Assembly: GCA_012522765.1 (NCBI GenBank)
Contig: JAAYJW010000212.1
Location: 1 to 42,498, forward strand
From: a candidate division WS1 bacterium
GTDB lineage: Bacteria > Armatimonadota > Zipacnadia > Zipacnadales > UBA5352
Reading direction: 5' to 3'
Length of the DNA: 42,498 nucleotides
Position 1 is the first letter of the stretch, and the number at the start of each line of letters is the position of its first letter. Under the pieces are notes generated by a model. The model worked only from the letters and a program-made list of their open reading frames with translations, had not been told where the DNA came from and did no database searches. This document shows positions 1 to 42,498 of this stretch, one piece after another. The translations under genes were made by a program, and so were the position numbers.

Positions 1-63
1 CAGATGCAGGTCGGTGCGGGCGAGCAACAGGTGCGTGTCTCGCGACAGGCGCAGGAGGAGTGA
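1..63 (+). CDS. C-terminal tail of an upstream gene (partial)
   Basis: Frame 1 is open from the window edge to a TGA at 61-63 and gives about 20 residues with a Gln/Glu-rich end. Codon use, with many G/C third positions, looks coding, and a GGAGGAG just before the stop could serve as ribosome binding site for the next gene. The fragment is too short to identify. It might belong to the same transcription unit as the SMP-30-type gene that follows. Confidence 0.4.
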   Translation, partial: QMQVGAGEQQVRVSRQAQEE

Positions 64-69
64 CGCCAG

Positions 70-897
70 GTGAATGACGAGCTTGAACTGATCGCCGACG
101 GGCTCGCCTTTCCCGAGGGGCCATGCTTCGACGCGGACGGCAGCCTCTACCTCGTGCAGTGTGACAGCGGCTGGGTCTCGCGGATAGAGGACGGCCGGGC
201 GCATGACTACGTGCACACCGGCAGCACACCAAACGGCGCGGTCTTCGATGAGATGAACGTCCTGTGGGTCGCCGAGGCAGGGGCCAACCAGCTTCTGCGC
301 TACGATGGCAGCGATTTGGCGGAGATAGCAGGCTCGTGGGGAGGAGAGCCGCTGCGGAAGCCGAATGACCTTGTGTTCGCGCAGGACGGCTCGATCTACA
401 TGACCGGGCCGGGTGGTTCGGGCGCGGAAGACAGGGTGGGCGTCATTTACCACGTCTCGCGCGAGGGGCAGATCGAGGTAGTCGCCGACGGCATGGCCTT
501 CCCGAACGGGTTGGCATTGACGGCCGATGCCTCGCTGCTTTACGTGGCAGAGACGCGGGCTCACCGCGTGCTCGCCTTCGAAGTGCGCGCAGACGGTTCG
601 CTTGATGGCCCGCGGCCGTTCGCGGAGATGCCGGGAGGAACCGGCGGCGATGGCATGGCGCTGGACGTAGACGGCAACCTCTACGTCGCGCACTACGGCA
701 TGGGGGAGATCGCGGTTTTTGACGCTGAGGGCAAGCGCATCGGCACCCTTCCCGCTGGCGGAGAGAGGCCCACGAACGTGGCCTTCGGCGGAGATGACCT
801 GCGCGACTTGTTTGTCACCGAGGTAGAGACGGGGGCGGTGTACCGCCTGAGGCCGGGCTCCGAGGGGCTTCGTCCGTTCTGCGACCCGAGGAAGTAG
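70..897 (+). CDS. SMP-30/gluconolactonase-type beta-propeller protein
   Basis: This 275-residue protein has the repeated pattern of the SMP-30/gluconolaconase/LRE family: PEGP near residue 16 (the usual metal-binding Glu), TPNG, KPND, FPNGLAL and GDGMALD, each followed by a short beta-strand repeat. These supply the Glu, Asn and Asp ligands known to hold a divalent cation in six-bladed lactonases. The family hydrolyses sugar lactones and related esters; the substrate cannot be read from sequence. There is no signal peptide, so it is probably cytoplasmic. The GTG start at 70 follows GGAGGAG by about 10 bases. It lies 75 bases before the E1-beta gene on the same strand. Function within the family is uncertain. 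Confidence 0.8.
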   Translation: MNDELELIADGLAFPEGPCFDADGSLYLVQCDSGWVSRIEDGRAHDYVHTGSTPNGAVFDEMNVLWVAEAGANQLLRYDGSDLAEIAGSWGGEPLRKPNDLVFAQDGSIYMTGPGGSGAEDRVGVIYHVSREGQIEVVADGMAFPNGLALTADASLLYVAETRAHRVLAFEVRADGSLDGPRPFAEMPGGTGGDGMALDVDGNLYVAHYGMGEIAVFDAEGKRIGTLPAGGERPTNVAFGGDDLRDLFVTEVETGAVYRLRPGSEGLRPFCDPRK

Positions 898-972
898 ATC
901 CCGCGCGACCTTTCCGCGCTCTCGGTTGTTGTTAACGCTGAGCACTGACACCTGCAGCCTGATCGGACTAAC

Positions 973-1950
973 ATGAGAGAGATCTTCTACTCACACGCGA
1001 TTCGCGAGGCCCTCGAGGAGGAGATGGCGCGCGATGAGCGGGTCATCCTGATAGGCGAGGACATCGCTGAGTACGGCGGGGCTTTCAAGATCACCCGGGA
1101 CATGGCAGGGCGCTTCGGCAAGGACCGGGTGCGCAACACCCCCATCAGCGAGAACGGTTTCGTCGGCGTGGCGGTCGGGGCGGCGATGACCGGCCTGCGC
1201 CCGGTGGCGGAGCTCATGTTCATGGACTTCCTCACGCTGGCGATGGACCAGCTATGCAACCACGCAGCGAAGTTCCGCTACCAGTACGGCGAGCAGTGCA
1301 CGATCCCGCTGGTGCTGCGCTGCCCCGCAGGTGCCGGGCGCTCCTACGGCCCCACGCACTCACAGAGCCTCGAACGTTGGCTGATCAGTACGCCCGGTCT
1401 GCTCGTTGTCGCCCCCTCTACGGCCGAGGACGCCAAGGGCATGCTCAAGTCCGCCATCCGCTGCGACGACCCCGTGGTCTTCGTGGAGAGCAAGCTGCTC
1501 TACGGCCAGCGACAGCCGGTGCCGGATGGTGACTACACGGTGCCACTGGGCGAGGCCGCCATCCGCCGTGAAGGCGAGCACATCACTATCGTGGCGTACT
1601 CGCGGATGGTCGCTGAGGCGCTGAGGGCCGCCGATGCCCTTGCCGAACATGGCGTGGAGGCGGAGGTAGTTGATCTGCGCACCCTCTCTCCGCTCGACAT
1701 GGACACAGTGGCGACGTCGGTCGAGGCGACGGGCCGGGCGGTGGTGGTGGAGGAGGGGTCGCTCACAGGTGGCGTTTCGGCTGAGATTGCGCAGCGGATC
1801 ACCGAGGAATGCTTCGACCTGCTCGATGCGCCGCCGCGTAGAGTCGCGGCGCTCGATGTTCCGGTGCCTGCGGCGGAGGTGCTTGAGCGTGCCGCCACGC
1901 CGGACTGGCGCGACATCGCGCAGGCTGCGGCTGATGTGATCAACTACTGA
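973..1950 (+). CDS. 2-oxoacid dehydrogenase E1 component, beta subunit
   Basis: This 325-residue protein is full length for the beta subunit of heterotetrameric thiamine-diphosphate E1 enzymes (pyruvate, acetoin or branched-chain 2-oxoacid dehydrogenase). It shows the early GEDIAEYGG segment, the PISENGFVGVAVGAAM segment whose Glu typically contacts the thiamine cofactor, a Gly-rich SYGPTHSQ stretch, and a C-terminal transketolase domain from about residue 195 containing VVEEG. The enzyme decarboxylates a 2-oxoacid and hands the acyl group to lipoyl-E2. No alpha subunit, E2 or E3 lies in the window; an alpha subunit could lie to the left. The lipB gene at 11231 acts on the same kind of complex. 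No strong Shine-Dalgarno precedes the ATG. Substrate specificity cannot be assigned. Confidence 0.88.
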   Translation: MREIFYSHAIREALEEEMARDERVILIGEDIAEYGGAFKITRDMAGRFGKDRVRNTPISENGFVGVAVGAAMTGLRPVAELMFMDFLTLAMDQLCNHAAKFRYQYGEQCTIPLVLRCPAGAGRSYGPTHSQSLERWLISTPGLLVVAPSTAEDAKGMLKSAIRCDDPVVFVESKLLYGQRQPVPDGDYTVPLGEAAIRREGEHITIVAYSRMVAEALRAADALAEHGVEAEVVDLRTLSPLDMDTVATSVEATGRAVVVEEGSLTGGVSAEIAQRITEECFDLLDAPPRRVAALDVPVPAAEVLERAATPDWRDIAQAAADVINY

Positions 1951-1969
1951 CGCACGAGGGGTTGCTGAC

Positions 1970-2869
1970 TTGCTTACTACTGCGGACGCGACAATCATCG
2001 TGGTCAGCTACAACAAGCGCAAGTACACCGAGCTGTGTCTCGACAGCATGCTCAGGGGAATGCCGCGGCCGTCGCAGATCGTTGTGGTGGACAACGGCTC
2101 CACCGACGGCACGGTACCGTTCCTCGAGGACCGCTTCCCGGAGCTGGCCGAGGAAGCGGGTGTGGACTTCGACCTGATCCGCAATGATACAAATGTCGGC
2201 GCCTGCACAGCGCGCAATCAGGGCCTCTCGGTGGCCTGTGGCGAGTACATCGGCTTCATGGACAACGATGTCGCTGTGCGCTCGAGCGAGTGGCTCAGCA
2301 TCCTCGCCGGGGTGCTTGAAGAGGCGACGTCCAACGGCATCGTCGGCCCGAAGCTGGTCTTTCCGTTCGAGCCTTACAACATCCAGCATGCCGGGGCGGC
2401 GATCTCGCGCACGGGGAGGGTCAAGTATCTCGGACGGGGCAAGCAGATTGATGCCCCCGAGCACAACCAGCGCCGAGAGGTGCAATGTCTCATCAGCGCC
2501 TGCTGGTTGATGAAGGGCGAGATACCGGATAAGATCGGCGGACTGGACGAGATATTCAATCCCGCGCAGTTCGAGGACTTTGACTTTTGCTATCGCGCGC
2601 GCGAGGCGGGATGGAAGGTTCTGTACGATCCCGTTGCTGAGATGTACCACTACGAGAGCGTCACAACCGACAACTCGCCGGATGTGAACTACAAATACGT
2701 GACTGTGCGTAACGGCATGGAGTTCAAGCGCCGGTGGCGGCAGATGTTCGAGCAGGAGGACGGGCCGTCGGACGAGGAGTGCCACTGGGAGCGTCTTGAG
2801 ACGAGGCCGATTGAGCAGACGGGGATACCTCCGATAGTTGACCGAGACGGGAAGCCATGCAGCCCATGA
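1970..2869 (+). CDS. glycosyltransferase family 2
   Basis: A GT-A fold glycosyltransferase of 299 residues. The N-terminus has the family pattern TIIVVSYN, then VVVDNGSTDGT, NVGACTARNQG, and a DND metal/nucleotide-sugar motif near residue 97 in GFMDNDV. The region FEDFDFCYRAREAGW near residue 205 is the usual ED-containing acceptor/catalytic segment, and no membrane helix is seen. It would add a sugar from a nucleotide donor on the cytoplasmic face during polysaccharide assembly. The TTG start at 1970 is supported by GAGGGG about 8 bases upstream. It opens the polysaccharide locus and its stop falls just ahead of the ACP gene. Donor and linkage are not predictable. Confidence 0.88.
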   Translation: MLTTADATIIVVSYNKRKYTELCLDSMLRGMPRPSQIVVVDNGSTDGTVPFLEDRFPELAEEAGVDFDLIRNDTNVGACTARNQGLSVACGEYIGFMDNDVAVRSSEWLSILAGVLEEATSNGIVGPKLVFPFEPYNIQHAGAAISRTGRVKYLGRGKQIDAPEHNQRREVQCLISACWLMKGEIPDKIGGLDEIFNPAQFEDFDFCYRAREAGWKVLYDPVAEMYHYESVTTDNSPDVNYKYVTVRNGMEFKRRWRQMFEQEDGPSDEECHWERLETRPIEQTGIPPIVDRDGKPCSP

Positions 2870-2886
2870 CGAAGGAGATGACGTGG

Positions 2887-3141
2887 ATGTCCGATCAGCA
2901 ACTCAAGCAGCAGATCAAGGAAATGATCGTGGAGCGCCTCTTCCTCGACGCCGATCCGCAGCAGATGGCCGATGATGAGAACCTGATGGAGAACTACGAG
3001 ATCGACTCGGTCAATCTCTTTGAGATCGTGGTCGGCCTCGAGGAGCAGTTCGACATATCCTTTGAGGATGAGGACTTCAGCGTGGACCTCTTTGCCACCG
3101 TCAACAGCCTCGCGGAGTACGTAGAGACGAAGCGGAGCTGA
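2887..3141 (+). CDS. acyl carrier protein (exosortase-A-cluster type)
   Basis: An acidic protein of 84 residues with the phosphopantetheine attachment motif DSV (Ser41 from this start, codon at 3007) and the ACP four-helix pattern ending in LAEYVETK. An ATG at 2857 would extend it by 10 residues and overlap the preceding gene. The ATG at 2887 is preferred because AAGGAG lies 8 bases before it. The next two genes resemble exosortase-A-associated hydrolases, and ACPs of this kind occur beside them in EPS/PEP-CTERM loci. It is therefore more likely a specialised carrier for acyl modification or precursor synthesis than the housekeeping fatty acid ACP. That role is inference. Confidence 0.85.
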   Translation: MSDQQLKQQIKEMIVERLFLDADPQQMADDENLMENYEIDSVNLFEIVVGLEEQFDISFEDEDFSVDLFATVNSLAEYVETKRS

Positions 3142-3148
3142 GTGAGTT

Positions 3149-3961
3149 GTGACAGCAGCACAGGAGCGACTTGTCAGCTTTGAGAGCGCGGGCGAGCTTC
3201 TCCACGGCGTGATCCATGAGCCGCTGGAGGAGACGCAGCAGGCGCTTGTCTTCTGCCACCCGTTCGCGGAGGAGAAGAAGTGCGCTCACCGGAGCATGGT
3301 AGAGGCGGCGCGTGCGTGTGCGGCGGCCGGGTGGGCGGTGCTGCGCTTCGACAATCGCGGCTGTGGAGACAGCCCCGGCTGCTTCGAGCAGTACGATCTC
3401 AATGACTGGCGGCTGGATATTGAGAGCGCGCTTGAGTGCGCGGCGCGCGAGACCTCTTCAGCGGTGGGACTGCTGGGCTTGCGACTCGGGGCCACGCTCG
3501 CGGCAGAGGTTGCCGAGGATCGCCCGGATGTTGCCTGCCTGGTGCTCTGGGAGCCGATCGTGGACGGTGAGCGTTACATCAAGCAGAATCTGCGCCGGTC
3601 AATCATCAAGGCGATGATGACCAGCCACGAGGGCGGCGGGAGCGGCACGACTGCCGCCCACACTGCAGGCGCTTCAGGCGAGGGCACGGTAGATTTTGAC
3701 GGCTACAGTGTCGGCGAGGCGATGCGCGAGCAGCTTGCCGAGGTGAACCTGCTGGAGCCGCCACCGGTCTATCCGCGGCCGGTTCTCGTAGTCGCACTGG
3801 GAGCCGGGGAGGCGATGGGGGAGCAGTTGCAGCGGCTCGCAGACGCTTACACTATGGGGACAGCGCGCGCGGTGCGTCAGGAGCCGATCTGGCAGCGGAT
3901 CGGTGTGATGGACGCGACGCCCGTGATCTCCGCGACAGTCGAATGGCTGAGGCAGCAGTGA
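3149..3961 (+). CDS. alpha/beta hydrolase, exosortase A-associated hydrolase 2-like
   Basis: 270 residues with an alpha/beta-hydrolase core: FCHPFAEE near residue 35 (oxyanion-loop region), LRFDNRGCGDSPG at 65-77, and the nucleophile-elbow position GLRLG at 110-114. Arg112 replaces the expected Ser of GxSxG. From memory, this HPFAEE plus LRLGA combination is typical of the exosortase A-associated hydrolase 2 family, so the substitution is a family trait and not a mutation. Residues 150-190, holding a Gly/Ser/Thr-rich stretch, look like a flexible insertion. It starts with GTG 7 bases after the ACP stop and overlaps the next gene by 4 bases. The reaction is unknown; a non-classical or non-catalytic role is possible. 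Confidence 0.75.
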   Translation: MTAAQERLVSFESAGELLHGVIHEPLEETQQALVFCHPFAEEKKCAHRSMVEAARACAAAGWAVLRFDNRGCGDSPGCFEQYDLNDWRLDIESALECAARETSSAVGLLGLRLGATLAAEVAEDRPDVACLVLWEPIVDGERYIKQNLRRSIIKAMMTSHEGGGSGTTAAHTAGASGEGTVDFDGYSVGEAMREQLAEVNLLEPPPVYPRPVLVVALGAGEAMGEQLQRLADAYTMGTARAVRQEPIWQRIGVMDATPVISATVEWLRQQ

Positions 3962-4833
3962 TTACGCAGCAACAGACGATGGAGCAGCATCTGTTCTTCC
4001 CCAGCCACGGACAGCGGGTGCTCGGTGTGCTGCACAGGCCCGAAGGGCCGCCACGGCCCGGGGCACTGGTCTTTCTGCACGGCTGGTCGGGATACCGAAT
4101 CGGGCCGCATCAGATGTTCACGAAGAGCGCGCGACAGGCCGCCGAGCTTGGCTTCGCCTCCCTGCGGTTCGACTTCCGTGGCCGCGGAGACAGTGAGGGC
4201 GACGCATCGGCGACCACGCTCTCGACGATGATCGAGGACGCGGTGGCCGCGGCGCGGCTGGTCTGCGATGAGATGGGTGTTGAGCGCGTGGCGCTGATCG
4301 GCGACTGCTCGGGCAGCGAGGTGGCGATTGGGGCCGGTGTGCTGGATGAGCGCATCGATTCGCTTGTGCTCTGGTCGGCGCCGATTGTGGCCGGGTCGCG
4401 TGCGGGGGCCGATGCAGCCAAGCGGCGCAGCACCTACGCGAGCTATCTGTCGAAGCTCTTCCGCAGGGAGACATGGGCGAAGCTGATCGGCGGCAGGCTG
4501 CAGCCGCGCATGATCATGCGGGCTCTCACCCGCGGCGGCAAAGGCGCAGGTGAGGAGGGCGCGAAGAGCGATCGCGAGATCGACTGGTACCGGCGCTTCG
4601 TGGACTTCGGGGGGCGCATTCTGTTCATCTACGGCGGCAACGATCCTCTGACCACCAGTGCGGTCGGGCACTACCGTGATCTATCCGAGGAGGCAGGGCG
4701 CGAGTTTGAGCATCACGTGGTCGAGGGCGCGAATCACGCCTTCTACTCACTCGGCTGGGAGCGGGAGGTCATGGATGTGACGCTTGAGTGGCTCGTCGGG
4801 CGCTATCCGGCAACGAGTGGTGGCGATGGGTGA
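3958..4833 (+). CDS. alpha/beta hydrolase, exosortase A-associated hydrolase 1-like
   Basis: About 291 residues from a GTG whose bases overlap the previous stop (GTGA) with GAGG 5 bases upstream; an ATG at 3943 is the alternative start. The alpha/beta-hydrolase features are FLHGWSGYR, LRFDFRGRGDSEG, a nucleophile elbow GDCSG with Cys117 at the catalytic position (codon 4306-4308), an acid in YGGNDPL, and the His in GANHAFY. A Cys nucleophile resembles dienelactone hydrolase and the exosortase A hydrolase 1 group. A Cys-Asp-His triad therefore seems intact, unlike in its neighbour. The pair plus ACP suggests a thioester or ester step linked to polysaccharide synthesis; the substrate is unknown. 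Confidence 0.75.
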   Translation: MITQQQTMEQHLFFPSHGQRVLGVLHRPEGPPRPGALVFLHGWSGYRIGPHQMFTKSARQAAELGFASLRFDFRGRGDSEGDASATTLSTMIEDAVAAARLVCDEMGVERVALIGDCSGSEVAIGAGVLDERIDSLVLWSAPIVAGSRAGADAAKRRSTYASYLSKLFRRETWAKLIGGRLQPRMIMRALTRGGKGAGEEGAKSDREIDWYRRFVDFGGRILFIYGGNDPLTTSAVGHYRDLSEEAGREFEHHVVEGANHAFYSLGWEREVMDVTLEWLVGRYPATSGGDG

Positions 4834-5986
4834 TCCCGCGCCGGCGCGCGTACTGCTGGTCAACCACGTCGGCGAGGTCAGCGGCGCGGAGAACAGCCTT
4901 CTAACGCTGGCGCACCACCTTGACCGGCGGCGGATCCAACCCGTGGCGGCCGTTCCGGCAGGCAGGCTGGCGGCGGAGCTTGATGCGCTGAAGGTGCCGG
5001 TGAGTCTGCTGCCGCCACTGCGGCTCAATCGCCCTCGGAACCCCTGGGAGGCGTTCTCGGGCTGGCTGCGACTGAAGCGGTGGGGGGCGGCGCTGGGCAC
5101 TGCAGCCGAGGAGCTTGGGGCGCAGCTTATCGCCGCGAACAGCGTGATCGCAGCCGTTGCCGCTGCCGGCGGCCCGGCGCGCGAACTGCCGATCGTCTGG
5201 CATGCACGAGACCTGCGGGCACCGCGGCGAGCAGTGCGGTGGGTGGTGCCAAGGGTGACGCGGATCGCGGCGATCTCGGCATGCGTGGCCGACAATCTTT
5301 GTGAGGCACATCCTGCAGCGCAGGATCGCATCACGCTCATTTACAACGGCATCGACCGGACGCTCTTTTACCCTGAGCGCTCGCGTACGGAGGTGCTGAG
5401 GGAGTTTCGCATCGCCGACGATGCCATCGTCATCGGCAACATCGGGCAGCTCGTGCCGTGGAAGCGGCAGGACCTGTTCCTCGAGGCGGCTGCAGGTATA
5501 CTCGCGCGCAACTCACGCGCGTGGTTCCTCGTGGTGGGCGCCGACATCTTCGGCGACCATCCTGAGTACGTCGCCGACCTGCGCCAGACGGCCGTGAGGC
5601 TCGGCTTGAGCGGGCGCCTCGTCTTCACCGGCTATCGTGAGGACGTGGCCTCGCTGATGGGCGCGATGGATGTGCTGGTGCATTGTGCCGCCGATGAACC
5701 GCTGGGGCGAGTGCTCATCGAGGCGATGAGCCTTGGCGTACCCTGCGTGGCAGTGGATCGCTGCGGACCATCGGAAGTCATCGAGGATGGGGAGAGTGGC
5801 ATCCTCGTGCCACCTGACGAGCCGCGGGCGATCTCCGATCGCGTCGTGGAGCTTTTGTCGCGGCAGGGCGGAGCCGAACGGATGGGCGCTACCGCGAGGC
5901 GGCGCGTAGACGACCTGTTTTCGGCCTCACGCATGGCCCGGCTTACAGAGAACCTCTACGAGGAGGCGCTGGCGGCAGCGCGCTGA
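4826..5986 (+). CDS. glycosyltransferase family 4
   Basis: A GT-B retaining glycosyltransferase of about 386 residues. The N-terminal acceptor domain begins VLLVNHVGEVSGAENSLL. The C-terminal donor domain starts with NIGQLVPWKRQD and carries the E-x7-E motif in DEPLGRVLIEAMSLG followed by GPSEVIEDGESGILVPP. The ATG at 4826 overlaps the hydrolase stop by 8 bases. An upstream in-frame ATG at 4784 would overlap far more and adds a non-homologous leader. It ends in a TGATG overlap with the next GT4 gene, so the two are translationally coupled. It acts on the cytoplasmic side, adding a sugar to a lipid-linked oligosaccharide. Specificity is unknown. Confidence 0.88.
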   Translation: MGDPAPARVLLVNHVGEVSGAENSLLTLAHHLDRRRIQPVAAVPAGRLAAELDALKVPVSLLPPLRLNRPRNPWEAFSGWLRLKRWGAALGTAAEELGAQLIAANSVIAAVAAAGGPARELPIVWHARDLRAPRRAVRWVVPRVTRIAAISACVADNLCEAHPAAQDRITLIYNGIDRTLFYPERSRTEVLREFRIADDAIVIGNIGQLVPWKRQDLFLEAAAGILARNSRAWFLVVGADIFGDHPEYVADLRQTAVRLGLSGRLVFTGYREDVASLMGAMDVLVHCAADEPLGRVLIEAMSLGVPCVAVDRCGPSEVIEDGESGILVPPDEPRAISDRVVELLSRQGGAERMGATARRRVDDLFSASRMARLTENLYEEALAAAR

Positions 5987-7146
5987 TGAACGGCGGTCAT
6001 GACGAGCGCAATCAGCTAAGCATCGGGATTGACTGCCTGCTGGCCGGCGAACGGCCGTCAGGCGTCGAGCGTGCGACGCTTGGGCTGCTGGAGGGGCTCG
6101 CTGAGATCGAGCCGCCGGACCAGCACTTCGCAGTCCTGATAGCTGAGGGGCGTGATGATGCGGTACCGCCGGGCCCGGCGCTCAGAGTGCTGACCGCGCC
6201 CCGGTGGGCAGGCAGGCGGGCGGGTCGAGTGCTCTACGAGCAGCTTATCGCGGCTGCTCGGCTGAGGGCGGAGTCAGTTGACGTGGTTCACGGCCCTGCG
6301 TATGTCCTCCCGCTGAACTGGGACGGGCCATCTGTGGCCACGATTCACGACGCCATCACGGTCTGCCGGCCCGAATGGTGCCAGTGGCACAACGTGGTTC
6401 ACTACGGCATGGTGATGACAGCAAGCGCGCGCCGGGCCAGTGCCGTGGTGGCCCCGAGCGAGTTCACGAAGCAGGAGTTGATCGAGCACCTGGGGGTGGA
6501 GTCGAGTCGGGTGCGCGTCGCGCCGCTGGGGGTCAGCGAGAGTTTCGCGCCCGCGGATGAAGAGGCCGTCGAGCGGCTGCGCGGGCGCTACAATCTTCCG
6601 GAGAAGTATCTGCTGTCGGTCGGCAACCTTGAGCCGCGGAAGAACCTGGCGGGCGTGGTGCGGGCTTTCGAGGCACTCGCGGGCGCGATCCCGCACCACC
6701 TGGTCATCGCCGGGAAGTGCGGATGGAAGTACAAACAGACCCTTGCGGCCATCGAAGGCTCACCGGTGGCGGACCGCATTCGGCGTCTGGACTGGATTGC
6801 CGAGGAGGACCTGTGCGGGCTGTATTCGGGCGCGGAGGTGCTTGTCCAGTGGTCGCTGCACGAGGGTTTCGGCCTCACGCCGCTGGAGGCGATGGCCTGC
6901 GGAACGCCGGTAGTGATCTCCGACGGTGGCGCTCTGCCGGAGGTGGCTGGAAAGGCGGCGATGGTTGTGCCGCTCGATGCCGGCCCGGAGGGGCTTGCAG
7001 GGGCGCTGCGGGAGCTTGTTGATGACGCGCAAGCACGGGCGCGGATGAGCCGGCGGGGGATCGAGCACTCGGCGAAATACAGGTGGGCAGCGCACGCAGA
7101 GGTTGTTGCACGGGCCTACCGGGAGGTCGCGATTGAGGCGCAGTGA
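5986..7146 (+). CDS. glycosyltransferase family 4 (mannosyltransferase-like)
   Basis: A 386-residue GT4 protein. It has a Gly-rich acceptor loop LLAGERPSGVERATLGLLEGL, VVHGPAYVLPL, the TIHDAI segment common in mannosyltransferase-type GT4 enzymes, then donor-domain motifs SVGNLEPRKNLAGVVRAF and E-x7-E in HEGFGLTPLEAMACGTPVV. Its ATG overlaps the preceding stop (TGATG) and the next gene begins inside its 3' end. This places it in the middle of a coupled run of three GT4 genes. The mannose preference is only a resemblance and is not established. Confidence 0.88.
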   Translation: MNGGHDERNQLSIGIDCLLAGERPSGVERATLGLLEGLAEIEPPDQHFAVLIAEGRDDAVPPGPALRVLTAPRWAGRRAGRVLYEQLIAAARLRAESVDVVHGPAYVLPLNWDGPSVATIHDAITVCRPEWCQWHNVVHYGMVMTASARRASAVVAPSEFTKQELIEHLGVESSRVRVAPLGVSESFAPADEEAVERLRGRYNLPEKYLLSVGNLEPRKNLAGVVRAFEALAGAIPHHLVIAGKCGWKYKQTLAAIEGSPVADRIRRLDWIAEEDLCGLYSGAEVLVQWSLHEGFGLTPLEAMACGTPVVISDGGALPEVAGKAAMVVPLDAGPEGLAGALRELVDDAQARARMSRRGIEHSAKYRWAAHAEVVARAYREVAIEAQ

Positions 7147-8383
7147 GCGAGGCGGCAGGCTGGTATACGTGCTGGGCAGCTTTCCCTCGCTGTCGGAGAC
7201 CTTCATCCTGCGCGAGATCCTCGAGCTTGAGCGGAGGGGCCTGCGGATCTCGATCCTGTCACTCGAGCCGGGCGAGGCGGTAGTCCATGCCGATGCCCTG
7301 GGGCTGGCGGAGCGCACGGTGTACCGGCCATCGCCGTTGTCGCTGCGCTCGCTGCTCGCGGGGCTTGTGACGCTTATTCTGCGTCCTTTCGGGACAATCG
7401 GCGCGACGCTGTATGCGGTGAAGTGCATCCTGGGCGCCCCGAACGCCGCGGGGGAGATCATTCGCAGCATGGCGGCGGCGGCATTCTTCGCCTGTGCGCT
7501 GCGGGGAACCAAGCCGAGGCACGTACACGCTCATTTCGCCTCCATGCCCGCTACGGTCGGGCTGCTGCTGGCGCACATACTGGAGACGACTTTCTCAGTC
7601 TCGGCGCATGCGAGGGACCTTTTCGCCGGCGAGACCGTTCTGATGGACAGGAAGACGCGCGAGGCGGAGTTTGTGGCCGTCTGCACGGAGGCGGGGCTGG
7701 AGCATCTGCGGCGGCAGCATCCGATGTCCGCCAGCGGTCGGCTGAACTTGATCTATCACGGAGTTGACGTCGTCGAGTTGATGCCGCTGCCCTCGTCAGA
7801 GCCCTCCGATGATGTGCCGCTTGTCCTGTCGATTGGTAGACTGGTGGAGAAGAAGGGCTTCCCGGTGCTGCTGCGGGCGGCGGCGCTGCTGCGCAAACGT
7901 GGCATCAGCTTCCGCCTGCAGATAGTCGGCGCGGGGCCGGATGAGGCCGACCTGCGGCGCCTGGTGACGGGGCTTTCGCTGGAGAATTGCGTCGAGCTTT
8001 CGGGCGCTATCGAGCACGAGCGCCTGATCCCGCTCTTTCGGAGGGCAGCGGTGTTCGTGCTGGCATCCGTTGTGGCGAGTGATGGCGATCGCGACGGGCT
8101 GCCGAACGTGCTGCTCGAGGCGCTGGCGCTGGGTGTACCGGCGGTAAGCACGCGCGTCTCGGCGATCCCGGAGCTGATCGAGCACGAGGAGACGGGGCTG
8201 CTGGCGAAGCCGGGCGATGCCGAGGACCTTGCCGATCAGATCGAGCGCATGCTCTTTGACGAGGAGCTTCGGGCGAAAGTGGTCGAGCAGGGGCGGCTTG
8301 CGGTGGTGACGCGGTTCGATGTGAAGGAGAATGTGCTGAAGCTGGCCGATCTGTTTGCCAGCGTGATGAGCCGTCGTCGTTGA
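7133..8383 (+). CDS. glycosyltransferase family 4
   Basis: About 416 residues of GT4. The N-terminus reads YVLGSFPSLSETFILREI, a segment usual in colanic-acid-type GT4 enzymes (WcaL/AmsK-like). HAHFASMPATVGLL follows, then the donor domain with SIGRLVEKKGFPVLLRAA and SDGDRDGLPNVLLEALALGVPAVST. The first acid of the usual E-x7-E pair is Asp here. A TTG at 7133 with GGGAGG about 7 bases upstream fits better than the ATG at 7103, which adds 10 non-homologous residues. It overlaps the previous gene by 14 bases. There is a short gap before the flippase gene. Confidence 0.85.
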   Translation: MRRSERGGRLVYVLGSFPSLSETFILREILELERRGLRISILSLEPGEAVVHADALGLAERTVYRPSPLSLRSLLAGLVTLILRPFGTIGATLYAVKCILGAPNAAGEIIRSMAAAAFFACALRGTKPRHVHAHFASMPATVGLLLAHILETTFSVSAHARDLFAGETVLMDRKTREAEFVAVCTEAGLEHLRRQHPMSASGRLNLIYHGVDVVELMPLPSSEPSDDVPLVLSIGRLVEKKGFPVLLRAAALLRKRGISFRLQIVGAGPDEADLRRLVTGLSLENCVELSGAIEHERLIPLFRRAAVFVLASVVASDGDRDGLPNVLLEALALGVPAVSTRVSAIPELIEHEETGLLAKPGDAEDLADQIERMLFDEELRAKVVEQGRLAVVTRFDVKENVLKLADLFASVMSRRR

Positions 8384-8413
8384 CGCATCTGTGCGGGCAA
8401 GACGCAACGAACG

Positions 8414-10054
8414 GTGAGAGATGTGATTGAACCGCCGGAAGAACGAGTGACTGTGGAGCAGAGCGCAGCGGCCAGGATGACTCTCGCGGCAATCATCATC
8501 AGCGCTTTTGGGCTGCTGGGCAAGATCCTCGGGTATGGCAAGGAGATACTCATTGCCGCCTACTGGGGACGCGGAGCCGCGGTTGATGCTTTCGTGGTCG
8601 TCTACAAGACGATCGTTTTCGAGTTGTACGTGAAGATAGAGAAACTCCTGCGCCCGACGTATCTGCCGATCTTCGTCGCCCGCAAGTCGGAAGGTGAGGA
8701 CGATCGCGCGTGGCGATACTTCAGCGTGATCAGCACATTTGTCTTTGTCTTCATGACGCCTCTGGTGCTGGCGGCAATCATCTGGGCGCCGGGGCTGATC
8801 CGCACGCTCTTCCCGGGCCTTGAGATGGTTGATCTCGCGGCGGACATGCTTCGAATCTCCGGCGCCGCGACGCTCCTGATGGTGCTGTCGGTGATGACGG
8901 AGCTTACGCTGCATTCGCACAAGGAGTTCACGATCCCGGCTCTCGCGGACGCCACGCGGCAGTTTGTGCTCTTTGGTACCATCGGCGCGCTGATCGGCTT
9001 TGGCATCTATCCGACAGGAGAACCTGAAGGGCTGAAGGCTGCGGCCGTGGGTGTGCTGCTCGGTGGAGCGGCGAGGCTGCTCGTGCAGATACCGGCTATA
9101 TTGCGGCGCATGACGACCTTCCGCCCGGGGCTCGACGTGAGCAATCCCGACGTCCGGCGCATGTTCAGCCTCATGCCGCCTGTGATCGTCGGCCTGCTCT
9201 TCTCACTGGCGCGGAACTACTTCGACCGCCGCTTTGGCACCGACGCGGGTGAGGGTGTAGTCTCGGCGCTCAACTACGGGCGCATGCTCGCCGACCTCCC
9301 GACACTCATTCTGCCGCTGGCGGTCAGCCTCGTCGTCTACCCCTTCGTCTCTGAGTGGGCCTCGCAGCAGGATCGCAAGCGACTCGCCGACTCGCTGGTC
9401 TCCATGACGCGCGTGATGGCATTCATCTTCGTACCACTGGCGGTCGCGATGATGGTCCTGGCGCAGCCGATCATCGCCACTGCCTTTGAGCGCGGCGAGT
9501 TCACCTCCGAGGATACCGTCGCGGTCACGCGCGCTCTCGTGCCCTACGCGGCTGGTCTGCCATTCTTTGCGGTGGAGGCATCCATCAACAAGTGGTACTT
9601 CGCGCTCGGGGACACGGCCACGCCGAATTACGCCGGTGCGGTGGCCGCGGTGCTGCACATTCTGATTGCCGGTGCAGGTGTCTACGCCTTCAACCGCAGT
9701 ATCGGCATCATCGCGGCGGCTCTCTCCATCAGCAAGGGCCTCAAAGTGATCGCGCTCTACCTCATGCTACGCAAGCGTATCGGAGCCGTGAACCGCGCGG
9801 CGATTGTGAGTTTTCTGGCGCGCCTGCTGATCGCCACGGGGATCATGACGGCGGCTGTGGCCGTGGTGGCGAACGGCGTTGGCTCGATGGTGGTGGACGC
9901 CGGCACCATCCAACGGCTGATCTTCCTGGCGGTTGTCGGCTGCAGCGGCATTGTTGTGTATCTCGCCGCCGCCGCCGTACTGCGGATCGAGGAACTGACG
10001 ATGGTCACCGGCTACGTCCGCGGCAAGCTCATGAAGCGCTTCGGGGGCCGCTGA
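8414..10054 (+). CDS. MurJ/MviN-like lipid-linked oligosaccharide flippase (MOP superfamily)
   Basis: A 546-residue polytopic membrane protein with about 14 hydrophobic segments and the MurJ/MviN pattern: an N-terminal LGKILGYGKEILIAAYWG, then charged loops containing NPDVRRMFSLMPPVIVGLL, and LPTLILPLAVSLVVYPFVSEWA in the middle. MviN-family proteins move undecaprenyl-linked intermediates across the inner membrane. Here, among glycosyltransferases and an O-antigen-ligase-like gene, it most likely exports the repeat unit (Wzx role) and not lipid II. The GTG start at 8414 has no clear Shine-Dalgarno and an internal start is possible, for example the Val or Met near residues 13-22. Confidence 0.85.
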   Translation: MRDVIEPPEERVTVEQSAAARMTLAAIIISAFGLLGKILGYGKEILIAAYWGRGAAVDAFVVVYKTIVFELYVKIEKLLRPTYLPIFVARKSEGEDDRAWRYFSVISTFVFVFMTPLVLAAIIWAPGLIRTLFPGLEMVDLAADMLRISGAATLLMVLSVMTELTLHSHKEFTIPALADATRQFVLFGTIGALIGFGIYPTGEPEGLKAAAVGVLLGGAARLLVQIPAILRRMTTFRPGLDVSNPDVRRMFSLMPPVIVGLLFSLARNYFDRRFGTDAGEGVVSALNYGRMLADLPTLILPLAVSLVVYPFVSEWASQQDRKRLADSLVSMTRVMAFIFVPLAVAMMVLAQPIIATAFERGEFTSEDTVAVTRALVPYAAGLPFFAVEASINKWYFALGDTATPNYAGAVAAVLHILIAGAGVYAFNRSIGIIAAALSISKGLKVIALYLMLRKRIGAVNRAAIVSFLARLLIATGIMTAAVAVVANGVGSMVVDAGTIQRLIFLAVVGCSGIVVYLAAAAVLRIEELTMVTGYVRGKLMKRFGGR

Positions 10055-10058
10055 GGCA

Positions 10059-11234
10059 ATGCCGGGAAACACAGAGCGCATCAGCGTGTGCCATGTACTC
10101 GAGGCAACTGCCGGGGGGACTCGTCAGTATCTGATGGACGCCTGCCTTGGGCTCCCCACGGATCGCTTTGAGCAGACCGCGATCGTGTCCACCCGCCGCG
10201 ACGAGCGCTTCGTCGCAGACATTGAGGCGCTCCGGGCCGCGGGTGTGCGCGTGGAGGTCGTGGAGATGGTGCGCGAGATAGATCGGCGGGAGGATCTGCG
10301 GGCATTCCGCGAGTTGCGCGATCACTTCCGTGCCAATCGCTACGACATCATCCACACGCACAGCTCCAAGGCGGGGATGCTCGGCCGCCTCGCGGCATGG
10401 CGGGCGCACAACCCGGCTGCGCGGGTGTACTCCCCGCATGCCTTCGCTTTTGAGATGCGCGTGACGCCATCTCGCGCCTTCCTCTACCACTGGCTCGAGC
10501 GCCTCGCCGGCCGCATCACCGATCTGCTCATCTGCACCTGCGACAGCGAGCGTGAAATCGCGGTACGCCGGAGGATTGTGCCGCCGAGCAGAGCGGCGGT
10601 GGTGCGAACGGGCGTTGATCTGAGGCGCTTTCATCCTCAGCCGGATGCCCTCCGGGTGCGTGAGGAGATTGGCCTGCCGCCGCGGCATCGCATCGTCGGC
10701 ACGGTCGGTGGACTGGTCGAGCAGAAGGGGCACCGCGATCTGCTTCATGCTGCCGCACTGGTGCTTGCGGAACTGCCTCACACCACCTTTGTGATCGCCG
10801 GCTCAGGTGATCTCGAAGACGAACTGAGGGGCGGGGCAGAGGCGCTGGGATTGGGGAGGCGCGTTCGGTTCCTCGGCGCGCGCGATGACATCCCGCGCCT
10901 CCTCGCGGGACTGGACCTGTTCGTGATGCCATCGCTGTGGGAGGGCATGCCCTACGCGCTGATTGAGGCGATGGCGGTCGGCGTTCCGGTCCTCGGCAGC
11001 GCGATCCCGGGCATTGTTGATCTGATCGTGCCCAACAGAACCGGTTGGCTTGCCCCGCCAGCGGCCCCCGAGGAACTCGCCGAGGGGATCGTGCGGGCCC
11101 TGCGGCAGGAGGGGCAGTCGGCGGCGATGGCCCAGGCGGCGCGCGACATGGTGGTGCGGGAGCATTCCCGGGAGCGGATGCTCAGCTCGCTGGCGAACTG
11201 CTACGAGCGCTTGATTGAGGTGCGCGCACAGTGA
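10059..11234 (+). CDS. glycosyltransferase family 4
   Basis: A 391-residue GT4 enzyme that starts 4 bases after the flippase gene. It has the acceptor-domain motifs HVLEATAGGTRQYL and HTHSSKAGMLGRLAAW, frequent in EPS GT4 proteins that follow the priming step, and the donor-domain motifs TVGGLVEQKGHRDLLHAAALV and LWEGMPYALIEAMAVGVPVLGS (E-x7-E). Its 3' end overlaps lipB by 4 bases (GTGA). It may act early in lipid-linked repeat-unit synthesis by resemblance to those enzymes, but specificity is not determined. Confidence 0.88.
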   Translation: MPGNTERISVCHVLEATAGGTRQYLMDACLGLPTDRFEQTAIVSTRRDERFVADIEALRAAGVRVEVVEMVREIDRREDLRAFRELRDHFRANRYDIIHTHSSKAGMLGRLAAWRAHNPAARVYSPHAFAFEMRVTPSRAFLYHWLERLAGRITDLLICTCDSEREIAVRRRIVPPSRAAVVRTGVDLRRFHPQPDALRVREEIGLPPRHRIVGTVGGLVEQKGHRDLLHAAALVLAELPHTTFVIAGSGDLEDELRGGAEALGLGRRVRFLGARDDIPRLLAGLDLFVMPSLWEGMPYALIEAMAVGVPVLGSAIPGIVDLIVPNRTGWLAPPAAPEELAEGIVRALRQEGQSAAMAQAARDMVVREHSRERMLSSLANCYERLIEVRAQ

Positions 11235-11920
11235 CCGACCGCATCTGCCGCATCGCCGACCTCGGGCGGATGGCACATGAGGAGGCCGAGGCGCTGCAAC
11301 TGAGGCTTGTTGCAGCGCGCCGGGCCGGTACGGTCCCGGATAGCCTTCTGCTGGTGGAGCATGACCCGGTGGTCACGCTTGGGAGCGCGGTAGATGAGCC
11401 GACGGCGGAAGTGAGCGTTGATCTGCTCGAGGCTGCCGGCGCTCAGGTGCGCCGGGTGAGCAGAGGCGGGCGTGCGACCTTCCACGGTCCGGGGCAGGTG
11501 GTTGGCTACCCGATTCTCGACCTGCGGAGCCACCGGCAGGACCTGCACTGGTATCTGCGCGCAGTCGAGGAGGTCCTGATCGGAGCGCTCCGGGAGTTCG
11601 GCTACGAGGCGCAGCGGGTTGAGGGCTTCACAGGGGTGTGGGTGAGCGGGCGCAAGGTCGCCAGCATCGGTATCGCGGTGCGGGGTTGGGTGACCTACCA
11701 CGGCTTCGCGCTGAATGTTGATTGCGATCCAATGTGGTGGACGCTGCTCAACCCCTGTGGCCTGCAGGCGGAGCAGATGGCGTCACTGAGCGGTCTGGGC
11801 CGCTCAGCGCCCGGCCGGGGGGAGATTCACGGGGCGATTGTGCGGCATCTGATGCAAGTACTGGAGTTGCAGGCCAGGCATTGCACGGGAACGGAACTTT
11901 TGGCGGAGTTCGATTTCTAA
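11231..11920 (+). CDS. lipB: octanoyl-[ACP]:protein N-octanoyltransferase LipB
   Basis: A 229-residue LipB of normal length. The family signatures are present: RGGRATFHGPGQ at 78-89, the acyl-thioester-activating Lys142 in SGRKVASIGI, and the catalytic Cys176 in NPCGL (codon 11756-11758). LipB moves octanoate from ACP to a lysine of lipoyl domains in 2-oxoacid dehydrogenase E2 and GcvH, and LipA then inserts sulfur. It starts with GTG inside the stop of the preceding GT4 gene (GTGA), so it is embedded in the polysaccharide transcription unit. This is an unusual address. No lipA or E2 gene is in the window; E1-beta lies about 9 kb upstream. Confidence 0.93.
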   Translation: MTDRICRIADLGRMAHEEAEALQLRLVAARRAGTVPDSLLLVEHDPVVTLGSAVDEPTAEVSVDLLEAAGAQVRRVSRGGRATFHGPGQVVGYPILDLRSHRQDLHWYLRAVEEVLIGALREFGYEAQRVEGFTGVWVSGRKVASIGIAVRGWVTYHGFALNVDCDPMWWTLLNPCGLQAEQMASLSGLGRSAPGRGEIHGAIVRHLMQVLELQARHCTGTELLAEFDF

Positions 11921-11928
11921 TACAGTGA

Positions 11929-11954
11929 GCCCCGAGGGCACGAGTCCTCAGGGC
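11929..11954 (+). terminator. possible stem-loop after lipB
   Basis: GCCCCGAGG at 11929-11937 pairs with CCTCAGGGC at 11946-11954, giving a 9-bp stem with one C-A mismatch and an 8-base loop. No T-run follows, so this may be a weak terminator, an attenuator, or chance in GC-rich DNA. Confidence 0.3.
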
Positions 11955-11997
11955 GGCGCTATTCGCAGAGATGACACGTTCGACTTGAGGTGTCAGG

Positions 11998-12684
11998 GTG
12001 GCTGCCGAGCGTATTGAAATCGCAGAGGAGATGCGCCCGGCGTGGTGGCCGATGGTCGGTGTGCATGCGGGCCTGCTGACCGTAGCCGCCGGTGGCGTCT
12101 ACACGCTGCAGCCGCCGGGCTTTCTCGACCGCATGGAGTATGCGGGGATGGCGCTGGTGGGAGTCGCGCTCATGCTCGCCGCCATCTTGACCCGGCGCTC
12201 GACGCACGGGATGGTAGCGCGCGGCCTGCTCGCGGTGGGCGGGGCATTGCTGCTCTACCTGGCCTACGACCCGCAGATTGTCGCCCTGACTACGGCCGCT
12301 GCGCTGCTGGAGAGTCCCGTGATCCTGTATGAGCCGAGCCTTGCGCATATCGGCGTGGTGGTGGCGGCGCTGTTTCTCGCGCTGCAGGCTGCGGTTGACA
12401 GGCGCCTGCTGCCCGATCGGGTGGAGTGGCGGCCCGCCATCATTGCGGCTGCGGCACTGATGCTGCTGCTCGCGGCGGCCATGTGGCTGGGCCTGCGGAA
12501 CGTCTACGATCTCTCGGGTACTGCGAGCAGTCTCAGTCTTCTGGCCTTTCGCGTAGTGGCGTATTCGCTGCTGATGCTGGTCTGCGTGACATCGTCGGGT
12601 GTTCGCGGCGTCGGCGTGGCACCGCACATCTACTTCGGCCTGGCGCTGATTGCGGCGGCGGCCAGAAACATGATGGTGACCTGA
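11998..12684 (+). CDS. hypothetical multi-pass membrane protein
   Basis: 228 residues made of about seven hydrophobic segments (for example LLTVAAGGVYTL, GMALVGVALMLAAIL, IIAAAALMLLLAAAMWL, IYFGLALIAAAARNMM) with short charged N-terminus and loops. I do not recognise the family. It is not an exosortase: the Cys, Arg and His catalytic positions of that family are not apparent. It lies immediately before the O-antigen-ligase-like gene, whose GTG start follows its stop by 2 bases. A co-translated partner of the ligase or transport machinery is the simplest inference. The GTG start at 11998 follows a GAGGTGTCAGG stretch. Confidence 0.7.
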   Translation: MAAERIEIAEEMRPAWWPMVGVHAGLLTVAAGGVYTLQPPGFLDRMEYAGMALVGVALMLAAILTRRSTHGMVARGLLAVGGALLLYLAYDPQIVALTTAAALLESPVILYEPSLAHIGVVVAALFLALQAAVDRRLLPDRVEWRPAIIAAAALMLLLAAAMWLGLRNVYDLSGTASSLSLLAFRVVAYSLLMLVCVTSSGVRGVGVAPHIYFGLALIAAAARNMMVT

Positions 12685-12686
12685 TC

Positions 12687-14015
12687 GTGGCTGACGTCGG
12701 TACGCGCCCGAGGGGATTCGTCGAGCGACTTGAGGACCTGCTGTGGCCACTGACAGTGGCGCTGGTGCTCATAGCGCCGACGCAGTATTCGTACGCGATG
12801 CATCCGAAGGATGGGCCTTTCGTTCTCTACGCGGACCTTTATGCGGCGGCGCTCTTTGGTCTGTGGCTGCTGGTGACGCTGCTCGGACGACGGTGGCACG
12901 CGATCATCCGGCCACCGGGGGCCATTTGGGCGGTCATCGCAGTAGCCGCGCTGTCGGCCCTCGGCGCCACGAGCATGCGCTCGGCGGCGGTGGAGATAGC
13001 ACAGCTTGGGCTCTACTTCATCGCGGTGTATGCGCTCTTTGCTGATGTGCTCAGAGGGCAGCACCGGATCGTGGTTGCCGCGAAGGCATTGGCGATCGCC
13101 ACGACTGTCGTGGTCTTTGTCGCTCTCTATCAGTACTTCACAACAGCCGACGCGATGCAGGTGCGCGGGACCTTTGGCAACCGGAACGTATATGGCGCGT
13201 ATCTTGTGATGGTGTTGCCGCTGCTGTTCGGCATTGCCATCTGGACGCGGGACTCGCTGCATCGAGCCTGGTTCCTGTTCGTGGTCGCTCTCGGGGCGCT
13301 CACGATGCTGGCGGGCATCCAGTTCTGGTGCCTCGCGCTGATCCTGCTGGTGCTATGCGCGCTCAAGAGCCTGCGCGCCGTCGGGTACTACCTGCTCGGC
13401 ACGGTGCTGCTGGTCACGATCATCGTCATGTGGCTGCCGCGCAACCGCTCGGCGATCTTCACTGAAGTGGCCGATCCGGTGGAGCGGCGCGCGGCGTTCA
13501 AAGAGGTCGAGGGCTTCGCGCCCGACGTGCTCATACAGAAGCGCTGGCTGGAATGGCGCGCCGCACTCCTGATGCTGGCGGACAATCCACCGCTTGGAGT
13601 GGGTGTCGGTAACTATCAGTTGCACATAGGCGAAAGCACATACTGGGGGTACGTTCCTAACGCCCGCAAGATTGAACCGGACACGAACAACCTGTACCTT
13701 GTCATCGCGTCGTCGATGGGTCTCATCGGACTGGTCGCATTCATGGCCTGGCTCGGTCACTTCTGGCGACTGGCAGAGACAAACTGGCGCCGGGCTCGAG
13801 ACGACTGGTCCATGGGCGTTTCCTGGGGGCTTCTGGGAGCGACCTACGGCATATTGCTGGTAAACTTGTTCTCGAGCCTCTTCGTCAGAGGTACCAGCCT
13901 GGTGTGGGCCCTGATCTTCGCGATGATAGCATCCGTGCATCTGCGCGGTTTCCAGGGACAGGACGTGACCGCTCAGGAGACGGGCGGCACTTCGGAAAGC
14001 CGTGGGGAGGACTGA
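12687..14015 (+). CDS. O-antigen ligase/polymerase-like membrane protein (Wzy_C domain)
   Basis: About 442 residues with roughly 11-12 membrane helices. The large periplasmic loop and flanks contain GTFGNRNVYGAYLVMVLPL near 161, then LLMLADNPPLGVGVGNYQLH near 300, and TNNLYLVIASSMGLIGLVAFM after it, the standard arrangement of WaaL/Wzy-type proteins. Such proteins polymerise or ligate undecaprenyl-linked glycans on the periplasmic side. The open frame extends upstream to 12426, but that part lies over the preceding membrane-protein gene and reads as low-quality Arg/Gly-rich shadow. The GTG at 12687 is therefore used. Polymerase versus ligase cannot be decided from sequence. Confidence 0.82.
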   Translation: MADVGTRPRGFVERLEDLLWPLTVALVLIAPTQYSYAMHPKDGPFVLYADLYAAALFGLWLLVTLLGRRWHAIIRPPGAIWAVIAVAALSALGATSMRSAAVEIAQLGLYFIAVYALFADVLRGQHRIVVAAKALAIATTVVVFVALYQYFTTADAMQVRGTFGNRNVYGAYLVMVLPLLFGIAIWTRDSLHRAWFLFVVALGALTMLAGIQFWCLALILLVLCALKSLRAVGYYLLGTVLLVTIIVMWLPRNRSAIFTEVADPVERRAAFKEVEGFAPDVLIQKRWLEWRAALLMLADNPPLGVGVGNYQLHIGESTYWGYVPNARKIEPDTNNLYLVIASSMGLIGLVAFMAWLGHFWRLAETNWRRARDDWSMGVSWGLLGATYGILLVNLFSSLFVRGTSLVWALIFAMIASVHLRGFQGQDVTAQETGGTSESRGED

Positions 14016-14017
14016 AC

Positions 14018-14560
14018 ATGCGTCGCTTCATAGTACCCGCCGTGATCGTCACGCTGTGCGTCATGCTCATTGCCACAATGGCGTGGGCCGCTACCGTCAA
14101 GATGGTCGTCGAGGGCGAGGATTACAGCTCGATCAAGCCCTCGATGGCAGTGACGGCATCACAGGGCGCCGCCGGTGGCAAGGCCATCTACATTCCGCTG
14201 CGCCGGCCGCACGCGACCACCGAGACCGGGCCGGGCGATGATGGTAACGCCCGCTTCAAGGTGAAGGTCCCGACCGCCGGCGTCTACCAGCTCTGGGCGC
14301 GCACCTGGTGGTATGACTCCTGTGGCAACTCGTTCTTCATCGTGGTGGACAGCAATCCGGCCACCTACATCGAGGACGCGACATATCAGACATGGCACTG
14401 GGTCAAGGGCCCCAAGCTCACGCTCAGCGCCGGCGAGCACACGATCCGCTTTCAGAACCGGGAGGACGGCGCCCGCCTCGATCAGTTTATGCTGATCAAC
14501 AGCACTCGCTACGTCCCCACCAGGGCTGAAACGCGCACGCCGCAGTACATCGTCAAGTAG
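14018..14560 (+). CDS. secreted carbohydrate-binding-like protein (CBM6/CBM35-type fold)
   Basis: 180 residues. A signal peptide (about 1-25, ending MAWAA) is followed by one beta-sandwich domain: VVEGEDYSSI, a typical opening of CBM6/35/malectin-like domains, then ARFKVKVPTAGVYQLWARTWWYDSCGNSFFIVVD, aromatic-rich WHWVKGPKLTLSAGEHTIRFQNREDGARLDQFMLI. This is the standard Ca/galactose-binding-like pattern, and the aromatics could bind sugar. There is no catalytic module. The ATG lies 2 bases after the preceding stop, with GGGGAGG about 9 bases upstream. Translational linkage to the ligase-like gene suggests it binds the exported glycan at the cell surface; that is inference. Confidence 0.75.
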   Translation: MRRFIVPAVIVTLCVMLIATMAWAATVKMVVEGEDYSSIKPSMAVTASQGAAGGKAIYIPLRRPHATTETGPGDDGNARFKVKVPTAGVYQLWARTWWYDSCGNSFFIVVDSNPATYIEDATYQTWHWVKGPKLTLSAGEHTIRFQNREDGARLDQFMLINSTRYVPTRAETRTPQYIVK

Positions 14561-14600
14561 CCGATACCCGCGCCAGGTTATCGGAGACAGGGAGCCGGAC

Positions 14601-16619
14601 ATGAGACTGACCGACATGTCGCGCGGACACCGGCGCCCGCGAACAGTGCTTGCAGTCGCGCTCGTCATCATGAGCGCGGCTGCAGTCATGCCTGTTTGCG
14701 CGCAGATCGCTCCGACGCTGCTCGAAGAGCCCGCGGAGGCCCCCTACGGCTTCGCGGCAACGCTTCACGTTGACGATCCCGCTACGCTGCGCCTGCAGAT
14801 ATTCCTCGACTACAGCGACCCGCAGAACACCTACGCCATCACCTGCGCTCCGGGCGAGGTCGGCATCGAGCGCGTGCTCGACGGCAACTCGATGAAGATC
14901 GGCTACGGCTACCCGCGCGCGGAGTTCGCCCCCGACAGCGATCTCGAGCTGACCGTCCGGCGTGATGGCTGGCGGATCGAGTTTATCCTCGATCGCCAGG
15001 TACTTGCCCGGGCATGGGACAGCAGCCTCTCGGGCGGGCAGGTCGGCTATGCGATCACCGGCGGCGAGATCCCCGACGCGATGGTCCAGCCGCTCGGTGG
15101 CGTCTTCATGTCCGACGACTTCATGCGCACGGAAGATGCGGTGAGCGTGTGGGAGGTAGTTTCGGGCACATGGAAGACGGAATCGCTGCGGGTGGATGAG
15201 CAGAGCGAGCGGATGGAGGAGGACAAGTCCACCAACGCCTTCAGCTACTGGGGCAAGGGCGAGGGAGGGCCTGCCATCTCGACGGCGGGATACTGGTTCT
15301 GGAACAACTATCAGGTCACCGCGGCGGTGCGAGCTACCGAAGCGGACCCCGTCGGCCTCGTGGCCTATCTTCAGGATGCGGAGAATTACATCGCGGCCCG
15401 CTGGACATCCGCCCTCAGCGAGGGTGAGGATGCGGATCGGCTGCAGCTTATCGCTGTCAGCGGAGGCGAGGTCTCGGTGCTGGCGGAGAGCCCCGGGGGG
15501 CATCTGCCGGGACAGTGGTATCAGATGCAGCTTCGCGTCTGCGATCGGCTGATCCAGTGCCTGATTGACGATGAGCCGCGCGCTGTGGTCCAGGCGGATC
15601 TCTTCGGCCAGGGCCAGCCGGGACTCTACTGCGAGGGCCGCGGTGGCGTCTTCTTCGACAGTGTGGCGGTGGATGCCTGGGAGGTCCTGAGCGAGGACTT
15701 CGAGACGCCCGCACCCGGGCGATGGGTGGAGCAGGCCGGGACATGGCAGTATGCCGGAGGTGGGCTGGCAAGTCCGCCCGCAGGTCGTCGTGTCGCACTC
15801 TCAGGTCGCGCCGAATGGTCAAACTACTGGGTGACGAGCGATGTGAGTCTCGGCGGCGCGGCGGGAATAGTGCTCTGCGCCGACGAATCGTCCTGGTACG
15901 CGCTGCGATTCGGCACGATGGGCAGCGGTACGGCATACGAGGGGCAGGCGCAGATTGTGCGCGTGACGGACGGTAATGAGGAGGTTCTCTCCTCCGCGCC
16001 GGCACATCTGCCCGGCGGCAGCAATCACCGCATCCGCGCCATTGTTGACGGTGGGCTGATCACGGGCTATCTTGATGGCAAGCGGGTGCTCGATGCATAC
16101 GACAGCAATGCCGAGGCGGGTCGGGTAGGACTGCTCGCCGAGGGGAATGGTCCGGTTCGCTTTGACAATCTCAATGTTGCGATGATCCCGCCGAAGAGGA
16201 TTGCTCGTGTCACGAAGGAGTTCGCGGAGGACGACGAGCATCCCGAGATGGCCGAATGGGCTACCACCCGGGCGCCGTGGACCAAGCCCGAGGAGGAAGA
16301 CGGTGCGTGGTGGACCAAGGGCGACTACTTCGGCGACAAGACTGTCGCCTTCGCGATCCCTGGCGTTGAGGCGGCTGAGGGGGAGTTGCGCCTGCGCCTC
16401 GATGCCATGCCTGAGGAGCCCGAGTCGGGGCTGACGCTGGTGCTTGTAACCGCGAAGGGCTCCCGCGCCATCACCGCGACGCTGCTTGCAGGGACCGAGA
16501 CGCTGGGCGAGGCGACAGTCGAGACATCGAGCGATCCGTGTCCCGTGCGCTTTGAGCGGAAGGGGACGTGGGTCGTGGCCGCAATTGATGGGAAAGTCAT
16601 CTTCAACGAGAAGCGCTGA
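14601..16619 (+). CDS. secreted protein with tandem LamG-like/DUF1080-type beta-sandwich repeats
   Basis: 672 residues with an N-terminal signal peptide (about 1-34, ending VCAQ). Three similar beta-sandwich units follow at roughly 45-170, 172-355 and 356-535. Units two and three open with SDDF/SEDFETP, contain an NNYQVTAAV or SNYWVTSDV strand, a WYxxRF/YIAARW strand, an HLPG segment, then a G-D/G-K turn and FDxxxV end. The pattern matches concanavalin-A-like domains seen in 3-keto-disaccharide hydrolase/LamG proteins. A less regular C-terminal module completes the protein. No catalytic residues are assigned. It ends in FNEKR with no sorting tail. Probably extracellular, glycan-binding or structural. 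Confidence 0.7.
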   Translation: MRLTDMSRGHRRPRTVLAVALVIMSAAAVMPVCAQIAPTLLEEPAEAPYGFAATLHVDDPATLRLQIFLDYSDPQNTYAITCAPGEVGIERVLDGNSMKIGYGYPRAEFAPDSDLELTVRRDGWRIEFILDRQVLARAWDSSLSGGQVGYAITGGEIPDAMVQPLGGVFMSDDFMRTEDAVSVWEVVSGTWKTESLRVDEQSERMEEDKSTNAFSYWGKGEGGPAISTAGYWFWNNYQVTAAVRATEADPVGLVAYLQDAENYIAARWTSALSEGEDADRLQLIAVSGGEVSVLAESPGGHLPGQWYQMQLRVCDRLIQCLIDDEPRAVVQADLFGQGQPGLYCEGRGGVFFDSVAVDAWEVLSEDFETPAPGRWVEQAGTWQYAGGGLASPPAGRRVALSGRAEWSNYWVTSDVSLGGAAGIVLCADESSWYALRFGTMGSGTAYEGQAQIVRVTDGNEEVLSSAPAHLPGGSNHRIRAIVDGGLITGYLDGKRVLDAYDSNAEAGRVGLLAEGNGPVRFDNLNVAMIPPKRIARVTKEFAEDDEHPEMAEWATTRAPWTKPEEEDGAWWTKGDYFGDKTVAFAIPGVEAAEGELRLRLDAMPEEPESGLTLVLVTAKGSRAITATLLAGTETLGEATVETSSDPCPVRFERKGTWVVAAIDGKVIFNEKR

Positions 16620-16645
16620 AGACACTTGGCTGCGAGGGACTGCAG

Positions 16646-19600
16646 ATGGGCCGAAAGCCGGTCGTTCATGTGCTGGTGCTTTGCCTGATAGCGGCGGTGA
16701 TGGCGGTCGCCCCTGCCGGGGCGGCATCCATCGAGCGCGGCAGAGAGTTGGTCGCTCAGGGCCGCATGGCCGAGGCCGTGACAGAGCTTCAGGAGGTAGT
16801 CACGGCTGCGCCCGATCAGTTGGCCGCGCACTTCTGGCTGGGGCGGGCGCACTTTGGCCTCGGAGACCTCGAGGGCGCCGCGTCAGCATTCGAGACGGTA
16901 CTCACGGCAAAGGCCACCTCGCACGAGTCGCGCTACTGGCTGGCGGAGGTGCGGCGGTTGCAGGGGCGCCTGAGTGAAGCCGCGGGTCTATTCGAGCAGG
17001 TGCTTGCGGCCGACGCGGGACACGCACAGGCCCATGCGAGCCTTACCGCGGTTCAGGACGAGCTTGCGCGACGGGAGCAGTTGCTGGCGCCGGCGGCGGT
17101 TGACTGGGTGCTGCCGACTGAGAACCGCTACGTCGGGCTGGAGATCGGGGGCATTCCGGTCACGCCCGGCGACACCGCGATCTACTCCGATCACGTCTAC
17201 GACTACACCTTCTCCGACCCGCCTACGGACTGGATCATGGCAGGTGGGCTCTGGGAGACCACCAGTCGCTGGACCTGCAGCCCGCAGTGGTCGTGGCTGG
17301 GCGGCTTTGAGCCGAACGGCATCGCGGCTTTCTGGAACAAGCGGCAGTTCCTCGGCGACATCACCGTTGAGCTGTATGCGGCCTTCAAGATGGGCGTCAC
17401 TGAGGGTGTGCGCTCCTATCGCAACCCCAACGACATGAACATCACCATCTGCGGCGATGGCGCGAATCCCTCCAGCGGCTACAGCTTCATCTACGGTGGG
17501 GAACTGAACAGCTCCACCCGCATCATGAAGGGCACGCGCGTCCTCACGGAGAACCGCGACCCCGAAGCGCTCCTGCCGATCTTCGAGGACGCCTATCCGA
17601 GCACGTATGACTTCCACCGCAAGTGGTGGATGGTCAAGGTGCGCAAGTCCGGCGACACGCTCAGCTTCTGGGTGGACAACAAGCTGGTCGCCGAGACGCG
17701 CGATGATGAGCCGCTCGATGGCGGTCGCGTCGGCATCTGGGCCCGCGACAACGGTCTGATCCTCTCACGCATCAAGATCTACTACGAGCGCGAGCAGATC
17801 CCGCGCGATCCGGTGCCAATGACGCACCTTGCGGTGCGGCGGACAGAGCAGGTGCATCCGCGGCAGGCGACCCTGACGAGCGCCTCGCATCCGGCGATCT
17901 TCAACGATTTCAGCACCGATCTCGGCGGCGTCTCCGGTCGCGATGGCGACCAGGGAGCGATGGTCACTATCGCCGCGCCGGGAGCAGATGGCGCGGGACA
18001 TTGCGCCAAGCTCATCAACACCTACGCAGGTGGCACTTTTGCGGCCAATCTGCATGGCGGGCGCCTCGATCTACGCCAGCTTCCGCGCCTGTCCTTCGAC
18101 TACCGCCTCGACCCGAACGCCAGGGTAAACGTCCACCTCACGGTTGACGGTGAGCCGTGCGAGATCGTCTTCTCCGGGCCTGCTGAGGCCTCGGCAGGGC
18201 GGCAGCTTATTGGCCGCATAGCCGGCGTAAAGGCCGACGGCCAGTGGCATCATGCGCAGTTCGACCTGCTCGGACATGCCCAGCAGGCGTTCGGCGCTGA
18301 AGCCAAGCTCATCGCGAGCGACCTGTTCATCGGCAATATGAGCAGCAAGGACTACCTCGACGCGGGGTTCGGGGGTAACATCGCAGGCACCACGGTGCTG
18401 CTGGACAACCTTGGGTTGCACAAGCCCGCGCCGGGCACAATCACTGTTGCTGCCGCCGCGGCAAAAGGCGTCACGGCCACCGGGTGGGCTATCGGGCTTG
18501 GCAGCGATGGCAGCCGGCCCGCACCGGCGGAGGCGAACTCTGAGGACGGGACGGCCACGCTGGAGCCCACCAGGGATGGTGCGTGGTATGTGCATGCCAC
18601 GCCCAGACTGGAGGACGGTTCATGGGGCGAGGCTGAGACGCTCCTGGTGCTGCACGACAGCACAGGCCCCTCGGTGATCGGAGTAACCCCGGCGGGCAAT
18701 GCGCTGGCGGATGGAGGCCCGGTTCGCATCAAGGTCAGCGACGGCGGAGGTATTGGCGTCAATCCCGCCTCCATCAAGGTAGCCGTAGGTGAGCGGGAAC
18801 TGGGCATTGATGGCCGGAACGTCAGGTTCGACCCCGGGAGCGAAGAGGTAGTGGTGGATGTCGCCGCTCTGGGGATGTCGTTCCCGTCGGGCGGCACGCT
18901 GCCCGTCGAACTGCTCGCCGCGGCAGACCGCAACGGCGCCTCCATGGCGGGCGGCGAGAGGCGTTGGGCCTTCCGCGTGGGACCTGAGGTAGTTCAGAGC
19001 GCTCCGCCTGCGCCGGTCATCACGGTCGGCGACATTGCGCCGCTGGTGGACGATTTCGAGCACGACACGGGCGAGTGGAGCAACTGGGGCGCCGAGGGAG
19101 GCGCGGTTGTAAGTCTGGACCCAACCACCGCCGCAAGCGGGAAGTCTTCTCTGAGGCTGGTCAATCCGACCACCGGCGGCAGCTTTGGCGCGTACATCCG
19201 CAAGACGGCGTTCGACGCCGGCCGCTACCGCGTCGTGCGCTTCGCGTACAAGGTGCCGGAGCGGCTGCGCGCGGACATCATGCTGCACGTCAATGGGGCG
19301 CGCAAGAGCATTCGTTTTACCGACACCGACAGCAGCTACCAGCGGATTGGTGAAGTCCCGGATGTAGTGGCCGACAACACCTGGCGCTACGCGGAATTTG
19401 ACCTCTATCAGATGCTGCGCGCCGACGATCCGCAGGCTCCCGGCTACAACGTGCTGCAGATGTGGATCGCCGACAGCGGGTGGACGTCAAACGCGCCGGG
19501 GCAGATGTACAACATAGATGACTTCAGCCTGATCCCGATCGTGAGCGCCGCGCAGCCCGTGCGTATGGCGTGGCAGTTGCATGACATTGCCGGGCTGGGG

Positions 19601-20899
19601 GGCGTGAACTGGGCGATCGACAAGAATCCGTGGACGCAACTGCCGCAGCAGGTAGTGGCGCGGAGCAGTGAGATTGACTGGTCGGAGAGCGGAGATGTGG
19701 ATGGATGGCTGCATGTGCGGGCCGCGAATTCGGCGGGCAAGTGGTCGGAGACCGCTCACCGGCGCCTGCTGATTGACAGCTCGCAGCCAACCGCCGCCCA
19801 GGTATCGCCTGCAGCGGGGGCTCAGACGGCGACCTCAAGCCTCGTGCTGGACCTGAAGGATTCGGGCATTGCGGGAGTGGATCCGGGAAGCGTGGTGCTC
19901 AACGTGGGCGGCGAGGACTACTCCGTCTCGAACAACGGCCTGACCTATCTTTCCGATCAGGGCAGGCTGGTGTGGAACTGCGAGAACACCTCGCCCCAGC
20001 CGACGGTGTTCGCCGACGGACAGCAGATCGAGGTGACACTGAAGCGGGCCGCCGACTATGCCGGCAACCCGGTAACGGAGTTGCCAAGCTGGTCGTGGAC
20101 GATGGACTACTCGAAGGATAAGACGCCGCCGGTGATCGCGGAAATCGACTGCAGCACACACCGCTCGTTCCTGACGCAGACATTTGAGGACGGTGTGGAC
20201 GGGTGGGCGACGCGTGGCGGGGCCGAGGGCGCGCTGGTCGAGCATGACACCACGACTGCTGCGAGCGGTTCGGGGAGCGTGAAGCTGACGCAGCAGCGTG
20301 ACGACGGGCACATGCAGGCACTGCTGACGCCGCGGACCTTCCAGGCCGACCAGTTCCCGGTGATAGCTTTCGACTACCGCTTCGACAGTGGTACGAAGCT
20401 GGACCTGCTGCTGCACATGAACGGGCAGTGGTGGCCGGTGGCGATGACGGATGACCCGAGCGGCTCGATCGGCCGCATCCCCGGGATGCGCGCCGACGGC
20501 AAGTGGCACCATGCGTCAGTGAACGTGGCGCCGCTGCTCAAGCGCCATCAGCGCCAGGGTGCGCTCAATGTCACCGCGATCATGGTCGGCGACCGCAACA
20601 GCCGGGACAATAAGGTGGGAACGACGGCTCACTTCGACAACGTCATCATCGGCAGCGTCGGCACGGTGAAGCCGGTGTTCCGCTGGAAGGCCACTGATAC
20701 GACAGGTATTGCCGGGTACAGCTACGTGCTGGACCAGGAGCCGGCGACTGAACCTCCGGCGGAGTCGATGGGTGCGACGGCGGCGAAGAGCTTTGACGCG
20801 CTCACGACCGGCCTGTGGTTTATGCATGTGCGGGCAGTGGATGGCGCCGGGAACTGGGGCAAGCCATCGCACTACGCGATCATGCACTCAGCAGGATAG
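16646..20899 (+). CDS. giant secreted TPR / LamG-like / CBM-repeat protein
   Basis: 1417 residues. A signal peptide (1-27) is followed by about three TPRs (30-150), with the helix pairs QGRMAEAVTEL, LGDLEGAASAF and QGRLSEAAGLF. A LamG-like domain lies at about 184-385. Three homologous CBM-like beta-sandwiches follow at about 418-593, 801-968 and 1172-1341, each opening (F-x-D/FEDG), with HVNG or HMNG centrally and DGxWHHA/NTWRYAEFD near the end. Ig/Fn-like linkers alternate with these and end in AGKWSE or AGNWGK. The combination of TPR with surface carbohydrate modules is unusual. There is no cell-wall sorting or PEP-CTERM end. It lies 26 bases after the previous secreted gene. Likely surface scaffold or polysaccharide-anchoring protein. 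Confidence 0.75.
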   Translation: MGRKPVVHVLVLCLIAAVMAVAPAGAASIERGRELVAQGRMAEAVTELQEVVTAAPDQLAAHFWLGRAHFGLGDLEGAASAFETVLTAKATSHESRYWLAEVRRLQGRLSEAAGLFEQVLAADAGHAQAHASLTAVQDELARREQLLAPAAVDWVLPTENRYVGLEIGGIPVTPGDTAIYSDHVYDYTFSDPPTDWIMAGGLWETTSRWTCSPQWSWLGGFEPNGIAAFWNKRQFLGDITVELYAAFKMGVTEGVRSYRNPNDMNITICGDGANPSSGYSFIYGGELNSSTRIMKGTRVLTENRDPEALLPIFEDAYPSTYDFHRKWWMVKVRKSGDTLSFWVDNKLVAETRDDEPLDGGRVGIWARDNGLILSRIKIYYEREQIPRDPVPMTHLAVRRTEQVHPRQATLTSASHPAIFNDFSTDLGGVSGRDGDQGAMVTIAAPGADGAGHCAKLINTYAGGTFAANLHGGRLDLRQLPRLSFDYRLDPNARVNVHLTVDGEPCEIVFSGPAEASAGRQLIGRIAGVKADGQWHHAQFDLLGHAQQAFGAEAKLIASDLFIGNMSSKDYLDAGFGGNIAGTTVLLDNLGLHKPAPGTITVAAAAAKGVTATGWAIGLGSDGSRPAPAEANSEDGTATLEPTRDGAWYVHATPRLEDGSWGEAETLLVLHDSTGPSVIGVTPAGNALADGGPVRIKVSDGGGIGVNPASIKVAVGERELGIDGRNVRFDPGSEEVVVDVAALGMSFPSGGTLPVELLAAADRNGASMAGGERRWAFRVGPEVVQSAPPAPVITVGDIAPLVDDFEHDTGEWSNWGAEGGAVVSLDPTTAASGKSSLRLVNPTTGGSFGAYIRKTAFDAGRYRVVRFAYKVPERLRADIMLHVNGARKSIRFTDTDSSYQRIGEVPDVVADNTWRYAEFDLYQMLRADDPQAPGYNVLQMWIADSGWTSNAPGQMYNIDDFSLIPIVSAAQPVRMAWQLHDIAGLGGVNWAIDKNPWTQLPQQVVARSSEIDWSESGDVDGWLHVRAANSAGKWSETAHRRLLIDSSQPTAAQVSPAAGAQTATSSLVLDLKDSGIAGVDPGSVVLNVGGEDYSVSNNGLTYLSDQGRLVWNCENTSPQPTVFADGQQIEVTLKRAADYAGNPVTELPSWSWTMDYSKDKTPPVIAEIDCSTHRSFLTQTFEDGVDGWATRGGAEGALVEHDTTTAASGSGSVKLTQQRDDGHMQALLTPRTFQADQFPVIAFDYRFDSGTKLDLLLHMNGQWWPVAMTDDPSGSIGRIPGMRADGKWHHASVNVAPLLKRHQRQGALNVTAIMVGDRNSRDNKVGTTAHFDNVIIGSVGTVKPVFRWKATDTTGIAGYSYVLDQEPATEPPAESMGATAAKSFDALTTGLWFMHVRAVDGAGNWGKPSHYAIMHSAG
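17899..20896 (+). repeat. protein-level composite repeat (CBM-like + Fn/Ig-like) within the giant protein
   Basis: Three diverged copies of a roughly 170-residue carbohydrate-binding-like domain begin near 17899, 19048 and 20161. Each is followed by a short module with a Trp/Tyr-rich start and an AG-x-W end; the first two are additionally followed by an Ig-like unit of about 100 residues. Copies differ at most positions, so the duplication is old and not a recent DNA repeat. Confidence 0.65.
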
Positions 20900-20918
20900 C
20901 CTGAGGAGGATCAAGCGG

Positions 20919-20949
20919 GCGGCGCCTCACCGACTGACGGAGGCGCCGC
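20919..20949 (+). terminator. stem-loop between secreted-protein gene and GT-C gene
   Basis: GCGGCGCCTC at 20919-20928 is a perfect 10-bp inverted repeat of GAGGCGCCGC at 20940-20949, with an 11-base loop. It lies 20 bases after the stop of the giant gene. A T-run is absent (TTCGGCG follows), so it could be a Rho-independent-like terminator of reduced strength or an RNA-stabilising hairpin. Confidence 0.55.
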
Positions 20950-20967
20950 TTCGGCGTAGGAGGGAAC

Positions 20968-22719
20968 ATGACAGCAGATCTGCCGCAGAGCGAACCGGGG
21001 CCTGCCGGCACACAGGCGGGACGGATCGCCGCCGTGGTGGTGCTGCTGGGCCTCGCCCTCACGCTGCGCCTGGTCGGGATCACCTGGGGGCTGCCTGACG
21101 ACACGCACCTCTTCTCGTACCACCCGGATGAGTACCACTCCCTGCGCGGCGCCATCTCAATGGCGCTGGGCGACCCCAACCCGCATTTCTTCAACTACGG
21201 CAGCCTGTATCTGTACCTTGTGGGCATTGCGGCCGCGCTTTTTCGCCCGGAGATATTCGCTGCGCTGCCTGAGGCCACGCCGGGCGGCGCATTGCTGCCG
21301 GTGATGCTGCGGGAGTGGACGCTCATCGCGCGCATCGTGACGGTGCTGCTGGCGACCGCGACCGTCGCTGTTGTCTACGCGACCGCCGCCCGCATTTGGG
21401 GGCATCGCGAGGGACTGGCGGCGGGCCTGCTGCTTACGCTCGCGCCGCTGCATCTGCTGCATTCGCACTACGCCACAGTGGACGTCCCGGGCGCGTTCTT
21501 CGTGGCGCTCGCGCTCTACTTCTCCGTGGCGCTGGTCGATCGCCCGGACCTGCGGGGCATCATCTGGGCCGGGATCGCGACAGGCCTCGCCGCGAGCGTC
21601 AAGTACAGCGGCGCAGTCGCGATCGTTGCTCCGCTGGCGGCGTGGCTGATAGTGTGGCAGCGTGACCGTGGGACAGATGCCGCGCCGCGGTGGACGACGG
21701 TGGTTGCACTCCCGGTGGCGGCGCTGGCGGCTTTTGCGCTGACATCACCGTTCACGGTGCTGGACTGGCAAAGTGCATGGCGCGACATTTCCTTCGAGAT
21801 GGCGCACATGCGAGTGGGCGATGATCCGGCGATGCTGGCGATCTACCCCAGTGGTCCGGCATTCTACCTGCGGGAACTCATGATCGGCACGGGGGGCATT
21901 ATGCCCGTGGCGGCGCTGATCGGCCTCGTGGCCGGGCTGCTCGCGGGGAACCGTGCTCTGTGGCCGCTGCTGCTCTTCGGGTTGGCGGCGCTCAGCATGA
22001 CGGCCGGGACTGAGGTGCGTTACGCGCGGTATCTGATGCCGCTGCTGCCGGTGATCGCGATTCTCGCGGCCGGGGTGGTCTCGGTGGATCAGATCGCTGC
22101 GGTCCGGGGGCGGCTGCCGGTGTGGGGGATAGCAATCGGCGTCGCGATCATACTGGCCGGAGCCGCGCTGGGGGCCGCGGTGTTGGACCGGCGACTGCTT
22201 CACGAGCTTCGGGCGGAGGACCCGCATGCCGAGGCGTTGGCGCTGCTGGAGGAACGGGTGCCGAGCGGCGGCAGCATCGGATTTCTGACGGAGCCGTGGT
22301 TCTATCATCCGCCTGTGGACTACTGCAACGGTGGCGTAATGTTGCGGGAGCATCCTCTGTGGGGCGCATATCGCCGGCCGATCAGGGAACTGCGCGTGAT
22401 CGGGCTTGACGCGGACGCGCTGTTCGAGCAGCGGCCTGATGCGGTGGTGCTGACCGGCTTCGAACTGGCGGTGAAGCTTGCCGCGGGAGATCCGACGGCG
22501 GCCCGCTTCATGCGGGTCCTCAACGATCAGCAGTACGAGCCGGTCAGCTCTCCGCGAGGATTGGCGTGGAACTGGGCATCTCCGCGCCCGTGGGCGCAGG
22601 ACTGGCTCTATCCCTACCCGTGGATCGAGCTGTGGGTCCGGAGCGACACGGGTTCTCCGCCTTCTGACGCGCCCGTGACAGGCGAGGGCGACGGTGGTAT
22701 GATCGATGGGGCTGAGTAG
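20968..22719 (+). CDS. GT-C glycosyltransferase, dolichyl-phosphate-mannose mannosyltransferase (GT39/PMT) type
   Basis: 583 residues with about ten to twelve membrane helices. The first periplasmic loop holds HPDEYH at 52-57, the acidic motif expected of PMT/ArnT-type GT-C enzymes, followed by NYGSLYLYLVG; HSHYATVDVPGAFF and TGLAASVKYSGAV are typical downstream motifs. A soluble C-terminal periplasmic part (from about 415) contains the HPPVDYCNGGV region. It would transfer a sugar from a polyprenyl-phosphate donor outside the membrane, to glycan or protein. It is set off from the preceding gene by a strong hairpin and has its own AGGAGGGA binding site. Donor and acceptor are unknown; with neighbouring secreted proteins, protein glycosylation is a possibility. 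Confidence 0.82.
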   Translation: MTADLPQSEPGPAGTQAGRIAAVVVLLGLALTLRLVGITWGLPDDTHLFSYHPDEYHSLRGAISMALGDPNPHFFNYGSLYLYLVGIAAALFRPEIFAALPEATPGGALLPVMLREWTLIARIVTVLLATATVAVVYATAARIWGHREGLAAGLLLTLAPLHLLHSHYATVDVPGAFFVALALYFSVALVDRPDLRGIIWAGIATGLAASVKYSGAVAIVAPLAAWLIVWQRDRGTDAAPRWTTVVALPVAALAAFALTSPFTVLDWQSAWRDISFEMAHMRVGDDPAMLAIYPSGPAFYLRELMIGTGGIMPVAALIGLVAGLLAGNRALWPLLLFGLAALSMTAGTEVRYARYLMPLLPVIAILAAGVVSVDQIAAVRGRLPVWGIAIGVAIILAGAALGAAVLDRRLLHELRAEDPHAEALALLEERVPSGGSIGFLTEPWFYHPPVDYCNGGVMLREHPLWGAYRRPIRELRVIGLDADALFEQRPDAVVLTGFELAVKLAAGDPTAARFMRVLNDQQYEPVSSPRGLAWNWASPRPWAQDWLYPYPWIELWVRSDTGSPPSDAPVTGEGDGGMIDGAE

Positions 22720-22752
22720 GGAGAGAGCGCGGAGGGGACAGGCGGTCGGCTG

Positions 22753-23184
22753 ATGGAGCAGGCGCAGCAGAGTGTGGCGGGGCGCCGGATCGAGGCTGCG
22801 GCTTTGTTGCTGCTGAGCGTTGCGGTGTTGGTACTTGCGCGGCTGCTCGAGCCCAGTACGAACGGCCACGGTACGCATGAGGCAGTGATGTTGCTGCCCT
22901 GCGGCTTTCGGTGGCTGACAGGGCTGCCCTGCCCGGCCTGCGGGCTGACCACCGCGTTCACGCTGATGGCGCGAGGGGACGTGGCGGGCGCCGTGGCGGC
23001 GCATCTGCTCGGGCCGGTGTTGTATGCGGCGACGTGGATGCTCGGCGCCGGGGCGGCGGTGGCGCTGCTTCGCGGCACGCCCGCGCTCCCTGCCACGGTG
23101 ATGCGTCCGCGGGCCGCACGGATATTGCTGATAGCGTTCGGCGTTGCGTGGGCGGTCAACCTTTTGCGTCATTTTGCGGGTTGA
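22753..23184 (+). CDS. DUF2752-type membrane protein
   Basis: 143 residues with three or four hydrophobic segments and the diagnostic CPACGLT motif at 60-66, followed by ARGD, as in DUF2752 proteins. The family is widespread, membrane-bound and of unknown function; the Cys pair suggests metal or redox binding. It sits 33 bases after the GT-C gene and before the promoter of the export genes. Its presence in a polysaccharide locus may be incidental. Confidence 0.8.
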   Translation: MEQAQQSVAGRRIEAAALLLLSVAVLVLARLLEPSTNGHGTHEAVMLLPCGFRWLTGLPCPACGLTTAFTLMARGDVAGAVAAHLLGPVLYAATWMLGAGAAVALLRGTPALPATVMRPRAARILLIAFGVAWAVNLLRHFAG

Positions 23185-23212
23185 CGCGCCCGCTGTGGCC
23201 GAATCACTGCAC

Positions 23213-23241
23213 TTGCCCGGTTGCTGTTGCTGCGTTATACT
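23213..23241 (+). promoter_or_regulatory. sigma-70-type promoter for the export operon
   Basis: TTGCCC at 23213-23218 and TATACT at 23236-23241 are separated by 17 bases, a good match to the -35/-10 consensus. Transcription would start near 23248, about 35 bases before the ATG of the SLBB export gene, whose binding site is the GGGGGGA run at about 23266-23272. Confidence 0.65.
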
Positions 23242-23282
23242 GCCGCCTGCCCACGAAGAGATCTGCGGGGGGACTGCCCTTC

Positions 23283-24668
23283 ATGGATGCCCGTAGCGAG
23301 TTCCTGCGACTGATCGGCGTCAGCGTCGCGCTGGCTGCTGTCGTGGCGTGCCTGCCGGTGTGGGCGTCCGAGCCCTATCGCCTCGGGATCGATGACGTGA
23401 TCGCCGTGCACGTGCTGTATCACGATGATTTGAGCGTGCCGGCGGCGACGGTGGGGCCTGACGGCATGGTGAGCCTCCCGGTGGTGGGGGAGATCACCGC
23501 TTCCGGCCTGAGCACCGCCGAGCTTGCAGGTGAGATTGCGCGCCTGCTTGCGGCGGAACTTCGCGACCCGCGCGTGACGGTGCGGCTCGTGGCGAGGCAC
23601 CTCACGCCGATCTACGTGCTGGGTGCGGTCCGCTCCCCGGGCGCGTTCGATGTGACTGGTCCGGTGGGGGTGAACGAGGCAATTGCGCTTGCCGAAGGCC
23701 TCAGCCCGGCGGTGATGGGACGGCACGCGGTGGTGATCGACCGCGAGGGTAACGGGCGCGCGCTTGACTTCGGGGTGAGTGGCGCTGAGGTGGGCGCGGC
23801 AGAAATTATGCTGGCACCGGGGGAGACGCTGGTGGTCGGCCCGCAGCTTCTCCTGACCGTGACGGGCCAGGTGCGATCGCCCGGACGCTATCCGCTTGAG
23901 GAGGGCGCGCGTGCGGCGGAGTTGGTGGCCGTCGCGGGCGGGTTGACTGAGGTGGCTGCGGAGCGGGGCATGCTGGTGCGCGCCGATGGCACGACGGTTG
24001 AGGTTGACCTGACCGTGGCGGCGGCCGCAGATGCCGCCACGGATCTGCAGCTTGCGCAGGGGGACCTGCTGATCGTGCCGGAGGTGCGGCGGCGGGTCTC
24101 GCTGGTTGGCGCCTTCGGTACGCCCGGCCGGTACAATCTTGACGAGGGGGACCGCGTCTCGGATGCGCTTGCACTGGCGGGCGATGTCGCGGACGATGCG
24201 CGGCTGGACTCCGCGCTGCTGGTTCGCAGCGATGGCTCGAGCGAGCGAGTTGATGTCGCGGCGATTCTTGGTGCGGAGGAGACGGCGGCTAATCCGCGAC
24301 TTGAGGATGGGGACACGCTGGTGCTGCCGCGTGACACCGAGCGGGTTGCGGTAGTCGGGATGGTGGTGCATCCCGGGCCGATCACATTCAGGCCGGGAAT
24401 GACGCTGCTCGATGCCGTGGCGGCGGCAGGCGGATGGGAGCAGCAGCAGTCGCGGCCGGACAAAGCTGTGCTGTGGCGCCAGTCGGATGGGGGGCCGGTG
24501 ATGGCTGAGTTCGATGCCCAGGCGGTGTTACGCGGGCAGGAGGGTGTTGAGAATCCGGCCCTGCTGCCGGGTGACGTGGTCTTCATTCCGCGGGACGGCT
24601 CAATCACACGCGACGAGGTCGCGCGCCTGCTGCTGGGCGTATCGGGGCTGCTGCGGATCATGTTCTGA
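23283..24668 (+). CDS. polysaccharide export outer-membrane protein (Wza-like, SLBB domains)
   Basis: 461 residues. The N-terminus is a signal sequence with either a lipobox-like VVAC or a type I site after VWA. A Poly_export domain follows at about 34-105 (YRLGIDDVIAVHV...GPDGMVSLPVVGEI), then four SLBB-like units starting near 110, 191, 270 and 353, each with a V-G-x-V-x-x-PG core. Proteins of this kind form the periplasmic and outer-membrane conduit for capsular polysaccharide or EPS. The real start is the ATG at 23283; the frame upstream to 22911 overlaps the DUF2752 gene and is not coding. A promoter lies just upstream and the co-polymerase gene follows after 2 bases. Confidence 0.9.
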   Translation: MDARSEFLRLIGVSVALAAVVACLPVWASEPYRLGIDDVIAVHVLYHDDLSVPAATVGPDGMVSLPVVGEITASGLSTAELAGEIARLLAAELRDPRVTVRLVARHLTPIYVLGAVRSPGAFDVTGPVGVNEAIALAEGLSPAVMGRHAVVIDREGNGRALDFGVSGAEVGAAEIMLAPGETLVVGPQLLLTVTGQVRSPGRYPLEEGARAAELVAVAGGLTEVAAERGMLVRADGTTVEVDLTVAAAADAATDLQLAQGDLLIVPEVRRRVSLVGAFGTPGRYNLDEGDRVSDALALAGDVADDARLDSALLVRSDGSSERVDVAAILGAEETAANPRLEDGDTLVLPRDTERVAVVGMVVHPGPITFRPGMTLLDAVAAAGGWEQQQSRPDKAVLWRQSDGGPVMAEFDAQAVLRGQEGVENPALLPGDVVFIPRDGSITRDEVARLLLGVSGLLRIMF

Positions 24669-24670
24669 TC

Positions 24671-26731
24671 ATGTCATCGCGACCGCTTGAGCCGATCACC
24701 CTGCGCGATCACCTGCGGCTGCTGCGCCGCAGAGGTGGGCTGTTGCTGGGAGTAGTCGGGTTGTGCTTTGCAGTGGCCGCCGCCTACGTGCTGCTAGGCA
24801 CCCCGATCTACCAGGCGCGCGCGACGCTGGTGGTGGCGAATCAGTCGGGGCCGCGTGCGGCGGTCCTGTCGGCTGCCGCGCCCGTGCTATCTATGCTCGG
24901 AGATCCGGTCTCAAGCCTTGGTGGCGATGATCTCGCGACGCAGGTGGAGATAATTGACAGCCGCCCATCGCTGGAGACCGCATGGGGGCTGATGAACGAC
25001 CATCCCGACCTGCTGCGGCGTCTCGTGTCGGCGGGGATGAGCGATGAACTGCTGGAGGAGCTTCCGGGGCTGATTGAGCGCCTGCCTGTCCAGCCGCCCC
25101 CCCTGGCATGGCCCGAGCCGTGGCAGGAGGTGCTTGACACGCTGCATGTGGGGCCGGTTGCGGATGCTGAGTTGATAGAGGTCCGCCTGCAGTCGGCGGA
25201 CCGGGAGCAGGCGCGGGACTTCGTGAACGCGCTCGCGCTGTCCTACCTCGGGCGCAGCCTCAGCGAGGCGCGCTCGACGACGAGACGCACGCGTCGCTAC
25301 GTGGAGGAGCAGATCGCCGACACCGAGGCGCGGCTTGCGGAGGCTGAGGAGAGCCTGCGTCTCTTCGGCGAGGATGCGGGCACGGTGGCGCTTGATGAGA
25401 GCGCGCGGCAGCAGATTGGCCTGCTCGTGCGGCTCTCCGAGCAGGCGTCTGTGGCCGAATCGACGATGAAGGCGCGCGCTGCCATGCGTGAGGAGTTGAG
25501 CGCGCGCCTCGAGGGGCTGGATGCCACTGTTGTGGCGGCGACCATCATGCGGCGCACGCCGGAGATTCCCGAGCTGCAGGTGGCGCTGGCGGAGGCCGAG
25601 GCAGAGCGCGTTGCCCTGCTGGAGGAGTATGCTTCGGAGAGCATGCCGGTGCGGAGCGCCGCAGCCAGGGTGGATGAATTGCGCCGCGGGCTTGAGTCGA
25701 CAGCCGCTGAGGTGGTAGATTCGCGGCAGGAAGCGCTCAATCCGGTGGCGCAGGAGGTTGTGCAGGAGCTAATCCTCGCCGAGGCGGAGCAGATGGCGGC
25801 GGAGCAGTCACTGCGCGTGCTTCGGCGGGCGGCGGGCGGGGTCGAGGCAGAGCTTGCCGGGTTGCCCGCCGAGCAGGTCCGCCTGCTCAAGCTGCAGCGC
25901 GAGATGCAACTGCTTGAACGGGTGTACCTCGCGCTCAAGGAGAAGCAGCAGGAGTACGAGATTGCGGAACAGACGCGCGGGCCGTCCGCACGCCTCGTGG
26001 AGCATGCAATCGCGGCGGACAGACCGATTCGTCCGCGGCCGGTGCTGACGCTCGCGGCGGGCATTGCCGCGGGGCTTCTGCTGGGGTTGCTGTCGGTGGT
26101 GCTGGTCGAACAGCTTGACGAGAGGCTGCACGAGCCGGAGCGGTTGGCGGAAGCGTCGGGCCTGCCGGTGCTGGCATGCCTTGGCGGCAGATGGCGAGAC
26201 GGCGCGCCGGATGAGGCATCGGCGGCGGCGCTGAGGTCGCTGCTGAGGCAGACGGTCGCGTCATCGCTGCATCTGCCGGCGCCCTCAATGTTGGTGCTTG
26301 CTGAGGCCGAGGGTGGCGATGATGCACCGGCGGTAGCTCGGGCACTGGCTGCCGTGGCGGCGGAGGAGGGCCGGAGGGCGCTTGTAATCTCTCTGGATAC
26401 GGGGGATGGGGCCCCGGGCGAGGCCGGACTGGAGCAGGTGCTGCAGGGTCGCTCCGCAGACCAAGTTTCGGAGATACTGCTGGCGCGCGGAGTTGACCTG
26501 GCGCTGATTGTACCGCCCGGTGGGAGCGGTGTGCTGGCCGCGTTGCCGCTGGTTACTGCCGATCGTCCGGTCCTGCTCGTGGCTGACCTTCGGCGGGCCT
26601 CCAGCGGTTCGGTGCTGGGTGTGCGGATGCTGGCGGAGCAGGTTGGCGGCCGTCTGATGGGCATCGTCGCGACGGGGGGGGGACGTAGCAGTTCGCGGTA
26701 CTATCCGCCGCGGGGGGAGTCGTGCGTGTGA
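24671..26731 (+). CDS. Wzc-like polysaccharide co-polymerase with degenerate ATP-binding motifs
   Basis: 686 residues. It has a first membrane helix at about 18-37, a periplasmic Wzz domain with long coiled-coil-prone helices (about 180-430, rich in Glu, Ala, Arg), and a second helix at about 456-481. A cytoplasmic domain follows whose layout matches a bacterial tyrosine kinase. Where the Walker A motif should be it reads AEAEGGDDAPA (544-554) with no Lys; the A-prime site reads ISLDT and the Walker B site reads ALIVPP, so the usual Asp residues are shifted or lost. One YY pair near the C-terminus remains. It probably sets chain length without phosphorylating. It pairs with the preceding SLBB gene. 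Confidence 0.85.
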   Translation: MSSRPLEPITLRDHLRLLRRRGGLLLGVVGLCFAVAAAYVLLGTPIYQARATLVVANQSGPRAAVLSAAAPVLSMLGDPVSSLGGDDLATQVEIIDSRPSLETAWGLMNDHPDLLRRLVSAGMSDELLEELPGLIERLPVQPPPLAWPEPWQEVLDTLHVGPVADAELIEVRLQSADREQARDFVNALALSYLGRSLSEARSTTRRTRRYVEEQIADTEARLAEAEESLRLFGEDAGTVALDESARQQIGLLVRLSEQASVAESTMKARAAMREELSARLEGLDATVVAATIMRRTPEIPELQVALAEAEAERVALLEEYASESMPVRSAAARVDELRRGLESTAAEVVDSRQEALNPVAQEVVQELILAEAEQMAAEQSLRVLRRAAGGVEAELAGLPAEQVRLLKLQREMQLLERVYLALKEKQQEYEIAEQTRGPSARLVEHAIAADRPIRPRPVLTLAAGIAAGLLLGLLSVVLVEQLDERLHEPERLAEASGLPVLACLGGRWRDGAPDEASAAALRSLLRQTVASSLHLPAPSMLVLAEAEGGDDAPAVARALAAVAAEEGRRALVISLDTGDGAPGEAGLEQVLQGRSADQVSEILLARGVDLALIVPPGGSGVLAALPLVTADRPVLLVADLRRASSGSVLGVRMLAEQVGGRLMGIVATGGGRSSSRYYPPRGESCV

Positions 26732-26792
26732 GAGCGTTGATTTGTTGGAATGTTTTTCGGAGGGCCGCGGAGGGTCTCGCGGCATTGTGCGT

Positions 26793-28460
26793 ATGCTGCT
26801 GCTGATCGGCATCGACGGCGCGACCCCGGACCTCGTGGAGAGACTGACCTCCACGGGGCAGATGCCGAACCTCCGCGCGTTGATGCGCCACGGCGTCTAC
26901 GGCCATCTGCAGTCGTCGGCGAACCTCGACCCATGCTGCGCGTGGTCTTCGCTGCTGACGGGCGTCAATCCGGGCAAGCACGGCGTCTGGGGCATGCAGA
27001 ACCTGATGCCGGAGAGCTACCAGTGGCATCCCGCCCATGCGAGGATGCTCCGAGCGCCCACGCTGCCGCAGATGCTCAGCGAGCGCGGCCATGAGGCAGG
27101 GACCGTCTTCGTCCCGATGACCTTCCCCGCGCGTGAGGCTGAGTGGACGACGGTATCAGGATGGCTCGCGCCCTCAAGCGATGCTGAGGGCTTCGCCCAT
27201 CCGGGACGCGTCGCCTCCATGGCCGCGCGCAAGCTGCGGGATGTGCCGCTGAATGTGCGTGTTGGGCCGCTTGCGGCTGCGGGACGGTATCAGGAGGCGC
27301 TGGAGCAGGCGATCGAGGCGATGCGCGGCAAGGCAGCCTTCATTGAGGAACTGCTCGCCGATCACCGCTGGGACATGCTGGCGGTGAACTTCGTGGAGCT
27401 TGAGCGCATGTTGCGCTGGTGCTGGCACTTGTTTGACCGCAAGCACTCGTCGTTCCGGGAGGAGCTTTACACCGCACACGGCAAGATCATCACACAGATG
27501 CACGAAGAGGTAGATGCCATCATCGGTCGCCTGATGGAGGCGCTTGAGCCCGATGACTATCTGCTGATCGTCTCCGGCTATGGGATGGGGCTCAACAGTC
27601 GTGCGGCGCTGTGTGTGCCCGAACTGATGGGTTATCTCGACCTTTTCGCCACGAGGTCATCGGCCGAGGGGCTGTGGCACGACCTGATGAGCCGGTCAGC
27701 GCGTCTGATTGATGGCGCCCTGGAGACGCTGCAGGGCATCCTGCCCGCTTTCCTGGCAGACATGTTGCCCCAACCGCTGGAACAGGAGCAGCCGTCGCGC
27801 GGCGAGAGCGATTCGTGGCTTGACTACGAACGAAGCTGGGTCATACCGGCGCCAGGCGGCCATCTCTACTTCCATCATGAGAACGAGTTCCCGCACGGGA
27901 TTGTGAGCAACGGGACATCGGACCGGCTGTCGCTGCAGATCTCGTCCGCGCTGCAAACTGCAATAGACCCCGCGACCGGACGCCGGCCGCTGGATTGGGC
28001 CCGCGACCGCGAGAGGGTCTGCTCCGGACCGTTCATGAACCGCCTCCCGCACCTTGTGACGCGCTGGGATCACAAGCGCGTCGTGGAGGGTCTCACTGCA
28101 ACGGGAAGAGACGGGCGCGTGAAGGTGGCACGCCCTCCCGCGGGGCGTAACTCACCGGGCCTGCCCGCTCCGGAGGGGATCATCATCGCCGCGGGAAAGG
28201 GCCTGCACAGTGGCGTGCGGATCGAGGGTGCGCGGGTGGAGGACGTCGCCGCTACCGTCATGTACTTGCGTGGTGAACGGGTGCCTACGTACTTCGATGG
28301 ACAGGTGCTGCGGCAGGCATTCGTGGATGCGATGATGTCTCGCCATCCGATTCGTACCATCGAGCGGGATCTGCCACGGATCGTAGACGACCCTGCGCGG
28401 GCGGAGGCAGCATCCGCGGTCGTTGCGGCACATCTGCGAGCAAACGGCTACGACCTCTGA
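26793..28460 (+). CDS. alkaline phosphatase superfamily protein, predicted inactive
   Basis: About 555 residues. It shares its fold and many segments with the next gene: GIDGATPDL at the start, WSSLLTGVNPGKHGVWG, MPNLRALM, and WCWHLFD. Ligands normally needed are changed. The Asp and His of the TDSLQHW segment are Glu204 and Arg208; the SDHG motif is SGYG (Gly262-Tyr263, codons 27576-27581); and the C-terminal His region reads GLPAPEG. The nucleophile position is Ser52 instead of Thr. Metal-dependent catalysis is therefore unlikely. The ATG at 26793 starts exactly at the conserved strand; a TTG (26742) and a GTG (26787) are alternatives. It may serve as partner or glycan-binding subunit of the next protein. 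Confidence 0.78.
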   Translation: MLLLIGIDGATPDLVERLTSTGQMPNLRALMRHGVYGHLQSSANLDPCCAWSSLLTGVNPGKHGVWGMQNLMPESYQWHPAHARMLRAPTLPQMLSERGHEAGTVFVPMTFPAREAEWTTVSGWLAPSSDAEGFAHPGRVASMAARKLRDVPLNVRVGPLAAAGRYQEALEQAIEAMRGKAAFIEELLADHRWDMLAVNFVELERMLRWCWHLFDRKHSSFREELYTAHGKIITQMHEEVDAIIGRLMEALEPDDYLLIVSGYGMGLNSRAALCVPELMGYLDLFATRSSAEGLWHDLMSRSARLIDGALETLQGILPAFLADMLPQPLEQEQPSRGESDSWLDYERSWVIPAPGGHLYFHHENEFPHGIVSNGTSDRLSLQISSALQTAIDPATGRRPLDWARDRERVCSGPFMNRLPHLVTRWDHKRVVEGLTATGRDGRVKVARPPAGRNSPGLPAPEGIIIAAGKGLHSGVRIEGARVEDVAATVMYLRGERVPTYFDGQVLRQAFVDAMMSRHPIRTIERDLPRIVDDPARAEAASAVVAAHLRANGYDL

Positions 28461-28461
28461 G

Positions 28462-30120
28462 ATGCCACCCCTGGTGGTCGTCGGCATTGACGGACTGCCT
28501 CCGGCACTCGCCGAGCGTTTCGCAGCGGACGGGACCATGCCCGCGCTCGGCCGGCTGATCGGATCCGGCTGCTTCGGCACGCTCCGCTCCACCCCCAACT
28601 ATCAGAGCGCCTCGGCATGGACCTCCATCGCGACGGGCGTGAATCCCGGTCGCCACGGGATTGTGCACTTCACCAACCCGATCCGCGGCAGCTATCAGTT
28701 TGAGCAGATAGACGCGCGCTCCCGCCAGGCAGCCACCATCTGGCGATTGCTTTCCGACGCCGGTCGGCGGGTTGCGGTGCTGAACATGCCGGTGTCGTAT
28801 CCGGCAGAGCCGGTGAATGGCGTCATGATCTCCGGATGGCTCTGCCCGTCACCATCAGCCGAAGGCTTCACGCACCCGCCCAAACTGGCCGCACAAATCG
28901 CAATGCATGTTGGCGACTACCCGATCCACCCCGATGTGCGGCGGCATGCCGAGGGCGGGCGCTACGATCGTGCCGCATCGGCGGCTCGCAGCGGGATCGA
29001 GACGAAGCTGAGCGTCGCGCAGTGGCTGCTGGAAGCGGAGCGCCCGGATCTTCTGTGCGTTGTCGTCACGGAGACGGACTCGCTCCAGCACTGGTGCTGG
29101 CATCTGCTGGACGAAGCACACCCGATGCACGATACCGTCACGGCTTCGCACTGGCGCGAGAGCATCAAGAGCGTGTACCGGGCGCTCGATGACGGGATAG
29201 CGAAGCTCCTGCGGGCTGCGGGCGATGCCGCCGACCTGCTGATCGTGTCCGATCACGGGCAGGCCCCCAACTCCGGCGGCCAGGTCCTGCTCAGACCGTG
29301 GCTGATCGACGCGGGCTACCTCGCGCCGGTCGGACGCAGTGCCCCGAGGCGTGTCGCCGACCGCATCCTCCGCGATGGCTTCGCGATGCTTCGAAGCGGC
29401 CTCCCCAACCGCTCGAAGGCGTGGCTCAGGGCGCATCTGCCATCGTGGCAGACGCGCACCCAGGCGGGAGTGTGCGGCGTATCAGCGGACTGGTCCCGCA
29501 CCCGCGCATTCACCGAGGTCGGCCACGTCTTCATCAACCTGCGTGGCCGTCAACCGAGGGGGATCGTGGAGCCGGGCACTGAGTATGAGCTTCTGCTGGA
29601 TGAGCTGTCCGAGGGTCTGCTGTCGCTGAGGGACGCGGACACCGGCGCCGATCTCGTGGCAGCGGTTGAGCGGGGGGCGGCGCATTTTCATGGCCCGGAG
29701 GCAGATCTGATGCCCGATCTGCTCGTACACTGGCGGCACGATGTTGTCACCCGCCGGGGCATCTGGTCATCGGGCGCGGGGGATAGGCTGGTTGAGCGGA
29801 AGGCCGCGCCACGGCTGCCTCCCGGTGCGCACCACCCGGACGGTACGCTCATCGCGTATGGGCCGTCCTTCCGACTGGCGAGCGAAGCTGGAGTGCGATC
29901 CATCTACGACGTCGCGCCGACGATTGTGCATCTGCTTGGATGCTCCGTGCCCGGTCATTTTGATGGCGCAGCGATGCTCGATCTACTTGCTGAGGAGGCG
30001 AGGGAGGAGGTTGAGTCGCTGCCGGTGAATGATACGGCGCCGGAGGCTGGACGGAATGCGCGCGCAGGTGACGACGAGGTGGTGATGGAGCGCCTGCGCT
30101 CGCTCGGATACATCGAGTAG
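28462..30120 (+). CDS. alkaline phosphatase superfamily phosphodiesterase/phosphotransferase
   Basis: About 552 residues with the full ligand set of the nucleotide pyrophosphatase/phosphodiesterase-type group: Asp10 in GIDG, candidate nucleophile Thr54 in AWTSIATGVNPGRHGI, Asp206 and His210 in ETDSLQHW, Asp264-His265 in SDHG, and His457-His458 in AHHPDGT. These bind two metal ions and cleave or transfer phosphoesters. There is no signal peptide. The ATG at 28462 follows the previous stop by one base, so the two genes are coupled. In this locus the substrate may be a phospho-substituted glycan or lipid-linked intermediate, by inference. An ATG at 28423 would overlap the previous gene by 38 bases and adds no conserved sequence. 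Confidence 0.83.
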   Translation: MPPLVVVGIDGLPPALAERFAADGTMPALGRLIGSGCFGTLRSTPNYQSASAWTSIATGVNPGRHGIVHFTNPIRGSYQFEQIDARSRQAATIWRLLSDAGRRVAVLNMPVSYPAEPVNGVMISGWLCPSPSAEGFTHPPKLAAQIAMHVGDYPIHPDVRRHAEGGRYDRAASAARSGIETKLSVAQWLLEAERPDLLCVVVTETDSLQHWCWHLLDEAHPMHDTVTASHWRESIKSVYRALDDGIAKLLRAAGDAADLLIVSDHGQAPNSGGQVLLRPWLIDAGYLAPVGRSAPRRVADRILRDGFAMLRSGLPNRSKAWLRAHLPSWQTRTQAGVCGVSADWSRTRAFTEVGHVFINLRGRQPRGIVEPGTEYELLLDELSEGLLSLRDADTGADLVAAVERGAAHFHGPEADLMPDLLVHWRHDVVTRRGIWSSGAGDRLVERKAAPRLPPGAHHPDGTLIAYGPSFRLASEAGVRSIYDVAPTIVHLLGCSVPGHFDGAAMLDLLAEEAREEVESLPVNDTAPEAGRNARAGDDEVVMERLRSLGYIE

Positions 30121-30130
30121 GGTGGTTTTC

Positions 30131-31018
30131 ATGCTGGCCGAGAAGCTGCTGGCGTGTCTGGCGTGTCCTGCATGCGGTGGCGGTCCCTTACGCCTGGATA
30201 CCGAGCGGAGCGCGGAAGAGACGATTGTTGAAGGGAGTCTCGGCTGCCCCGAGTGCAAGCGCTGGTACCGTGTGGTTGACGACATCCCGCGCTTGATGCC
30301 GCCGGGACTGGCCTCGAATCTCCGCGCGGGCGACGAACACTGGTCCGAGTGGCGAGAGGCGATGCTGGACTTCCTCCAGTGGCGCGAGGACGCATGGTCG
30401 GACGAGCAGGCCGCTGCGGAGCGCCGGAGCGCCGCCCTCGCGTTGCACGAGCAGTTCCTCGAGTTCTGCGCTCTGCCTGACGGTCCGTTCGACTGTCTCG
30501 ACATCGGCGCGGGTGCGGGCCAGCTATCAGATCTGATTGGCGGCGACTGCACCTACGTCGGGATAGACCCGCTGCCCGGCGGGCGGGCGCCGGGAGGCGA
30601 CCTTCCGCCGCACATGCCCCGCGCGTCACGCCCGGTGAGTCTCGTGCAGGCGGTGGGGGAGGTCCTGCCCTTCGCCCGGAGCAGCTTCGACGTCGTGCTG
30701 ATGCTGGGCTCCCTCGATCATACCTGCCGGCCTGACGAGGCTATCGCAGAGGCCGCGCGCGTCCTGCGAGATGGGGGAACATTGTGCATCCTGCAGGGAA
30801 AGTCATCGCGCAGAAGCTGCGGGATCGGCGGGGCGCTGCGTTCCGTGGTAAGCGGCATAGGCGGCGGCCGGAAGGTATCCGCGCGTGACACGCACCTGCA
30901 CAGGTTCGGTCTGAAAGAGCTTGAGGCGCTTGTGTCGGAACGCTTCGTCGTCGCGGCCTGCAGCGAGGAAGCAGATCGCATCTTCCTGCGCGCCATCTCG
31001 CAGTCGCCCGAAGCCTGA
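30131..31018 (+). CDS. Trm112-like zinc domain fused to class I SAM methyltransferase
   Basis: 295 residues. The N-terminus is a Trm112/YcaR-like zinc ribbon with Cys12-x2-Cys15 and Cys39-x2-Cys42 (CPEC), followed by YRVVDDIPRLMPPG. A Rossmann methyltransferase domain begins near 120 with CLDIGAGAGQLSDLIGG (SAM motif I), then YVGIDPLPG and LPFARSSFDVVLMLGSLDH (post-motif segment), and EAARVLRDGGTL. Proteins with this arrangement methylate a small molecule, sugar or lipid; an O-methyl decoration of the glycan would fit. GTG at 30122 could add three residues. It follows the phosphodiesterase gene by about 10 bases. Confidence 0.82.
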   Translation: MLAEKLLACLACPACGGGPLRLDTERSAEETIVEGSLGCPECKRWYRVVDDIPRLMPPGLASNLRAGDEHWSEWREAMLDFLQWREDAWSDEQAAAERRSAALALHEQFLEFCALPDGPFDCLDIGAGAGQLSDLIGGDCTYVGIDPLPGGRAPGGDLPPHMPRASRPVSLVQAVGEVLPFARSSFDVVLMLGSLDHTCRPDEAIAEAARVLRDGGTLCILQGKSSRRSCGIGGALRSVVSGIGGGRKVSARDTHLHRFGLKELEALVSERFVVAACSEEADRIFLRAISQSPEA

Positions 31019-31044
31019 CAGAGTGTCCACCCCGGGGGGATCCG

Positions 31045-32223
31045 ATGGCGCCTTCCACCGATGATCGTCCGATCCGACTGGCTTTCTTCGACGCCTACGC
31101 CCTTGAGGAGGGCGCCGGACTCGTTCTGCTGGAGCTTGTCCGGCGGCTGGATCGCCAGCGATTCCACCCCGTCGCGCTGGTCCCGCGCGATGGCCCACTG
31201 GTGTCATTGCTGGAGGCAGTGGGCTGCCACGTGGATGTCATGGAGCCTGCGGCGCCGCTCAACGGCTACGGCGAGCAGCTTCCCGTCGCGGGGCCGTTGA
31301 CGCTGTGCAAGGCCGCGCTCTCGTTGGGCGCTTATGCTGTGCGCGTGGCGGAGTGGCTGCGGCGCTCAGAGGCCGAGGTGCTGCACTGCAATCAGACGCG
31401 CGCGGCTATCACGGCCGGGCCAGGTGCTCGTCTCGCGGGTGTGCCCGTGCTGTGGAACGTGCGTATTCGGGAGCGGATGCCGCGGCATGCCGTCTGGCTG
31501 GCGGGAGCCTGCTCTGACACGATCGTGCCCCTGACGGCCTGCACCTTCCGCGGGCTTGCGGAGGAGGAGCGGCTCATCTCCCGGTCGCGGATCATTCGCA
31601 ACGCCGTTGACCTCGCGCAGTTTCACCCCGGCCGGGACGGAGAGACTCGCGCCGCCCTCGGCATCCCGCCGGACGCTCCGGTGATACTCTCCGTCGGCTG
31701 CCTCGTTCCGCGCAAGGGCTTCGACCTGCTGATTCGCGCGATGCCTCACGTGCTGACGCAGTTCGCGTCGGCGCGTCTTCTGATTGCGGGCGGAAACGTG
31801 GATGGCCTGTCGGATCACCGATCGGAGTTGGAGCATCTCGCGCGTAGCCTCGGCGTTGTGGGCGCCATCCGCCTCCTCGGGCGCAGAGATGATGTGCCGG
31901 AACTGCTGCGCACCTGCGATCTGTTCGCGCTGGCATCGCGGCATGAGGGTGATCCGGCGTCGGTGCTTGAGGCGATGGCAACCGGGCGCCCGGTGGTGGT
32001 CACGCCCGCGGCGGCTCCTGCCGTCGAGGATGGGATCAACGGCGTGGTGCTGCCGGAGGAATCTCCGGAGGCTCTGGCCCGGGCGATCTGCCGCCTGCTG
32101 GCCGACCGCTGCCTCGCGGGTCGCCTCGGCGCCTCGGCCCGCGCAACCGTGGAGGCGCACCACGACATCAACGCGATGGTGCGCGCGTATGAGCGGGAGT
32201 GGCGTCGGCTTGCGGGCCGCTGA
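31045..32223 (+). CDS. glycosyltransferase family 4
   Basis: A 392-residue GT4 enzyme starting at an ATG with GGGGGGA about 6 bases upstream. It has acceptor-domain FDAYALEEGAGLVLLELV and a LHCNQTRAAITAGPGARLAG segment, and donor-domain SVGCLVPRKGFDLLIRA and RHEGDPASVLEAMATGRPVVV with E-x7-E spacing. It closes the plus-strand polysaccharide run and converges with the next gene, with only 27 bases between stops. No clear terminator is visible there. Confidence 0.86.
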   Translation: MAPSTDDRPIRLAFFDAYALEEGAGLVLLELVRRLDRQRFHPVALVPRDGPLVSLLEAVGCHVDVMEPAAPLNGYGEQLPVAGPLTLCKAALSLGAYAVRVAEWLRRSEAEVLHCNQTRAAITAGPGARLAGVPVLWNVRIRERMPRHAVWLAGACSDTIVPLTACTFRGLAEEERLISRSRIIRNAVDLAQFHPGRDGETRAALGIPPDAPVILSVGCLVPRKGFDLLIRAMPHVLTQFASARLLIAGGNVDGLSDHRSELEHLARSLGVVGAIRLLGRRDDVPELLRTCDLFALASRHEGDPASVLEAMATGRPVVVTPAAAPAVEDGINGVVLPEESPEALARAICRLLADRCLAGRLGASARATVEAHHDINAMVRAYEREWRRLAGR

Positions 32224-32250
32224 TGGGGCAGCGGAGGATCGGCGGCGGCC

Positions 32251-33426
32251 TCACAAGTCGCGCGTTCTGAGCAGGCGCTCGTAGACGCGCTCGACGCCGC
32301 CCACGAAGCGTTCATGGTCGAAGAGCTTCGCTCGCTGCATGCCCGCCTCGCCGAGGCGCTGTGAGAGCGGGCGATCGCTCAGCACCCTCACGATGGCGGT
32401 TGCCAGCAGAGCCGGGTTGCCCGGCTCGACGAGCAGCCCGGTCGTACCGTGCACCACGGCCTCAGAGGAGCCGTCAACGCGCGTGCCCACCACCGGCAAC
32501 CCCACAGCGCCGGCCTCGAGGTAAGCGACGCCGAATGGCTCCCATGCCGATGAGAGTGCGAAGAGGTCGCAGGCCCTGAGCAGGCGGGGGATGTCGCTGC
32601 GAGGACCAGCGAGGATGACGCGGTCGGTTAGATCGAGGCGCCGGACCATCTGGCGCACGGTCGCCTCGCGGGGGCCGCCTCCGGCAATCAGCCAGTGAAC
32701 CCTCGGCATCAGCGCCGACAGAAGGGCGGCCGCTCCCAGCAGCACCTCAGGCGCCTTCTGCGGCGCGAGGCGCATGGCGGAGCCGATCAGGGGTGTGTCG
32801 GGAGGGAGGTTGAACTCCGCGCGCACCTCATGGCGGTCTTGCTCGCGCCCCTCGGGTGAGAAGCGCTCGAGGTCAACTGACGGCCGCACCACGTCGTATT
32901 GACCGGGATGGCCCACGCCGCGCAGCAGGCCCTGATCGCGCATCGCATCGGAGCATGCGATGAGCGCCTGGTGGCCCTGCACGGAGAGGTATGCGGCAGT
33001 GGTGTAGAGCGCTCCACGGACCGCGTCGGCCGCCACCTGCCACTCCCAGCCCCAGATGTGCGCGACGTTGACCGGTGTTGGGCACAGGCCGGTCGCCAGC
33101 GGCGCCAGAAGACGCGACTTCGAGCCATGCGAGTGGACTATGTGCGGCCGCTCGCGCTGGAGGATGCGGGCAATCTCGAGCGTAGCCCGCAGATCGGCGC
33201 GCGCATGCGGTTCGCGTCGCATGTTCGGCACGATCAGGACGTCCAGGCCGCGCGCGCGCATCTGTGGCAGGAGACTTCCCTCGCCGCTATCCGATGGCCC
33301 GACGGCCAGCTTCACGGCGTATCGCTGCGGGTCCAGACGCGCCGCCAACTCCATCGCCAGCAGGGTCGCTCCTCCGCCGGCAACGTGCGGCAGCAGGTGG
33401 AGGACCCGCACTCGGTCGTCTGTCAA
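32251..33426 (-). CDS. glycosyltransferase family 4
   Basis: A 391-residue GT4 protein on the opposite strand. It has HLLPHVAGGGATLLAMEL at the start, HIVHSHGSKSRLLAPLA, then SAMRLAPQKAPEVLLGAAALL and WEPFGVAYLEAGAVGLPVVGTR with the E-x7-E motif. It begins with TTG, backed by a GGGGGGA about 6 bases upstream. It is transcribed divergently from the GH106-like gene across a 101-base gap, so it has its own promoter; no clear -35/-10 pair was seen there. Confidence 0.86.
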   Translation of the reverse strand: MTDDRVRVLHLLPHVAGGGATLLAMELAARLDPQRYAVKLAVGPSDSGEGSLLPQMRARGLDVLIVPNMRREPHARADLRATLEIARILQRERPHIVHSHGSKSRLLAPLATGLCPTPVNVAHIWGWEWQVAADAVRGALYTTAAYLSVQGHQALIACSDAMRDQGLLRGVGHPGQYDVVRPSVDLERFSPEGREQDRHEVRAEFNLPPDTPLIGSAMRLAPQKAPEVLLGAAALLSALMPRVHWLIAGGGPREATVRQMVRRLDLTDRVILAGPRSDIPRLLRACDLFALSSAWEPFGVAYLEAGAVGLPVVGTRVDGSSEAVVHGTTGLLVEPGNPALLATAIVRVLSDRPLSQRLGEAGMQRAKLFDHERFVGGVERVYERLLRTRDL

Positions 33427-33527
33427 GGCAATCCCCCCGGTTCAGTATCCCGCCAATGTGCCGTGCAGGCTTCGCTGCGGGGTGCGCACAATCCTCCGTC
33501 CCGGTCGGAATGCGGAAGGTGACGCGC

Positions 33528-36347
33528 ATGCAAAGCGCGAAGACCGCAGTGACGGATTTCCCTCCACCGACGCTCCCTGGAGTGATGGAAATGCCTGGCG
33601 CTCGACGCAGCCTGCCTGAGATGCTCAGAGATCCCTCCGCCGCTCACAGGCCGGCGATGTTCTGGTTGCTCAATGGTCCTCTCACCGCCGATCTCGTCCG
33701 CGAACAGATCCGTCAGATGGCAGACCGGGGCTGTGGCGGTTTCTTCCTGCACCCGATGGGCGAGCGCTTCCGCGTCAGAGACTTCATCTCCGGCATGGAG
33801 CCGGCGTACCTCTCGGACGATTACTTCGACCTGGTGCGTATAGCCGTGGAGGAGGCCGGCCGGTTGGGTCTTTACGCGTGGCTTTACGACGAGGGTGGCT
33901 GGCCGAGCGGTACCGCGCAGGGACTGGTGCTGGAGGGGCATCCGGAACTTGCCGCACGTGTCCTGCGCGCCGGTGGTACCGGTGAGGTCATCGCGGAGGT
34001 GTCGCTTGGAGAGCAGGTGATCGCCTTCACTCGGGAGATCGTTGAAGGCGCGGTGGACCATCTCAACGAGGATGCCACCCGGCGCTTCATCGAGGTGACG
34101 CACGAGCGCTATGCGGAGGCGGTGGGGGACCACTTCGGCGGAACCATCCCCGGCATCTTCACCGACGAGACCTCCATCCGAGGCATGGTCGGCACCGACA
34201 TGATCCCATGGACTGCGAGTATGCTCGAGGAGTTCCGCTCGCAGCGAGGCTTCGATCTGCAGGCGTCCCTGCCCGCGCTGTTCTCCGCCGATGCGCTGGG
34301 CGTGGATCTGGCGGAGCATCTCTCTGAGGCGGAGATCGCGGCGCTTCGATGTGAGTTCACCGAACTGTGGACCGACCTGTTCGAGGCAGCCTACTTCGAG
34401 CCGATCAACCGCTGGTGTGAGGAGCACGGGCTGATTCACACAGGTCACGTCGGCGGTGAGGACAACCTCCCCGACCACCGCCGCGGTTTCGGCCACTTCT
34501 TCAAGACCGCAGGAACGCTCCACGCTCCTGGCGTTGACGCTATCTGGCGGCAGATATACCCCGGAGAGGACAACTTCGCTTTCCCCGGCTTCGCTGCCTC
34601 GGCGCTGGCGCAGAGGGCATGGCAGGAGCCCGGCGAGTCACCATGGCACAACCTCGCGCTCAGCGAGACCTTTGCCGTCTACGGCCACTCCCTAACGCCG
34701 GAGCAGATGCGGTGGGTGGCCGACTATCAGTTCGCCTTAGGCATCAACTACATCTGTCCGATGGCCCTCTACTCGCACACCGGCGGCGGGCACTGGGTCG
34801 GCACCATGAGCCACCTCGGCGAGGGTAATCCGCTGTGGGAGAGCTTCTCCTCCTTCGCTGAGCACTGCGCGGTGATGAGCACCGCCATCCGCGAGAGCGA
34901 ACCGATCGTTGACGTCGCGGTCTACTACCCGATTGAGGCGGCGTGGCTCGGTGGCGAGGGGATGGAGGCGGCGTGGCAGTCGCTGCGGGAGATCTGCGCG
35001 AGCCTTCAGGCGCGGCAGGTGGCCTTCGACTTCATTGATGCGCGCACACTCGCCGCAGGTGAGGTCGCTGGCGGCTGCCTTGCATCCGCGGGGCAGCTCT
35101 ACGGCACGGTGATCGTTCCGCAGACGCCGGTCATGTCGGCCGACGTCCTGAGCGCACTCGCGGATCTCCGGGCTTCCGGCGGGCGTGTGGCTTTGTGCGG
35201 AGAGCGTCCGCGCATGGCCGCCGAGTTCGGCGGCGGCGAGGCGTTCAGCGAGGCGCTTGGACGGGTGCTGCAGGACGCGGTTGAGATGGATCGCGCCTAC
35301 GCTCAGCGGAACATGGGCGGAGACGATCCGAGGGGCCTCGGCATGTCCCTCACTTTCCCCCTTGACGGCTTCACCACTGCCTATCTCGGGCCCGGTGGCT
35401 CCGCGCAGTTCACCGACCGCGAGGTGGCCGATGGCGCCTGTCTGCTCGTGCCGCCGGAGGAGATTGCGCGGCTGGCGGAACTGCTGCTGCTGGTGGTGGG
35501 CCGCTATGAGTTGCAGCTTGACAGCCCGCAGCCCGACCTGATGGTGTCAAGTCGCGCAGCGGGTGAGGTCGGAGTCCACCTGCTGCACAATCAGGGTGAG
35601 CGGGCGATCGAGCCGAAGCTGATGCTCACCGCCGACGAGCCGCGGGTGGTCGAGCTTCGCGACAGCCTCACCGGAGAGGTGCGGTTGCTGGCGGTACATC
35701 GCGAGGTGAGCGAGACAACCACCTTCAGTCTCAAGCTCCTCCCGGGCGCATCGGCGCTGATCACCACCTGCCCGATCGAGGGCGATCCTCCCATCGCTCC
35801 GCGCAAGATGGCGCTCATGGCTATCAGCACGGAGGTGCGGGCGCAGTCGCTCGAGATCGTTCGGGAGCACGTCATCACGGCCGAAGGCGATCTTCAGGTG
35901 CGGGAGGCAGCCTACGTACCGGCGGAGGTGCCGGCCGATTTTCATCTTCAGCCGCTGGAGGAGCTTGGTCTGCGGGAGTTCGCGGGCACGGTGCGCTACA
36001 TCATCGACCTCTACGTGCCGACCGGCAATGAGGGTCGGACGTTGTTCCTCGACCTGGGCGAGGCGGGATGCGTGGTGAGGGCGTGGCTGAACGGGGAGGA
36101 GTTGGGGGAGAGCGCATGGCCGCCGCACCTGGTGGAGATCACGGAGATCGCCGTCGAGGGCATCAACGATCTGGTCGTTGAGGTGACGACAACGCTGGCC
36201 AATCAGGTCGCGCGTCCCGAGGTGGTGGAGTGGGCGCGTGCGAAGGGCTGGGCCAACGCCTACTATGAGCGGACGCTACCGTGGATGCAGCAGAGCCTGC
36301 GTTCAGGCTTGGTCGGGCCGGTGCGGGTCCTGCGCCAGTACCGGTGA
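33528..36347 (+). CDS. GH106-like glycoside hydrolase (alpha-L-rhamnosidase-type)
   Basis: About 939 residues. The N-terminal catalytic region shows the GH106-type pattern: FWLLNGPLTADLVREQIRQM, a loop GGFFLHPMGERF, then RLGLYAWLYDEGGWPSGTAQG. A long central part continues through GHVGGEDNLPDHR. A galactose-binding-like beta-sandwich lies near the C-terminus (about 820-939: GTVRYIIDLYVP ... CVVRAWLNGEELG), which is usual in this family. No signal peptide is visible, suggesting cytoplasmic use of oligosaccharides. The ATG at 33528 is preferred because GGAAGG lies just upstream; the frame is open back to 33264 but that part is low-quality. The specific sugar (rhamnose or another 6-deoxy hexose) is not certain. 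Confidence 0.75.
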   Translation: MQSAKTAVTDFPPPTLPGVMEMPGARRSLPEMLRDPSAAHRPAMFWLLNGPLTADLVREQIRQMADRGCGGFFLHPMGERFRVRDFISGMEPAYLSDDYFDLVRIAVEEAGRLGLYAWLYDEGGWPSGTAQGLVLEGHPELAARVLRAGGTGEVIAEVSLGEQVIAFTREIVEGAVDHLNEDATRRFIEVTHERYAEAVGDHFGGTIPGIFTDETSIRGMVGTDMIPWTASMLEEFRSQRGFDLQASLPALFSADALGVDLAEHLSEAEIAALRCEFTELWTDLFEAAYFEPINRWCEEHGLIHTGHVGGEDNLPDHRRGFGHFFKTAGTLHAPGVDAIWRQIYPGEDNFAFPGFAASALAQRAWQEPGESPWHNLALSETFAVYGHSLTPEQMRWVADYQFALGINYICPMALYSHTGGGHWVGTMSHLGEGNPLWESFSSFAEHCAVMSTAIRESEPIVDVAVYYPIEAAWLGGEGMEAAWQSLREICASLQARQVAFDFIDARTLAAGEVAGGCLASAGQLYGTVIVPQTPVMSADVLSALADLRASGGRVALCGERPRMAAEFGGGEAFSEALGRVLQDAVEMDRAYAQRNMGGDDPRGLGMSLTFPLDGFTTAYLGPGGSAQFTDREVADGACLLVPPEEIARLAELLLLVVGRYELQLDSPQPDLMVSSRAAGEVGVHLLHNQGERAIEPKLMLTADEPRVVELRDSLTGEVRLLAVHREVSETTTFSLKLLPGASALITTCPIEGDPPIAPRKMALMAISTEVRAQSLEIVREHVITAEGDLQVREAAYVPAEVPADFHLQPLEELGLREFAGTVRYIIDLYVPTGNEGRTLFLDLGEAGCVVRAWLNGEELGESAWPPHLVEITEIAVEGINDLVVEVTTTLANQVARPEVVEWARAKGWANAYYERTLPWMQQSLRSGLVGPVRVLRQYR

Positions 36348-36379
36348 GTTTCCGCGGATTCCCTACTGCCGCATTTCGC

Positions 36380-36408
36380 TTGCACGGTGGTGGGGTTTCG
36401 TGTAGCAT
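36380..36408 (+). promoter_or_regulatory. sigma-70-type promoter upstream of the aspartokinase gene
   Basis: TTGCAC at 36380-36385 and TAGCAT at 36403-36408 lie 17 bases apart in the 157-base gap after the GH106-like gene. The match is good. Transcription would begin near 36415, leaving a 5' leader of about 90 bases before the ATG at 36505. Confidence 0.6.
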
Positions 36409-36504
36409 ACGCTCTCGCGGCCCGTTACAGCGCCGCTGTTGGTCCACGCAATGATACTGAACGCTCACCCGCGTTCCTCTGAAGCGATCGGAGTGAGGAC
36501 GCTT

Positions 36505-37365
36505 ATGTCCGCGATTCCCGTTGTCAAGTTCGGTGGCACGTCCATGCAGGGGCAGTTCCGCTTTGGGCCCAATGAGGAGCGGCTGCTGGAAGAACTGCAT
36601 CGTATGGACAAGGTCAATGAGATCTATCGCACGCTGGCTCAGCGCCGCAATGATGCGCGCGCCAGGCGTCTGTCGGAGGTAGCTCGCGACTTCATCCTGC
36701 CGATGACAGAGAGTGGCAACGTTCCCGTCGTAATCGTCTCCGCCTTTGACTGGGCCACCGACAAGCTCGATCACCTCGCCGCTGCTATCACCTCCGATCC
36801 GTCCCCGCGCGAGTACGCCCGCTTGCTGATGTCGGGCGAACTGCGGGCGAACAGTGCCCTCGCCATGAGCCTTGAGGAGAAGGGCTGCCCCGCGCGCTCG
36901 ATGACCGGTCGCGAGGCGGGCATAGTCACGGGCGGCGGCCCCGTCGGCGCCTACATCGAGCGGGTGGAAAGTCAGCACGTGGCGGAGCTGGTGGAGAAGG
37001 GCATCGTTCCGGTTGTGGCGGGCTTCCAGGGATACTATCACGAGCCTGAGAGTGGCCGCGACGAGGTGTCGATTCTCGGTCGTGGTGGCTCGAATCTTAC
37101 CGCCGTAGCCCTGGCGCACGCACTCGGGCAGGAAGAGTGCACGATGTTCAGCGACGTGGACGGTGTCTACGACAAAGATCCGCGGCGGCATGAGGATGCC
37201 CGCAGGTTCGGCGAGATCTCGGCCGACGACGTCTTCGCCATGGATCCCTTCCCGCAGGTCATTCAGCGCGAAGCATTGCAGTTTGCCTGTGACCGGGGCA
37301 TCAATGTGTGGATCGTCTCGGCCTTCGAACCCGGGAAAGACGGTACCCTCATCATCTGTCGCTGA
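36505..37365 (+). CDS. aspartokinase-like protein, catalytic domain only
   Basis: 286 residues of the amino-acid kinase fold with VVKFGGTS at 6-13, VIVSAFDWATDKL, GREAGIV, a GFQGYY segment, LGRGGSNLTAVALA near 192, and FSDVDGVYDKDPR near 216. These match aspartate kinase, which phosphorylates aspartate as the first step to Lys/Met/Thr. The C-terminal ACT domains found in most bacterial aspartokinases are absent: the protein ends at the kinase domain, followed by a stop and then the TPR gene. Feedback control through ACT would therefore be missing, or supplied by another subunit. The ATG at 36505 has GAGGAC upstream; the frame extends back to 36439 without homologous residues. Confidence 0.8.
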   Translation: MSAIPVVKFGGTSMQGQFRFGPNEERLLEELHRMDKVNEIYRTLAQRRNDARARRLSEVARDFILPMTESGNVPVVIVSAFDWATDKLDHLAAAITSDPSPREYARLLMSGELRANSALAMSLEEKGCPARSMTGREAGIVTGGGPVGAYIERVESQHVAELVEKGIVPVVAGFQGYYHEPESGRDEVSILGRGGSNLTAVALAHALGQEECTMFSDVDGVYDKDPRRHEDARRFGEISADDVFAMDPFPQVIQREALQFACDRGINVWIVSAFEPGKDGTLIICR

Positions 37366-37453
37366 TCGTTCTCAGGGTGTTAACGGCTGCAGCACATCGA
37401 TCGGGGTAGACTGTCTTCGGTCAGATCGATCATACGACGCGGGGGAATGATTC

Positions 37454-37861
37454 GTGCCTGTGGACAAGACACTCGACAGCCCGGTTGATCTCGCGAAGCG
37501 CTTCATCCGCAGCGGGCAACCGCTCCTCGCGGTCGAGGTGCTCGAGCCGTGGCTGGAGGAGTACGCCGACGACGCTGAGGCGTGGTCCGTGCTCGCCGGA
37601 GCGCGTTACAAGCTCGACAACCTCCCGGCCGCCCGTGATGCCGCGGCCACAGCGGTAGATGTTGATCCCCGCAGCGCCCGCTACTGGTCGAACTACGGTA
37701 TGATCCTGCGCAAACTCGGCCAACTATACGAGGCCGAGCGGGCACAGCACCGGGCCTTGAGTGTGCACGCGGGCTATCGCCGCGCGAGGACGGAACTGAG
37801 CAAGATCCACGAGATACGCAGCGGCTCCCGCCACGATCTGCGCGAGAGCGACTTCATCTGA
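37454..37861 (+). CDS. small TPR protein
   Basis: 135 residues with about three tetratricopeptide units: AVEVLEPWLEEYADDAEAW, ARYKLDNLPAARDAAATAVDVDPRSARYWSNYG, and LRKLGQLYEAERAQHRALSVHAGY. There is no signal peptide or catalytic domain. The GTG start follows GGGGGA by about 9 bases. It lies 88 bases after the aspartokinase gene and converges with the dehydrogenase gene. TPRs mediate protein contacts; the partner is not evident. Confidence 0.8.
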   Translation: MPVDKTLDSPVDLAKRFIRSGQPLLAVEVLEPWLEEYADDAEAWSVLAGARYKLDNLPAARDAAATAVDVDPRSARYWSNYGMILRKLGQLYEAERAQHRALSVHAGYRRARTELSKIHEIRSGSRHDLRESDFI

Positions 37862-37928
37862 TCCACACCACCGCTCGCGACATCAGGCACCCAACCGGCG
37901 GCCGTGGGGGGTGTTCCATCATCGCGGC

Positions 37929-39008
37929 TCACCTGTCATGATCGAGGACGACGCCGACGGTCTCATCAGTCCGTTCAATGATGGTGTCTATGGCATCGGC
38001 GGCGTCCGTCATGGCGAATGTGTGCGTGATGAACTCCCCGACGCGCAGGCGCCCCTCGCTCATCAGCCGCAGACACTCGTGGAGGTTGCGCTGAGTGCTC
38101 CACTGCACGAAGACGGGCGGGTAGTCGTTGCCCTCCTCGTACGCCGGATCGAGGAAACCGGGGCCGGTGCGGGCGGCGCTGCGGACGTCGAGGTTGCCGA
38201 GCGCTGCCGCCCACTGGTGCTTGAAGCTGAAGCCGCCGACGATGACGATGCGCCCCATCTGATGGGTGTCGGGGGAGACCTTCATGCAATCCACGACCTG
38301 CTGGAAGACCTCATCGCTGTCGCCGCCGAAGGCGATGAACGCGCAGTCAAGCCCCCGCTGCAGGGTGAAGTCGCGGGTGAGCGCCATGAGGTCATCCTCG
38401 GAGGGATTGACCGTCAGCCCCGCGCCGCCAGCCAGTGCGGCCTTGCGCCTGATCTCCAGCATGTCCCACCCCACCACGCGCGCGCCCGAGAGCGTCGCGA
38501 GACGCACCGCGAACTGCCCAACCACTCCGAGGCCGACCACCAGCACGTCCTCGCAAAGTTGCAGTTCCGCCCGGCGAATCGCGTGCATGGCCGTGGCGCC
38601 GAGATGCGCCGATGCAGCTTCGGGGTAGCCCACGTCATCGGGGATTGGGCTGGTCAGGCCTGCGCCGACCAATACATAATCCGCGTGATAGGCACCCACT
38701 CCCGCGGCTCCCGGCCCGCCCGACATACACGCCACCCTCTGGCCGACCTCGCGACTGCTGACACCCTCGCCGAGCGCGACTATGTCGCCGGCGGACTGGT
38801 AGCCGAGCGGACGCGGCTCCATGTCAGGGTTGGGCTCCCTGCGGTACGCAAAGGCCGAGCGCAGTTGGGTGCCCTGGCTGAACATCGAAGCGCGATTGCG
38901 CACCAGCACATGCCCCGGCGGGATCGCCGGTGTCTCGCGCTCCACGACATGACCCCGGCCGTGTCCGTCGAGGACGAGGATGCGATGAACGGACGGTATG
39001 CCAGACAT
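37929..39008 (-). CDS. MDR-family dehydrogenase lacking zinc ligands
   Basis: 359 residues. The GroES-like N-terminal part is followed by a Rossmann domain with GLGVVGQFAVRLA (GxGxxG) and an ARVVGWD acid that would contact NAD(P)H. The catalytic zinc positions of classical alcohol dehydrogenases are missing: the usual first Cys region reads ASMFSQGTQ, and the GHE motif is GYQ. The four Cys of the structural zinc lobe are also absent. It therefore belongs to the non-zinc or atypical MDR dehydrogenases often seen with sugar-oxidising genes. The ATG at 39008 is chosen for the GGGGAGG about 7 bases upstream; an earlier ATG at 39026 adds six residues. It is the third gene of a minus-strand operon. 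Confidence 0.78.
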   Translation of the reverse strand: MSGIPSVHRILVLDGHGRGHVVERETPAIPPGHVLVRNRASMFSQGTQLRSAFAYRREPNPDMEPRPLGYQSAGDIVALGEGVSSREVGQRVACMSGGPGAAGVGAYHADYVLVGAGLTSPIPDDVGYPEAASAHLGATAMHAIRRAELQLCEDVLVVGLGVVGQFAVRLATLSGARVVGWDMLEIRRKAALAGGAGLTVNPSEDDLMALTRDFTLQRGLDCAFIAFGGDSDEVFQQVVDCMKVSPDTHQMGRIVIVGGFSFKHQWAAALGNLDVRSAARTGPGFLDPAYEEGNDYPPVFVQWSTQRNLHECLRLMSEGRLRVGEFITHTFAMTDAADAIDTIIERTDETVGVVLDHDR

Positions 39009-39034
39009 TTGTCGGCCTCCCCGCAAACTGGCTG

Positions 39035-40447
39035 TCAGCGCCCCGGATAGCCCTTCGCCAGGCCGACATACTCCGATAGCTTGTTCATGCGCTGCTGCAC
39101 GGCGCTCATGCTGAGGTGCGACACGCCCGGCCCGTAGCCGCCCCGACCGAGCCAGACACCGTTCTCGGTGCGCGCATCGAGGATCTCGCGCACCTCCGCC
39201 TCCAGCGCCTCCGCCTGGCGGATCTGGCTCTCGCGCGATACCTCCGTGGGAGCCTGACGCGCGGCGACCCAGTTGTCAAAGCCCGCCTCCTCTATCTGCT
39301 CCAGCCTGTCGCGCAGTGAGGAGTTGTAATACCCCCCCTCGAAGGCGTAGTGATCTGGGGTGTTGCTACCATCGTAGGTAAGGCGGTAGGTATCGGCATA
39401 GAAATAAAGCGGTCGGTTCGTCTTCAATTCATAGAAGCGCGCCCAGCGGCCGTTCTCAAGCTGTGAACGCTCGAACCATGCCATCGCAGCCGGTAGGGGC
39501 TCGAGGTAGCGCGGGTCGCCGGTGAATGCGGCGATCTCCACCAGCAGGCGCATGATCCCGTGGGCTTCGCCCGTGCATACCGCCGCTGGCTCAAAGCGCC
39601 GCGCCCAACCGGGCTTGAGGTCGGCGTCGTACTGCTGCGCCCATGACGGCTGCGGCTCGGGAAGCTGCGCCTTGATGATGAAGTCGCCGCAGCGGGCAAC
39701 GGAGTCGTAGTAGCGTTGATCGGCATACTCGCGCCACGCCAGCATCATTACGGTGGCGCAGTCTCGCATCGTGTTGTCATTGAGGGTCATGTAGTCCTGG
39801 TAGCCCCGGCCGCTGAGCGGGTAGCGCTGCGGCCAGCCGCCGCCCGGAGCCTGCGCCGCCAGCAGGTAGTCGAGCGCCGCCATCGTCGCCTCATGGATCG
39901 CCTCGTCTGGCTGCCCGGCCTTCTGCAACGCCCGATCAACGTTGATCAGCAGCGTGGTGGCGGCCTGGGTGACATTGTCATCCATGGTGCCTGTGTTACG
40001 GCCAGAGGTAAGCTTCGGGTTGTCGCTGCCGACGTTGTGGCGGTAGAACCAGCGCTCCTCACCCGCGGGCGAGAAGTCTATGTTGTAGTCCCACCCGCCT
40101 ATGGCGAGTTGCCCCCAGGCCAGCGACTCGGCATTGAGCTTCGCCGCCTGGAGGAACTGCTCGTCGCCGGTGGCCTCGTAGGCCCGCATGAACGCCATGC
40201 CGGTGCTCGGGCTTCCCGGCGGCTGCACCCAGTTCATCGTCGCGGTGATGCTTCCCTCGCCCCACTGGTCGCTGAGGTCGGGAAGATAGGATCCCGCGTA
40301 GCCGCCTCCGACCGCAACCTCCTCGACGAGATAGGTGGTCGCCTTCGAAAGCGCCAGCGTCGCCTCCTCGACCAGCGCCTCGTTGAGCGCAAAGCAGGGG
40401 GCGGCAAGCAGCGTCAATACGCTCACGACAAGGATGGTTCTTCGCAT
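39035..40447 (-). CDS. secreted pectate lyase, PL10-like
   Basis: About 470 residues with a signal peptide (to about FA-L at 20). The alpha/alpha-toroid lyase pattern of PL10 is clear: TMDDNVTQAATTLLINV, AQAPGGGWPQRYPLSGRGY, YMTLNDNTMRDCATVMMLA, then SWAQQYDADLKPGWARRFEP and a C-terminal GRWARFYELKTNRPLYFY. Known PL10 enzymes cleave polygalacturonate by beta-elimination with calcium; which Asp/Arg here are catalytic was not resolved. The ATG at 40447 has GGAGGG 7 bases upstream, and the upstream ATG at 40462 overlaps that site. It lies between the LamG-protein gene and the dehydrogenase gene, spaced 40 and 26 bases, so the three form one operon. Confidence 0.82.
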   Translation of the reverse strand: MRRTILVVSVLTLLAAPCFALNEALVEEATLALSKATTYLVEEVAVGGGYAGSYLPDLSDQWGEGSITATMNWVQPPGSPSTGMAFMRAYEATGDEQFLQAAKLNAESLAWGQLAIGGWDYNIDFSPAGEERWFYRHNVGSDNPKLTSGRNTGTMDDNVTQAATTLLINVDRALQKAGQPDEAIHEATMAALDYLLAAQAPGGGWPQRYPLSGRGYQDYMTLNDNTMRDCATVMMLAWREYADQRYYDSVARCGDFIIKAQLPEPQPSWAQQYDADLKPGWARRFEPAAVCTGEAHGIMRLLVEIAAFTGDPRYLEPLPAAMAWFERSQLENGRWARFYELKTNRPLYFYADTYRLTYDGSNTPDHYAFEGGYYNSSLRDRLEQIEEAGFDNWVAARQAPTEVSRESQIRQAEALEAEVREILDARTENGVWLGRGGYGPGVSHLSMSAVQQRMNKLSEYVGLAKGYPGR

Positions 40448-40487
40448 GATCAGGCCCTCCATGGCGCCAGATATTCCCGTTCAGATG

Positions 40488-41702
40488 CTATCTCTGCAGC
40501 CTGTCCGCGACGGACGTGTTGCTGATGCGGATCTCGTCAATGGCACCGTCCATCGGCAGATAGGGGATATCCCAGTTCGCCGGCGTGTTGGCCAGGTCTA
40601 TACGGGCAAACGGCGTCGGCTCAAAGGATCGCGGAAAGAAGCTCTCCATGCCCACGCCATCAATCATGAGCCAGAGGTACTGGCGGTCGCCGGTGAAGTC
40701 CCACGAAACGAGCATGTGATGCCACTGCTCGATGTCCACGCCGCCGGTCTCCATCCGGACGGCCTCGTGCTCGCCCTCCTGCAGCGTGTAGGGCTCGCCA
40801 TCGCGCGTGAGCGTGAGAAGCAGGCCGGTGATGGGGTGGCGGCTGAGGTCGAACTGCAGGCCACCGTTCTCAGCAGGCGCCATGTGCAGGAAGTAGTGCC
40901 AGCCCTGGTCCCACCATACGCGCGCGGCTTCACGCGGCTTCACCCACCATTCGATCGTCCCGCTCTGTGTGATATCAAGTTCGCTGGCGTCTATGCTGAA
41001 GCGGCCATCCGGCATGTCGAGGATCACCGCGCGCCCGAACGGCCCATCTATCCACTGATGCTCGCCGGTGATGCCGGGGCAGTCTGCATCAAACGACTGC
41101 ACGTAGACCGTCTGAGCGTCGGGCGTTAGCGGAGCCTCGAGTATCTGCGCGAGCCGTCTCGGCGAACTGAGTCGCGGGATATCCGCGAGGCCGATGCTCT
41201 CGCCCACGGTCTCACCCGGGATGTCCGCGAACTCGATCTCTCCGCGCTCGTAGGTGCCGCGGACGACGGCGATCATGTCAACTGTCATCGTGGGCTCCTG
41301 CCCGATGATGGCGATGGTCACCGGACCCGCCTGTGCGACCTCGAAGGGGTGGGTGAGCGTGCGCCAGCTTCCGATGCTGCCGAGGAGGCGCGTACGCTGG
41401 CCGTTGATCTCCACGAAGAAGCCATCCGCGTCGCCCGCGGGCGCATGCTGCCAGAGGACGAGGGTGTACTCGCCTGCCGCGAGGTCGAGGCCCCCAACTG
41501 CAAGAGCATCGGCCGCCATGGACATCGCGTATCCCCCTGATGCCTGCTCGTGGGCAACGGGCTCAATGCCTCTCGTCACGCCCCAGCTTTGTAGTTCCAC
41601 CTTGAGCATGACATCTTCCGGGGAGACATCCGCGGCCACTGCGCCGCCGACCACTCCCGTCAGCATCGTCGCGATCAGCGCTATGCGAAGCAGTATCTGC
41701 AT
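40488..41702 (-). CDS. secreted CBM-like / LamG-domain protein
   Basis: About 404 residues. A signal peptide (MQILLRIALIATML..., cut near AVAA) is followed by an N-terminal carbohydrate-binding-like sandwich containing GEYTLVLWQHAPAGDADGFFVEINGQ. A C-terminal LamG/concanavalin-like domain follows, with GTIEWWVKPREAA, WHHMLVSWDFTGDRQYLWLMIDG and GAIDEIRISN. The ATG at 41702 has GGAGGG 6 bases upstream; the frame upstream (to 41801) is Arg-rich shadow. First gene of the minus-strand operon with the PL10 lyase and the dehydrogenase, so likely involved in binding or targeting plant-type polysaccharide. No catalytic residues are seen. Confidence 0.78.
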   Translation of the reverse strand: MQILLRIALIATMLTGVVGGAVAADVSPEDVMLKVELQSWGVTRGIEPVAHEQASGGYAMSMAADALAVGGLDLAAGEYTLVLWQHAPAGDADGFFVEINGQRTRLLGSIGSWRTLTHPFEVAQAGPVTIAIIGQEPTMTVDMIAVVRGTYERGEIEFADIPGETVGESIGLADIPRLSSPRRLAQILEAPLTPDAQTVYVQSFDADCPGITGEHQWIDGPFGRAVILDMPDGRFSIDASELDITQSGTIEWWVKPREAARVWWDQGWHYFLHMAPAENGGLQFDLSRHPITGLLLTLTRDGEPYTLQEGEHEAVRMETGGVDIEQWHHMLVSWDFTGDRQYLWLMIDGVGMESFFPRSFEPTPFARIDLANTPANWDIPYLPMDGAIDEIRISNTSVADRLQR

Positions 41703-41844
41703 GACAGCCCTCCATAGACGATTTCTTAAACGGGGCGATCCGGCGTGGTAGCGCTTTCTCCCTAACTCGGGACGGTTCCTCCACCCCCCGTGACGAATCA
41801 TGTCACAACTCGTGCAAGCGCCTGCCAGGTCGTGTCAGATAAAG
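41703..41844 (-). promoter_or_regulatory. upstream region of the LamG/PL10 operon
   Basis: Between the pilin terminator and the LamG gene start there is no convincing -35/-10 pair. A 17-base dyad (GTGAC at 41790-41794, GTCAC at 41802-41806) could be an operator, but the spacing does not fit the CRP/FNR consensus. Otherwise I see nothing here. Confidence 0.25.
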
Positions 41845-41876
41845 CGACGAGGCGGATAAGAAATTCCGCCTCGTCG
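41845..41876 (-). terminator. Rho-independent terminator of the pilin gene
   Basis: A perfect 12-bp inverted repeat (CGACGAGGCGGA at 41845-41856, TCCGCCTCGTCG at 41865-41876) has an 8-base loop. Read on the minus strand, it is followed by CTTTATCT, a short T-rich tail, 36 bases after the pilin stop codon. This separates the pilin gene from the following operon. Confidence 0.75.
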
Positions 41877-41912
41877 TGGATAGCTGGCCGGGGAATGGAC
41901 GGCGACAGTGGC

Positions 41913-42498
41913 TCAGTAACCGGTAGTGGTTGAGGGTTTGCGGACCCAGTAGGGCCACGCGGGATGCGTTCGATCCGACCACGTGCTGGTCTTGTTGGGA
42001 TTGAGGGTCTCCTTCGTGTACCACTTCGCATGGCCGTCAACGTGCGCGACGTTGCTGCCGCCGTTGTGCCGGTCGCCCGGGATGTAACTCGTGCCATAGC
42101 CGCGGAGGATCCCGTTGTTGCTCACCGGCTCGGAGAGCATCATCATCCGCGAAGGATCCTCTATATCCGACAACGAGTAGCCGCCTGCGGCGGGCGCGCC
42201 GCTGTCGGATTCATAGCGGTAGCCGAGTCCGTTCGACGCGTTGGTCCCGTATCCGTTGTAGCCGTATCCGCCGAAGTAGTAGCCGGAGTTCGCCGGTGTC
42301 TCAGTCATCAATGTCGGCGCGCTCGGGCAGGCAAAGACCTGTGAGTTCTTCACGTACGGGGCGATAGCCTAGAACCAGCGCCGCCCACCTGAGGTGTAGA
42401 AGAGGTTCCTCTCGACCGTAAACCTCTCGTCGTAGTCCTGGACATACATGAGCATGGAGAGGGCAAGCTGCTTGACGTTCGAGAGACAGGACGTTTGC
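41913..42498 (-). pseudogene. H-X9-DG type pseudopilin (DUF1559-like) with in-frame TAG; 5' end outside window
   Basis: Reading the minus strand from 42497, the frame begins QTSCLSNVKQLALSMLMYVQ and continues through DYDERF, typical of prepilin-like proteins of the DUF1559/SBP-bac_10 kind. It continues to RRWF, then hits TAG at 42369-42371, and resumes in the same frame with AIAPYVKNSQVFACPSAP through HNGGSNVAHVDGHAKWYTKE, the H-X9-DG C-terminal signature. The segments on both sides belong to one protein, so an expected Glu or Gln codon has become a stop. TAG is the normal stop of several genes here (ends at 897, 14560, 20899, 22719, 30120), so general readthrough is unlikely. A GTG at 42353 could restart a C-terminal fragment. 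An assembly error is not excluded. Confidence 0.7.

Follow-up and report, generated by a model that had tools for sequence, protein, structure and literature searches.

The locus analyzed here raises the question of why a protein of the AlkP superfamily that lacks most of the catalytic residues of its family is encoded directly upstream of a paralogue in which these residues are complete. The window (the whole stretch of 42,498 nucleotides that was analyzed) contains an exopolysaccharide locus of the Wza-Wzz-Wzy type with the two AlkP-superfamily genes, A and B, inside it. The window genes upstream of the pair also encode GT4/GT2 glycosyltransferases, a MurJ/Wzx-type flippase, a Wzy_C polymerase/ligase, a TPR protein and a PMT-type membrane protein, and the Trm112p-methyltransferase gene 3' of B is followed by further GT4 genes. 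The features around the pair are:

22911..24668, forward strand: Wza-like SLBB polysaccharide export protein (PF02563, PF10531)
24671..26731, forward strand: Wzz/GNVR chain-length protein, directly 5' of A (PF13807, PF02706)
26793..28460, forward strand: gene A, putative NPP/PhnA-type AlkP-superfamily pseudoenzyme, 555 aa (PF01663, ligand table, nucleophile column, AlphaFold2)
28462..30120, forward strand: gene B, predicted to encode an active bimetal phosphodiesterase/phosphatase of 552 aa (PF01663, seven canonical catalytic positions, AlphaFold2)
30122..31018, forward strand: Trm112p + methyltransferase protein, directly 3' of B (PF08241, PF03966)
31045..32223, forward strand: GT4 glycosyltransferase, order conserved in sister genomes

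Some observations stand apart from the pair. A transketolase C-terminal-half gene is located at positions 973-1950 of the window, and a lipoyl/octanoyl transferase-like gene (PF21948, 11231-11920) is flanked by a GT4 gene and by the gene for Wzy_C. Two long open reading frames overlap on opposite strands: the first (33264-36347, forward strand) has a partial match to a GH106 rhamnosidase and the second (33423-34523, reverse strand) has no Pfam match, yet has hits in sister genomes. The genome that contains the window (G000) displays 33 PF01663 matches, many of them on short contigs, which amounts to a large AlkP-superfamily complement.

Homology and fold of A and B

A sequence-only reading of this DNA had described A and B as adjacent genes of similar length that are separated by a single base and align along their length, and the coordinates (1-base gap, 555 and 552 amino acids) agree with this description. 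In a BLASTP comparison the two proteins are 32% identical across 517 columns (E = 1e-64), indicating that the alignment represents real homology, and the motifs GIDG, W-S/T-S..TGVNPG-x-HG and WCWHL are present in both proteins. PF01663 was identified in A (E = 8.6e-26, 91.8 bits) and in B (E = 2.9e-32, 113 bits) against a curated cut-off of 23. Structure prediction of the single proteins with AlphaFold2, one of the checks that had been proposed, resulted in confident models of A (pLDDT 92.1, pTM 0.89) and B (pLDDT 92.0, pTM 0.91) with a near-identical order of elements, and the best PDB matches of both in Foldseek are PhnA and NPPs (A to PhnA/NPP with prob 1.00).

Xac NPP (2gsn, 7n1s) and PhnA (1ei6, 3szy), the best PDB matches in sequence as well as fold, have the same fold, but A and B are only 10-17% identical to them, are longer (~550 aa compared with ~400 aa), contain extra helical insertions and are presumably cytoplasmic. 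No signal peptide was seen at the N-terminus of A, which begins MLLLIGIDG. As PhnA and the NPPs do, B carries the catalytic Ser/Thr and the Asp-x3-His, Asp-His and His ligands, whereas A is without the catalytic set. A thus appears to be a member of PF01663 by descent and not as an enzyme, with the profile and fold of the family but not its catalytic residues; B combines the profile with the full catalytic Ser/Thr and six metal ligands, from which phosphodiesterase activity is predicted.

Catalytic positions in B and their replacement in A

The catalytic set in B is complete and consists of Asp10, Ser49, Asp206, His210, Asp264, His265 and His457. The positions in the two genes are:

28606..28608, forward strand: B Ser49, predicted catalytic nucleophile, invariant in 8/8 B and aligned with the catalytic Thr of PhnA/NPP
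29077..29091, forward strand: B Asp206-x3-His210, metal-1 ligands, directly after strand 197-202 in the model
29251..29256, forward strand: B Asp264-His265, metal-2 ligands
29830..29832, forward strand: B His457, metal-1 ligand
26931..26933, forward strand: A Pro47, where the family has Ser/Thr as nucleophile; Pro is shared by 9/9 A orthologues, and the register was confirmed against PhnA and Xac NPP
27402..27416, forward strand: A Glu204 and Arg208, in place of the metal-1 Asp and His; Arg208 is shared by 9/9 A orthologues, and 99% of other members have His there
27576..27581, forward strand: A Gly262-Tyr263 at the metal-2 Asp-His positions, Asp lost in 9/9 A orthologues (A/P/T/V/G), His kept in 2/9
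28164..28166, forward strand: A Pro458, in place of the third metal-1 His; 9/9 A orthologues have Pro, Gln or Ala at this site, and 99% of other members have His

The metal ligands that had been read as kept in B (Asp206, His210, Asp264-His265 and His457) were confirmed, as were Glu204, Arg208 and Gly262-Tyr263 at the same sites in A, and the last site, for which only the absence of a His had been reported, is occupied by Pro458. The loss of the nucleophile (Pro47 in A, Ser49 in B) is an addition to this list of residues. In a family-profile alignment, phosphonoacetate hydrolase and Xac NPP have their catalytic Thr in the Ser49 column (the PhnA entry 3t02 has Ala at this position where 3szy has Thr), and the non-A members carry Thr (87), Ser (75) or Lys (1). 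Column 49 was chosen as the nucleophile position over column 54 because it holds Ser/Thr in 162 out of 163 members; column 54, the Ser/Thr after Trp53, was rejected since it also contains P, A, V, I, M or N in members with intact metal sites. An alternative metal register, B Asp217/His220 as placed by HMMER against Xac NPP, was likewise rejected because these columns are <85% conserved, whereas Asp206/His210 are 99% conserved and are located directly after a strand.

The first metal Asp (Asp10 in B, Asp8 in A) is kept in the A clade (eight Asp, one Glu). Position 204 is still an Asp in 7/9 A orthologues, which makes Glu204 particular to the window copy, and the metal-2 His is replaced by Tyr or Cys in 7/9. 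Overall, five out of seven catalytic columns that are conserved in the family were lost in A compared with 6 out of 52 other conserved columns (Fisher p 0.0016), indicating that the loss was targeted and does not reflect general erosion. Judged by these residues, A is expected to be catalytically inert and B to be active.

Seven residues (Pro47, Arg208, Trp66, Trp118, Thr104, Thr120 and His420) are invariant in A and uncommon among the other family members, suggesting a remodelled pocket that is still constrained. With the exception of Pro47, these polar and aromatic gains could also point to an enzyme whose active site has moved or is of another kind and that performs, for example, metal-free acid-base chemistry via Arg208 and His420. 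This explanation is very unlikely, as all nine A orthologues have Pro at the nucleophile position, and neither a newly conserved Ser/Thr/Cys nor a metal-type Asp/His cluster stands out among them.

Conservation of gene A and of its pairing with B

Orthologues of A were identified, one per genome, in nine out of ten genomes of one Armatimonadota (Zipacnadia/WS1) family (the tenth genome is 59% complete), and the A clade is absent at a comparable score from all 281 other Armatimonadota genomes scanned. A GTDB-wide scan recognized 540 relatives, and among the best 80 of the 540, for which identities to A were read, only Zipacnadia/WS1 entries are >31% identical to A. The named relatives of A come from MAGs assigned to Candidatus Zipacnadia, to "Armatimonadetes bacterium UBA5352" and to candidate division WS1, which identifies the host as an uncultured armatimonadotan. 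A constitutes one clade with 100% support, B is likewise monophyletic (100%), and the best tree joins the two as sister clades, though weakly supported (81/54). The stem of the A clade is long (1.25 substitutions per column, compared with 0.37 for B) and the rates within the two clades are similar, the pattern of a change in function that was followed by constraint. The mean column identity is 72% in A and 73% in B, and dN/dS in the closest genome pair (G001/G002) is 0.137 for A and 0.240 for B, the values for other pairs being less reliable with dS ~1 or >1.

These data bear on whether A is simply a decaying, functionless duplicate, which had been named as a possible refutation together with a lack of conservation of the pair. 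As would be expected of decay, a frameshift or deletion interrupts the gene in G005 and G007, and A has a degenerate LGY motif at its C-terminus. The genomes compared are draft assemblies (mostly MAGs where named), in which assembly error and real decay are indistinguishable as causes of these two breaks and of a break in B in G008. However, A is intact and full-length in 7/9 genomes (~50-62% identity to the window copy), is under strong purifying selection (dN/dS 0.14), has Pro47 and Arg208 fixed throughout and retains a confident fold. Decay is therefore largely refuted and has become the least credible explanation. The earlier view of an enzyme with a dedicated pseudoenzyme gained strong support from the family-wide split in ligands, the purifying selection and the near confinement of the loss to the catalytic site, and A is very probably a pseudoenzyme maintained by selection.

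The search of related genomes that had been suggested revealed that the tandem, with the same split in ligands, is conserved in the Zipacnadia/WS1 family: B adjoins A in eight out of nine genomes that carry A, and in 8/8 genomes with both genes the junction is a 1-2 base gap or a GTGA overlap. The Wza-Wzz-A-B-methyltransferase order is kept in most genomes where contigs reach. Wzz is located directly upstream of A in seven out of eight sister genomes examined, with G003 as the exception, and the methyltransferase follows B in most sister genomes (in G008 there is no match between B and the next paralogue). Furthermore, the locus can contain additional AlkP paralogues, C after the methyltransferase and D after the GT4 gene, with full ligands where readable (L054, L056, L058; also L052 and L057). 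Both are present in G005, G007 and G009, G008 contains C alone, and G002 has a C-type copy at a contig end; C and D are absent from the window and G001, which retain A-B.

In G003, an intact A is relocated to a position near a contig end, beside a HAD-type hydrolase/phosphatase gene (PF13344/PF13242) that follows it on the same strand (locus L053, 9022-9861 and 9996-11663). Neither B nor Wzz was found in this genome, which is 91% complete, and its methyltransferase gene is located elsewhere beside unrelated genes. Subject to that completeness, G003 counts against a strict dependence of A on B. It is the first argument for the main rival explanation, in which the pseudoenzyme A would function independently of B, as a sensor or scaffold in the cytoplasm for a nucleotide-sugar or other phospho-ligand that would act on Wzz, the methyltransferase or a glycosyltransferase, its adjacency to B being a relic of tandem duplication. 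The position of A elsewhere, directly after Wzz and upstream of B, fits this explanation, and the frozen A-specific residues Arg208, Pro47, His420 and Trp118 suggest a defined pocket. However, the start/stop coupling with B is conserved in 8/8 genomes and the pair is broken in a single genome, a MAG of 91% completeness, leaving a B-independent role a genuine possibility that falls short of being probable.

Possible roles of the pair and known parallels

The best reading overall, for which the odds are slightly favourable, is that A is a fixed pseudoenzyme that serves as a non-catalytic subunit or ligand-binding regulator of B. It is supported by the loss focused on the active site, the losses shared by nine orthologues, the purifying selection, the long stem, the junctions in 8/8 genomes, the retention of A-B where C and D are absent (the window and G001) and the confident NPP/PhnA-like models of both proteins. 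G003, the breaks in G005, G007 and G008 and the weak A-B sisterhood (81/54) count against it. The sequence-only reading is thus confirmed and strengthened as an observation and partly supported as an interpretation. For the pseudoenzyme status of A the evidence from sequence is strong, with homology, loss of residues, conservation, selection and tight gene spacing all read directly from the genes; the suggested heterodimer does not yet have such a basis. The conserved coupling makes a heterodimer plausible and G003 weakens it; the chance that A works physically with B is evenly balanced.

Most likely, a B-like cytoplasmic NPP/PhnA-type phosphodiesterase gene was duplicated in tandem inside the exopolysaccharide operon before the radiation of the Zipacnadia family. 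In A, Pro would then have replaced the nucleophile and most metal ligands would have disappeared, with the fold retained. B is predicted to hold two metals on Asp10, Asp206, His210, Asp264, His265 and His457 and to use Ser49 for the attack on a phosphate ester or diester, and translational coupling would ensure that A is made in step with B. The most likely role of A would be that of a non-catalytic subunit, prozyme-like activator or ligand-binding regulator of B, in which the remodelled and conserved pocket (Pro47, Arg208, Trp66, Trp118 and His420) may still bind a related ligand. This ester or diester is probably part of a nucleotide-sugar or of a lipid-linked glycan intermediate; a phosphorylated glycan or lipid-linked substrate is consistent with the Wza/Wzz/Wzy/glycosyltransferase neighbourhood and the NPP fold matches. 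A more specific model, an obligate NPP-type A-B complex that gates exopolysaccharide synthesis, with A sensing a phosphorylated precursor in its metal-free pocket and switching B, is rather unlikely.

Dead paralogues that activate an enzyme are known as prozymes from Trypanosoma brucei AdoMetDC (PMC5201418) and deoxyhypusine synthase (PMC3663545). A resembles these in being a dead paralogue under selection beside a presumed live one, but it belongs to another superfamily, A and B are operonic, and A is a putative partner and activator of B. No description of prozyme-like control in the AlkP superfamily or in polysaccharide operons was found in the papers searched; if the preferred reading is true, A-B would extend the short list of known dead-paralogue activators to the AlkP superfamily. 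The pair would also make it possible to test whether NPP/PhnA-like tandems work as complexes, and a natural copy that has long been kept after the loss of catalysis offers a direct handle for separating substrate-binding from catalytic residues by comparison of A with B.

YejM/PbgA is an AlkP-fold envelope regulator of LPS synthesis that was long argued to be non-enzymatic. It is anchored in the membrane and has an LtaS/EptA-type periplasmic domain, whereas A looks soluble and NPP-type. Its active site has been reported to be intact, with Mg-dependent phosphatase activity (PMC7576196), which makes it a looser parallel to A.

B and the C/D paralogues group with proteins adjoining glycan genes in many phyla, a family that we take to correspond to COG3379 ("AlkP superfamily phosphohydrolase/phosphomutase"). 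Compared with these COG3379-like proteins, the nucleophile and the metal site were lost together in the A clade only. The sequence-only reading knew of no such pair in a polysaccharide locus, and searches of open-access full text on COG3379, on pseudoenzymes of the AlkP superfamily in polysaccharide loci and on clusters that combine wzy with alkaline phosphatase likewise found nothing on point and no precedent, which is not proof of novelty. Nor was a function found in the open-access literature searched for multi-gene PF01663-like arrays or for cytoplasmic NPP/PhnA-like proteins beside glycan genes.

Tandems of the family are widespread: at least two members per locus were found in 35 out of 76 distant loci scanned, with up to five within ~13 kb, and these loci come from numerous bacterial phyla as well as some archaea. 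Among the non-A members with readable sites, full metal ligands are present in all but three; the sporadic losses concern the metal-1 Asp and His in L096, a change of His210 to Ala in L100 and a change of His457 to Arg in one of the L089 copies. Among the loci scanned, only in the A clade has one member of a coupled tandem lost the nucleophile together with the metal site in a fixed manner. The L096 copy (5971-7566, a Euryarchaeota MAG) has ISLMRIQY in place of the metal-1 Asp and His and keeps the nucleophile and the metal-2 site, representing an independent partial loss. Arrays of four to five PF01663-like genes (L087, L089, L099 and L079) occur in Acidobacteria, TA06 and Chloroflexota, and the ligands are kept in nearly all copies.
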